Positions 1 to 64,000 of a stretch of 64,000 bases of DNA are shown one piece after another. Source of the stretch: Antennarius striatus (Eukaryota > Chordata > Actinopteri > Lophiiformes > Antennariidae); NCBI RefSeq assembly GCF_040054535.1, contig NC_090789.1:2571197-2635196 (forward strand), read 5' to 3'. Each line of letters starts with the position of its first letter. Position 1 is the stretch's first letter. The translations under genes and the position numbers were made by a program. The notes beneath the pieces are model-generated. The model did not search any database. It was not told the origin of the DNA and saw only the letters and a list, made by a program, of their open reading frames with translations.

Positions 1-48
<48 letters not shown>
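1..48. repeat. (TG)n microsatellite in a dgat1 intron
   Basis: This is a pure TG dinucleotide array at the window edge. It lies in the intron just upstream of the penultimate coding exon of dgat1. Confidence 0.95.
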
Positions 49-50
<2 letters not shown>

Positions 51-102
51 TGTCGGCTGATCTACACGTAGTTCAGTTCTGTCTCCCATCCTTTGTCTTC
101 AG

Positions 103-405
103 TACCTGGTGAGTGTTCCTCTGAAGATGTTCAGACTGTGGGCCTTCATGGGGATGATGGCTCAGGTACGACTCCGCCCATCTCTCTCTCCCTCTCCCCC
201 TCTCTCTCTCGCTCCTGCGACACACAAACACACTTTGACCTTTGAACCTCACCTCCAGGTTCCTCTGGCTTGGTTCGTGAGCCGTTTCCTGAATGGAAAC
301 TATGGCAACGCCGCCGTGTGGCTCTCACTCATCCTTGGCCAACCAGTCGCCGTGCTGATGTATGTTCACGACTACTATGTCACTCACTATGGAGGCACTA
401 CATAG
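103..405 (+). CDS. dgat1: Diacylglycerol O-acyltransferase 1, last two coding exons (partial gene)
   Basis: DGAT1 is an ER-membrane MBOAT enzyme that joins diacylglycerol and fatty acyl-CoA into triacylglycerol. The exons are 103-165 and 259-405, both phase 0, with a CAG acceptor, a GTACGA donor and a TAG stop at 403-405. The translation contains [17 protein letters not shown], then [20 protein letters not shown] and IVHDYY-type C-terminal sequence ([14 protein letters not shown]). This matches the C-terminal end of vertebrate DGAT1, which includes the last transmembrane segments. The rest of the gene lies left of the window. Fish carry dgat1a and dgat1b, and this fragment does not show which one it is. 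The first residue of exon 103-165 is Tyr and belongs to an open codon, so no start is expected here. Confidence 0.95.
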
Positions 406-889
406 GACTGGACCAGCGCATGGAGACACACAAACAGACTCTTTTCCAATCCTTTCCAGTCTTTTTCTCGTCTGGTTGAGATAATGTTTAACATTATCGT
501 GCATTTCTTTGCTCGTTCGATGACTTTCAGTCATGTGAATGTTGTCAACAGCCAATCAGAAAGCAGGTAAATACTACACATGGAATGAGAAGTGCAGGAA
601 CTGGGACCACAGCCTTTTCCTACTCCTGAAGGCAAAATCTTTAAAATCCTGTCGCGTCCGACTTCTGATAAACTTTTGTCTCTCAAAAGTCTTCTCAGAC
701 TCTTCTCATGTCAGAGGTGAGTCCCTGCTCGTAAACAGTGAAAGACGCGGGTTTTGTTTAAGCGTATTCCTTCATTTTTTAGTGAAGAGAATTGAACTAG
801 GGTTTAAGTTTCATTGGTTCAGTAGGACACCTTCTGATTGGGGCAGCTGTTAATAATCATGAGCGCCAAAGAATGTGCAAAGCAATAAA
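406..889 (+). other. Probable dgat1 3' UTR with AATAAA at 884-889
   Basis: This unique sequence follows the dgat1 stop codon and contains no plausible gene. A canonical AATAAA at 884-889 is the first good polyadenylation signal, about 480 bp after the stop. The 3' end is inferred from that signal only. Confidence 0.5.
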
Positions 890-1689
890 TGCTTCACCTC
901 TTGATTTTCTATCTGATATCACTGAAGTGGAAACAACGCAGGCTTTCTCCGTGAACACGAGCAAAAGCAGGAATCTGAGGACAGAGAGAGAATCTGGACG
1001 TCAAAGAGCGACGGAGAAACGATAAAAGGATCTTTTTGATGCCATGTGTACAGCTGGATCCCTTCTGTTTCTCAACTCCTCCACTTTTTACTGAAACAGT
1101 TCTTCTAAAGGCGTTTCCAGCCTTATTTTATTTCCTTTTTTTTTTACCATTTGAATAATAATGAACTTTATATAATCATTTGTGTTAATCTATGTGTTGT
1201 TATATTGTGCCATTTTGGAAACATGACCTGTTTTGTTAAAAAAAAAAAAAGTCCTGAAGTTAATTTACTGATAAGAACCAATGAATGTATTCTGGCACTT
1301 TAAAGACATGCATGCTTTTGACTAAAGCAATAGATTTCTGTGAATGTTATCTTTAATGCGTTCTTTGGTTAAAAGGATCATTTTTATGTTTTGTAATCTC
1401 ATTTTAGGGATTTTGTCGGGTATGTTTAACTGATGCAGTGGTAAAAAGATTCACACGGCCTTCATAGACAAAACCTTTGTAAGTTTTTATAACAAAATGT
1501 TATAAACCGAGGCATCTGTAAGAGTATTTTATTTGTGGACGGCGGCACGATGGGATGTTGTACAATTATTGTAGCATTGATTTTTGTCATATCGTACACA
1601 GCTTAGAGACTATGCTATTAGATTATGTTTGATAAAGATAATTTATATTTGTTGAATGGATGTCTTTTTCTTGTTTTATTATACAAGCA
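890..1689. other. Intergenic stretch, no gene seen
   Basis: This is AT-rich sequence between the dgat1 3' end and a DNA-transposon-like repeat. Only short chance open frames are present, and nothing was recognised. Confidence 0.6.
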
Positions 1690-2255
1690 AATGTTGGTTT
1701 TCAAACGCTTCAGACATCGAACAAATCTGAATTCGATCAAAAAATGTGGACTTTTTTTTGTCTTAGAAGTCGAACAAAATTTGGAAGTCGAACGCCTTTT
1801 TCTCGCCGCCAAGCGCGAGAAAAGGCGAGAAAAGTCGAGAGAAAACGTGACGGTAATGTGCTTTTTATTTTAGTTTACTGTATTCAATAATTTTTCACTT
1901 AATTTGCGTTCCATTGCCTATGGTACGAGTTAGGGTACCGTAAACTTCTGTCCAAAAGATGACGGTAACTTGTACTTTAGGCTAACCTGATTACGTCGAT
2001 GTTTTTCTGTCTTGCTTTCTCGTCTTTGCTTCTTTCTTTTACATTTCTTTGATAAGTTTCATTACTATACAACTTGATGTATAAATGACATTATGAAATA
2101 GCATATGTTGAAAAAAGGTTAGTTTTCTAGCGTCTTGGAACGGATTAAGACCATTTACATTATTTGTAATGGGAAACATGTATTTGGAATTCGAACAAAT
2201 CACTATTGGAACACCCTTCGGGAACAAATTGTGGTCGGAAACCGAGGTTTGCCTG
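1690..2255. mobile_element. Pogo/Tigger-like non-autonomous DNA element (approximate left edge)
   Basis: The right end reads inward as CAGGCAAACCTCGGTTTCC next to a TA dinucleotide at 2256-2257. It resembles the CAGGCNNACCTCGNTTT termini of pogo/Tigger elements. The body carries repeated 'tcgaacaaa' phrases typical of an interspersed repeat. The left terminus could not be placed and no transposase frame is visible. The family call is by resemblance only. Confidence 0.4.
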
Positions 2256-2271
2256 TATTTTTCTGTATGTC

Positions 2272-2893
2272 AAGAAAAACTCAACACCAGGTCTGGAGTG
2301 GGAGGTAGGAACAGTGAAGGTTGAGAAGCTATTTGTGTGTGATTGTGTAAATGTATGACTGTGTGGAGGAGTGTTTCACCTTACCTTTTTGGCTCAGGAC
2401 AGGCAAGAAGAGTCCATCTGTCTGAGAAATAGACTCTCCTAATGCGACCGTTGGCGTGGATCTGAGGGGAAAGCAGATACAGTACAGTCGTACTGCAGCG
2501 TTTCCATAGTAACAGTCTAGCAGTAGCTATGTGCTCACCTGTACACGCAGCATCTCAACATAATTGGTTCCGTCGGCCCTCTGCTGAAAAACACCGTCCC
2601 TTCATGGAGTGTGATGAATGAATCCACAATCGCCGGTCTGATGGATTGAGAATGGATTATCAGCAATTACTATTTATTAATTTTTTTTATTTCATGTGTT
2701 ATATGCAAATAAAGGCATCTTGTTTTAGCCTGGGTTTAGTTCAAATGCTTTTGTAGGGAGCAATCAGTGAAGACGGGTCGGTGAACACTGGCAAGAAACA
2801 CCTGTTTGCATCCAAGCCAACCCAAAAAACTAGTTGCTATATTGACCTGTTGCTTAGCAACAATACCTCTTGCCCGAGCATGTATAATGCCCT
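2272..2893 (-). pseudogene. Dead CFAP20 copy (exon 5, part of exon 4, intron 1 remnant)
   Basis: This is a fourth, non-functional CFAP20 unit. Positions 2272-2335 match the 3' flank of the conserved gene (16632-16686) almost base for base. Exon 5 sequence is present around 2385-2463 but its middle is missing: the codons for the L-Y-S-E-D-E-L-P part are gone. The end of exon 4 (GTNYVE.LRVQ) lies at about 2540-2590 and then breaks off. Positions 2695-2890 match intron 1 of the conserved gene (17703-17935), including the GTTGCTTAGCAAC box. Exons 1 to 3 are absent here, although a short scrap resembling the exon 3 donor occurs at 3423-3455. The close match to the conserved copy rather than to the two paralogs indicates a separate, more recent duplication. 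Confidence 0.75.
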
Positions 2894-3780
2894 TAACATT
2901 TAACACTTATGTCAACTAGCACCTGAAGGTGGACCAACATGTAAAGTCTTTCAATAAAAACTCGTTACATTTACGTGGCACTGAGGGGCGAACGGGGAGA
3001 ACTTCGGACGCGTGTTCTGGCAACAAGAAACCAATGTCCAATGCGGCAAATGTCTTTGAGTGCTGGACCCATTTAGTTTCTCGTGTGCTCACCTTTACAC
3101 AAGTTAAATCGTCACATGCTCATAGTTCATCTCCACCAAGTTTTTATCAGGTAAGTATCCATTTAACCGTTTAGATCCTGACACAATCCAAAACTCTTCA
3201 CACAAACCGTCCTGCCACCACACACGGTCAAAAAAACTGTATTCTTGTCCCGGTTCACACACCTGCCGTTCATCACCGGCACCTTCCCTAAATCACCTGT
3301 GCTCCCAGCGCAGCGCTCCACCTTGTGTGCAAACAACAGGACCACACCCACACACCATGACCTCTGCACCAATCAACAAGAAACAGAACAAAAATATTAC
3401 TGTGGCTCCAACACAACATATTCTGTGTACACTTGTCTACCTTACCTGGACCATTGCGGTTACCAATATCAAAACCTGCTATCATAGCAACTTACAACAG
3501 CACATAAAAAGAATCAAAATACAGCAGCAATTATCTGATTTAAAAACTGAAAGACTTTATCACATGCATGAATTTACAAGTACACCAGTAGTGAAATTGC
3601 AACAACTCCCTCACTGTGCAAACAGAAATAGACATGAACCAAATAGCAGAATAAAAATAGATTGTAAGTACATACACTCCTATATACAGTCTCACAATAT
3701 ACATTCAATACACAATATATACAAGTGGTCAAGCAAACACAGGCTGAGTTATATGTGAGAGTCCTGCTTTTTGCCCGGAT
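2894..3780. other. Intergenic, mostly featureless
   Basis: No gene is supported. A 143-codon open frame (3327-3758) has low-complexity Thr/His/Ile/Asn composition and no recognisable domain. A scrap at 3423-3455 resembles the CFAP20 exon 3/intron 3 junction. Confidence 0.5.
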
Positions 3781-4365
3781 GGGGTTCAGTTGACCATCAC
3801 ATGAAGATGAGGACCCTTTGTTCAAGTTTGTTTCTGCGCTCTTCAACACTTCAGATGAAGGTTATTTCTGTTTCCTGGATGTGGCATCTTTCAAGATTTG
3901 AGAGTGCAACTCATTTTTGTCGCTTTTCATTCATTCATCAACCGCTTCTTCCGCTGTTGCGGGAGCCAATCCCTTTAGATCTGAGGTGAGAGGCGGGGCA
4001 CATGTTGCATTTCACTTAAACATTTGTTATCCGCCCATCCACCCATCTGTCCGTCCATCCGTCAATCCATTTGTCTACCACTGTAATTTTTATACTTCCA
4101 CAGTTGAAAATACATTTGCAGAGGTCTTACTGAGGTCTGACAGAGGTATGGAATAAAATCCCTGCTTTAGTGGGGGGTTTTTTTTAGTAGGCAAACTGGA
4201 GCACCCGGAGTAAACCCATCCAAATTGTTACCATTAGCTTCTTGCCTGATAGAGCTTGTATGGCGATCCACTGCGGCACCGTGACACATTATCATGATTG
4301 TCACTTGCCTATCGGAAAGAATCCTTCCCTCACTCTCCCCTACAGGAACAGTGTAGGTTGAGAAA
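3781..4365. repeat. Left flank of the CFAP20-like unit, shared with 7200-7500
   Basis: The sequence around 3850-4110 (the 'ggttatttctg...cctggatgtg' phrase and the 'catttgtctac...gtgtaattttcat' stretch) recurs at 7235-7480 beside the second paralog, so the tandem duplication extends beyond the genes. A fish SINE/LINE-tail fragment is inserted at 3925-4000 ('accgcttcttccgctgttgc' core) in this copy only. A scrap of another common fish repeat ('gagcacccggagtaaaccca') is at 4199-4219. Confidence 0.5.
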
Positions 4366-5781
4366 TTACTGCTGCAACAAAAAACAACAACACACAAACA
4401 GATGAGTGTCAGAGAAGTGGAATGTTGTGTACGATTGTGTAAATGTATGTGACTGTGTGGAGGCGCGTTTTACCTGCCCATGGACAGGAGAGTAGACTTT
4501 AAAATCTGGTGGGAGCTGATCCTCAGAGTACAACTTGTCTGAGAAATAGACTCTCCTGATGCGACAGTTGGCGTTGATCTGAGAGGAAAACAGAAATGGG
4601 GTTCAGTCCTAGCTCAGCATAGTGAGATTCTAACAACAGCTATAAAGCATCTTTTTGTCTCAATGCGCTCACCTGTATGCGCAGCGTCTCAACGTAATTG
4701 GTACCGTAGGCCATACTGGTGAAGTCCGATATGTTGAACAGGATCTGGTTCCAGCCGTTGTCCAGCCTCAGGGGCAGGGTGCAGATTAATGGATCCACCC
4801 GAACCGTGCCCCGGTAGTTACTTACCCTAAACCGCCGGCGAAAATTTTTGTCATCCAGCACCTGAAAGTTAAACGGCAGCCTGAGAAAAATACAGTTCCA
4901 GGAACCACACGCGACTTAACGAATTCCGCGATAGAGCGACAAACTATATATCTTATTATTTACGGAAATTTAAACGTTTATGAACCCTCCCCATACTGGA
5001 ATTAAATCTACTTCTATCCCACACTCTTATTTACTCTTTAAAGCACTTTTGTCTCAAGGAAGTCCAAGACTCACAGAACAGAGCAGACTTTGGGATTCCG
5101 TCAGCCAATAGAATGCGTGTACCGTATCACGTGACTGCCTACCAAAAATCCGCGATGAGGTGAAGTCACGAGCGTTGATGCGCGAATGTGCAAGGGCACA
5201 TTGTTTATGGAATATTCTATGTACGCTTCACTTGTCCGCCTTACCTGGACTTCAAATGAGAAGTACTTCTCTAGATTCTTGACAATCAAGACCAAAACAG
5301 GAAGCTGGATACCCAACGTCTTCTTTGGGTCTGCTGGGCAAGATATGTATGTGGTGCTGTAGGGATTAAGATATTAGGGATAAGAATGATGAGTCACCAG
5401 TTGATGAGTTAATCTGACACACAAAACCAGGTGAACACACACACATACTCACCTGACGTTTGCCCCTTCGACCTCCAACACCTGTGAGCGGATGTCGTTG
5501 TCGAGGATTAACCCAATTTGACCGTTCCTCACCTGTCAACACAAATAAACGTGATTTACGGTATTACATATTTTATTATTGTTTTTTGTTTTTTTTTGCT
5601 GGCAACAGTTCACAGGAAACCTTGCTGACGGTGGCAATCATTAGCATGGCTACAGGTAAGGAAGTCAGAAAACATTTCATTTCAACAGCTTGCTTGCCTT
5701 TTCTTCCCATATTTCAAGGGGGTTGCTGCCAATGCTGTATAAAATAGACAGAAGCGAACCTTGAAAAGTGTGTCTAAACAT
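4366..5781 (-). CDS. CFAP20-like protein, divergent tandem paralog 1 (191 aa, intact)
   Basis: By homology this is a ciliary doublet inner-junction protein. Six exons: 5698-5781, 5453-5532, 5245-5356, 4673-4861, 4474-4578 and 4366-4371. Exon lengths and phases match the conserved CFAP20 at 16687-18219, except that exon 5 is three codons shorter. It starts [18 protein letters not shown], keeps [36 protein letters not shown] and [12 protein letters not shown], and ends PVHGQ plus a two-codon last exon, CAG TAA. The total of 576 nt gives 191 residues against 193 in human CFAP20. All acceptors are AG. The intron 1 donor is GC (AAG|GCAAGC), the known minor donor type; the others are GT. Many normally invariant residues are changed, for example F to V in KLPFLVMI and V to F in DDKNV. 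Intron 3 is enlarged by a repeat at about 4895-5190. Transcription is unproven. Confidence 0.85.
4895..5190. mobile_element. MITE-like insertion in intron 3 of CFAP20-like paralog 1
   Basis: Intron 3 is 383 bp here but under 90 bp in the sister paralog. The extra sequence contains 'ttccgcgatagagcg' near one side and 'aaatccgcgatgagg' near the other, phrases typical of pogo-like fish MITEs. Exact ends and a target duplication were not found. Confidence 0.35.
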
Positions 5782-6639
5782 TTTTGCCGTTTCTTTGTCC
5801 CTGATGCTATGTGTGTCGTGTGTATATATATATATATATATAGTTTACGTACCACATCAAAGCAGCATACATCATAACGCAAGGTGAGATCACATGAGAG
5901 CCGATCAGAATTACCCGGATCTGCTATTATTAATTATTAAGATATCGGAACCTATCTCCTTTGATCTTTTTCTTGATTTCCTAGCATAATGGTCGAGTGA
6001 ACGGCACCTAGTAAAAGGGACATGTGCTCCTTTGTCTTTCTATGTACGTACAATTTTTTTGTGTAATTGCTGTGTAAACGACCCATGATAATTGGGACAT
6101 CTCCTCTTTTTCAATCATTGATCTTCTTATTTGCTTCTTCATGGGTCACAGGAGTTGCTGAGGAAATTCAATATCCTACTAAAGCTGTAAACAGTATGGG
6201 GTAATAAAAACTAAAACTGAAGAACAGCTTCTATGCAATTGCCATAAATCTGCTGAATTCTGCCAAACTCCTCTCAAGCATGTATACATACATGTATCAG
6301 GATTTTTGTGTAATTTAACATACATTATCGATACTGTGCATCATTTCATTTACTGTGAACGGGTGTCAGAACATTTGATAGTCGCCATCTTTACCTTTTG
6401 CCCTGCCCCCTTTGTGTTCTTATTTATCATATCCACTTTTTTTAATCAGTCATGTTCTGTTCTTCTTTTTTTTTTTAAATAAATGTATCTGCACCAAACG
6501 AGAGAACCCAATGTCTTTGTTGGATTTAACAATGACAATTAAATTAATTCTTGATTCTTGAGTCTTGATGTTGAATAGCCCATTCCCAAATGATATGAAG
6601 CATCTCAAGTGTGATGCATTTCTAAAAAGCAGGTCTCAC
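5782..6639. other. Upstream flank of CFAP20-like paralog 1
   Basis: Positions 5782-5930 match 9200-9345 upstream of the sister paralog (shared 'tttgtccctgatgctatg' and 'aaggtgagatcaca'), so the promoter side was duplicated too. An AT run (TA)n at 5822-5842 lies about 45 bp upstream of the ATG and could act as a TATA element. No X-box was found. Beyond about 6130 the sequence is unremarkable. Confidence 0.5.
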
Positions 6640-7190
6640 AAATGTATAAAGGGCTCACGGCTGATATCTCCCAAAACACTTGGAGCATCAAAGAAAAATG
6701 GGAATTAGAATTCCATAATTAACTATAAAGAATGGGAAGATTAATGTTCCAGCAGTCATAGGGGACTAAAGAGTCAATTATGGAAGGAATGATTGAAAAC
6801 TAAAAATTAGATAATTCAATACACCTTTGAACATCAAGGAATCTTCATTTGTTATTTGATGGAGGAACTGTGGAATGATAGGGGATCACACACATGTGCT
6901 GTGGGATTGCCCAGTAATCCAGGGGTTCTGGAGAAATACTCGAAAAGAAATGGATAACATGTTGGCGGCGACTGTCACGGTGTGGATCGGGGCTCGATGT
7001 TGCGGATTCTTTCACTGATTGCTAAGATGATAACAATGAAATGGAAGGATGAGAAACCACCATCAGTAGAGTCAGACACTAAAACAGTGGCATTATGGAA
7101 CACATGACTGCAAGACAGCAACTGAAAATGGACATTTTTATTCAGAGGTGGAAATGTGTCACAACATAACATAACTAACAAATTAAGACG
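6640..7190 (+). mobile_element. LINE fragment, L1-clade ORF2 C-terminal remnant
   Basis: Positions 6869 onward read CGMIGDHTHVLWDCPVIQGF followed by WRNTRKEMD, the Cys/His zinc-knuckle-like tail found after the reverse transcriptase of L1-type LINEs. About 130 bp later K-MKWKDEKPPSVES-like sequence follows, as in the same families. The frame is broken by stops and indels on both sides, so this is an old 5'-truncated copy. It separates the two CFAP20-like units. Confidence 0.6.
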
Positions 7191-7844
7191 AGGCGTTCAG
7201 GATCCTTTATTCCAGTCCGTTTGGGCTCTTCAAGGTTATTTCTGTCATGTCTTTTCCTGGATGTGAGTTCAAGATGCAGCTTTAAACCGAGACGTCGATG
7301 TTTGAAGACGTCAATGCAACGGGACATGTTGTGAAATGATGATATAATTGATTTATTCGTATCGTACACAGCTTTGAGAGGGCAACTAATTTTCATTGCA
7401 TTTCACTAAAAACATTTGTGTTTCATAAATCCATCCATTGATTTGTCTACTAGTGTAATTTTCATGTTTCAACTTCATCAGCTGAAAATCCACTTACATA
7501 CATATGGAATAAAATTCCATATCCATATATGATGCAACAGTGCTACCTACTTCGCCACCGTGCCCCCACACCCATGGACATTAACAGAATTAAGTTCTTA
7601 ATACATATATTATTTGTCACATACCTACACAAATTAAATCTTAAAAAAAAAAGAAGAAAAAAAAAGCGCCAGCTCTAGAGGGTAGGAAGGAGGAACAGTG
7701 CAGTTAGAGAAGCTACCCTAGCCTAGCCTATCCCATAATCCCAGAGGTCGCTGGGGCATCACAGACGACACACAGTTGTCATCATATGGTGTGTCTTGGG
7801 CAATTGAACCTGGCGGCGCCCATCTCTCTCCAGGTTGGACGCAG
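7191..7844. repeat. Left flank of the second CFAP20-like unit
   Basis: Positions 7235-7480 are homologous to 3855-4110, so this is the outer part of the duplicated unit. The remainder (7500-7840) includes an A-rich run at 7640-7667 and scraps of common fish repeat. No gene is seen. Confidence 0.5.
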
Positions 7845-7850
7845 TTTATT
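7845..7850 (-). terminator. AATAAA polyadenylation signal of CFAP20-like paralog 2
   Basis: On the minus strand AATAAA begins six bases after the TAG stop (7857-7859). The analogous position of the conserved gene reads differently, so the signal may be new. Whether it is used is unknown. Confidence 0.4.
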
Positions 7851-7856
7851 GAGAAG

Positions 7857-9199
7857 CTACTGCTGCTGCGGCTGCTGCGGCTGCTGCGGCTGCTGCGGCT
7901 GCTGCGGCTGCTGCGGCTGCTGCGGCTGCTGAGGCTGCTGCCGCTGTAAAAAACAATCGAGTGTCAAAAACAAGTGTCGTGTTGTGTACGATTGTGTAAA
8001 TGTAACGACTGTGTGGAGGTTTCACCTTAGCTTGCTCCCTCCGGACGGGAAGGTAGAGTTTAAAACTTGCCGGGAGCTTATCTTCAGAGTACAACTTGTC
8101 TGAGAAATAGACTCTCCTAACGCGACAGTTGGCGTGGATCTGAGGGGAAAACAGATGGTACAGTCGTAATGTAGCGTTTCCACAGCAGCTATGAAACATC
8201 TTTTTGTCTCAATGCTCTCACCTGTACACGCAGCGTCTCAACATAATTGGTGCCATAGGCCAAACTGGTGAAGTATGATAGGTTGAGCGGGATTATGTTC
8301 CAGCCGATGTCCAACCTCATGGGCAGGGTGCACATTAATGGATCCACCCGAGATGCGCTTCGGTAGTTACTTACCCTAAACCGTCGGCGAAAATTTTTGT
8401 CATCCAGCACCTGAAAGTTAAACAACAGCCTGAGTGCAACTTCAAAATATACGGAGTGTTCTATGTACACTTCACTTGTCTAGTCTGCCTTACCTGGACT
8501 TCAAATGAGAAGTACTTCCCTAGATTCTTGACTATCAAGACCAAAACAGGAAGCTGGATACCCAACGTCTTCTTTGGGTCTGCTGGGCAAGATATGTATG
8601 TGGTGCTGTAGGGATTAGAAGACATTAGGAATAAGAATGATGAGTCACCAGTTGAGTTAATCTGACAAACAAAACCAGTTTCAGCACACACACACACACA
8701 CATACTCACCTGACGTTCACACCTTCCACCTCCAACACCTGTGAGCGGATCTCATCGTCGGTGATTTTCCTGATTTGACCATTCTTCACCTGTCGACACA
8801 AATAAATGTGATTTACGGTATTACATACTTTTAAATTTTTTTATATGAAATTTTGGTTTTTGTATTACTGGCAACAGTACAAAGGAAATATAAAAAAAAT
8901 GTAACAAGACCACTGTCCTGTTATAGTTTTGATTTATATATCAATGTTTGCTCCAAGCAACACCTTGCTAGACAGTGGCTAGCATTAGCACAGCTACAGG
9001 TGAGGAAGTCAAAAAAAAAATCATTTTTGAGTGAAGTGTACATAGAACATTCCATATATTCTAAAGTGTCACTCAGGCTGACGTTTAACTTTCAGGTGCT
9101 GGATGACAATTGTACCTTTTCTTCCCATATTTCAAGGGGCTTACTGCCGATGCTGTATAGAATAGACAAAAGCGACCCTTGATAAGTGTTTCTAAACAT
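7857..9199 (-). CDS. CFAP20-like protein, divergent tandem paralog 2 with PQQ-repeat tail (221 aa, intact)
   Basis: By homology this is a microtubule inner-junction protein. Six exons: 9116-9199, 8710-8789, 8494-8605, 8222-8410, 8026-8139 and 7857-7943, with the same phases as CFAP20. It begins [20 protein letters not shown], continues [56 protein letters not shown] and [20 protein letters not shown], and reaches [13 protein letters not shown]. In CFAP20 the last exon is just CAG TAA. Here it is 87 nt and encodes R-QQ-P-QQ-(PQQ)x7-Q, then TAG. The 666-nt CDS gives 221 residues. The intron 1 donor is GTACAA, created by an inverted insertion (9031-9115); the other splice sites are ordinary. It shares its derived residues with paralog 1, so the two split after leaving the conserved copy. 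Expression is unproven. Confidence 0.85.
7860..7940. repeat. Nonamer CAG/CCG repeat in the last exon of CFAP20-like paralog 2
   Basis: On the minus strand this is a tandem array of CAGCAGCCG units, seven exact copies plus imperfect ends. It is in frame with the gene and encodes Pro-Gln-Gln repeats. It likely grew from the single CAG codon of the ancestral last exon. Confidence 0.9.
9031..9115 (+). repeat. Inverted duplicate of CFAP20-like intron 3/exon 4 junction
   Basis: Read on the plus strand, this stretch matches the minus-strand sequence of the intron 3 end and exon 4 start (8400-8470 reversed), including 'aactttcaggtgctggatga'. It sits in opposite orientation at the exon 1 donor of paralog 2. 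It replaces the 'cttgctcacc' donor context seen in the conserved gene. Confidence 0.75.
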
Positions 9200-10107
9200 T
9201 TTTTGTCCTTTTAATTTTTTTGTCCCTGATGCTATGGGTGTCGTGTGTATATATCTAATTTTTGTACGGGATCAAAGGGATGTAGATCATAACCTAAGGT
9301 GAGATCACAGGAGAGCAGATCAGAATTATTAGATAATAATAGATGGCAGAACTCATCTCCTTTGATGTACGTACAGTTTTCTAACATGATGGTCGTGTGA
9401 AAGACACATAATAGACGAGAAGTACACTTTGATCTTTCTATATAGGTACATACAATTTTTTTATGTAATGGCCATGATAGTGACCTGTAATAATTGGGAC
9501 CTACACACCTTTTTCATTCATTCATCTGCTTTGACTCTTTGTTACGGTCGTACAAACCAAGGAAGTTCAATTGTAATATAACAGGTGAATTCTTCCTGCT
9601 TAATGACAGTTGCTAATTCTTTGAAAAATTATAAGTCATGGACACGGTGTGATCAGTCATTTCTCTTTTAATACATACCGGTATGGAGAGCAGAGCACTC
9701 AAAAGAGTCTTACTCTGACAATTGTTCCAGCATTTCCTTATTTATACGCATTCAAGCCCATCCCAAGAACAGATTTACATTTTACAACAGACAGAAGTTT
9801 ACCGCTTGTAGGGTTATCAAGCTTTATTACCTCCTGTGATTGATATTTTTTAAGGTCCCTTGAACATGTCCCTTAGTGTATGAACAACCCTTTTCATACA
9901 GAGAAAATTTTCTCCCAAAACTTGAATGCAAACAGTCACAAATACAGACAGACATAACTTTGATGATGTAGTTTGGACTTGTGGCCAATCTGCACCAGAT
10001 CTACTGTATATCTCTACCTATCTTCCCCTCTCAGTTGTGCTGACAGGGGTTGCACCAGGAGTGATAAGAGGAAACGTGGAGAACCTGATCAGATTAAATT
10101 ATGTACA
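9200..10107. other. Upstream flank of CFAP20-like paralog 2, no gene seen
   Basis: Positions 9200-9480 are homologous to the upstream flank of paralog 1. After that the sequence is AT-rich with no recognised feature. Confidence 0.5.
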
Positions 10108-10190
10108 CTCTAGTGGTTTAGTACTCTGCATTTTGGCCGCAGCAACTCCGGTTCGAATCCAGGTCAAGGCAGCTTTTAATAAGAACAAAT
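10108..10190 (+). repeat. tRNA-derived SINE fragment
   Basis: An A-box-like 'tagtggtttagtac' and a B-box-like 'ggttcgaatcc' are spaced about as in a tRNA, followed by non-tRNA sequence. No cloverleaf with a proper acceptor stem can be drawn. A SINE head is more likely than a tRNA gene. Confidence 0.5.
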
Positions 10191-11097
10191 TGTGCCCATA
10201 CAGCATTACAAGTACAGTTTGTGTGTATATATCTGATGGGGAGGTCTCTATGCTGTTGGGGGGGGGGTGGTCTCTATTCATTCACAGGTTCAAACCTTGT
10301 GTTTATTTAAATTGTGCTATATAAATAAAGTGGATTGCATTGGATGTAAAGAACGACTGAAATGCTGTCGTGTGTCTGTCCGGGCAGTAGGGGGCAATGT
10401 TCAGCAAATGTCCATCAGAGGAGTGTTCATGAACTCTACAGTTTACAGGACAAACTAAAGCAGACGGTCCACATTGTGTTGTTGTTGTTGTTGTTGTTGT
10501 CTCCAGTGTTCTATTGTTTGAGTTTACATAGAAATGAGGCGGGGACCATCGTCAGCTGAGCTGTGACGTCATTTTCATGCTGCGTGTTCAGGTTGCATCT
10601 CTCAGTGTGGTTCTGAAAAGGTTCCACTGTGGAACCTGTTGTCACAGGTTTGTGTGTTCAGCTGTGAAACATCCACTCAGGTGGATGGAAGCCAGCAGGG
10701 AACAACAGCTGACAGCTTCTGGATGAAATGATCGTTCTGTCAAAGAACCTCGAGCGTCAGAATGCAGTCATGATGGCAGCTCTGTGAGGGTGGACAGATT
10801 GACCTCATGACCTCAGACACGTGACGCAACATCTAGTCATCGATAGCTCCTGATTGTTTGTCCGTTGCCCTGGAGACAGAAGAAGAAGCTCAGACCTGGC
10901 TGTGCTGTGGAAATGAAAGCCAGCTGCAGGGCTCAGCAGGACATTTGATAGCGTCACCCTGGAGCTGTCGGCGCTCCTCTGCGCCTCCATCTTCTCTTTT
11001 GCATTTGGAGTGAAGGCAGAGAGTCCATCCCATCAGGACCGCTTCACTGGGCCTGTCTTCACCAGACGCGTCCTGATGCAGCATCAAAGCTACGGAT
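10191..11097. other. Intergenic, no gene seen
   Basis: This holds a G-run near 10258-10267, a (GTT)n tract at 10477-10500 and otherwise unique sequence. No coding exon or RNA was recognised. Confidence 0.5.
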
Positions 11098-11624
11098 CAG
11101 AGGTGTCAAATTCATTTTCCCCGAACGCCACATCAGCATAACGTCTGTCCTCAAAGGACCAGATGTAACTTATAAATATAACTAAATGTAACTCACTGTA
11201 AAATGAAATAAATGTAAATACTCCTTGATGTGAAGTAACTCTGAATTTATTACTTATTCAAACTACACACCTTACAGTTGCACAGAAAAAAATTAATTGG
11301 TTTGTTCCTCTGTTATAACATAAATCCTTTTAATTTATCAGGTAATTAAAGCCACAGAACTCCATCATTCAGGCATCAAACTATCAATGAAAAAAGAAAA
11401 ATAACATCAAACACAAGTTAGGACGTTAACTTTATTCAAAACGTTTTTGTCAAAATTAAAATGGGCTTAATTACTGCATTGTGGGTAATGTAGTTTTTGG
11501 ACAAACCACACTTTAGACCTATCTATTTTTAGACAATCTGATTTTTTTTTTATGCTCTCGTGGGCCACATTAAATGATGTGGCGGGCCACATTTGGCCCC
11601 TGGGCCTTGAGTTTGACACACGTG
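11098..11624. mobile_element. hAT-like non-autonomous element
   Basis: The ends read CAGAGGTGTCAAATTCA and, inverted from the right, CACGTGTGTCAAACTCAAG, with the 'gtggcccg/cgggccac' phrases common in fish hAT MITEs. A second, inverted and truncated copy is at 39690-40030. No transposase frame is present, and an 8-bp target duplication is not evident. Confidence 0.55.
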
Positions 11625-12012
11625 CACAACATCATTAAAGGTGACGTCATGTTCACCTGGACACAGTTAATGTTAATGACCTTTTTTTTTTCTGTGAAGA
11701 ACCCAGAAAGGGTTATTTGGTTACTATCTTTGTAATAAATAGTGTCATTTATTTCATTAACAGTGTTACTTATTTATTTCTTGACTTTTTTTCTGTTAAG
11801 ATCCCAGAAAGGGTTGTTAATATTTAGTTATGTGTGCTTTCTGGAAGACAATAAATGTTTACATTTAGGCAGCCCTGCCATCGTCACAGTTTTTTCTGTT
11901 ACAAACTGACCCCGGCCCCCCAGCAGAGAAGGGGAAAGTTAAAGCTAAAAGTTTGGAGACGCCTGTTTTACCCCCACCCCCCATCCTCTGGCGCACTTTA
12001 AACTCAGCTCCA
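11625..12012. other. Region upstream of the MHC class I promoter
   Basis: This is AT-rich sequence with a repeated phrase ('cccagaaagggtt' at about 11702 and 11806). No gene is seen. Confidence 0.5.
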
Positions 12013-12072
12013 TTCACTTTCACTTTTGATTCACTACCTGTGACGTCACTGCTCAGGCTAAACTGCCATTGG
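12013..12072 (+). promoter_or_regulatory. MHC class I proximal promoter: ISRE, X2 (CRE-like) and Y boxes
   Basis: An interferon-response-like 'ttcactttcacttttg' lies at 12013-12028, a perfect TGACGTCA (X2/site alpha) at 12041-12048 and a reverse CCAAT, ATTGG (Y box), at 12068-12072. The order and the roughly 20-bp X-to-Y spacing match the ISRE-SXY module of vertebrate class I promoters. That module is bound by IRFs, CREB/ATF, RFX and NF-Y and is used by NLRC5. It is 118 bp upstream of the ATG. Confidence 0.7.
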
Positions 12073-12189
12073 CTCAGAAGGACGGGGAAGTCCGCTGCTC
12101 TCCGTGTTCCGTCCTCACTTCACCCTTGATGGTCGGACTGGAAGCTTCACCAGAGACTCCTGTCGGCTGTTGTGTGTTCGGAGCTGCAG

Positions 12190-13118
12190 ATGCGACTGGT
12201 CACCATGACGACCTTGGTTCTGGTGGTTCTCCTGGGAACAGGTGTACCTGGTGCGGCGGGAGGTGAGGTCACGTGATTTCCCGATCGGGAAGGAGGAAGA
12301 GTTTGGTGTGTTTGTAGCCTGCTGGATGGATTCAGGGCTCTGTTGACGGACTTCCTGACATGTTAGCACCTGAGAAATGTTCAGGGGTGACCCAGCTGTC
12401 ATCTGAAAGCTGAGCAGCTGATCCAGGATCCAGCAGGGGTAGATCCAGGGTAGATTTGATCCAGGGTAGATTTGTTCCAGGGTAGATTTGTTCCAGAACC
12501 GGTTTGTCCAACATTCTTGACGTGACGCAGAACACAGAAACATGACCTCCTTGTGTTCAGACAGCAGACGACAGGAAGGATTCTGATTGTAGAAATCCTT
12601 CCAGTTATCAGCTGATCATCAGAAACAACAAGAGCAACAGGAAGGAGACTTGATGAAACCAGAGAAGAACTGACTGAACAACAGACGCCATCAGAACCAC
12701 TTTACTGGAGCCCAGTTCTTGTTGGTTCTGTGTGCAGGAAAATCAAATGTTTCACTGGTTTATGAAACACAAATCATGTTTCTGTTTCTTTCAGTGACTC
12801 ACTCTCTGAAGTATTTCGAAACTACATCTTCTGGAGTCCCAAACTTCCCAGAGTATGTGGCTGTTGGGTTGATTGATGACGTTCAGATTGTTCATTATGA
12901 CAGTAACACCAAGAGAACAGAACCCAAACAGGACTGGATGGAGAAAATCACAGCAGATGATCCTGAGTACTGGAACCGAGAGACTAGGATCAATGAGGGG
13001 AACCATGAGACGGCCAAAGTCAACATTGAAACTGCAAAGAAACGTTTTAACCAATCTGAAGGTTTGTTTATGTTTCTACTGATAAAATGTTGTTTATGTT
13101 TTCATGCTGCAGGAAGTA

Positions 13119-13155
<37 letters not shown>

Positions 13156-14568
13156 TTGTTCATCTGTCGATCAAACTGCTCGATGGCGTCTCTTGCTGAC
13201 TCAGCACAAACATTCCTGTCAGACGACTGGATGCTGCTGGACTTCACTGACCCAGTGTTTCTGTCCATCCCATAATAACCAGCAGAGATCGCTGAGACTG
13301 GATCAGAATAAGTCCATTGAGAGTCTCTCTCTCTCTCTCTCAGGTTTCCATATTGACCAGAGGATGTATGGTTGTCAGTGGGACGATGAGACTGGAGAGG
13401 TTACTGGTTTTGAGCAGTATGGTTATAATGGAGAAGACTTCCTGGTCCTGGACCTGAAGACAGAGACCTGGATCGCTCCCAGACCTCAGGCTCTCATCAC
13501 CAAACACAGATGGGATCATGACAGAGCTTGGATGGAACATAAAAAGCATTACTACACCCAGATTTGTCCTGAGTGGGGGAGGAAGTATTTGGAGAATGGG
13601 AGGAGCTCTCTGCTGAGAACAGGTAGGATCACATGACCTGATGGAGTTTCGTACCGACAACCTTCATGTTTCTCTGGTGTTTGTGATCAACAGTAAACAA
13701 TAAAGATGAACGACACACAGACAACACTTCAGATCCATCCCATCAAACAGAAGAACAAACAGTGACTCCTGGTGAGGAGCATCTAAAGTGTGTTTGTGCT
13801 CCTCCTCCAGAGCTCCCCTCAGTGTTCCTCCTCCAGAAGACCCCCTCCTCTCCAGTCAGCTGCTTCGCTACAGGTTTCTACCCTGACAGAGCTGCACTCT
13901 TCTGGAGGAGAGATGGAGAGGAGCTTCATGAGGAGGTGGACCACGGAGAGATCCTCCCCAACCATGATGGAACCTTCCAGACCAGTGTTGACCTGAACCT
14001 TTCATCGGTGGCCCCTGAAGACTGGAGGAGGTACGACTGTGTGTTCCAGCTGGAAGGTGTGGAGGACGACTTGGTCACCAGACTGGACAAAGGAAAGATC
14101 TGGACCAACTGGGGTGAGACGGGGGTCGGGGGGGTGGGGGGTGGAGACACCTTTATTTCCTGCACTTCTGTTCAGGTTGTGACTCGTTGTTGTTTTCTTC
14201 TCTCCAGAGGAGCCCACTGACGTGACCCCCCCCACCACCACCACCATCATCACCATCATCGCTGTACTGGTTCTTGCTCTCGTTGTCATGGCAGCCGTTG
14301 GGTTCAAGCTTTCCAGACAGAGGACAGGTGAGGGGTCCGAACAGAAGCCGTCTCTTCCTCCCAGCTTTGATTTGACTCTCTGACCTGATGCTTTGACTCA
14401 GCGTGAAGCAAACTTCACGGTGGGATGACGAGTCTTTGTTTTCCAGCTAAACGTGGTTCAGTTCCTGAGGACAGCTCTGAGCTCTCTGAGAGACTGCAGC
14501 CGGGGGTCGGGGAGCAGCCGGAGGTCGGGGCGCAACCAGAGGTCGGGGAGCACCAGAATGTGATCTGA
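12190..14568 (+). CDS. MHC class I heavy chain, classical-type (U-lineage-like), 387 aa
   Basis: This surface glycoprotein presents cytosolic peptides to CD8 T cells together with beta-2-microglobulin. Exons: 12190-12262 (leader), 12795-13061 (alpha 1), 13344-13622 (alpha 2), 13811-14113 (alpha 3), 14208-14327 (connecting/TM) and 14447-14568 (tail), all phase 1. The leader is MRLVTMTTLVLVVLLGTG. Peptide-anchoring positions are Y7 (LKYF), Y59 (PEYW), R84 (KRFNQS, usual in fish), T143, R146 (usually K), W147, Y159 and Y171. Cys101/Cys164 and the alpha 3 cysteines (VSCFATGF, YDCVF) are present, with the NQS glycosylation site at 86. The TM segment is IITIIAVLVLALVVMAAVGF. The tail has three degenerate EVGxQP-like repeats and ends HQNVI. 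The upstream ISRE/X2/Y boxes suit interferon induction. Lineage is judged from anchor residues only. Confidence 0.93.
12436..12496. repeat. Minisatellite in MHC class I intron 1
   Basis: About 3.5 copies of a roughly 17-bp unit around 'ccagggtagatttgtt' lie in intron 1. Confidence 0.7.
13118..13153. repeat. (AC)n microsatellite in MHC class I intron 2
   Basis: This dinucleotide array lies between the alpha 1 and alpha 2 exons. Confidence 0.9.
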
Positions 14569-15028
14569 TCAAATCCATCAGGATGAGGATCTAGTTATCG
14601 ATGGTTATTGATTAGAGTCTGTAGAAAACGCACTACAAATATTGAGTAAACGTGGTCAAACTTAAAGGGTGTCATTAAAATATTTTATTACGTTTTATTC
14701 ACATTTTTCTTCCTGGAGACGTAAAACAGGATCTTTCCAACAGAATCATCACAGCTGTCTTCAAACCACATTGCTGGTTTAACAGGAGTTGATTCAAACA
14801 CGTCACCATCATTCCAATTCAAAACTTCTGTCCTATTGGTCCTCCTAGGGTCAGGTGACCTGACGCTACCTTGACATGAGATCTGACAACCACTAGAGAG
14901 TTGTCTCTGCTGTTTATTCTGAGAAAGTCTTTCTGTGCTGCTAATCTAACTAGTTAACTAGGTAAACATTGGATGAAATTGTTCTGTTGGTTGGTTTATT
15001 GTCAGAACAAATTCTGCTTTGCAATAAA
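14569..15028 (+). other. MHC class I 3' UTR with AATAAA at 15023-15028
   Basis: This follows the TGA at 14566-14568. The canonical AATAAA at 15023-15028 gives a 3' UTR of about 470 bp. Confidence 0.6.
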
Positions 15029-15451
15029 ATCCCATATTTTACACGTGTCTCATCATTCTCACTTCTTTCACTTTAAACAATTATTCCGGATCGTCCTGGA
15101 GGATTTGAACGTTCATTTATTTCCTCTTTTGTTGTGTTTTTATGTGTTTTGAAAACGTTTCCAACTACTTAATATGTTTATTTCAAAGTTTAAAATGCTT
15201 TAAAGGAATAAAGATAAAGCTCTCCTAATGGATAAAAAACTGAGAGGCGGGACATAGCTGCGAACGACCATTGGCTAGTGCAGAGCAGACCGGGTTCGAG
15301 ACCATTTCCAGACCAATCATTGAAGAGTACGTAGAAAGCTGAATTTGAAATGACAAAAAAAACAACTAATCTATTGATAAACAGAAAAAATGTGACAACC
15401 ATAATTGGTCAGGGGTTCATTAATGGATGTTCAAGTGTTGAATAAAATACT
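15029..15451. other. Spacer, no gene seen
   Basis: This unique sequence lies between the MHC class I 3' end and the U6-bearing repeat. Confidence 0.5.
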
Positions 15452-15488
15452 GGAGCTTGAAATACAGGATGGTGATATTCACAACTCT

Positions 15489-15507
15489 GTCTTACTTCGG
15501 TAATACT

Positions 15508-15544
<37 letters not shown>

Positions 15545-15594
15545 GGCCCCCTGAGCAAGGATGGCACGCAAATTCGTGAAGCGTTCCAAATTTT
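15489..15594 (+). pseudogene. U6 snRNA-like sequence, near full length
   Basis: The 106-nt match covers the whole of U6. The central 'ggaacgatacagagaagatt', the AGCATGGCC with its AGC triad, and the 3' 'acgcaaattcgtgaagcgtt' are intact. The 5' stem-loop is altered (gtcttacttcggtaatac for gtgcttgcttcggcagcac), the internal stem region is changed (ccctgagcaaggatggcac), and the 3' U tract is only four long. No convincing TATA/PSE is seen upstream. Most likely this is a U6 pseudogene within a repeat. Confidence 0.75.
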
Positions 15595-16090
15595 GGAAAA
15601 GATAAATTGTCTTCATTTAATTAAAGCGCCACCATCCAGTCCTCACCACACTATAGGGTAAAAGAGACAAGTTATCAAAGCTACATCCCTATCCAGGACA
15701 CACCAAGAGCCCCAAACATACATTACATCCCAGCAAGATACGTGTTTATCATAAACTACAGAAAGAAATCTGCTGTTTGCGTTCATCAGAAAACAAAATT
15801 AATCGGACTGAGAGGCGAAACTGACTGTTGTAGTTCCACAAATCTGCCACTGAGTGTCGCTGTGTGATCGCTGTACGTGAGGGCTTCAGGGACGCAGCTG
15901 AGTCGTCAGATTTCAGAGACTCAGGCGACACATGACAATGAAAACTTCAAGTTATAATAATTTGTATCAACATTAGTCGTCATTCCTTCCACACTTGTAC
16001 AATTTTAAATTCTGTGTTGCGACCCCCCCCCCCACTGTTTTCTTCACATTGAAGAAAACAGTGATTGAATCTTACAATCTTACAAATCTT

Positions 16091-16143
16091 CTAATCTTCT
16101 TTGTATCGTTCCAATTTTAGCACATGTGTTACCGAAATAACAG
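16091..16143 (-). pseudogene. U6 snRNA 5'-half fragment
   Basis: The minus strand reads as the first 50 or so bases of U6 (tcggtaacacatgtgctaaa, then ttggaacgatacaaagaagat). The ACAGAGA box is mutated to ACAAAGA. It stops abruptly after the 'agattag' phrase. Confidence 0.7.
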
Positions 16144-16384
16144 GTGGGGGAAAAAAATCACCATCCTGTATTTGAAGCGTCAAACAATTCAAGTGTCACT
16201 GGAACTTCTAAATTCCGACGCGTCAGCTGCGTCACTGAAGCACTCCTGTTCAGCGGTCACACAGCGACACTTAGTGGCAGATTTGTGGAACTACAACAAT
16301 TCGGTTTGGTCGCTTCCTGTTGTGTCTCACAGTCTATTTTTGTTTTCTGATGACAATAAACAGCAGATTGTTTGATGAAGATCA

Positions 16385-16686
16385 TTTATTGTAATATATT
16401 ATATTTCTCTGTAGTAGCAGCCATCAATAGAGGACCTGTGTTTTCATTCACGTGGTTCTCAACTTGTTACGAGATTAGAAAGCAGGATGCACAGAAAATA
16501 GAGGATACGTGAGTCAATAAAAATATTTTAATTAGAACACAGTAAACACAAAATAGCACTGAAAACTCATAGTCCAAATCAAAACATACTAAACTGTATT
16601 AAAGTATATCACAAGAAAAAGAATTCTTTTAAGAAAACTCAACACCAGGTCTGGAGTGGGAGGGAGGAACAGTGAAGGTTGAGAAG
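16385..16686 (-). other. cfap20 3' UTR, AATAAA (minus) at 16385-16390
   Basis: This is the downstream side of the conserved CFAP20. A minus-strand AATAAA at 16385-16390 lies at the edge of the U6-bearing repeat. Part of this flank (16632-16686) is duplicated at 2272-2335. Confidence 0.45.
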
Positions 16687-18219
16687 TTACTGCTGCAATA
16701 AAAAAAATAAAACAGTTGGTGTCACACAAGTTCATGTTGTGTACGATTGTGTAAATGTACAACTGTGGAGGAGTGTTTCACCTTAGCTTTCTGGCTCAGG
16801 ACAGGCAAGAAGAGTTTGAACTCTGCCGGGAGCTCATCCTCAGAGTACAGCCTGTCTGAGAAATAAACTCTCCTAATACGACAGTTGGCGTGGATCTGAG
16901 GGGAAAACAGAAATGGTACAGTCGTACTGCAGCGTTTCCCTAGTAACATGCTATAAAACAACTATAAAACGTCTCTTAGTCTCAGTGCGATCACCTGTAC
17001 ACGCAGCGTCTCAATATAATTGGTTCCATAGGCCCTCCTGGTGAAGTCCGATAAGTTGAACTGGATCTGGTTCCAGCCGTCGTCCAACCTCATGGGCATG
17101 GTGCAGATAAACGGCTTCACCCGAGTCGTGCTTTGGTAATTACTGGCCCTAAACCGCCGGCGAACATTTTTGTCATCCAGCACCTGAAAGTGGAACGACA
17201 TCCTGAGTGACACTTCAAAACATACAAAATGTTCTGTGTACATTTGTTCACCTTACCTGGACTTCAAATGTGAAGTACTTCTTCAGGTTCTTAATTATCA
17301 TCACCAAAAAAGGAAGCTTAATACCCAATGTCTTCTTTGGGTCTGCTGGGCAGGTTATGTATGTGGTGCTGTAGGGATTAGAAGCCATTAAGAATTAGAT
17401 TGACCAGTAGATGAGTTAATCTGACACACAGAACCAGTCCAACACACACAAACTCACCTGACGTTCGCCCCTTCCACCTCCAACACCTGTGAGTGGATGT
17501 CATTGTCTGTAATTCTCTTGATGTGGCCATTCCTCACCTGTCAACACAAGGGTCATTTACAGTATTACATATTTTCTTATCATTCATATGAAAATAACGC
17601 TGTATGACCACGGTCATTTAGATCATCTTGCTATTATTCTGCCAACTTGACACAGGTGAAATGTTCATTTTTCAATTTTTCCATACCTCAAAGATCTCAA
17701 ATAAACACGTGTTATATGCAAATGAACACATCTTTTGCCAGCCCGGGTTTTAATTGAAATGTTTTTACAGAAAAAAAAAAAAGTGAAGACGAAAAAGTCT
17801 GTAAATACTAACAAGGAAAACGTGTCCATCTTCAACGTGCTGCATCTAAACTAAACCAAAACAGTCTTCGACTAACTACGAGTTACTCCATTGACCTGTT
17901 GCTTAGCAACAACACCTCTTGCCCCCAGCTGGTATCTTGACTAAAATAATGTGTTTTTCTGGTAACACTGTGCAGGAAATCCAAAAACATAACAGGACCA
18001 AACCGTAACCGAATTAATAGTTGTATATATATATCATCATTTGGTCCAAGCAGCATCTAGCTGACAGTGGTTAGCATTAGCACGGCTACAGCTAGGGAAG
18101 TCAGAAAAATCTTTAATGGTGAATAGCTTGCTCACCTTTTTATCCCATATTTGTAGAGGTTTGCTACCGATGCTGTATAATATCGACAGGAACCCGCTTT
18201 GGAAAGTGTTCTTGAACAT
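16687..18219 (-). CDS. cfap20: Cilia- and flagella-associated protein 20, conserved copy (194 aa)
   Basis: CFAP20 (Bug22/GTL3) is a microtubule inner protein at the inner junction between A and B tubules of ciliary doublets, where it works with PACRG. It is needed for cilium stability and motility. Exons: 18136-18219, 17458-17537, 17257-17368, 16995-17183, 16782-16895 and 16687-16692 (CAG TAA), all GT-AG. The protein starts [20 protein letters not shown] and contains [79 protein letters not shown] and [16 protein letters not shown]. It matches human CFAP20 almost throughout. Small differences are the LSQKAKQ end (human QNKAKQ) and the [12 protein letters not shown] region. The start is the family's normal MFKNTFQ. 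Intron 1 carries an X-box-like site. Confidence 0.97.
17898..17910. promoter_or_regulatory. X-box (RFX site) in cfap20 intron 1
   Basis: GTTGCTTAGCAAC is a near-perfect RFX palindrome (GTTGC, 3-nt gap, GCAAC). RFX factors drive ciliary genes. It is about 310 bp downstream of the ATG. The same 13 bases occur at 2849-2861 in the dead copy. Intron 1 of the two intact paralogs has only a 'ggcaac' half. Confidence 0.5.
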
Positions 18220-18883
18220 TTTCCGTTGTTTAGATCTTGGGGAAATGGGTTGAACTCGTTGCTAATGGACGTTTTGTTTGTTCGCAGGTGGATTTCCGTC
18301 CGTCACACTACGGGTGTCGGGACAAAATAAGTTTTTTAAATAACTGCGTCGAAACAAATTGTTTCGATTCTGAAAAAAAGTAAATAATTAGTCTCGTCTG
18401 TTGAGATTCCAACACGGGTTAAGTTAAAACTGGGAGCAGGCTGCTGCTGATTTCTAGTTTTGCTGGGGAACGGAATCTCTTTCGGCTTTTCACGTCGGTC
18501 CGTAAAAAGTGACGCACAAAGTCATGTCCCGTCTCTGATTGGCTGACCAATCCTGACTGTGGGCCGATCTAAGGCAAAGAAGGGCGGGACTTCATAGAAG
18601 CGGCTGTTGTGTTTTCTTTATTGTCTGTTATTTATTTTTTTTACTGGTTTATTCATTATAGTTTACTCATTAAGTTGTGTTTTTGAATTAATAATTCAGA
18701 TGAAGAATGAATCACTCAAAAAATTAATTGATGAGAAGAGTTCATCATTGTGTGAAAGAAAATCAACAAGTTTTCTGTTTTACTTTCTGTAGCATTGTGA
18801 GATGGAAACTGTGATTAGGTGACTTTATTTACTTCATAACACCCATTTTCCACATTTCTTTCTTTCTTTCTATCTTACTTGCA
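18220..18883. other. cfap20 upstream region
   Basis: This is the 5' flank and probable promoter of the conserved CFAP20. A reverse CCAAT (ATTGG) occurs at 18538-18542. No other gene was recognised. Confidence 0.45.
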
Positions 18884-19243
18884 GTGCTCTTCACTCTTCT
18901 AACGAATGTTTTTAATTTGTTCAGTGAAAATTTTAGTATCAGGAAATTCATCTACGGTGCTGGGTACAATAAATCGAATCAGAGAAAGTGGCAGCTTTTA
19001 ATTTTTATTTCTGGAGAGGCAAAACTCGCAATTTATGTGACCAGGAAGAGGAGAATTGAAAACAATACTGTTCAAGAAGCAGCTACTGTTTTTGGCTGTA
19101 ACATCAGATGTCACTTTAAACTAGAATTTGGTGTCTATAAAATGACAAAAGACCTGAATAACTTTAGGAACATCTGGTGTCACAAAAATGTCCTATGCAC
19201 TTTAGTTGATGACCACCCCACTTTTGCAAACTTCCTGATATAA
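18884..19243 (+). mobile_element. LINE ORF2 C-terminal fragment (Tx1/L1-like)
   Basis: A 119-codon open frame contains SGEAKLAIYVTRKRRIENN, then FGCNIRCHFKLEFGVYKMT and NIWCHKNVLC. This resembles the C-terminal tail after the reverse transcriptase in Tx1-type fish LINEs (usually GQAKLAIW-TRKN). Downstream, 19286-19355 and 19386-19450 are a direct duplicate of an AT-rich tail ending in an A run (19438-19450), as a LINE 3' end might. No RT domain is left, so it is 5' truncated. The assignment rests on recalled similarity. Confidence 0.45.
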
Positions 19244-19450
19244 TGCACTAATTTTTAAATTGTATTTCCTTTTGTTTATTGGTGTTTAGTGTTTTTGAAG
19301 TTTCATCTAATACAAAATTGTAAAATGTTCTGAATGTGATTGAAGTTTTTTTGCACAAAATCTTCTTCTGAAGCACTTCAGTGCTTTCAGCTAATGTAAA
19401 ATTATAAAATGTTTGAATGTGATTACAGTGTTTTTGCAAAAAAAAAAAAA

Positions 19451-21897
19451 TCTTTCTTTCAACCACGTGTGTAAATTGCGTGAAATTGTTCTACAGCTTG
19501 AGAGCTTTTGAAATTTTCTTGTCTCATTGAGTCAGATATTTAAACAGAGGTGAAATAGGATGGGTGACAATTTTCTTTGTTTTTTTATAACAGATCATTC
19601 CATGTGAGACCACCCTGGAGTTTCTTTGAAATCATTTCTTCTGTGGTGTCTTTAAAGGACAAATTCGTTTTATGCACCAGCCAGTAAAAAAAAAAAAGGG
19701 TTTTCTGTTTAGTCATTTAATCCACTTTCATTTTAAATGGATTACCAAAACCATCAAATCCCATTGCTGACAAAGTGACGGGGCTCAAATGAATATAAAG
19801 AGTGTAAAAGTGAGCCTTCAAGAGTGAAGCATGGACGAAAAGAGAAAACTATGGCTGATAAAACAAGTAAAGGAAAAGAATGGAAGATGACAAGGACACA
19901 ATGGCGTTCCTAGTTTCTGTGGTTTTCTATTCTTCTCTGTGTTTATTCTTGAATTGAACCTTGGTGAGACGGAGCGAGGGGGTGGAAAGAGATGAGTAGG
20001 AGGTCCGGCTGTCTGATGTTACGCTCCTATCAACCCAAAGGGGTTCACATCCCATCTCTGCACTCACTTTGTTTTAGCAACGACATAAAGAAGAAGAGGA
20101 CAAGGAAGAAAGAAGTAAAGTAAGTAAAGAAAGAAGCATCTCGGCAACGTTTAACATATAAAGGTCAAAGCTGGGGAAGTTACAGGTGGATCTACTGAGC
20201 AGCAGCTTTTGGTATGTTTCATTGATCCTTGTTTTCGTTTTTAGACAAAAACAATTAAAATGTCCCATTTTCTATCAAAGGATCAGATTGTGTGGGCATT
20301 TTTAACCACTGTTTGAGCGCATCATAAATGATTTAACAGTGAGGTCAAAGGAGGGACGAAAACAGATTTCATACGATCCAATCGTAGCCCAGGTTTTATC
20401 CATCTGTCTCCGTGATGATGAAGAGTGGAAAGCCCTTCCTCGGCAGGATGTGTTAACAGATAGGAGCTCATCCGTCTCTGGTATTTATAAGGAACAGATT
20501 GACATTTTTGGCCCAAACCAGAGAGTCTATCACAAGATTTCTACCAATAAGAAGAATCTGCAATGGACTGTAGTTTATTCAAGTGTCTTTAAAATCTTGT
20601 TCTTCATTTAAATTTATGTCAAACATTTCATCAACAGTTGAGTTAGCTAATACAAATCTGCATCATTTGAATAAAAGATTCAAAACAACGTAGCTGCACG
20701 CATGTAGGTTTACTCTACTTTGACAATTATGTAGATTTCAGGGATGAAATCGACACAACAAAATAAGAAAAAGCTTGATGAATTTGTCAAACTACTCTGC
20801 GACATATTTATATCAGCTTTACAAATAGGAATTACTTTTACAACCCAGCAGCTTCTCAATCAAACCTGTTTCCATCTCTGCTGACCTCTTCTCAGACGAG
20901 CCAGAGCTGCTTCTATTTTTAGATCATTGTATAGCTCCGTTCACCTCGAACCTTTTGAAATGGAACAGCGTCCGCATGCTGGGGATTGAAAGCTCCCCTT
21001 CCTCCCTTCCTTTAAACAGCATTAATCAAATTTATGTGTCTCCTTCAGGACAAATGTGTATCAGAGCTGTGTTAAAACAGCAGCTCACGCTGACATGGCC
21101 CATATTAACACTCTACGCTGTGTTTAAAATAACACACAAGGTCACACACTTAACTTTGTTTAAAGCATCACATGGTTTTAGAGCGCCGATGAAGACGGAT
21201 TCGGCCGTCTCCAAAGAACCAGAGGATGTTGTTTACAGCCCAGGAATTCTACGTTCTCTCTCACTGGATTAACTTCTGCTGGTGTTGACCACTTCTCGAC
21301 CCGAGCCATTGTTATTCATCAGTTTTAGTACGTGTTTGTGTTCTCAACGAACTCGAAAATGTTAGGTCGTTTTGAGCCAACTGGAGCACGTCGTATCACT
21401 TTGGAGTTGAGCTGTTTAAGTGTATTTATAATACAGTATCTACGGCTGAATCCAGGCCACGAGGTCAAGGCACTGCTCTCCTGAAAACATCAAGGGAGTC
21501 CCAGATCATCAGACATGAGATTAAGTGTGATATTATTTTCAAGAGCAGAAGACAAGTGTGGAATGCTAGCGTTCCTTTAGGATTGTATTTTATAGCTATA
21601 ATAACTTTATTGATAAAAACATTTAACAGTCAAAACTAAGATGAATCAAACTTATGCAGATGATGCATTACTATCCGTGCATCAACCTCCCGTGATGAGC
21701 TCACCATTTACTCTGAAATATCTATGACATCACAGTCAAGTGGCTCACTGGAAGTAGATTGTCATTGGCTGATTAATTAATCCAGTATCAACTTCAGGGA
21801 TGTGAATTATAAGGCATAAATACAAGCGTGCAGCTACTTCTTTATATCTTTTGCATTTCAGACAACAACCTGTCAATCATCCATCCTTTACCAATCA
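19451..21897. other. Long intergenic stretch upstream of gpr20
   Basis: No exon with conserved sequence was recognised. Open frames at 20339-20611 and 20955-21272 lack domains. A TTTATAT at 21841-21847 and a 'cataaata' at 21814-21821 lie shortly upstream of the gpr20 ATG and could be TATA elements. A target RNA or enhancer cannot be excluded. Confidence 0.45.
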
Positions 21898-22690
21898 ATG
21901 GACGCCATTGTCCCCAACGTGACCTCAACCTCTGATGCCCTCCTGCCTCTCATGACCCCTCAACCAGCAAACTGCAGTGCCTGGGACCAGCGCTGGGGGG
22001 CGCAATATCACAGGTTGGCCCACCTGGATGTTCAGCTGTACCAAGACTTCTACGCTGTGTGGGTCTCTCTCATGGTAATTTAAACTTTTTCTAAAGAAGA
22101 AGTTTAAGGTTTTCATCTTCAAAATTTCACAAAAAAACAACTACAACATAACTTTGCATGTTTATCTTTAAATTTTATTCACTGATGCTTCGTTCGTCTT
22201 CGCCGCAGGTGTTAAACTGTCTGATGCTGGTGGTTGGCGTCGTCCTCAACAGCCTGGCTCTCTACGTCTTCTCGGGGGCCTCCACCCACTCCTCCGCCTC
22301 CGTCGTCTACACCATGAACCTCGCAGTGGCCGACCTGCTGGTGGCGCTGTCGCTGCCCGCTCGCATTGCCCTGTACCACAGCGGCGGGAAGTGTGTGGCC
22401 TGTTCCTACGTTCACACCTTCAGCTACTTCGTCAACATGTACTGCAGCATCCTGTTCCTGACCAGGTGGGTGTCTGGAAGCGACCCATCCCATCCCAGAT
22501 TGTTTGGTGCTTCCTCTTTTCTCTGTGACTCTTCCTCCGCTCTTCCTCTCAGTATCTGCATAGATCGGTACCTCGCCGTCGTCCACACGTCCGGTACTCT
22601 TCATCGATGCCGGACCACCGGAACGGCAAAGTGCGTCAGCGCCACGGTGTGGTTGGTGGCTGTTGTGGTCACCTACTCTTTCCAGGTGGA

Positions 22691-22729
<39 letters not shown>

Positions 22730-23840
22730 CTATATAGACTATAAATGATACAGTTTGCTTTGGTTTATTTGTATTATTTATTGACGCCAACGGGAAGCGT
22801 TGTTCAAAATGTATCTTAGGCATGAATGTGATTGGTTTGTTGTGTTCCTGTGTGGCCCTATGATGAACCAGAGGCCACGCCTCCCACCCAAACTCAGTTA
22901 GGATAGGCTCCACCCCCCTCCAGGAACCTACACAGGATTATTGGTTACAGAAAACAAATCAATTAACTTTTACGTTTAGGGTTATTATTATTAGATTTTA
23001 TCTCCAGGGGGTCTGGAATCTGTCACCTCTCTGGATGTTAGGGTTCTCCTGATGAGGGTCGTCCAAATGTGAGGGGCCAAAAAGTTAACTATCCACTCAG
23101 CCCCAAATGGAATCAATGTTGTTTGACACGTAGACGAAAACCAGACTCGTGAAAACGAGGCAGAGCTGTTGAAGACTCGCTGAGTCTCCGTCTTCTCTCT
23201 GCAGACCACAGCGCTGGAGTTCAGCTCCTCGTGTGTTCTCCTGCCCGCCCTCTTCTACCTGGGGATCCTGGAGTTCCTGCTCCCCTTGCTGGCGGTGGTG
23301 GGCTTCACCCTGCGTCTCGCCTGCTTCCTGTCCTCTCGCCACGGATTGGCCCCCCAGCAGAGCCGGGTCAGGAGGAAACGCGCCGTCAGACTCCTGGCCA
23401 CGGTCCTGGTGGTCTTCACCATCTGCTTCACGCCGTTCCACATCCGCCAGGTTCTGGTTTACCTCCGGGTCAAATTTGGACGGGAGGAGCTAGAGAACGG
23501 GGCGGGGCATGTGCTGGCCTATCACATCACGGTCAGCCTGAGCAGCCTGAACAGCTGCCTGGATCCAGTGGTTTACTGCTTTGTGACGGACAGCTTCAAG
23601 CGGGTCTGGAGGACGAAGAGGAGGGGCGGGGCGGAGGAGGATGGGGAGGCGGGGCCTAACGGCGGGGGAGGAGCGGAGAGGAATTCACTGAACAAATGTT
23701 CCGGAATGGCCCTGGTGATAGCTCACAGCGTAGCAACGCTCACCTTCACCGGCGCTCCCCTCTCTCTGGACAGGATGGACCAGTCCAGGACAGGTGACCC
23801 CCCCACAACACGTATGGATGGAATAATTCAGAAAGACTGA
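21898..23840 (+). CDS. gpr20: G-protein coupled receptor 20 (400 aa)
   Basis: GPR20 is an orphan class A receptor, reported as constitutively Gi-coupled in mammals. Exons: 21898-22074, 22209-22465, 22553-22685 and 23205-23840 (stop 23838-23840). The N-terminus has N-glycosylation sites (NVT, NCS) and HRLAHLDVQLYQDFYAVWVS, aligning with human FARLDEELHGTFPGLWLALM. TM1 LVVGVVLNSLALYVF, TM2 NLAVADLLVALSLPARIALY, TM3 FVNMYCSILFLT, then ICIDRYLAVV (DRY), TM5 LEFLLPLLAVVGF, TM6 VVFTICFTPFHIRQV, TM7 SLSSLNSCLDPVVYCFV (DPxxY). ECL2 keeps a Cys (SSSC). It is longer than human GPR20 (358 aa), mainly in the Gly/Glu-rich C-tail. The human gene is largely intronless in its coding region, whereas this one has three introns. 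It is convergent with slc45a4. Confidence 0.93.
22690..22728. repeat. (AC)n microsatellite in gpr20 intron 3
   Basis: This dinucleotide array begins five bases after the exon 3 donor at 22686. The same intron also holds a scrap of a common fish repeat at 22860-22925. Confidence 0.85.
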
Positions 23841-24009
23841 AAACAGTCAGTTAAAAATGTACTTTTTTCTGCATTTGATTGGAAACTTTTTTTAAAAAAA
23901 ATTTCCATCTTAATAATTAATAATTTAGTTAATGTCATTAAAGCTGCACCTTGTTGACACTAACCTGCAGCTTTACCAGGTTCATTCCACTCTTTGGAAC
24001 CTTTCAGAC
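23841..24009. other. gpr20 3' flank
   Basis: This is AT-rich sequence after the gpr20 stop codon. No AATAAA was identified in this short stretch, so the 3' UTR may extend further. Confidence 0.4.
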
Positions 24010-24074
24010 ATACCTACCATCCCAGGTTTTATCTCAATTAGTTTTACCTAAAACCTGGGGTGGTAGTTAGGTAT
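24010..24074. repeat. Imperfect hairpin
   Basis: The left arm (atacctaccatcccaggttt) and right arm (aacctggggtggtagttagg) are inverted copies with small bulges around a loop of about 18 nt. It could be a foldback element. Confidence 0.5.
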
Positions 24075-25053
24075 TTAAAAAAATTTAAAAATCTAAAAAT
24101 TAAATTACAGCATCTTAAATGAAAAAACCCAAAAAACCGCCAAACAGACACACCACAGAATCATTTTCTGTCATCTCTCCATTTCTCCCACTTCTTTCTT
24201 ACCCGTGTTGCTTCTTCAAACTAAACCAGAGCTGGAAAACTTTAAGACTGTCTGGGATTTACACACAAAGTAAGCCGAGACGTAAAGATCTCATTGGTGC
24301 TGTAAACACGGCTCATAAGGAGGCTTTCAAGTTTCATTGCAGGGCCGTTAGTGCTGTTTATTCTACCAGGACCCACGTGGAGGCGTGCCATCAGCATCAC
24401 ACAGAAAACCATCACTTAAACATCGACTTCAAACAAAAGAGTTCTGTTTTATTTTTCTGACATCTTAGACGCCATCGCCCGTCCGGTTCTCAGAACTGTT
24501 CCCTTTGTTATTTCACAACGACTCCAAACACAGATTCACTGCTACAAATCAGCACTGAATGTAAAGTTACTTCATGCATACATTAATACACCTTAGCAGG
24601 AATACACAGATTTGTATGACTTCTCAGTTCTATTTCAGAACAATCTTGGTTTAATGATGTGGGACATAATAATGCAAAGCCAATCAGTGAACTTTTTATG
24701 AGTGGATCCACCAGATGACAGCAGGACGCCACGCATGGTTCAAAGGATTACCTCACACCGTTAGAAATAATCCTGCTAATCTGTGCAGAACCATCTGGTA
24801 AAAACATCCAAATTTTGTCATGTGAATGAAGTCAAGAATTTACAGTCAGTTTTGTTAAATTGTGGTAAAAAAGAGGGAAAAAGTTTCAATCTGGAAATGA
24901 GTTTTTATGGATTAGAGCATGAATTTCTATTAGAGTATGAATGTATAGGAGTCATTAAATCAGTTTTGCTTTCCCTCAAAATGCTGATGGGTCACTAAAG
25001 TTCACTTAACATAGTGTCCTGGACGTGTAAGGTTATACTTCTGCATAAGCACG

Positions 25054-25087
<34 letters not shown>

Positions 25088-25500
25088 TCACATGTTACGT
25101 CTGGTTCAGACATGCACACACAGCAGTTTCAGGTTCCTCCTCTGGTTTATCAGAAACCAGCGAGAGGCCGCGACCCTGCAGGATCATCACCTCCTTTCTC
25201 AGCAGTCTGACCACAAGGCATCATGGGAAAACCGTCCAGCTGCTGAGTGTAGTCATTTGTTTTCCCCTTTAGTTTGAAAATGTTGAAGTTAACAACAGAC
25301 CGCCACTGAACTTCACCGTCTGTTAGCGAACAAACACACAAACCGAAACGACCTGAAGCTGCAGGTCCCGTCTGAAGGTCATCAGGGGTCACGGGGAAGA
25401 ACCAGACGGAAATTTCCTTCAAAGAAAAGCACACCGCATAATAAAAGTACAATGAAATAATTAAAGGACTCATTGTCAGTTTACTTCTGAAGAGATTTTA
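24075..25500. other. Intergenic region between gpr20 and slc45a4
   Basis: This holds a (AC)n array at 25050-25085 and otherwise unique sequence. No gene was recognised. Confidence 0.45.
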
Positions 25501-25814
25501 AAGGTGCGTTCCATACAGTGTTCATCCAGAGTCCTACATACAAAGGCTCAAGCGTATTTACAGAACATAGAGATTTATATAGTCTTTATATAGAAAACCA
25601 AACTACTAACAAAAATAATTATCTTTATATAGCAGCAAAAAAGAAGAAACTAAAAGAAATATGAATATTTACATCTTTTTTATCCAAATAAGAAGGCATA
25701 TATTATACACTGCACATACTTGCTTTCCCATTCTTTAAGTATTCTTGATTTAATCTCTAGGGTGATCAAAGCACACAAGTCTCTCTATTGGTAACACACT
25801 CATTGAGGCAGAGT

Positions 25815-25847
<33 letters not shown>

Positions 25848-28800
25848 TGACTGCATGGCTGCCGGCTGGGGACATGAAACAGCATCGTCCCGTCGCCGTT
25901 TGTTTGGCGAGGAAAAAGCGCAAGCGCCGGACGCTGGTGTGTGTGTGTGTGTGACTCAGCCGAAATAAAACATCACACAAAGAAACACAAGTTGTAGTTG
26001 AGCTCCAACATCAGAGCAGTAAAGACTTGTAAAGAGCCATTGATTCCAGAGTTTAAGTGTAAACCTGCAAAGAACTGAGAACCAAACACTAAGGCGATGC
26101 TTCTAACACATCCTTTGCCTTTTGATGCATGTGTGTGTGTGTGTGTGTGTGTGTATAGTCGTAACACAACCAAAGACACACAATCCAGTCTACATCCGGA
26201 CCACGTCCCATAAAAGTAGAACAACTCCAAAGAGTTCTTTTGGAAACTAAGAGAAAATGTCCTTTATAGACAAGAAAAGCTACAAAATAATAATAATAAA
26301 TATCCACAGTTACTTTTTCTCCCCTCCTTTTGCAACACACTCCTCTTTATGATTAAAAAAAAAAATTGTTTTTAAACTTTATGTGCAAGTTCTGTGCAAT
26401 TTCAGACCCCACCTCCCGTCATCAAAACAAAACAAAAAATGATTTCAGTTGAAATCCCTTCACATTCATTACTTTTTGATTTTTAATACAAAAACAAACA
26501 TTGAAGTCACACGATGGAATGAAAAGGTAAGATCTCCCAGCAGGCCGTGCTGCTGCCTGAACATTCCTGCGTTTAAAAAGGCTCGAATGGAGGGGGCAAA
26601 AAAAAAAAATCAAAGACTTCCCGCCGCGTCGGAACGAAAACGCTCCAGTTGCACTTCAAGTATTCGAGTGAACCGACCCGGTCCGAGCGCAATGCTTCAG
26701 CTTCAGGAGTGTATTTTTCTGTTTCCTCGTTGAAGTTCAAACAAAAAGACACAAACGTCCAGCCATGCATTACAAAATACATCCCTGACCTAGAAGGACG
26801 ATAAAAGAGCTCGAGTGATTCATACTTTGGTGTTCCACACGTGCATATTGCTGTTGTCGCATGCAAACCTCCACGTCCTTTTTTAAAAATCGATGGAGAA
26901 TATTTTATTGCCCCGGTGCCGACTGCGTCACCTCATTATCACATCCTTATTTAAATTTTTTTAATCCCGGTAATCTCCAAACTCCATTCTGGGATCGATT
27001 GAATGTTCCTGAAAGGATGGAAGAAATCTTTTGCACCGTAAACTATTTTACAGGATATTCTCTCCAACATGCTTCAACACCGCTAGAATAAACATTCTCT
27101 TCAATCAGTCAAAAAAATTCACCGCAATTTACATTTTGATTACTTTCTATTCTCATGCGTCAACAAATCCTCAACCCGTAAAAAAACAAAAAAACACACA
27201 AAAAAAACAACCCTGCTGCCCCCCCCTCACCTCCCGACAGACTCCTCCCCTTCACCTGACCAACCAGAGGAGACAAAAGACCTGATTTGTCCGAAAGTAG
27301 AAGTTAAAAGTTTTCCCTGTCTCTGTTTTTCTGTCACGACAATATAAACCATTTCACATCCAACCTGTTTTAATTCCTGATTGATAATCAATAACTGATG
27401 ATTATCGTCTCATTACTGCCTGAATGAGTCAGAGCGTAGCTGAACTCCGGCCTCACTCCGCTTCAGTTTTAAACTGAGGAACACAAAATGGACTATTAGA
27501 GTCATGGCAAATATGCATTAAAATAATGAATAGTTTCTGGAAATTCTTTTAGTGTTCTGTGTAATTTGATTAATTAATGTTTTTGGGGGGGGGGTTGAGG
27601 AGACAAATTTCCATTTTACTCGGTCAAGTTTCTTAAAAATCCCATTTTAGGGTCCGTAGGGACTCTTGCAAAATACCAAATTGCACTAATTGAGATCAAA
27701 TTAAAATAAATTTTTCGCCAACCGCAAGTATGTGCGTTAAATAACGAATGACGCAGGATTCAAGGGTGTTTAACTTAGCTGAGATTAAGTGAGTGCAAAA
27801 GAATGGAAGATCATAATTAGCACACCGGCTTCAGGAACAAAAAACATTTGTTTGTCGCTCTGTCCATCGTCAAAACTTTGTAAGACACTTAAAGCAGGAG
27901 AGAAAATCCTCCTCGGCAAAGTCTTTCTAAGATTTTCCGCCACTTTTAAAAGCGAATGCTTCTTAGCACTCTTTCGTTAACGGCTCAGGAAATGTGCAGT
28001 TAGTGACAAACGTTGTGCTAACAGCAGTTTTCCGCTAAATAAAGCAAGAAACGCCACATCTTTCTCCTCCGGTCCTCCGGTGCAGCAGGTTGTTTCGTAC
28101 GATTATTTTAAACAGTAACAAGCATCAGTCTGGGTCCTCAATAAGTCGGGAAACTAATATTTGGGGTTTTAATGCCCTGTATAACATGCATATTGCATCT
28201 ACGCTCCTCCTTTCCTGGAATTTCACTTGAAAATTTGTATTTTTGAGTCTCAATATTCAGCTTACGTCAATGTTGACCTTAAATATAACCCGGAGTGAAG
28301 GCTGAGACACTCCTTCCATGTGTAGGAGGGTGAGTAAAAAAACAGCAACCCCAAAACAAAACACACTTTGAATCAAAGTGGAGATATTTGATCAATCAAT
28401 CACCACCACCCCCGCCTCCCTCCACAGGAGTCAAGTTTCAGAAATGCCTCTAACAAAAGTCTCTGGAGTCTTAAAGCTATTGTCGCGGATTGCTGTAAAA
28501 AGTCCCACAAAGCCGAGGGGTGTGGTTTATTTTGGTGAGCGAACAATGGTGGCGCTGATTCCACCGTGAGGAAGAACGATTATCTGCATTTGTGGGTTTT
28601 TTTTTTAAAAAAAGATTGCATCTTTCGGGGACCAATAGTCATCAGTTATGTTCATCATTCGATTGTGTTGCGCCCACATCGAGGTGAGTGTGTGTGTGTG
28701 TGTGTGTGTGTGTTGCTTTGAGTCCCCTGAAAATTTTGCGTCCAGGTGGCTGCTCAGCAGCGCCTCCTAAAGGCCCTGAGTGACAGAGACAACCTCTCTT

Positions 28801-29022
28801 TAAAACATAACTAATTCTGACTGTCCCTGGCCCCGCCCTCGAATGTCCATGGGGGTTGGGGGGGTGGAAGGAATTTTTAGTGACATGGGAACTCGACGTT
28901 CTTTCAGTTGGTCTGGTGCAACACTGGTCTCAGGATGGCGGCACACGATCACGTTTTTTCCAATCGGCGATGGTGAAATTCCTTGTTTCCATAGCGACGT
29001 GTCTGGCGACTCATCCAGCCGT
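25501..29022 (-). other. Probable slc45a4 3' UTR and downstream flank
   Basis: No coding exon is visible in these 3.5 kb directly downstream of the slc45a4 stop. Human SLC45A4 has a long 3' UTR, so much of this may be transcribed. Minus-strand AATAAA motifs occur at 26904-26909 and near 28529. Microsatellites lie at about 25818-25847, 25935-25951, 26129-26153 and 28686-28712. The true 3' end cannot be set from sequence alone. Confidence 0.4.
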
Positions 29023-32000
29023 TCACAGAGTCGACTCGACGTCCATGTGACAGGAAGCGGTGGTGGAGGTGGTCTTGCCTTCCTTGCCCAGTTTCAGGAA
29101 GCTGGGTTTTTCTATCACCACGGTAACGGCTGTTTTGCCGTCATCTGGATTTTCCAGCGTCGTTAAGGCCCGTTTCTCCGACGCTTTGGATGAGTCTCTG
29201 TCCCTGAAGGTGGAAATTATTAAATCTGTTAAAATCTCTCCTTGGAAGTAGAATCCTAATGTAAATCTAGGGAAAGAAAAAGAAAAAGTTGATTTCTCAC
29301 TGGTTGTTCGGAGTTGGATAAATAACCACGAAACAGGCGGTCAGGAATCCAAGGAAGGAGCCCCCGGAGGCCACCATGGGAATGACACGGACGCTGCCGA
29401 CGCTTTCCACGACAGCACCCAGAGCCGAGGCGACGAGGATCTGACTGATGTACACCTGTGAGAGGGAAAAGTCGTAACGCGTGAACACCATCGTTTAGTT
29501 TACATGTGAGACACAACGCGTTTAGAACCGGAACGCTCACCTGGCAGGACAAGATGGCGCAATCGATGCCGAAACCTCTCCGGGAATTCCCTGGACTGTG
29601 CTGGATGTACTGCAGGAGGGAGAGAACACACACTTACCGTTAGTTTAGTTCAATTTATGTTTTGCTTTTAGTGTTAGGGGCGGTGAATGATAGCAGGGAT
29701 TATACCTCCTTAATTTCATGATACTGTCCCAGCAGGGCGTAAGGACAGTAAGAGATACTCATGGAGAGGATTCCCATGCTGCTGATCATCACCATAGCAA
29801 CATATACATCAGGGAAGATTGCCATGACAGCAGTTCCTATGGTAGGAAAAAAGAAAACCCCCAGAGTTATTAGATTCTGAGCTGCTCACACGCTTTTCAT
29901 TCCATTCCATCGCTGCTTCGGAGTTCCTACCTATGCAGAATCCAAGTGTTCCCAGGCTGTAAATGACCTTGATGCTGAGGTCAAAGTTGTCCAGGTACTT
30001 CTGAAGGATGGCTGGTGAAGATAGACGAGTGGATCGGTTAATCCAAAGAGAAATGTTAAGAATAAAGTTGATTCTGGCGTCCCAGAGTTCCTTACCTGAG
30101 CAGGTAGCGGCGGTCATAGCATAAATACCCAACCCCCAACATCCCATCTGGACGCCGCGGTGATAATTTTCCAACAAAGTAGAATTGGACGGCGCCTGAG
30201 AGAGAAGATAGAACCTGTGTGAGCACGTTAAGTAAGCAGTTGGATTTGATTTGGATGAATTTGACGTACGGTGGGATCGCCCTGGTAGATGGCTTGTCCC
30301 ATGAAGTCGGTGAAGAAGACGGCCTCGGCGATCATGGAGAACCAGGTGAGCAGGTGACAGGCGCACAGGCGCAGCAGCTCCGGAGGCATCTTGAACATGG
30401 ACAACCACAGCAGCCTCACGGTGGTCTCCACCTTTCGGGAGAGAGGGAGTAGGGGGGGGGGCGATCAAATAACAACCTCTAGAAAGGAGGAGGCGACACA
30501 CAGACGTCCTCACCTCCCCCTCTTCGCTCTCCGTGTCTCCGCTGGAGGAGTTGGTGTTCCCGCTGCGATGCCTGCTCCTCTGCCGGCTCCTCCTGCGGTG
30601 ACGGGCCTCCACCTCGTACAGGTCGTTCATGCTGCGGGACGGCTTGATCAGGAAGGCGGCGTTGGCGCGGCGGTAGCGGTAGCGGTGGCTCCCCACCCGG
30701 CCGTAGTAGGAGAAAGTGCAGGACGGCTGGCGGTAGAAGGTGTGACGATGGCGGGGGTTCCTCGCCGGGGCTCCTGTACTGGCAGCTGGAAGAAGACAGA
30801 CAATCTACATCAGGGGTGGGGAAACGTTTTGACTGCTGGGACACATGGAATTCTGCAATTTATTACTTCTCTACTTCTAATTATTTTGATTACAGTAAAT
30901 CTCTCGTGACTCGCAGTTAACGCGTTCCAGGACCACCCCCGCAAATAACAAAATTACGTGATATAGCGGCGATTTATATTTCATAAAATTCATGATATAG
31001 TTTACATATAGTTTAAGTTTGGTGTGCCGGATTACAAAGCTCAAAGGGCCGTTTATGGCCCGCGGGCCGTAGTTTGTACCTGATGGCACAAAAATACGAA
31101 CCTTTGACCATCCCAGCGCGATGCACCTGCCCCTTAGCGCTCAGCCCGTTGGTGCTAACTCCATCATTAGCTGCGCCGGCTAACAGGCGTCCGTTCAGCG
31201 CCCGCTGCTCGTTCAGCTGGTTGTTCAACAATTCCTCTTGGCCTTCGTCGTTCTCCATTTCCTGTAGGAAAGCAGACAGGTGGGAGATCCTGGAGGCGGC
31301 GGCGGCGTGCGTTTTGTGGTTGGCTTGGGGGCGGAGCAGGTCCTGGCTTCCCGCGCTGCTGCTGCGTCGGATGTTCCCGAAGCGGGCGGGGGAAGTGCAG
31401 TGGTCTAGGTTGAAGAAGGAGGCGGTGGGAGGCGAGCCGTGATAGGGCGAGAGACGGTCGGCGAAGATGGAGGGTTCTAGGTGGCAAAGGAACAAAGCAT
31501 CATGGTCCAGGTGGTCCATGGTGGCGTCCGCCATGGCGAGGACACTGTCGCTTTTACCTGGAGGGGGGGTTGAGGAGAGGAACAGGAAACGGTCAACAAG
31601 TAGAAGGACGGAATAACGAGTTAAGAATGTTGAGTGGAGAAACTCACTTCTCACAAGCTCCACCTCCAGGAAGTCCATATCCCTATCCCCGCGTTCTGAT
31701 TGGTCATCTCCGTAAGGGTCATAGAGGTCATAGGTGTCCATTGATTCATCTTCTCCGATCAATTCCAGCTTGGGTGTAAAAAGTGCCGTCTTGCCATTGG
31801 CTGATGGAAGTTTGGGGCAATTTGGGGTCTCCTGGAGCAGCAAAGAGAGGAGACATCAGAGGAAACCTGACGGGTGTTTGTTTGTTTGTTTGTTTGTTTA
31901 TTTGTTTTTCTCTACAGCTGAAGGTACCTGGTCCAGCCTGTCCTGCTGGGGCGAGTACTGGCGCTCCTCGATACTGAGGAGGTGCAGCACGACGGAGATG

Positions 32001-32585
32001 ATGAAGACCACGGAGGTGAAGACGAAGAGGATCTGCTCTTGGGATCGGAAGGCCACTCCGAGGAAAGTGTGCGTCCAGTCTAAGCCCCCGAGAGAGTAGC
32101 CCACTGCCCCCCCGAGACCTGCACAGGAGGGCAACGGATCCGGGTCAGACCCGGTGCCGACGCTTTTCTTTCAAGGTCGGACAAAAGGTTTGTTCCGTAC
32201 CTGCGGAGGCGGCGTGGATGTTGAGCGCCATGTCTTGTTCCTCCGTGTCGGCCACATCTAGCAGGTACGCTCTGATTGGTCCCTCCGTGGCGTCCGCGCA
32301 GAAGTCCAACACCACCACGCCCAGCACCGTGAGAACAATTCCTATTGGCTGTCTCCCCTGCTCGTCACCCACGGACAAACCTGTCAAATTAAAAGACCAC
32401 ATTTATACGATTAAATAAAATATTGGTTCAATACAACAAACGTCTGTGATGTAAACCTGATCGATGCTCAACTTCTGATCAATAGATGTTATTGAGTTCC
32501 ATCAGCATCAACAGTGTACATAACCCACGCTGCCCTGCATGGTGCGTCTGACCTTTATCTCGACACGTGAACAATCCTGATGAGA

Positions 32586-32652
<67 letters not shown>

Positions 32653-32785
32653 TGTGTGTGGCACAATGGGGCAGCTCTGCTCACTACCCAGGCAGACAGA
32701 CAGGAAGTAAACTGTGATTGGTGGAAAGGGGGAAGCAAACAGGACGCATTTCCCTGTGAACTGCCTTCTCCTCTGTTCCCATGTC

Positions 32786-32828
<43 letters not shown>

Positions 32829-35800
32829 CTTGGTGCCCTCAACCGACCTGAGTGCCAGCCCCCCCCCCCCACCCTCGCAGATGAATGGCGGCACAACAGA
32901 ATAGAATGTGCTGACTCAGCTCTTCGTCATGTTATTTCTAATTCCTTTAAAGGTTTGTTTCATTTCTGCTGCATTGAAGGACATTTCAGGTCCAATCAGG
33001 TTTTCTTGTACACAGAATAACACCCCCCCCACCAGAAAAAAAAAATTAAAAGGTCCCTTAAAGTGATCAAGGAGGCGGTACTTGTCAGCAGGAATACTGT
33101 TAGTGCAGCGCTAACGTGATTATCCTCTGGATAATAATTTAATTTAATTAATCCTGGACATAATTTAATTATGTCCAGGATGAGACTAATTCAAAGACCG
33201 CCTGATTGGTTCGATCAGGAGTGTTTGGTCCAACTGAGTGTGTAGGAGGATGTACTTAATGACATCACCGACACAACCACGCTCAGTGGGCCCACAGATC
33301 AATATCTGCGTGGCACGATTGGTGACTGATCAATTATCTTGATTGGAATGGATGAATATGTCCTTGGGGTTAACATATGGATGATGTAATTGGATGAAGG
33401 TCAGACCATCGGTGCAGGATGGGTAAATCCATCCGTCTGAAGCTGTGACGCTAAAAAGGACATGATTTCAGAGATACATCCCCAGGATCTTGAATAGTAG
33501 ATGTATGGTTGCCACGGCAACTGTGATCAAGTGAAATTGAGCAGATGCAAAAAAGAAAAAAATCTTCTTGAAAGTTGAAAAAATAAAAAATAAAAAGCTA
33601 AAGGCAGGCTAACTGAAGGTGACGGAAACTCACCGATCAGCGATCCGTTCAGAAACAGCGCCACGCCCACCAGCAGCCCTACGCAGAGCGCCAGGATGAA
33701 GGGCCGCCTCCGGCCCCAGCGCAGCGTGCAGCGGTCGCTGGCTGACCCGATCAGAGGGGTGAACATCAGGCCCAGAACCGGACTGAGGAACCAGGTCAGG
33801 CTGTAGTACTGCTCTGGAAGACCTGCAGATAGATACATTTCTTCAGTCGTCCACCAGGTGGAGCTAGTAACTACTAATCTGCGATTTTATTTGGTTTGAA
33901 ATTGTATTCTTTTCAATTGGAAAAGACAAAAAGACTACAATAATTTTGAGAATAATACATTAGCTGGTGTTCTATGTAGTAAAAGAATTAGTGAGCACAC
34001 TGAACACAATTAGTGTTAAATGACTTGAAACAACATTTAATTTACATAAAAAAGGTCAGCTCATGCATGGAACCAGCTTTAATGCATCACATTTAACGGA
34101 CATTAAGCACATTATTGTGTGAAAAGAGACTCAAGTTTCTTAGCATTTGAAAAGATGCTCATTAAAGATAAATGCAAGCGCTTATAAAACCTGTAACTGC
34201 CAAATAATTCTGGTTGAACTCCTTTTTTTCTCCATTTTTTGTTATTGATGTTGTCTTTGACACAGTTTGGCATCAGATCTGGATTCATAGCGCTGTACCT
34301 TTGGCGTTATTACCATGGTCATTTTACTATGTTAACTTTTCCAGTAGCAGAGTGGAGTCTGTGGAAACCAGTTAGGCTCCTTTAGCTTTAGCAGACACAG
34401 AGTGGAAGCATCTTTTAAAGGTGTTTGGTCCACAGGCTTTCAACAGTTTTGAATAATACAAAACCGAAAGTGAACACAAAACCTCATCAGTCAACAGCGT
34501 TTAATTAACCCTGTTAATCTGGAGGTTATAGCTTAAAGTCTGATATTACAATCTGATGTACCGGAGTTCAAACCCTCTGTAATAGACTGCTGACAGGAAG
34601 GACATCAATAAGGAAGTGGACGGTTTGCTCGCTAAGTTAAGTCATCTGACGATCCAACACATAAATCTCACATGGGATTAATGCGGAACATTTTTTTTGA
34701 CGCCACATTGCTCGTCTCATAGGAAAAGCAAGCTTCCATTGAAATGCATCAGACCTCACAACTCTATGACATGTGAGTTTATGGGGTTTGAATCCTTTAC
34801 TTTTTTAATCACATATAAGAAACTACAGTAAAATTAATGAACCTCACGCTATTAAGGTCCAGAAAGGGACAAAGACAGTCAAGACGTGGAATGATGGCCA
34901 AAAAACAAACACCTCAAGCGACGGAAGGAAGACAGGTTTATGACAGCTAATTTGTCTGAGGAGACCTTAGGCTTTAATGAATTTGAATGCATTTTAATGT
35001 TCCTCAAACAGACCATTATATTAATAATATATTATATAATTATTGTTATTAATTACTAAGTGCCTAATCTTCTAATTATTAAGAGTTTGTCTAGCATGCC
35101 AAAATGTCCTGCAGGATCTATTTGCAAGTAGCAAATGTTCCAAAATGACTCTGCCAGTGAGATAGAACTCATTTGGTTGGATAATTCAGGAAAATATCAT
35201 ACAAATCAACATAATCTGTGAGTTTCTTCTTCACACCAAGTTTTCACGGAAGTATGGAGACGAGTTTGCGAATGCTTTTAATGCTTTTATTGCTTTCCAT
35301 CCGTCACATGATTGTCAGAAATTGCAGACGTTTCCCGGTCTGATTGATTCAACGTGACTTCTGATGATAAAAATGTTCTGTGCTGTGATGAAAACAACAT
35401 AACACCACAGAACTTTTCGGTTGGGCGTTGCAAAGTGTGGATGTTGTGGTTCTGCTGCAGCAGCACGCCCCCTAGAAAATAGTTTGCCTTAAATGCATGC
35501 CTAAAGAAATGCATGTAAAGTTTTTCAGGCAGCGATCCAAATGTGGTCTGAAGGGCTCTTTTCCATAAGGAGAACGAGTGAGGGGACAAAATGTGCCCAG
35601 CAAAAGCATGAGGTGAAACGTGATTGGCTGGTGCAGAAGGAGGCGGAGACCTAGAGGAATGTTTTATTTATCATGACTTTATGACAGGTATGGATCGACT
35701 CTTTAACTTCTACTGTTGATCTGGCCTGATTCTCACGAGCAGGACCCCCCCTGTTACCCCCCCCCTCACCTGACGCCAAGCTGACCGGGTCTTGGGAACC

Positions 35801-35928
35801 CTGTCACCACGGCGACTCCATCACCTCCACTTCCTGTCTCCTAATATGGCTGTGTCATTCACACGGGGCTTCCTGTTGTGGCATTTGTTCACTCAGAGGA
35901 AAGTTTGGTTTCTACCCCTTTATGTGTG

Positions 35929-35996
<68 letters not shown>

Positions 35997-38900
35997 CACC
36001 TGTTAGAGGTGAAAAGAGCAGCAGAGTCATAAAGCAGGCGACAAAGCCACTGATAGGAATCTGTCTGTAGGTTTGTCAACATCAAAACAGGAAAACAGCT
36101 TCTAGTAAACACACACACACACACACACACACGTCACACTAAACATCACTCACACACGCACACACACAGCGAAGTTCCCACACAATCTTAGTACTGCGAG
36201 TACAAACACACACAAAGGGAACAATACTGAGAGAACAGAAATGCAGGAAGTATTTTAGAAAGACGAAAAAAGAAAGGAGACGAGCTGAAGACACAGAAAG
36301 AAGGAACGGGGGAGAGAGGGAGTGTGAGAAAGGAGAGGGATCAAAAGGGAGACCATGGGGGAGGATGAGAGAAAAGGTAAGGTGAGCGAGACAGAAAGGT
36401 GGGAGACGGACAAAAAAAGCTCGAAGTCGGCGGACGGCTGACGATCGTGGGAAAGCAAAACGTACAATCCAGTCCGTCCATCACCAACGCACTCGTTTTA
36501 CTACAGGAATTTCCTCCACACACACACACACACACACACGCACACACACATGGAAGACAGACTGCCTATTCATCACCGCTGCTGCATGGCGTGTTGTGTT
36601 TTTCCACCAACTCCAATTGTTTTGCGACCGTTACATTTCGGATCGGACACGTCTCGTCCAAACTGAGGGGAGTGTTTGTCTGACGGACGATTAAAAAAAA
36701 AAGAAAGTAAAAAGGCGTCACCTTTACCTGCCGCGGTGGCGCCCGCTGACGACCGCCCGCCCATTTCCGTCATTAAAGAGAAGTGTGACATCGCTCCAGA
36801 TGAACGGAGTCGCTCATACCTAAACTGCACATTCTCCCCCCAAACAGCCCTTTCCTTGTTTTCTAGACGGTTTGAAGAACAAGGATTACTATATATTAGC
36901 TGGTCACCCCTTCATGATTTGTTCTGATACAGTTTCCCAAAGCGCCGTGATGTTTGGGATTGAAAAATTCCAAACTGTGGAGAAGCCTCCTCTGTTTTCT
37001 TCTGCAAAACAAAAACATAGAAAAACAGTATTTTCCATACTATAATGCGCACTGGATTATAAAACACATATGTGAAATCATCTTCAGTGAATGGTCTACA
37101 TTAAAACTTTTTTCATACATAAAGGCATATTGGATTATAAAAATATTGATAAAATTAAAGACTTTTAGGTGTGCCTTTTAGTGTGGAACATACTTTAATG
37201 ACCAAAAAGCAAAAAAATAAATGTTTGATTCATGATTCATGAGTCATCGCAGCCGATTCCGAGGCGCGAGCAGTCAGGACTTGTTAAAACGTTTCTTGTG
37301 GAAGCCGGAGAAAATCAACCTGGGCAGGCAAAGTGAGTTCTTTAATCTTTTTTTTTTTTTTTTGGTGCAAAATGTGGAGCAGATTAAGATTAATGAAGCA
37401 TATCCAGTGCACTCAGAAGCCGGTTCTGCATTACAGACGGTAGGCTTTAAAGATTAATGCTCGCATTGTTCCTCCAAATCTCATGAAAAAGACCAAATCC
37501 AAATAACAGGAGTGTCTGTGTGTCCGAATCTTAATATAGCTTCATCCTCTTGTTCCAGATCTACTTTTACATACTTTTACTCAAGTAGCCTCTTTATAAG
37601 GGGACTGAGTATTTTTTTACAGTGACGTATTCTTTCCTTCTTCCACCACCACCATCCATGTGAGGTTTCTGCTTCACCTCTCCAGACCATAACATCCATC
37701 CTCGCTTTTCTCCCATCAGATCTCCTTTCTCACACATAACGACGCCGCTACCCCCCCGCCCCCATCGGCTAGGACCTGAAATCAAACACTCCACCTCAAA
37801 AGAAACTCATTCTCTCCTTCTGAAACCTCAGCGCTCTTCTCTTTCCCTCCCACCTTCCCATTTTCCCATAAACACAAAACAATATGTTCATTTCCTGCGC
37901 CGGCGTGAGAAAAACCGCAAGAAAAATGACAAAACGTCCGCGGAAAAAAAAACAGCCAGACAAATGGCATGAAAGCGAGAGGAGGGCAGAGGTCGCGAAA
38001 GGGAGAAAGTGGGCAGGAAGAAAGGAGGGTGAAAGCGAGAGGAAAGGAAAAGAAAGGAGGAAGCAGGTGTTTCAGAATAAAACAGTCAGGTGTAGCGACA
38101 GACGGACGTTCAGGGCTAATCTGACATATTAACACGGATAATTCTATGTAAATTTAAATTTTCATGTGTTTGCGTTCAGTTTTTTAGAACGAGAGCGGAA
38201 AGCCGATTTTGAGATAATGGCGACAACTTTTGCATCCAAGGACAAAGATGCCTCGGCTACTGGAAACAAACTATTCCATTCAAACCAATTATGAGATGCA
38301 CAATTTTAAAGGAACACATCTCATAATTGGTTTGTTGGAGGGCTGGATGGATGGATGGATGACGGTCGTCCTCTACACCCCCCTTGGCAGCGGGAGGAGT
38401 GAGTCATTGCAGAACATCCATCTCCGACACGCAACTGATGCCAACAGCCTGACAGCTGCCGAGCAAGGACACCTGGAGGTCAGCGCCATCAGGACCAGTG
38501 AGGTCGTTGCCACACGCAACCCCCCACCCCCATCGCTTCACATGTAGTGGAAATCCATTCATGCAGCTCCAAGCAGACCAGCTGTGATGACAGCGGCTGT
38601 GTGCATTGGAAGGGAAATCCCACCAACTGTCCTGTCGGTGTAAAACGTGCCATTAAAAAAGGTGTGAAGCTGCATGTTTGCACACACACACACACACACA
38701 CACACACGCTTCCAGTCTGCAGAGTTACGTAACGTCGCTACAGTGAAGCGTCGACCTCCCGTCGAGATCGAGACACTGATGCAGAGAGAGAAAAACACAC
38801 TCCGATGCTCTCATTCAGCTTTATTCCCATACATCTGAGACGTGGCTTACGTTAAGCTACACGCGACCGACAGCTGGGAGGCGGAGCTATGACTGCAGCT

Positions 38901-40698
38901 GACCTATCACGCACAGGAAGCTGCAAACAGCACAGCTGACTGCCCTTTTCCTGCAGCAGGAGCGATCAATAACGTCAATCAGCGGGAACCAGTCGGTAAA
39001 CTTATGTAACCGCAAAATACCGAGGGGGAGGGCGGTCAGCAAACGCACCTTTCATGATGGTGCATTCAGGGACCGACTGAAAGTGGCGTTAAAAAGGCAA
39101 ATATTTGCAACATATTTTATTCTTTTGATGGTATTTGAATAATAATAATAGACTGAAAAATAGCTGTTCTTTTGCTTGTGTTTACATGAAACTCGACGTC
39201 GTCACTTCGTCCACTCAATGGAATGCTCAAACCGACCGGTTTGAACTATCCATCCACGCAGTCCCTGGCAGTCAAAGCCGACCAGTGTGAGTGGAAGCAG
39301 ATGTTTTCCAGCACCCCTTCTTAAATACATGCATGCATAAAATTACCCTGAGGCTAACCATTACCGCTTCTCTCACTGGCTGCTATTCTGCCCATTGTGC
39401 ACGCTGTGTGTGTGTGTGTGCGTGTGTGTTTGTGCAACACGCTGTTAAGATTTTAAGGGTTTCTCGACAGTCTGATTGATGAGTGTACTGAAGCCTTGCT
39501 TGAGGGAAAAACAAGCAGATATCAAGCGTAGAGAATTATTAATGAATGGTGATTTATATGCATAGTGTTAGCTAATTAGCTAGCAGCATGGGCTGTTAAA
39601 GATTGTTATCATTTTTAGGAAATAACAAATATAGCAGCTTCAGCTTCATGAAGAGGGTATTTAAATGAACCCTGTATTGGGATAGTGTAGAACACATGTT
39701 AAACTCAAGGCCCCGGGGCCAAATGTGGCCCGCCGTATCATTTTATGTGGCCCGCAAGAGCATAAAAGGTCAAAAGTATGCTTTGACCAAAACTACATTT
39801 CCCACAATGCACTAAATAAGCTCATTTTAACTCAGACAAAGTTAATGTCCTAACTTGTGTTTGATGTTATTTTTCTTTATTCTCATGGATAGTTTGATCC
39901 TTGATTGATGGAGTTCTGTGGGTTTAATAACCTGATAAATTAAAAGGATTTATGTTAGAACAGACACATACATGTTTTTTCTGTGCAACTGTAACATTTG
40001 TACCTTGAATAAGTAATAAATTCAGACGCGGTGTGTGTGTGTGTGTGTGTGTGTGTGTTTATTAGCGTTGTCCCTTTTCTGGCTAACTGCAGTAAATATT
40101 TTGCATGATTCTATGCTATATAGGCAGATATATTCCACTTATTTTAAATGGTTTTACATACATGTTTTTGTTTATGTTTATTATAGTTCATCCTGTTTTT
40201 GTCCTTTAAGAGAGGACGACTTGTGAAACCATTCAGTTACCAAAATAAGAACAGAACAGTTTGCGGTTTTCAGCTAAGCTAATTTGCTGTCCCTGATGTT
40301 TCTTTGTGCCCGGCATCACCTGAGAGCTCAGTTGCTTGTTTTGGGTGATTGCACTTCCCTGGAGTGGGTGTGTGCGCGCGTGTGTGTGTGTGTGGGGCAG
40401 TTGGGATGGAATGTGCTGACACACAAATACCTGCACAGATTTGCATTCCTCACATAACTAACGGCTCACGCATACCTGAAGCATCAACCGCTGAATGTAA
40501 AAAACACCAACATGAATACACACAGCATGTCTTTGTCTTCAAGTGTCTGCTGACTCTGCATTAATGTCATGACACACACACACACACACACACACACGGC
40601 GACCCCCTGCTGTTGCTGTTTGTCTCGTCCTTCCCTGCATCGATCGGTCGCTCCTGCGTTGCTGTTTGTTAGCAAACCCACACCTGAAAGGCCTTTTC

Positions 40699-40745
<47 letters not shown>

Positions 40746-43412
40746 CAATAACATTAATAAATGAACAACGTTACTGCAGCGATTATATAAAGAGCTATAA
40801 ATAGGAAGGCTTTAAATAACTGACTAGACTAGAGTCCCTCTCTCTGCAGAGACAGAGGCAAATAAAGCGCAAAAAAAAAAAAGAGAATCGAGGGCTGAAG
40901 ATCCTCGTCATCCGACAGGAATGTAATTTACACCGCCGATTCTCAACCCATCTTTATTTAGATGTTTTTCTCCTTCCCACATGATGATTTCCTACCCGCC
41001 CTGTGTCACACTGCAACATCCCAGATGGAGCGTTTTTATCTGTCTATCCACCTACTCCGTCTTTCATCTCATCTGCTCCGTTCTCATAAATTGCTGGGTC
41101 AGATTATGGTGATTAGTCAGTGTGTGACATCCAGCCAGTCATTTATATAACCCTGTATCGCTGCGTCTGCGAGGTCACCTGCTAGCTCAGGCCAGCTAGC
41201 ATGATGGGATTACGTTACCTGGCATGCAGGCAGAGATCAGGCCGACTTTCTGCACAATAAATAACTCCGTGCATGTAGAAGCCACACGGTAAAAGTCACG
41301 AATGCTGCAAAAATCAGCATATTGCTAATAACTGAATTAGTCTAATGGTAAATAATGCACGTTCTAGCATGAATCTGGCAGCTATAACTTTTGGGATGAT
41401 GCAGAATGAAGAGAAAGTAGCTCAAACGGCAAGCTAAGAAAAACCAGATGGTATGCATGCTAACACGTTAGCATCTGCGTTACTCAAACCCAATGTCTGT
41501 TGATATAAAATTGTGCCAACTCATCTTAATCCAAAGTCCTATCACTACTTCCCTCGCATAAAGTATAGAGATGTTTACCATTCCTTTGTGTTTTGTCTCA
41601 TACTTTGTGTTGTTCTGTCTGCGTTGCTCTGCCTGTGTTGTACTGCCTGCGTTGCTCTGCCTGTCTTGTACTGCCTGTCTTGTACTGCCTGTTTACCGTG
41701 AGTCAGAGAGGACTGCGATTTCATCTGTGCATATATGGTACACTTGACAATAAAGCTGACTTTAATAAAGCTCTTTTCTGTGACCTATTAAATGCCCCTG
41801 AACATGAATACACACAGATCATAAACATGTTGACCACATATTGTTGTTTAGCTTTGTCTTGATGAGTCAATATTCTTTCTGTGTCAGTCTGACCTCGCAC
41901 CTTCACCCAACACGTTCCCAGAATGCACCGTCATGTCCTGGTTGCATCACCTTCTTCCCTTCCCTTTCCCTTCTGCTGCCCTTTTAATCTCTTCCAATCC
42001 CTCTCTCATCAGTGACTCCGTCTCTCTCTCTCTGTCCCTGGCTCGTGTCTCTCTCAGCAGCGTTAAGACATTAGCTAATGCTCTTACTGAGGGCACCTTT
42101 TCAAAAAAAAAAAAAAAAGAGCTGACCGTGAAACCGAACTGGGAGGAGATGCTGGAGGATGAATCACGATCCGACTGGAAAAACCAGACAAAATGCCCAT
42201 GAGGTGGGTCTGGAAACAGACCGTGAAAGAGCAAATTTTCTGCTGAATTCTTTTCCTTGGGATCACAGATTTATCTCATTGGTCTGACGGATCACGCATG
42301 ACTTGACGGAACAGAAACGAGCTCTGCGTGTTCTCTCCAGCCAGTCCTTGTACGGTAGAAGTTCCTTAAACTTCAGTAGGTTGTGTAAACGTTGGGCTCT
42401 TGACCAAAGTGTTCCTGCTGCACAGTGTGTCTGTGACACACACACACACGATGTCACTCAGGTCGAGCCAACCGGTTAACCTGGAGGTAACCCCCCCCAC
42501 CACCACAAGTCTGAGCATGCTGCTGTGGGGGGAGGGCGGGGGTCAATATTTGTTATTCCCAAACTTGGACTCCTGCCCGTACAGTTGGAAGGTGTGTGTG
42601 TGTGTGTGTGTGTGTGTACATTGGTTTTCGTTTGCATGACTTTTGCCTTCCATGGTACGTCTTATTTTTTTTGGGGGGGGGTCTGCATTAAAAAAAAAAT
42701 AAAAGGTCAGATTGAGCAGCTGTTGATTAGCCTAGCCTAGCTTTATTGATTACATTGGATCAATCTGTAGCCGTTTCAAACATATCCACGTCTCCCCACC
42801 CCGGATAGTTACAGACGAAACATGACTCTGCAAAACCTTTGACGAGTGCAAGTGAGACTAAAACTGTCTCTGCATGTGTGTGTGTGTGTGTGTGTGTGTG
42901 TTCCAGTCAGCTAATCTCCTGCTAGATCCAGTGAAGTGAAGGTGAACAGGATAAGGTTTCATCTCTCCTTCCCTTCAGGCCTCGAAACGTCGGTTTGACG
43001 CTGAAATTACTTACCGAGTCTTGAACAAACAACCTGTTCCTCATTAAAAACAGCTGGAGGGAAGGGGGGGGGGACTTCTGCTGAGTCGACATTGTTTGCA
43101 TGCGTCCCTCCCTTTGACTTGATGAGTATTTAAGTCAGACTGCTTTGCTTTTAACCGTTTTGAACTGAATATTTCTGACGCTGCTGAGCCGTTTTGCTGT
43201 ATTTTTTGATGACTCGGCGTTGTTTTGCGTGTGGATTGGTGAACTCGTGAAAATTTGAACTCACCTATCTGCAGCAGGACGGGCGTCACCAGCGCCGTCT
43301 CCATGGCGTAGCAGAACTCCCGGCCGAACATCACGGCCCCGTTCATCACCCATCTCTTCAGGGGGATGCCCTCGATGGAGCTCTCGCTCGATGACTCCTC
43401 CCCTTTTTGCCC

Positions 43413-43443
<31 letters not shown>

Positions 43444-43589
43444 TTGCTTCCCAAATCATCCGTCTCGACTCCCGCTCCTGCTTTCTCCACATCAGACGTT
43501 TCGAAGTTTTTGGAGTTGACCCCGCCCACCACAGACCCGACCTGCATAGCGTCAGCCTCCGTGTTCTGGGGAGGCATGGCGGATGGCAT
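29023..43589 (-). CDS. slc45a4: Solute carrier family 45 member 4 (MFS transporter, 891 aa)
   Basis: SLC45A4 is a 12-TM MFS protein described as a proton-coupled sugar and, more recently, polyamine transporter. Fourteen coding exons: 43265-43589, 33634-33822, 32201-32380, 31928-32118, 31648-31831, 31102-31557, 30514-30785, 30270-30431, 30096-30195, 29931-30011, 29706-29836, 29541-29609, 29301-29455 and 29023-29203. The lengths sum to 2676 nt and phases agree throughout. Motifs include [66 protein letters not shown] (MFS loop 2-3), [20 protein letters not shown], the large cytoplasmic loop with [10 protein letters not shown] and GDTESEEGE, and [20 protein letters not shown]. The human protein is 768 aa; extra length is in the N-terminal Gly-rich run and the loop. 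The start MPSAMPPQN corresponds to human MKMAPQN. The exon 31102 donor is GTTCGT, weak; an alternative (GTACAA at 31081 with acceptor before 30778) is also in frame. Confidence 0.95.
30811..31082. mobile_element. hAT-like MITE filling an slc45a4 intron
   Basis: It begins CAGGGGTGGGGAAAC and ends, inverted, CAGGTACAAACTACGGCCC, the pattern of fish hAT MITEs. A pogo-like scrap ('acgcgttccaggaccacccc') is nested at about 30920-30950. It makes up 272 of the 316 bp of the intron between slc45a4 exons 31102-31557 and 30514-30785. Confidence 0.5.
32588..32660. repeat. (TG)n microsatellite in slc45a4 intron
   Basis: This long TG array has one interruption near its right end. An opposite-phase (AC)n array follows at 32786-32824, so the transcript could fold across the two. 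Confidence 0.95.
32786..32824. repeat. (AC)n microsatellite in slc45a4 intron
   Basis: This dinucleotide array is the inverted partner of the TG array at 32588-32660. Confidence 0.95.
33151..33181. repeat. Perfect 31-bp palindrome
   Basis: Arms of 15 bp (atcctggacataatt and its exact complement) flank a single central T. It lies in the slc45a4 intron between exons 33634-33822 and 32201-32380. Confidence 0.9.
34500..34625 (+). repeat. tRNA-derived SINE fragment
   Basis: 'ggagttcaaaccctctgtaa' resembles a B box and its surroundings, followed by 'ctgacaggaaggacatca', a phrase shared by several fish tRNA-SINE bodies. The A-box part is decayed. Confidence 0.4.
35931..35995. repeat. (AC)n microsatellite
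   Basis: This uninterrupted array of about 32 units is among the longest in the window. Confidence 0.95.
37027..37194. mobile_element. Mariner-like MITE
   Basis: The ends are inverted copies (gtattttccatactataat against gtatgttccacactaaaag). The interior repeats 'tggattataaa', the pattern of the common fish 'ataaggcgcaccggattat' MITE. It has no coding capacity. Confidence 0.6.
38281..38334. repeat. Perfect 18-bp stem hairpin in slc45a4 intron
   Basis: The arm 'caaaccaattatgagatg' (38281-38298) and its exact complement (38317-38334) surround an 18-nt loop. Confidence 0.85.
39690..40030. mobile_element. hAT-like element, inverted and truncated copy
   Basis: This is the reverse orientation of the element at 11098-11624. 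Shared phrases include 'ccaaatgtggcccgcc', 'ccacaatgca', 'aacttgtgtttgatgttatt' and 'gataaattaaaaggattta'. It breaks off at a (TG)n array. Confidence 0.65.
41617..41692. repeat. Minisatellite with 15/30-bp unit
   Basis: Alternating 'tgcgttgctctgcc' and 'tgtcttgtactgcc' units lie in the long slc45a4 intron. Confidence 0.7.
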
Positions 43590-44791
43590 GCACGCGATGA
43601 GAAAAACAAGCGCACCTCTTGTGACACGCTAAATAAATCTGACCAATTAACCTGCAGATAAAAAAATAAAAACCGCAAATGAATCTGGATGCTGGTAGTT
43701 AGAAGCGACTTTCCTGGAAGTTAGTTAAATACAATCTCAAGCTACAATCTGAGTGAATTTTTTTGGATACATCAAAAGAATAATCAAGTTAAGGGTCTTA
43801 GAGCTACAGCGGGAAAAAAATCTTTAAAAAAAAAAAAAAGGTCCAACAAAAATCAGCAATCAGTTGTCAAACGAAGTTGTTATTCAAAGTAGGTCAAATG
43901 AGAATAAATCCTCCTTAATTTTCCCCGATCAAACTGTCAAAAGTTAAAAACGTTTCCAGAAACTTGAAGAAATAAAAAATTGAAATAAAAGAATTTTCAC
44001 AGGAAGATGGAGCGATACATTCCAGGTGAATTTGTGCATTTGCTTCTTTCTGTGTGTGTGTGTCTGTGTATGTGTGCATGTGTGTGTGTGTGTGTGTGTG
44101 TTGTATGTTTATGGCTTGTTTCTCATTGAGGGTTGACCCTCTTCTTTTACTGTCTATTACAAGCAGATAAAATCCATATAGAAGACCACTCAGTGAGTTC
44201 CAGAGTCATTTTGTGTTTAGAGAGCAGGGGGGCGGGCTGAATGACGGAGTGGGCGGGGCTGGAGATGGGAGGACGGGAGGTGGCAAAGGTCGGCGGAGGT
44301 CCTCTGAAAATCCCCATCGATCGGCTGATCAATCTGCGGGAGTTGGACAACCACCGGGGAGGCGGGAGCAGCGGATGGAGGCGTCCGATTGGTCAGAGGA
44401 GAGGAACAAACAGGAAAAGAGGAGAGAAAAAAAAAACCAAACAGCAGCGTTAGAATCGCAGGTGATGACATCATCATTTGTCAGGTTAGGTGATTAAGTT
44501 CCACAACAGCTGATACAAGAAGAGAAAAAAAAACCCACATCAGGAAATAAAAGACAAAACCAAACAGAGTGGCTCTGCAGGAAAAAAAGGGAAAAGTACC
44601 TCAATATCAACAGAATTTATTTCTTTATTTATTTAGATTTGATAGTTTAAATAAAAAACTTTTGAGCAACAGCTGGAAACTGATTGCCGCCTCCAAAAAG
44701 CTGCACAGCGCGACCTGACCCCGCCACAGGTGCCTTTACTGAATCAGGTTAAAGCGACACACAGGTTTAAATCTTAAGAGCGCGAGCTGAC

Positions 44792-44793
<2 letters not shown>

Positions 44794-44849
<56 letters not shown>
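44794..44849. repeat. (AC)n microsatellite
   Basis: This uninterrupted dinucleotide array lies in the slc45a4 5' intron. Confidence 0.95.
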
Positions 44850-44853
<4 letters not shown>

Positions 44854-45143
44854 CGCCAATGAAAAGACTATTTTAAAGAGCTAAATCAGTGGTTTGAGCA
44901 CATGACTCATCCTCCAACATACTCGGACATTCTTTGGAACTGGACAGGGCGGCGTGTGTGTGTGTGTGGGCAGAGTCAAAGACACAAAAAAAAAGAAGGG
45001 GAGTGGGGGGGCATTCAATATGTCTCCCTCAGGGTTAAATTCCAAATCCAGTATATTTGCATGCAGCCGCTGGATTATACAGTAACTCATGGAGACGGAA
45101 TGTTTCATCACACACGAAACACACCGAGGCTCGCCACGTTAAC

Positions 45144-45176
<33 letters not shown>

Positions 45177-45394
45177 AGAAGAACAACAGCTCTAAGACCC
45201 TCATCGGGTTTCCTCGCAAGGGATTGAGGAAGAAAACAAAACCAGAGGAGGAGGACGAGAGGAAGGCTTGAACAGGTGGAGGAAAGGAGTTAAACACGAA
45301 GAAGAAGAGGAGGGAGGTTGAAATATTTATCCTCTTTTTCATCTCTGGCATGTCTTCATTAACATTCATGGAGCACTCAAGGTGGTCATAAATA

Positions 45395-45398
<4 letters not shown>

Positions 45399-45440
<42 letters not shown>
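45399..45440. repeat. (AC)n microsatellite
   Basis: This uninterrupted dinucleotide array lies in the slc45a4 5' intron. Confidence 0.9.
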
Positions 45441-45442
<2 letters not shown>

Positions 45443-46453
45443 CAGGAGATTACATAACCTGTTTTACGGCACGTTTGTGTCACAAATATGCACTAATCAC
45501 ACGCCAACAACCCTCAAAACCTCACAACATCTGGTGCGAGAGGAGAGAACAAAAGATCAAAAACAGCGTCTGCATGTCTCTAACCTGTTAGCAAATATTC
45601 CAGCATTACCCATAATCCAGTGTGGCGGGAGCGGGAGCGGCTCGGTCCGGTGGGAATTACACACTCAACCTGTTGTGTCATGAAGGGAACAACGAAACTC
45701 AAAACACACTCCACGCCATCTTCAGCTGGAAAACACCAACGTGACCCCGAACGACGCAGTAAAACGACGGGTACGAATGGATTTAATGGAGAATTTGTTT
45801 TAGAGCCCAAGTTACTCGGGATTCTGCACGGTAAATTTGATCCATATTTGGGATTATTTTCTTTATTGATTCATTGATTTATGGGAAAAATAAACAGAAG
45901 AATGTCACGGCTGAGACTTAACAGTTTTAAAATGTACACAAAACTTTAGGCCTTCGGGAAAACGACGTCTTTCACGGTGTGAGGTGTCGCTGAGGTATTT
46001 GTCTGACATGTCAAACTGCCATCATGAGTGCGAGTTCAGACGGACTGGAGCCACGCCCTTGTGTTGATACCATCTTCCCTCAACTGTGAAAACATGTGAT
46101 GTCCTGGATGTCGCTCGACCAGTTTGAAAGACGAGTAATGAGGTCCAAGTGCGACGACGACGAGTGCATCTAGGCTGTCTGGCTTAAAAGGAAGGAATGA
46201 CGGCGTTATCTGGCCTCCATCTGCACCCGGCGACAAAACGGCGAGCCGGGAACGCCGTCCCGTTATCGCGCAGGGAGGGTAAGGTGATGAAACAGAAGGC
46301 GAAGGGTTAAAAAGATGAGATCAGCGGGTTTTTAGACTCAAATTTTAAAAACAAAAACAAGATGATGTTTATTCTCAGAGAATAAATAAGATGGAGGGGA
46401 AAAAACAGACGTTTGAATAGTCAGAGTGTGCCTTATCTTGTGTCGAACAGATC

Positions 46454-46485
<32 letters not shown>

Positions 46486-49400
46486 ACACACAAAACCAGG
46501 TCTATTTTGGTGAGTGTTTATTCTCGCGCCGCGGGCCACATTACCTGCAACACTGGCACAAAATGAAGCTCCCATTCCATCTCCCTGACCCCCACCCTCC
46601 CACCACCATCACCACCTGACCCCCCCACCGTGTCTCTGACATGTGACTCCAGTCCGCCGCGAGCCTGGACTCATCTGAAACGCCATGTGAATGGACAGAT
46701 AAGCAGCGCAGGTTTCCTGTGGGGGGTGGGGGTCAGACCAGAAACTGATGTGGGTCACGGGGCTGGTGGTGGTGGTGGTGGTGGGGGGGGCAAAGAACGC
46801 CAGGGTACTGACAAGACAGTCAATCAAGGCAAAGTAGAGTTATATTTAACCTGAAAGGCAGACTGGAGGCAGCTTATTTAGGGGTAATATACTGGCTCTG
46901 TGCTCCACGATGAGCTGGCGTCTCGTCCGGGGTGTACCCCACCTCTCATCTGAAGCCTGCTGGATGAGCTCCAGCAGACGGATCAGAGGATGGATGGCGT
47001 TCCCATGAAATAGAACCATACTCCCAGCTTTGGAAGGCAGATGGAAGGGATAAGCACCAGAGAGGGTTGGGTGGGGGGTGTAGACAGAGGTATACAGATT
47101 GAATGTGTGCATTATGGTGCAGCGCTGCTGCAGTGCAGCGTGTGGGGTTGGGGGGGGGCGTGCACATGTGTTTCAACGTGCACCAGAGTCAACGACAAAT
47201 CGCTGACGCATGATAACAGCCGGTAAGAATGTGATGTCATTACCTGCTGGACAGGTTGCCGTGACGATCATTCACTAGCATGCTAGGTATAGGCTCCTCC
47301 ATCTCTGGCCGACTTCTAAACAGGAGTCACATTACTGGCTGAACATCACACACAGAGCACAGACACACACACACACACACACACCGAGCCTCCCAGACTG
47401 TGTGTGTGTGTGCATTCTTTCTAACCCATGAGTCATTAAAAAACAAAGAGCACAATGAGGATTCTAACCTGTAAGAACCCATCTGCACAAACCAGTTTGG
47501 AGATCTGTCGGAGACAAATACACCATCCCCACCACCCAACTGCCCCACCCCCCCATTTCAAGCTGCATTGCTGCAACTGGACGCCGCCGTTGCTTCAACC
47601 GCAAATTTCATTCTCTGTCGTTTCTTGTCGTTAAATTGGCAGAACCAGTGACCAAGTTCAACCTAAAATATATTTTCCTTGCCGTTGAAGGTTGTTTTCG
47701 GCGTCTATTATTTCCCCACACGCAGCCACAGTCATCATCATGAGCGCCAACATGTTCAAATTCCAACCAGGCGTGTTTTGGTGACTCACTGAATATTTTA
47801 CCAACACTTCCTCTCCAGGTTCCAGACTGCTTTGCCGAATCCGAACGAAGAACAAAAACATCTGCTGGTGGAATAACATGTAAAAATAATCCAATTAAGA
47901 CATTTAACAGTCAACAAGGGTGTGTGAAAACACACCAACGGCGACAGGGTGGTGTGTTTACACCCACCGGTGTAATTGTGTGTTCAGTGGCACTCCTCTA
48001 ATTGTTTGATTAAGTTTCACACAAGCACAAGACAATGTTGTGTTTCTGAGGGCAGCGGACATCGTGGAGGAGTCGCCGTGACAACGACGTCGTCGTCCGA
48101 ATCAAACTCGTGCTTCTCATCAGTGTTTTTGTTTTTCCTCCCTTATGACCAGCAGATGTAACCCAACGGATTTGTATGATAATCCGCATCTGGATCCGAT
48201 TCACGCGTCTGGATCCGATCACGTCCAGAGACTGGGCGACGCTCGGCGTCCATTCCTGGGGTGTTGTTTTTGTTTTTCTTTTATTGCCCCGACTGTCCCA
48301 GCATTCATGGTGTCGCAATGTCGTGAAAACCGATCCGGAATCCAAATCCGCATCTGGTTACGCTCCTCCTTCCAACCCAAAACAAAATAACGCTCTTAAA
48401 AGAAAGGGAGTGGGAATGGGAGGGGGGGGGGGCAGAGTTTGCCGTTTGTTGTCGCTGCAACGCCAAGACTTAAGGTCAACCGAGACGCGCCAGATAAAGC
48501 TCCTGACTCCCAGCCAACCTCCAACCCTTCAGCTCCCTGATAATTTAAGTGCCATCCTTCCGTCCTGGGACAGATTACACTCACGATGAGTCAGTGAAGA
48601 TGTGGGGTGGGGGGGGTGGGGCGGGATTTGGCCCGAAACTCCGAAAAGCTGACATCTTTACTGCGGTTCGAAACGACTTTGCAAATACACCTCGGAGAGA
48701 AAGAGAGAGAGGCTTAAACTCTGAAACTAAGGCTTCCAGAGCGGCTGAAACATCCGACATCAATGTCAGCTTCGCCTGAAACATTGAACGGCTCATTCTC
48801 GTGTGCAAATAGCAGGGAAATCACGCAACCTTGGCATAGCATAGCTACTGATGGCGCGTCTGCTTCAGAGATGAAAAACTGGTTTATTAACATGAAAAAA
48901 CGTCCCAAAAAAACAGGATCGCGTGTCGGCGCCTTCGGTTCCCACAGCGAAAAAGCAAAAAAAAAAAAGAGGCCTCAGACAGGTGACCTTGATTTCGAAA
49001 AGGTCAAACCGCCTTTAAACTGTCATCAGATGTGGTGGAACTAAATGTCCGTTTCCCTGAGGGGATTTTTTTTCAGATTTTAAAAAGGTGAAGCTGAGAG
49101 TTGATTTTGCACCCTGCTGTGCAGAAAAGCTTCTATTTGCGCTTTGCGTGGGTTTTATTTGTTCCCAAGGTCGAGGATGAATTCTAGGAGCTGCTCCCAC
49201 GACTTTTGTATTCTGAAAGAAACAGAATAACTGTGTAAAATTGTATCAGCCCGGTTTTAGCAGAGGCGGCGTGTTGCTATTCCTTGTTTGCGAGGCTGCA
49301 GGAAATAGACTTTCATTTAACGCGCTGGAAGGGCGTGGCACGGGCCGGAAAAAACAAAACAAAACATTGAGTTTCGGACTGGATCCAAATCACGAGGCCG

Positions 49401-49928
49401 ATGCAGAAATTATTTTTTTCAGTTCCATTGAGGAGAATTAAGTTCTCCTCTGGAATGAAAGAGCCGCGGCGGTTGAGTGATGTCCGTTCGGGAACGAAGA
49501 GAGGCGGCAGTGTTAGCGGCAACAAAGCAGCGATTCACAAATCAAGTTATTTTCTGACCGTTTCACGGCAGTTACGATCTGAAGCGCCAACAATCAGCCT
49601 CACATCTTGCCGGACGACGCCGCTGCCGCCGCTGCTTCACCCTGAGCTGCGACCTCTCACCTGCGCCGTTTATCAACGAAGGGAAACCAAACCCACGACC
49701 CTCAGGCTGCAGCTCGGAAACGCGAGTAACCCGTGAACACAACGAGACGACGACCTTTAAAAAGGTCGGTTCGAAGCAACTGGACTTCAAGAAGAGAACT
49801 GGAACTCGAGTCTGAAAAAAAATAAGAAGAACAGCGAGCCGAGCCGAACGAAAGAGGAGCTGAGAGAAGAGAGGCGCTATTCTTAGGAAACATTTTGCTT
49901 TATTGATGATGGCTCTGACAGCATCGGC

Positions 49929-49960
<32 letters not shown>

Positions 49961-50107
49961 GTGTCCTCGAACCGAAAGTCAGGGCTAAATACTGTCCAGA
50001 CGTCCCGTCGGGTCTCCGACACAAAACACACGTCTATTCTGTGAAGGCCGAGCAAAGCTGTTTATTGCAAGTGAATCCAACAATAGAAGAAGGCCTTACA
50101 ACTGTAA

Positions 50108-50110
<3 letters not shown>

Positions 50111-50167
<57 letters not shown>
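50111..50167. repeat. (TG)n microsatellite
   Basis: This long dinucleotide array is followed by a short GA run. Confidence 0.95.
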
Positions 50168-50176
<9 letters not shown>

Positions 50177-50321
50177 CAGATAAGGGAAGGTATTGATGGT
50201 AGTGATTCGATTTGACACCCAAAGGCGTTCATCCTCCCTCAGGTTTGTGTACTAAACTCGGCAGCAGCACGAACTGGATAAACAACGTATAGGATCCAGG
50301 TTCAGGATGCCAAAGCAGCTG

Positions 50322-50358
<37 letters not shown>

Positions 50359-50816
50359 TAAAGAGCTTGAAAACTTTTTTTACAATCTTTTGTGACTTGT
50401 TTGGATTCTTCTGTCGCAAACAATTGTAATCCTGTTTCTTCATGTGCCCCCCCCCCCACGCTCCAGCCTTGAAGTAATAGACGTTCAAAGTACGAATTTG
50501 TTCATAAAGTACTTAATAATGAAGTACTTGTCAATAAAGAACATTTACACAAGGTTCGTCTCATAGAAAAACGGCTTGAATAGGATGTAATGCAATAAGA
50601 TGTCACCATAAAGGCACAGATGTGTGTGTGTGTGTTGTGTTATGTGTGTGTGTGCGAGACCAGTTGTGTCTTGTCGCGTCTCGTGCATCTGACTGTGGTA
50701 AGAACCCGGTGCTTGCTCAGCCCCGGCTGACAGTCAGCAAACATCTCATCAAGAGGAAGTTGATGCTTTCACTTCGGCTGATTCAGCTGTCACAACAAGG
50801 CATCATTTGAAAACAC

Positions 50817-50847
<31 letters not shown>

Positions 50848-51060
50848 CTGCAAAACCACCACGATCACATGACGCCTCACGCAACACATCAAATTCATCA
50901 TCTGTTTGTGATTGTTGTGGTTTTCAGCTGAACGGAAACACGTTTAACTTTAAAGAAAGGCAGAGGGGAAAAAAACACCTCACATCTGCCTGCTTTGGAC
51001 TTTCTGGGGTTTTTTTTTTTTGAGTGAACAAAAACAAAATAAGTGCTGCTTCTTAAAATT

Positions 51061-51062
<2 letters not shown>

Positions 51063-51114
<52 letters not shown>

Positions 51115-51124
51115 TGTGTGTGTG
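51063..51124. repeat. (TG)n microsatellite beside a proposed slc45a4 exon
   Basis: This array has one interruption and ends 25 bp from the donor of the proposed non-coding exon 51149-51219. Confidence 0.9.
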
Positions 51125-51148
51125 AAGGGTGTGGGGGGTTACACTCAC

Positions 51149-51219
51149 CAAAAGGCATTGAAAGCTTCATAAATGTCGCTGAGGCGGTGTGGTTTGGGTC
51201 CAGGCCCTGCAAGTCGTGC
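51149..51219 (-). other. Proposed slc45a4 5' UTR exon with short uORF
   Basis: A 71-bp stretch is bounded on the minus strand by acceptor CTTCAG and donor GTGAGT. Spliced to the acceptor at 43652/43651 it creates a nine-codon uORF, MKLSMPFG then TAA, upstream of the main ATG. Proposed from splice signals only. Confidence 0.4.
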
Positions 51220-51278
51220 CTGAAGACACACAAGACACAGGAAGCTGGGTCACATCAAACACACAGTAAACACACACA

Positions 51279-51334
51279 GAACACACACGGAACACACACG
51301 GAACACACACGGAACACACACGGAACACACATGG
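51279..51334. repeat. 11-bp minisatellite (GGAACACACAC)n
   Basis: About five tandem copies occur with one variant. It has no spacers and is not a CRISPR array. Confidence 0.85.
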
Positions 51335-51792
51335 AAACCACGAGCCTGTGATGCATTCAGGTGCACGAACCTGACTCAGAAAAGTCAGCCTGTCGAATTA
51401 ATGATGGCTGCACTTCTAATCAGGCATCTTGATGGCCAACAAAGATGCATAATCGTAAGCAAACAGTTGTAAACATGATCTGACTTTAATAGTAAATGCA
51501 TGACTAAAGTGATTCGATCATCATCATCAATTACTCAGAAGCCAAACCGATTAATCATAAATTAGGAACTTGTTCATAACACTGTTTGAATCTGCTGTTT
51601 ATTATAAGAGTGTGAAGTCAAATGCATCCAGACAACGAAAACAAAAACACTGGATGTTTGCTTACGAAACAACTTTATCGATTAATCGATTAACACACAC
51701 AAAAAAAAGCTTTTCTCGCTCGACTGGCTCGATCTTCATCCTGACAGTGCCTCACACATTTAGAAGAAGCCCTGGGGTTTGTCTTCTTCATT

Positions 51793-51811
51793 GGGGTGGG
51801 GTGGGGTGGGG
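51793..51811 (+). other. G-quadruplex motif (GGGGT)3GGGG
   Basis: Four G4 tracts with single-T loops lie in the proposed slc45a4 intron 1, on the strand that is template for the gene. Confidence 0.7.
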
Positions 51812-52197
51812 TGTCTTCTTCATGGGGGTGTCGAGTCGCAGGTGAGTGACTCGATAAAAACAGTCACCTCTCGACTCGTATCGCCAAAACGAAGTGTTGC
51901 CCCCGAGCCTCTCCTCCCGTTTTTAAACCCTTTTCACCTGCTTTTATTATTAATTATCAAATTATTTACAATTAGCGTCTTTTAATTTTATTTTTTTTGT
52001 TTTTAACGCAGGCCTGAAGAAACTCCAGTAAATACCCCCCTCCTCTCCTTCCTCCTCCTCCTCCTCCTCCTCCTCTCTGCAGCAGCAACCTGAGATGCTT
52101 CCATTCCGCTCGCTCGTCCGAACAACAGCGGGGACAAACACACACCGTCACCGGTGTGTGTGTGTGTGTGTGTGTGTTGACGGAACACTGAGCTCAC

Positions 52198-52460
52198 CTC
52201 AACGGGTCGTGTCAGCCGCCGGTTCCGTGTCGGTTCCGCTGTCCGCTCGGAAAGTCACTCGGCTTTTGTTGCTCAGGTTGTCCGCTACTCCCGCGACTGG
52301 AGCCAGGGCTTTAAATACGCCTTTAAAGGAATATCTGTCGGAATAAGAGACGCTGGGGCTGGCTTCCGATGACGTCACGCGTCGTTTGCATAAAGGGGAG
52401 GAGCTACGGCGCTAGGTTTTCAGCAGCCTGGAGGCTGGGCTCTTAAAGGGGAAGGCGAGA
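52198..52460 (-). promoter_or_regulatory. Probable slc45a4 first exon and CpG-rich promoter
   Basis: A minus-strand donor (GAG|GTGAGC) at 52198/52197 ends a CpG-rich stretch that would be non-coding exon 1. A perfect CRE, TGACGTCA, is at 52370-52377, with GC-rich 'aaggggaggagc' blocks further upstream. It is about 8.6 kb upstream of the main ATG, a usual layout for the gene. The start site is not placed. Confidence 0.45.
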
Positions 52461-53027
52461 CGCTTACTATTAATTACGTCTCATTCAGGCGGTTTGAGGA
52501 GGTTTTATCACCGTCTGCGTTTGTTTGTTGTCATTTATAACATTAATAATAAAGTTACGTGAAGGTTTTCATTAATTTATTGGAGGGATTATGTTTGTGA
52601 TGCTTGAGCAACTCAAGAGACAGGATGAAACACGACTTACAAGATTTATTTTATTAATTTAAACTCTGTTGTGTAGAAAAGGTGTTATAGTTGTAATTCA
52701 TTTCTCTAAAATTTTATTTATAATTTCAGGAAGATAAATGGTTTATTTGGGATATGGAAGGTTTAATGCTGCATTAAAATCAGGTTTGTAAATCACATGC
52801 TTGCAGTCATGACTTCTTCTTTTTTACGTTTTTATGTAGTTGTGTAAGTTTTTCATCAACTTATGTGCAATTATACATTAATAATAAAGAGATAAAGTAA
52901 CTCAGGGCTTTTGATGACCATAGTCTGTATAGTATTAGTCATTATACAGTTGTCTTCTGGTATTATGACTGTTTGCATAATGTTTAGTGGTCAGCAGGGA
53001 TTGAACAGAGGTAATAGCAGAGCAGCT
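52461..53027. other. Intergenic, slc45a4 to LINE
   Basis: This is AT-rich unique sequence. No gene is seen. Confidence 0.5.
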
Positions 53028-53843
53028 ATGATGTTGTTTTTGTTTTTCTTCTTTTCCTTTAAGCTTTTTCCCATCAGGGGTCGCCACAGCGAATCAATTG
53101 CCTCCATCTAACCCTGTCTTCTGCATCCTCTTCTCTCACACCAACTACCTTCATGTCCTCTTTCATTACATCCATAAACCTCCTCTTTGGTCTTCCTCTA
53201 GGCCTCCTGCCTGGCAGTTCAAAACTCAGCATCCTTCTACCAATATATTCACTATCTCTCCTCTGGACATGTCCAAACCATCTCAGTCTGGCCTCTCTGA
53301 CTTTATCTCCAAGACCTCTAACATGTGCTGTCCCTCTGATGTACTCATTCCTGATCCTATCCTTCCTGGTCACTCCCAGAGAGAACCTCAGCATCTTCAT
53401 CTCTGCTACCTCCAGCTCTGTCTCCTGTCTTTTCCTCAGTGACACTGTCTCTAGACCAAACAACACCGCTGGTCTCACCAGTTTTGTACACCTTTCCTTT
53501 CATTTTAGCTGAAACTCTTCTATCACACATCACACCTGACACTTTCCTCCACCTGTTCCATCCTGCCTGTATACGCTTCTTCACCTCTTTTCCACACTCT
53601 CCATTGCTCTGGACTGTTGAGCCTAAGTACTTCAAATCCTCCACCTTCTTGATCTCTTCTCCCTGTAACCTCACTCTTCCACTTGGGTCCCTCTCATTCC
53701 CACACATGTACTCTGTCTTACTGCGGCTAACCTTCATTCCTCTCCTTTCCAGGACAAACCTCCACCTCTCTAGCTTCTCCTCCACCTGTTCCCTGCTCTC
53801 ACTGCAGATCACAATGTCATCTGCACATGACGTTGTTTTTGTT
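53028..53843 (-). mobile_element. RTE-like LINE, 5'-truncated, with 17-bp target duplication
   Basis: Two minus-strand frames carry the reverse transcriptase C-terminal part: EEIKKVEDLKYLGSTVQSNG, ECGKEVKKRIQAGWNRW, then KMLRFSLGVTRKDRIRNEYI and LRWFGHVQRRDSEYIGRRML ending RWRQLIRCGDP. This is the common fish RTE-type LINE end. The body spans 53045-53826. Flanks 53028-53044 and 53827-53843 are a 17-bp duplication (atgatgttgtttttgtt) with one mismatch. A frameshift lies between the two frames. The near-intact duplication suggests a fairly young insertion. Confidence 0.8.
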
Positions 53844-56800
53844 ATATATATTTTATTTATCTCTTTATTGATCCTATCCTTGGTTAATCAATACCATCTT
53901 GGAAGAGATGAAAAAACTTATGAATTTAGTTGGGAATCAATTATTTTGCCAGTAAATCATTTTCAAGTAGAAATCACACAACAAAGCAGTTCAGTAAAGC
54001 ATCATGATGTAATACACAAGTCAGCAGGGCCGGTTTATTTACACTTAAATGAGAATAAAACACACTTTTATACTAGTGCTTATTCAGTACTTGAACTGCA
54101 ATAAAGTCATGAGACTGTTTAAGACAAGAGCCCGTTCACACAGTCCACAAACTGCACAAAAGTCAATGTGTTGTGTGGTTTTTTTATGTTGTTAACACAA
54201 CAGTCTTTTGTGGCTTTTCAATAAAATCTTGCATACTAAAGCCTTCTGTTGGTTTAAGATAAAACTGAAACACTGAAAACAAGAAAAAAGCCAAAGATGT
54301 TAGAATCGGGCCAACAGAAGGAGATCGGTGGCACAAGACGATAAACCGGTGATGAAGAGTTGGGTGAACGGTGAGGACGTTTTCCGGTGATGAAGGAATG
54401 AACGGCGAGGAAAGGGGAGAAGGTGCTTCCCTCCTGGAATCCAGATGTTCGTGCTACTTCCTGGTTTGTGGAGCAACAGGCTGAGCTTGGTGAGACGGTT
54501 TGAGCCGGGATTGGAAAAACTCCTGAGATCCCAAAAATCTTCTGCGGAACCTTCAGTTTTATCACCTGCACACTTGAAATCAGATGGATGAGCGTGTGTC
54601 CCGATCACCTGGACCGGTTTGAACCAGCGCCGACAGAAGTGGAGCTGGGTTGATGTGAGGAGCAACAGACAAATAGTGTTTTCTGATATGGTAAAAAAAG
54701 AACTGATTTTGTACATCTGGTGGTAAGGAGGCGACACAGAACATGAAAGAAGCTTTTTAGGAAACTAATTTAAGATTCAGCGTCTAAAATTACATTTCCA
54801 CCTGATGGACAGTACAAATATAGCTGTAACTGTAATGCACATGATCAAATGTCATGTCAAATTGAAGAATGCTGGTCATTTATCTCAATATTTCTATTTT
54901 ATTCGAAATAAAATTCCCACAAGCTATTTGATTTTTCTAATTTTTTTTAATCATCTGATTTTTATTGTCTTGATGTTTCCTTATTCAACCATATAAAGCA
55001 CTGCGCAACTTTATTTTGTGCTGTACAAATCAAACCTACATTGTCAGCATGTTTCTTTATTGCAATACATGTGCTTTTTGGAGTGATGCCTTCACTGTCC
55101 TGCTGTCACGAATGGATTTAACAGCGCCAAATGTTTTTAACAATTTACAGCTGAAAGAAACTTCCTCTTGACCCTCAGATATGTCTCTCCCTTTTGTCCT
55201 GTTTGATAAAAAAACATAGTGCCTCAAAGTTTTACGACATAAATGTCCATTTCGGGGAAAAAATGCAGATTTTCACCAGGATGATCGTTGACAGGCCAGT
55301 TTCCCATTACCGACATGCGGTAGTAGTTTTATCCTCATAAAATACTGTTTTTCTTTTTACATTTTGCTGATGAAAGTTTAAATATCCGACATCTGCTCAA
55401 GAGTTTTTAGGAATTAAAGATTTAAATCCTAAGATAAGTAAGCAACCAAGAGTCAATTGAAAAGTAAAAACTTCCAATGTGGGGTTGGAAGGGTTGGTTT
55501 TGGTATTTTCATGAAATTTGTTAATAAAATGCAGTAGAATAATAACACCCTTTCAAAAAAGGTGGTCCCTTCACTTAGAAGTAGAACAAACCTTGGCATT
55601 TTCTTCTTTTTTTGAAGAACCACAGAGATTCAGAAATAGAACCAAAGCAGGGAAAGCTGCACGAGCTGCCGCAGCGCTAATGAAGCTAAGAGTAGCCTTG
55701 TACTGCAGAACACTGCGTCTCTGTTGACCAGAGTTACTGCTTTGACGCGTCTTGGTTTTTCAAGTCAGGTTTAAAGCTGCAAGTACAATCGCTGATTGTG
55801 AGATTCCCACCCCCCCACCCTCTTTAATAAATATAGCTCTTGCTTCCTGAAAGTAAAAGTTTATGGATTAAAGGAAACTGCTTAAGAGCTCCCGGAGACA
55901 CGGAAAACAACTTATCTAGCGCTGCAGCCGGGGCCTGAGTGCATGGTGAGATTAACGGCTGCTTATGGCTTTATGTAACAAAAAAACCCAGTCCAGCACA
56001 CACAGATACGTGAACATATAGAATTACGTAAATTCGTGCATGCACGTGTGTTTTTCAGCAAAGCCGAGAGGTTTCGGTACATCTATGACATAAAAACACC
56101 TCCGCTGTCTCCACAGGGAGGTCAGAGGTCACTCGCGGAGCAGCAACCCTGTAGCGATCATGTTTTGTTGAGGGACACCTGATCGGGATGGACCCCCTCT
56201 GCTCTCGTTTTCTGCTCCTCATCAGCCCAACGCAACCTGTGAAGGGGAAGCAGGACACAGACAGTCCTGTTCCAGCCTCTCAGATGATATTTACTGATTT
56301 TACTTGTCGATTAAGGAGCATTTTATATTTAGAGGTACAGTTTAAAAACATTAGAACTCGAATGGACAATACTGTTTCCAACACGCAGCTCTGGGTTGGC
56401 AACACTAACAAATGAATGCCATAAACTCTTTGTATAAAAGTTGCTCAATGCAGTGATCCCCAACCTTTGTGGATTCATTCAAATGATGCATTCCGCTGCA
56501 TTCAGGATTACAACACATCCAGTGATTTATCTTTTATAGTTTTTCAGTAATTTTCCAGTAACCCTCCCAATAAAAAAGAAAAAAAAAGTCAGAGGAACTT
56601 GTGAAAAGTTCCTCCTACTTCCTTTATAGCCTCCAAGTTGACAAATACAGGCAGAGGGTGAGGTGAAAACTTCAGTCACATGCTGGTGCTTGCTTTATAC
56701 ACCTATTAGTAATTAGAAAAACACTGAGGACATCGTAATCTTCATGAAACAAAGCACAAATTTTGTTGCATTTTCATCACTTTAGTTAACGACAGGAACA

Positions 56801-57699
56801 TTTTTGACATCCAACAGAAGAATAAAAATAACAATAAACGTCCTTTGGAAAGTGAAACTAAAATATCAAACTTGTGATGCATTTTGTTGCATAAGAAAAC
56901 GGAAAAATAAGAAAACTTCAGTCTGTCTTCCTTCATTTAATAAAATAAAACCATTGTAAACAAATGAGTCCCTAAAAAAATGCATCTGTCATAAAATAAA
57001 AGTGATTTCAAATCCGGTTCTTTGACTTAAAGTTATGCATAGAAAACGTTTTAAAGGCAGGAGTTTCCACCCAATCCTTCACATCGCCCGTGATTCACAA
57101 GTTGTTGCCTGGTAACATTTGGAAAGAAATAAATAAAAACGTGTAAAAACAATGAGGTAAGTGTTTGATATAGAAATACAACAAGTGCGAAACACCGTGG
57201 GATCAGTTCTAGTTGTTCCCGCTGAAAGTGATACCCCCACGTGTTTCATGTTTCCTGTTGTTTACACTTGGCTAAAGCATCACGTCTGTCCAGCTAGGCT
57301 CCTCCCACAGAGGATCGGCCAATCACAGGACTTTAGTTTGACTCCTGAAGAACAGAGATGAGGCTCAGTCACACGATGTTCCCCCCCAATGTAATACTAG
57401 TGTGATCAAACAGGATAGATTATAACACTAACTAATGATAATACTTAAACGTGTAGAAACCTTCAGCGGAGTTAAGCTGATCTTCTCTCCGTCTTCATTT
57501 TGTCCTTCTAGATCCGGAAAAATACCGCCTTCACAGAAGATGGAACCAGCAGCTTGTCGCTTTGCGCAAAGTTGTGCCGAATGCGACAGTCACTCGATTC
57601 TACCAAATTTAAGATGCAAAAGAGAACTCGAGGCTCACGGAACGCACACATGTGTTTCCCCGTCTGGATCGTGACGGAGCAAGAGAAACGTGGATCCCT
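53844..57699. other. Intergenic region between LINE and dennd3
   Basis: No coding exon was recognised. The part nearest 57699 is probably dennd3 3' UTR. Open frames here (for example 55518-55727) have no domain. Confidence 0.45.
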
Positions 57700-60600
57700 C
57701 TACTCCACCTTCCAGATGGCGATCTTCCCATCGTGTTTCCCAGCTCCGCTCAGGACGTACCGATCCTCCGCCGAACAGAGCGCTGTCACCTTATCGTTGT
57801 GGCCCTGGAGCTCCTTCAGGACCTGGTAGTGTTCCGTGTCCAGGATGTAGATCTTTCCTGTGACGGAGCTGCGGCCGACGCCGCCGACCCACACCTGGAC
57901 AGATGAACAGTTTGTGATGCGTTTGCGAGCAGTGTGTTTTTTTTAACGTTAGCGTTAACCTGTGCTCACCTGGTTTTTAACCCTGATCATGCAGAAACAT
58001 CCGGTGCAGTCTGGCAGAGCCACACGGTGAAAGGGTTTGCTAACATCCTTCATGTGCCAAACACACACTTCACCTGAGTCGGCACAGATGCTCCACAGCT
58101 CCTCCCGCTGTCAAACACAAAAAATCGATGAAGAGGAACATGAACTTCCGATGACAGAAATCAAGTTGGGCTGCAGGTGTGTGTGGTACCTCAGGTAGCA
58201 GCAGCATGGAGCTGAACGTAGCCATGGATCCTCGCTGCTGTTCCGGCAGACTCAGTCGATGCTTCACAGAACCGCTCTTCCATACTTCCATTATATTTTC
58301 CCTGGAGCCTGAGATGAAGAAGATTATTAAATTTTCATCATCATCTCTCAGGGTTTTTTTTTAGTGCTCCGGTGAGACTGATGCGGAACTCACAGCACCA
58401 CAGCATTCCATTACAGCCGGAAACTGACTGCAGACGGTCGCAGGAGAGGCGAAAGTGCTTCTTCACCTGGAGGATGGACAGGAAGTACAAATCTGATTTA
58501 TGAGAAATGAACTGAATAACTGAGAGAAAGGGAGCAGAGGTCACACCTCCCTCAGGATGGAGAGATCTGTTTGGAAACTGACCTGGAGCGTCGGGGCGTC
58601 CCAGACCATGATGCTTCCCTCTGCGCTGCAGGAGTACGCTACCTTCTGGCTGAGGAGCAAAATCAGCCTTAAATGTTACTACGATTAAATGTTATAATGA
58701 TCCATAGGACACAGATGACGATGATGATGATGATGATGTGTGTGTGTGTGTGTTACCCATATTTGTCCACATCAGTTGCCAGCCCAGTGACCTCTGCCCT
58801 GTGTTCAGTCAGCTGTCTGTTACACACCATCGCCAGCATGCTTATGATGTAGATAACGGAGTCCTCAGAACCCATCCAGACCTGGTCCTTATCAACTCCC
58901 AGCATGCAGTTCTGCAAACAGACGGAAAGACACTGGGAGTTACACAGTTCCAGCGAAGGCAACTACTGGGTTTATAAAATATGAGAACAATTTAAGTTTT
59001 AAAACAGTCGAGAGAAGTTTTTGGTTGAGTTTCGAGGGAAGGAAAAATAAAGTGTGACTCATGATCTGCACACATCTGTCATCAGGGTTTAAGTTCACTT
59101 TATAAGAGGGGATGAGGCTCCCTGGTGGCCGAAGAGGGTACTGCATGTAGAGGTCATTTAATCCATATTAACGATTAATATTCAAAAAGTAATCTGAACT
59201 AACAGTGCAACGACATAGGACACAGGTAGTCCTCGTCCTACGAACACAATTAGATCTGAGAGGCTGTTCGTAAGCTGAATTGTTTGTATGTCGTTATTTA
59301 TTAAAATGTAGATCTATAATTGCGGGCTGCACGAAGGCGCACTGGGTAGGTAGCGCTGTCGCCTCACAGTGAGAAAGTTCTGGGTTTTCCCCGGGTCTCC
59401 GTGGGTTCTCTCCGGGTTCTCCTTACTTCCTCCCATCTCCAAAAACATTCAGTTTTGGAGAACAATATGAACAATATCAAAATTGTTCATAGGTGTGAGA
59501 GTGTGTGTGTGTGTGAATGGTTGTTTTTCTTTTGTGTGGCTCTGCGATGCACTGGCTATGCGCCTGGAATTTTGAAAACTTTCAGAATCTTCTTCCAGTT
59601 CATTTTTTTTCAAGTTGGCCTGTTTTGAATTTTCCATCAATTGCAATTTTGGTGGAAAGGATTATAAATAATAAATAAGAACAAGTGTATATAATGGTTT
59701 GGCGTTAGGGTTAGGTAATAACACAATAACAAGGAAGTGATTACACAGTAATAAATAGTAATTAGCCCATAGTAAACAAGTCCTAAGTAGTAAGTAGTAC
59801 AAAAACACAGGAGTACAAACTGCTCAGTGTTTGTGGAAGGAATTGTGTGGCTAATATGTATTAAATTATTCGCATGGGGCTTCATATAGCTAGATTTCTC
59901 CTTTCAGATAAATAAAAGCAGATCTAAAATAAGAACGTACATAAAAATCAATTGACACAATTATTAATACTTGCTTCTACATAAGGATTTGCTGCTTTAT
60001 CTTTATTTAAGGATGATAAATTGATTATTTTCGCATTGCTGATTGGACAAAAAACAAACATTTGAGGAAGCTATTTTGAGCTTTGGGGAATTTTGGTATT
60101 TCTGCAATGGCAGCAAGAAATCAACGCAATTTGGGAAAACACAAATATGTCTGTGTTCTTGTTTTTTCTTCATGCTATGTGATATTTTAGGGACCAAATG
60201 ACTTATTCGTTGAATGAAATATGTCCTTGCAGATTGATTAATAGTGACAATACTCATAATGATTAAAAAAAAAAAGTTTGGGGGGTTTGTTATGCAGTAC
60301 CAAACGTTACCACTAGGTGTTAACATTGTCTGGAACATCTCATATCAGAACGGCTTTACAGTCAGACTTTCATAGAACAATGAAGGTATCATGACCCCAT
60401 CGTGACCCGATAGCAACTAGTGAGCAAATATTATGGTTGTGAAGAAACACACCATGTGTGTCTCTCTGACACACACACACGCTAACATATTTCACGTGAC
60501 TGTGACATGTACATTTGGAGTAGAGGTCTCTGATTAGCACCGTCTGGAGAGATGCCTTAAAACTTGACACTCATCCTCACGCTCTCCAGGACCGTGTGCT

Positions 60601-63003
60601 CACGAGTCTGAAGACGTTACTGATGTTTTCAAGTTTAACAACAAGAAAGAAAGCACAACCTGAAGATAGGACTTGTGTTTGTGGTGTTTATCTGTTGAAT
60701 CTGTGAAGCAGCTTCAACAACGACAGGCCCGTTACGACATTAGCAGAGACGCATCAGCTAGGGTTATTTCTCCTGACACTGTGAGCAACGACAGAATGTT
60801 TTTACATCCATTAACCAGCTGGGACAAAACAGGTTAAAAAAAAAAAAGGGACAGTCTGAAACTTCTGAGGAAAAACGTCAGAGAAACTGATTTCAAAGAC
60901 TTTTCTGAGAGAAAACAGATTTTTATAGTTCTACGTTCTGAAAATCTTTCTCGCTGCAGTTAACAGACTGACCATCGCCAATCACAGAATTCTGGAAAAC
61001 CTGGACTTGAAATTGATTTTTGTTTACTTAGAGCCAGTGAATACAGGCTGTAAAAAACACTCCGAACTTTTAACCAGATTAGGCACAACATTAGGGTTCA
61101 TCTGATCACCTGATCATTTTAAAGACTGCTTCTGTTTATAACTCTCTTTTAGTCTCCACGCTCAGACTCATTAGATGCTAATGTTCCGCTTTTTCCACCG
61201 ACTCGTTTCTAATCTTGACCTTCTGCAAGGCTGGAAAGGGAGTTTTTATTCAAAGCGGTATTTCTCAAAACTATTCTGAAGGAAACCTCCCTGTTGCATC
61301 TGTTACAACATCACTGGAATCAGTTATACTTTAATAAAACCAGACCTATGAACTAAATCACGCTAAAGTCCTTGGAGAGGTCAGAATTCAGCCTTTCCTT
61401 CTCACCTCCACCTACAGAGGAGGATTTTGTAATCACCCGGGTTTCTTTTTCACGTCTTTGTGCCTCTCTTTCTTTCTATGTTTTGGTGTTTGGTTCGACT
61501 TGTTGTGTTTGTGTGCGTCTGCCGTGTGTGTTGGCTTTACCACTCTTGCATTTCCTACGTGACAGGTGTTTGTGAGGCACCAGCTGGAGGCATCAAACAC
61601 CATCACCTTCCCTCCACCCACAGACACCCACAGCTGACCTGAAACACAGACACACACTACTCATCAGTTACTCCGTTGCACAAAAAAGTGCTGTCTCTAC
61701 AACAAGGATGAGAAATTGTGATCATCAACCAAACAGCTTGAACGTAAACACTTCATGTTTGAACTGTTTTTGTGCTTCAAAACTTTTTGTACTGAATAAG
61801 AACAGCAACATCCTGTATTTTCAAAGACAGAGGGATGAAAGGGACAGAGAAAAGAGAGGGAGATGGGTGTGGAAAGGAGGAAGGGGGTGGGGGTGAGCAA
61901 GGCCATATGCCAGGAATTCAATTCAGTGACCTATATTCACACCCGAGCGGGAGTGAGGCGGCCAGGGAGGATCTGAATGGTGGGATCTGTTCTTTTCTCC
62001 AGCAGAAATCCCAATGAGCTCCCGGCTACAGAAGAACCCGACAATGTCTGAACATGTGGGCGTCGTTGGGTCGTGAGTGTCCAGCAGTGTGTCAGCGCCG
62101 GCGTCAGTCAGCCACCAGCCGGGCGCCTAAGTGGTCCCAGATGGTCAGACTGCTGAAAGGCCGTGGCTTTACAGCCCTTTTTAAGCTGCTCATTCTCAGC
62201 CTTCCTGCTGCGTCACACAACAGTCTGTCCGGTCGGACCATTCCCGTTTCAGCTCGAATCCGTTTGTTGAGAAGACACTGTAACATTTGGGGTTTTTATG
62301 ATGAGGGGAAGAGTGTGATCAAGAACTTTACTACAACTCAACCTCCCATAGACTTTGTGATGTGTGGCAATCAGGTGATTTTTTTTTTTAATATCATTTT
62401 TATTTTGGTTGATTTTTAATCGTCTCCAAACTGTGGATGACAAATTAAAGCGTAAAATATCTGATAAACGACTTTGATCTTTGGTCGTCTGGGTGGAAGT
62501 TCATGAAGTTGTTTCGGTAATTAGTTCTGTCCAAGAGGTTGTTTTCACGCCGTTGGCTGGTTTTCACTGATGTTGACGTTAATTACTGCTTTACTGCAAA
62601 TGTGACTTATTCTGGTTTCATGCAATTTCACAGCTCCCACTATAAGGATTATCTGTATATGTGTTATATATTATGTATTATATTTAAGCCCTGAGAAGGA
62701 GCTTCCCTTTATAGACATTTAAACATTTTACTTCAAATGACTAACTTCTGCAGCTTTGCTCCAGAAGGCTGGAGGAGGAAGTGTTGTCCAGGAGCTTTAC
62801 AGGCATCTTTACGAGTCAGACTTTATGTTTATGTTGGAGTAATGCAGAGAAAGAGAGAAAGAGGAAGAGAAGTAATGAGACAGAAGCAGGTTATGGATCC
62901 TAAATGTGAAACTGTCTGTTTGGAGAAAAAGAAGCCTGACTCTTGTCACTGCTGATAAGAACACTGAGGAGATGGCTTGGCTACAGGACCCATGCAGGAG
63001 CTA

Positions 63004-63034
<31 letters not shown>

Positions 63035-63542
63035 CTGTGTTTGTACCTGGTGTGTAAAGCAGCACATCTACAGCCTGAGGAGCGGCGAGCTCCAGTGACG
63101 GGTTAATTTTGTGCTTCAGCGTCTCTGCGGTCGTCTTGGGAACCATCATCGGCACTAGAGACACACAAACTGGTGTTACAGAGTTGTAACAAAGGGCAAT
63201 AAAAAACTCTGATGAATCACTCAGGAAAACAAAGTTGAGACCTGACTGTTTATAGAGACGAGAAATGGGGCCAAAACCAAGTAAATAACCTCTACAGTTT
63301 ACGATAAATTGTTTTATTCCAGAACAAAGACTCGTTTTAACATCAGCGAAATTTTAGGTTTTGAAAGCAACGCAAACCAGACCAACAAACACTCTTTAGC
63401 GTCCTCCTCTACCTTCCAGCTTGATGCGGTCAAAGTGAGCCAGCTTGGAAGCAGCATAGATGGCCTTACTGCTCTGAAGGCTGCCCACCACCGCATCCAT
63501 CAACAAGGCGTTGGTCAGAGCCTGCTGCATGTACTGGGGGTC
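57700..63542 (-). CDS. dennd3: DENN domain-containing protein 3, C-terminal ten exons (partial)
   Basis: DENND3 is a guanine-nucleotide exchange factor for Rab12, acting in endosome-to-lysosome traffic and autophagy. Its C-terminus is a WD40 propeller. Exons: 63413-63542, 63047-63154, 61541-61638, 58757-58911, 58583-58649, 58394-58466, 58190-58308, 57970-58107 and 57700-57894, with the 5' exons beyond the window; phases join without a break. Motifs: [142 protein letters not shown] and ending [26 protein letters not shown]. These match the human WD40 end, including [12 protein letters not shown]. Nine exons are listed with certainty; any tenth lies outside. It has the same orientation as slc45a4. 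Confidence 0.92.
58912..61540 (-). other. dennd3 intron with interspersed repeats
   Basis: The 2.6-kb intron holds a pogo-like scrap at 59220-59305 ('gtagtcctcgtcctacgaac'). A common fish repeat lies at 59330-59570, with the 'tagcgctgtcgcctcacagt' and 'gtctccgtgggttctctccg' phrases. The rest is AT-rich. No nested gene is seen. Confidence 0.6.
61639..63046 (-). other. dennd3 intron
   Basis: No gene or named repeat is seen apart from a (TG)n array at about 63006-63034, next to the exon donor at 63046. Confidence 0.6.
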
Positions 63543-64000
63543 CTGGAGAGCGAGGTGCAAAAGGTAGTGAGAATGGGCGCACCATATAAAGGCTCAAGCA
63601 AGAATGAAGTCAAAGAGATGTGGGTTAAAAAAAACGTATAGATGTAAAACGCTGTAGCAAAATTATGTTTGAGCAAAAATAGATGCACGCTCTGAAGGAA
63701 GACAGAGCAAAACAGTTTGGTGTTGAACCAATACACACCAAATCACAGCAGAAATAAAAGAGAAAAGAGAGAGACAATGTGAGAGAAAGGACGGACTGAT
63801 GTCACAGTTGCATCATCTGGTTTCATACAGGAAACACTCTTTGTTCAGTGTGTGTGCATGAATGCCTCGTGGAATTTCAACCACACCTACAAAGATCATT
63901 GAGGTTCAAATATGTGGAATGGACACACACACAGACACACTCACAGGCACTGAGACATGACTAGTTATGAGTGATCAAGCTACAACTTCAAATTTCATAG
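63543..64000. other. dennd3 upstream intron (runs out of window)
   Basis: No further exon with convincing sequence and splice sites was found before the window ends. Short CA tracts lie near 63923-63943. Confidence 0.5.

Follow-up and report, generated by a model that had tools for sequence, protein, structure and literature searches.

Two divergent paralogues beside the conserved cfap20 gene of the frogfish Antennarius striatus and their possible role at the ciliary inner junction

CFAP20 (FAP20, Bug22, C16orf80) is an inner-junction protein of ciliary doublet microtubules (solved chains 7rro_XA, 6u42_3W and others). Its contacts with PACRG are assigned to residues K20, H33–R36 and T38 (PMC6994238), residues Y86, R102, R113 and R153 are described as mutated in human CFAP20 retinal dystrophy, and loss of the protein is reported to harm motile cilia and vision (both PMC9633640). 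A review also assigns a nuclear role to CFAP20, the release of arrested RNA polymerase II (PMC13303910). Two described systems are close to the locus presented here. Bug22 is duplicated in all studied insects (PMC6826512), so that a CFAP20 orthologue is present there in more than one copy, although this was a separate and much older event than the frogfish duplication. In the trypanosomatid inner junction, the PACRG paralogues PACRGA and PACRGB alternate with CFAP20 (PMC7617938); a duplicated inner-junction subunit thus gives a variant junction, but PACRG is the duplicated subunit there and CFAP20 in the frogfish. A paper on the blue catfish (PMC9316979) was set aside as not relevant, its subject being cfap206.

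The window analysed here comprises 64,000 nucleotides of A. striatus contig NC_090789.1 (assembly GCF_040054535.1, forward-strand positions 2,571,197 to 2,635,196). A preliminary description had placed three six-exon genes of the CFAP20 type on its minus strand, and all three could be rebuilt there, with spliced frames free of internal stops:

16687..18219, minus strand: copy C, conserved cfap20, six exons, 194 aa
18219-18136, 17537-17458, 17368-17257, 17183-16995, 16895-16782, 16692-16687, minus strand: exons of copy C, rebuilt gene model
7857..9199, minus strand: copy B, divergent cfap20 paralogue, six exons, 221 aa, (QQP)n C-terminal tail
9199-9116, 8789-8710, 8605-8494, 8410-8222, 8139-8026, 7943-7857, minus strand: exons of copy B, rebuilt gene model
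7862..7946, minus strand: 9-bp tandem array, 9.4 copies, encoding the (QQP)n tail of B
4366..5781, minus strand: copy A, divergent cfap20 paralogue, six exons, 191 aa
5781-5698, 5532-5453, 5356-5245, 4861-4673, 4578-4474, 4371-4366, minus strand: exons of copy A, rebuilt gene model

The lengths of exons 1–4 are equal in all three copies (84, 80, 112 and 189 nt), and exon 6 of C and of A consists of CAG-TAA only. Between neighbouring genes, all on the same strand, lie 2.1–7.5 kb, and the interval from B to C holds an MHC class I gene. Copy A corresponds to a public annotated protein (P0001), which is identical at 190/190 aligned residues and differs from the rebuilt model at the 3′ end. Copy B was absent among the matches listed in protein searches (best 120 of 1087 to 4676). 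A tRNA search found none.

The Pfam domain CFA20_dom (PF05018) was detected over residues 1–184 in C (E 9e-96), B (E 9e-84) and A (E 1e-82), in which all three resemble CFAP20. Copy C, which matched the CFAP20 chain 7rro_XA with E 9e-125, is the conserved CFAP20 gene; A and B are 74–75% identical to it and represent a lineage-specific paralogue of this known family. At 106 near-invariant positions, C carried no change, A 23 and B 22, as compared to 11 and then 6 in the most divergent control rows. The disease residues Y86, R102, R113 and R153 are kept in A, B and C alike. Of the published PACRG contacts cited above, C keeps 6/6 and B 3/6, two of its three changes being K/R swaps, while A differs from CFAP20 by the loss of five of the six (1/6 kept; p = 0.0029, uncorrected and counted after the substitutions had been seen). 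B further differs from CFAP20 by the gained (QQP)n tail. The sequence of P0001 matches solved CFAP20 over residues 1–192; AlphaFold2 models of it were of low confidence (mean pLDDT 51.9 and 50.5 with 22 and 99 alignment rows, respectively).

Because the core and the four human-disease residues are kept, A would probably still fold and bind microtubules at the inner junction of the doublet. Its PACRG-pairing edge appears rebuilt, which would make A most likely a variant inner-junction protein of some cells, with the PACRG contact changed or absent. In B, the PACRG edge would be mostly intact and the Gln/Pro tail would project outside the doublet. Judged from the changed residues, a new role for A and B is plausible. 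While the gene structures, the open frames, the selection on A and the altered residues are shown, we infer their expression, location and function. A use in sperm flagella, as raised in the preliminary description, gained no support here: the A. striatus genome paper lists 13 tissues for RNA (BioProject PRJNA1078610), testis not among them, the word testis is absent from its main text, and the X-box-like site described below is missing from A and B.

The splice sites and flanks of A and B were inspected as well:

5533..5697, minus strand: intron 1 of copy A, GC-AG, AAG|GCAAGC
9030..9109, plus strand: inverted 80-bp duplicate of the intron 3/exon 4 boundary of B itself (8397-8476, 90%), directly behind B exon 1 and adjoining its weak donor
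5697..6128, minus strand: 5′ flank and exon 1 of A, common to B (9531-9115, 73%)

The clean splicing ascribed to both paralogues proved too strong a statement, as intron 1 of A has a GC donor and the exon-1 donor of B (AAG|GTACAA) is weak, matching six of nine consensus positions; what stands is that the frames are open after splicing. Upstream of its ATG, C has only about 31 bp in common with the 5′ flank of A and B.

The dead copy that had been proposed in addition, here termed D, is real, but it consists of three pieces (3451-3413, 2885-2693, 2588-2276) whose arrangement does not follow that of the gene:

2276..2588, minus strand: piece 1, end of exon 4, intron 4, exon 5 and 3′ flank, from C
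2693..2885, minus strand: piece 2, part of C intron 1 with an X-box-like site, 76.1% identical to C
3413..3451, minus strand: piece 3, exon 3/intron 3 boundary, 39 bp, 87%
17898..17910, unstranded: GTTGCTTAGCAAC, a palindromic X-box-like site within intron 1 of C that recurs in D (2849-2861)

Piece 1 shows 86.9% identity to C versus 73–74% to A and B, and about 32 nt are missing from within its exon 5. D, in which this coding part is nearer to C than either A or B is (77–78%), is wrecked, which was counted in favour of constraint on A and B. The X-box-like site, which we take to be an RFX motif, is of a type expected 0.011 times by chance in 64 kb; within the first 24 kb, the exact RFX-type site was found only in C and D, with none in A or B.

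A single CFAP20 gene, presumed to be the normal state, is not general: besides the insect Bug22 duplicates, paralogues were found on a second A. striatus contig (P0081, 25.1-Mb contig), in the sea bream Pagrus major (P0066) and in the filefish Nelusetta ayraudi (P0048). These three cfap20-like proteins share G8, E27, R109 and D/N115 with A and B, but their identity to A is only 71–72%, and P0081 has D86 and W113 where A and B keep Y86 and R113, two of the residues affected in human disease. In an alignment of 178 rows, all four signature residues occur in A, B, P0001, P0081, P0066 and P0048, two in the medaka protein P0104, one in P0056 and none in the rest; G8 and R109 are exclusive to A, B, P0081, P0066 and P0048. 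Searches with a five-paralogue profile and a paralogue-like consensus gave no further four-residue signature among the matches listed (175 proteins; best 120 of 1087 to 4676). The top match of the consensus search, P0137, was rejected as it is without this signature.

The preliminary description was right that duplication took place at the DNA level rather than by retroposition. Each copy has kept five alignable introns, which rules out a processed retrocopy, and A and B can be taken as DNA duplicates since their introns 2, 4 and 5 align with those of C at 76–90% identity. They would be extra cfap20 genes derived from genomic DNA duplication beside, or from, the normal gene C. That the copies are an artefact of assembly, i.e. 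collapsed haplotypes or misjoined contigs, is hardly credible, because they differ at 18–26% of amino acids as well as in introns and flanks, are spaced along one strand with the MHC class I gene in between, and include one, A, that is present in public annotation. A quite possible, if tentative, origin is copying of A and B from C in the frogfish lineage itself, the residues common to the sea bream and filefish paralogues being parallel change. The intron identity given above is in favour of such copying, as is the dS of exon 4 to C (0.24–0.25 for A and B). Silent-site divergence from C in exon 1 of both, however, greatly exceeds that in exons 2–5 (dS 1.86 or saturated in exon 1), as would be expected of an older gene over part of which C had been copied. 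The phylogenetic results likewise point in both directions: the clade of five paralogues obtained support of 89/88 and 87/90, the clades A+B+C and A+B+C+P0081 were rejected with all columns (p = 0.0022 and 0.0011) and A+B+C also in a 31-row tree (p = 0.0086), and the exclusive G8 and R109 argue against a frogfish origin; once the signature columns 8, 27, 109 and 115 were dropped, the five-paralogue group dissolved and neither of the two clades was rejected (p = 0.070 and 0.184).

Survival by selection, as previously suggested for both paralogues, could be maintained for A (omega 0.33, p = 0.016 against 1) but not for B alone (omega 0.63, p = 0.38); with A and B tied together, omega was 0.45 (p = 0.006). 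In exons 4–5 alone neither A nor B differs from omega 1 (p = 0.09 and 0.85), and no tested branch gave a sign of recent selection for change (omega above 1). The 549-nt coding core of A and of B contains no indel versus about 17 expected from introns 2, 4 and 5 (8 indel events in 257 aligned bp). Large insertions kept introns 1 and 3 out of this rate; over all five introns it is much the same (14 in 500 aligned bp). For B alone, 5.3 frameshifts were expected and the probability of none is 0.005, a loose estimate that becomes 0.18 if the intron indel rate is set to its lower 95% bound. The missing indels and the omega of A are at odds with the rather unlikely explanation that A and B are relics on their way to pseudogenes, with function reduced or lost and frames open by chance or owing to recent loss of constraint. 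Consistent with relics are the omega of B, the 22–23 changes at near-invariant positions in both copies, the weak or non-canonical exon-1 donors, the C-derived neighbour D, which is already dead, and the probability of 0.11–0.20 per branch that a frame stays free of stops by chance. At least one extra copy seems to be kept by natural selection, and the constraint on A and B is much weaker than that on CFAP20 without being absent. Purifying selection would have kept A, and B more weakly or until recently. A non-ciliary role, in which A and B are specialised in the nuclear release of arrested RNA polymerase II assigned to CFAP20 in the review (PMC13303910) or in another PACRG-independent task, is quite improbable: the PACRG edge lost in A and the X-box-like site lost in A and B would fit release from ciliary use, but the sequence holds no nuclear pointer and B retains most of the PACRG edge. 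Taken as a whole, we tentatively favour, at somewhat less than even confidence, duplicate genes under constraint with A as a variant inner-junction protein, to which the public annotation of A and the paralogues of other fish also lend support; the missing X-box-like site and the weak exon-1 donors in both A and B, the omega of B and the absence of B among the listed protein matches were counted against this explanation.

A wider scenario, which we consider doubtful, would have cfap20 duplicated once, before sea breams, filefishes and anglerfishes diverged. The second CFAP20 lineage founded in this way, evolving fast and recognisable by G8, E27, R109 and D/N115, would have been kept beside cfap20 and partly overwritten by it through gene conversion; in it the frogfish would have rewired the PACRG edge (A) and added a Gln/Pro tail (B), to give the doublet inner junction a variant specific to certain cell types. 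If the shared signature goes back to one old event, fish would have two CFAP20 lineages, without mention in the literature found. CFAP20 is among the most conserved ciliary proteins, and A and B, which break more than 20 otherwise fixed positions with an open frame, are natural inner-junction mutants. They show which positions CFAP20 can do without, and they could serve to test whether the protein works when its PACRG contact is missing.

The minus strand carries a head-to-tail array of three CFAP20-type genes, the conserved copy C and the divergent paralogues B and A:

18219-16687, minus strand, copy C, 194 aa
9199-7857, minus strand, copy B, 221 aa
5781-4366, minus strand, copy A, 191 aa

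The preliminary description had observed three such genes, which are real and were well read; its interpretation of the cluster goes beyond its evidence. The CFA20 domain was found in all three products, and the solved CFAP20 matched C with an E of 9e-125. The first four exons are equal in length (84-80-112-189), exon 5 measures 114 nt in C and B and 105 nt in A, and the sixth exon reads CAG-TAA in copies C and A but in B is a 9-bp repeat array that encodes a Gln-Gln-Pro tail. Protein identities were 157/191 (A-B), 143/191 (A-C) and 144/194 (B-C). As the C-terminus of FAP20 lies outside the doublet according to PMC6994238, the tail of B would project outwards.

A public Antennarius striatus protein named cfap20-like (P0001), located on a 21.4-Mb sequence, is identical to A over 190 aligned residues; its last 18 residues disagree with those of our model because the public model omits the six-base exon 6. 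B was absent among the best 120 matches listed in each of three protein searches, which is no proof but suggests that B probably lacks protein annotation. A second A. striatus cfap20-like protein, P0081 (209 aa, 71% to A), is placed on a 25.1-Mb sequence and thus, by the sizes of the two sequences, probably on another chromosome than A. PMC9633640 names the human CFAP20 retinal dystrophy variants p.(Arg113Trp) and p.(Tyr86Cys); P0081 carries the former change, W113, and has D86 where the latter falls.

An MHC class I gene and a U6 copy sit between B and C, and further features were found in the window:

100-417, plus strand, DGAT1 gene (MBOAT family), 3' end; match to solved DGAT1
12180-14570, plus strand, MHC class I gene (Pfam alpha domains and C1-set domain; outer limits by eye)
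15489-15595, plus strand, U6 spliceosomal RNA copy (96 bits)
22158-23840, plus strand, rhodopsin-type receptor gene, two open stretches (Pfam 7tm_1)
53357-53812, minus strand, weak reverse-transcriptase match under the Pfam cut-off, probably a LINE remnant

Intron 1 of A is GC-AG, a rare but genuine class, and all remaining introns of the three genes are GT-AG. The exon 1 donor of B (AAG/GTACAA) agrees with 6/9 consensus positions, versus 8/9 in C and 7/9 in A, and adjoins an 80-bp inverted sequence, 90% alike to its source:

9030-9109, inverted copy of the B intron 3/exon 4 boundary, in B intron 1 directly after exon 1

B seems to have gained a new donor with the insertion of this inverted copy. 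A hairpin between the copy and the intron 3/exon 4 boundary could form in B transcripts. Given the GC donor of A and the 6/9 donor beside the inversion in B, the "clean splicing" previously ascribed to the paralogues is too strong for both.

Near-invariant positions were defined as the 106 positions within residues 1-155 at which no fewer than 97% of 168 homologues agree. The control rows excluded A, B, C, P0001, P0081, the paralogues of Pagrus major (P0066) and Nelusetta ayraudi (P0048), the medaka protein P0104, another database homologue (P0137) and any row containing at least 40 gaps. Relative to controls that were top-scoring matches, many of them near-copies, and hence biased towards conserved sequences, C had changed 0 of the 106 positions, A 23, B 22, P0081 25, P0066 18, P0048 14 and P0104 12, followed by control rows with 11, 6 and 6. 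PMC6994238 assigns PACRG contact to K20, H33, I34, K35, R36 and T38, five of which are changed in A (to N, Q, G, L and L; p=0.0029, uncorrected and tallied after the substitutions were already known), three in B (H33Q, K35R, R36K), two in P0081, one in P0066 and none in P0048. The same text has the positive charge of CFAP20 face the A-tubule; this charge is lower in A, the net charge of residues 1-183 being +2 in A, +8 in B and +11 in C. The four positions mutated in human retinal dystrophy, as given in PMC9633640, are retained in A and B.

Pairwise divergence (NG86, 183 codons) amounted to dS 0.235 and dN 0.088 for A-B, 0.479 and 0.123 for A-C, and 0.424 and 0.133 for B-C. A custom-written three-sequence codon likelihood fit, used in place of a published program, yielded dN/dS (omega) estimates of 0.33 on the A branch (test against 1, p=0.016), 0.63 on the B branch (p=0.38) and 0.30 for C plus stem (p=5e-5), with no significant difference among these branches (p=0.41). 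When A and B were tied, omega was 0.45 (p=0.006), 0.44 with exon 3 dropped (p=0.006) and 0.57 for exons 4-5 only (p=0.15). The 549-nt core contains zero indels in A and zero in B; introns 2, 4 and 5 hold 8 indel events in 257 bp, and all five introns 14 in 500 bp. For B, 5.3 frameshifts were expected (P(0)=0.005, or 0.18 if the rate is set to its lower bound), and the neutral chance of no stop was 0.11-0.20 per branch. Taken together, these results support the retention by selection that had been proposed for both paralogues in the case of A and leave it unproven for B; the suggested sperm role finds no support.

The dead copy D consists of three pieces whose gene order is lost, with a deletion of about 32 nt in exon 5. 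The coding piece shows 86.9% identity to C and 73-74% to A and B, and the intron-1 piece 76.1% to C; D is therefore a copy of C. By its coding piece D diverged less from C than A (77.6% in the same alignment) or B (77.4%), yet D is wrecked and A and B are intact; the 76.1% of intron 1 does not show that D is younger.

A tree of 31 rows united A, B, P0081, P0066 and P0048 in one group (support 89/88), and a clade of A, B and C was rejected (p-AU 0.0086), as it was in a 23-row tree (p 0.0022; support of the group 87/90). Among 178 rows, G8 and R109 occurred only in these five paralogues (plus P0001, which is A), while E27 was found in the five and in medaka too. Recent copying of A and B plus parallel change competes with an old origin: with the signature columns 8, 27, 109 and 115 removed, the group dissolved, the filefish paralogue joined Mola, and a frogfish-only origin was not rejected (p 0.070; 0.184 with P0081). 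Derived states were shared at 29/94 with three paralogues versus 27/159 with 12 control rows (p=0.012, the sites being non-independent).

At the DNA level both genes are mosaics, their silent divergence from C being 1.86 or saturated in exon 1 and 0.24-0.72 in exons 2-5 (Fisher's test, A p=0.005, B p=2e-5). An old A/B gene partly overwritten by C via gene conversion would account for both the paralogue grouping and the exon mosaic. We place an old origin slightly ahead of recent copying, in part on account of the presumed close kinship of sea breams, filefishes and anglerfishes.

The exact palindrome GTTGCYNRGCAAC, which we take to be an X-box-like RFX site, is present at two places within the first 24 kb of the window, with none in A or B; 0.011 occurrences are expected in 64 kb:

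17898-17910, GTTGCYNRGCAAC palindrome, C intron 1
2849-2861, GTTGCYNRGCAAC palindrome, D

A and B have a common 5' flank (73%), which C lacks past about 31 bp. With the palindrome missing and this flank confined to the paralogues, the control of A and B may differ from that of C.

By domain, A and B are members of the CFAP20 family, but the near-invariance of CFAP20 proper sets both outside it, and the PACRG edge does so for A. A review (PMC13303910) gives CFAP20 a nuclear role, the rescue of arrested RNA polymerase II. Judged on titles and abstract openings, none of the publications listed in the literature searches dealt with tandem CFAP20 paralogues in fish. Duplication within the family has a precedent, Bug22 being duplicated in all studied insects according to PMC6826512.
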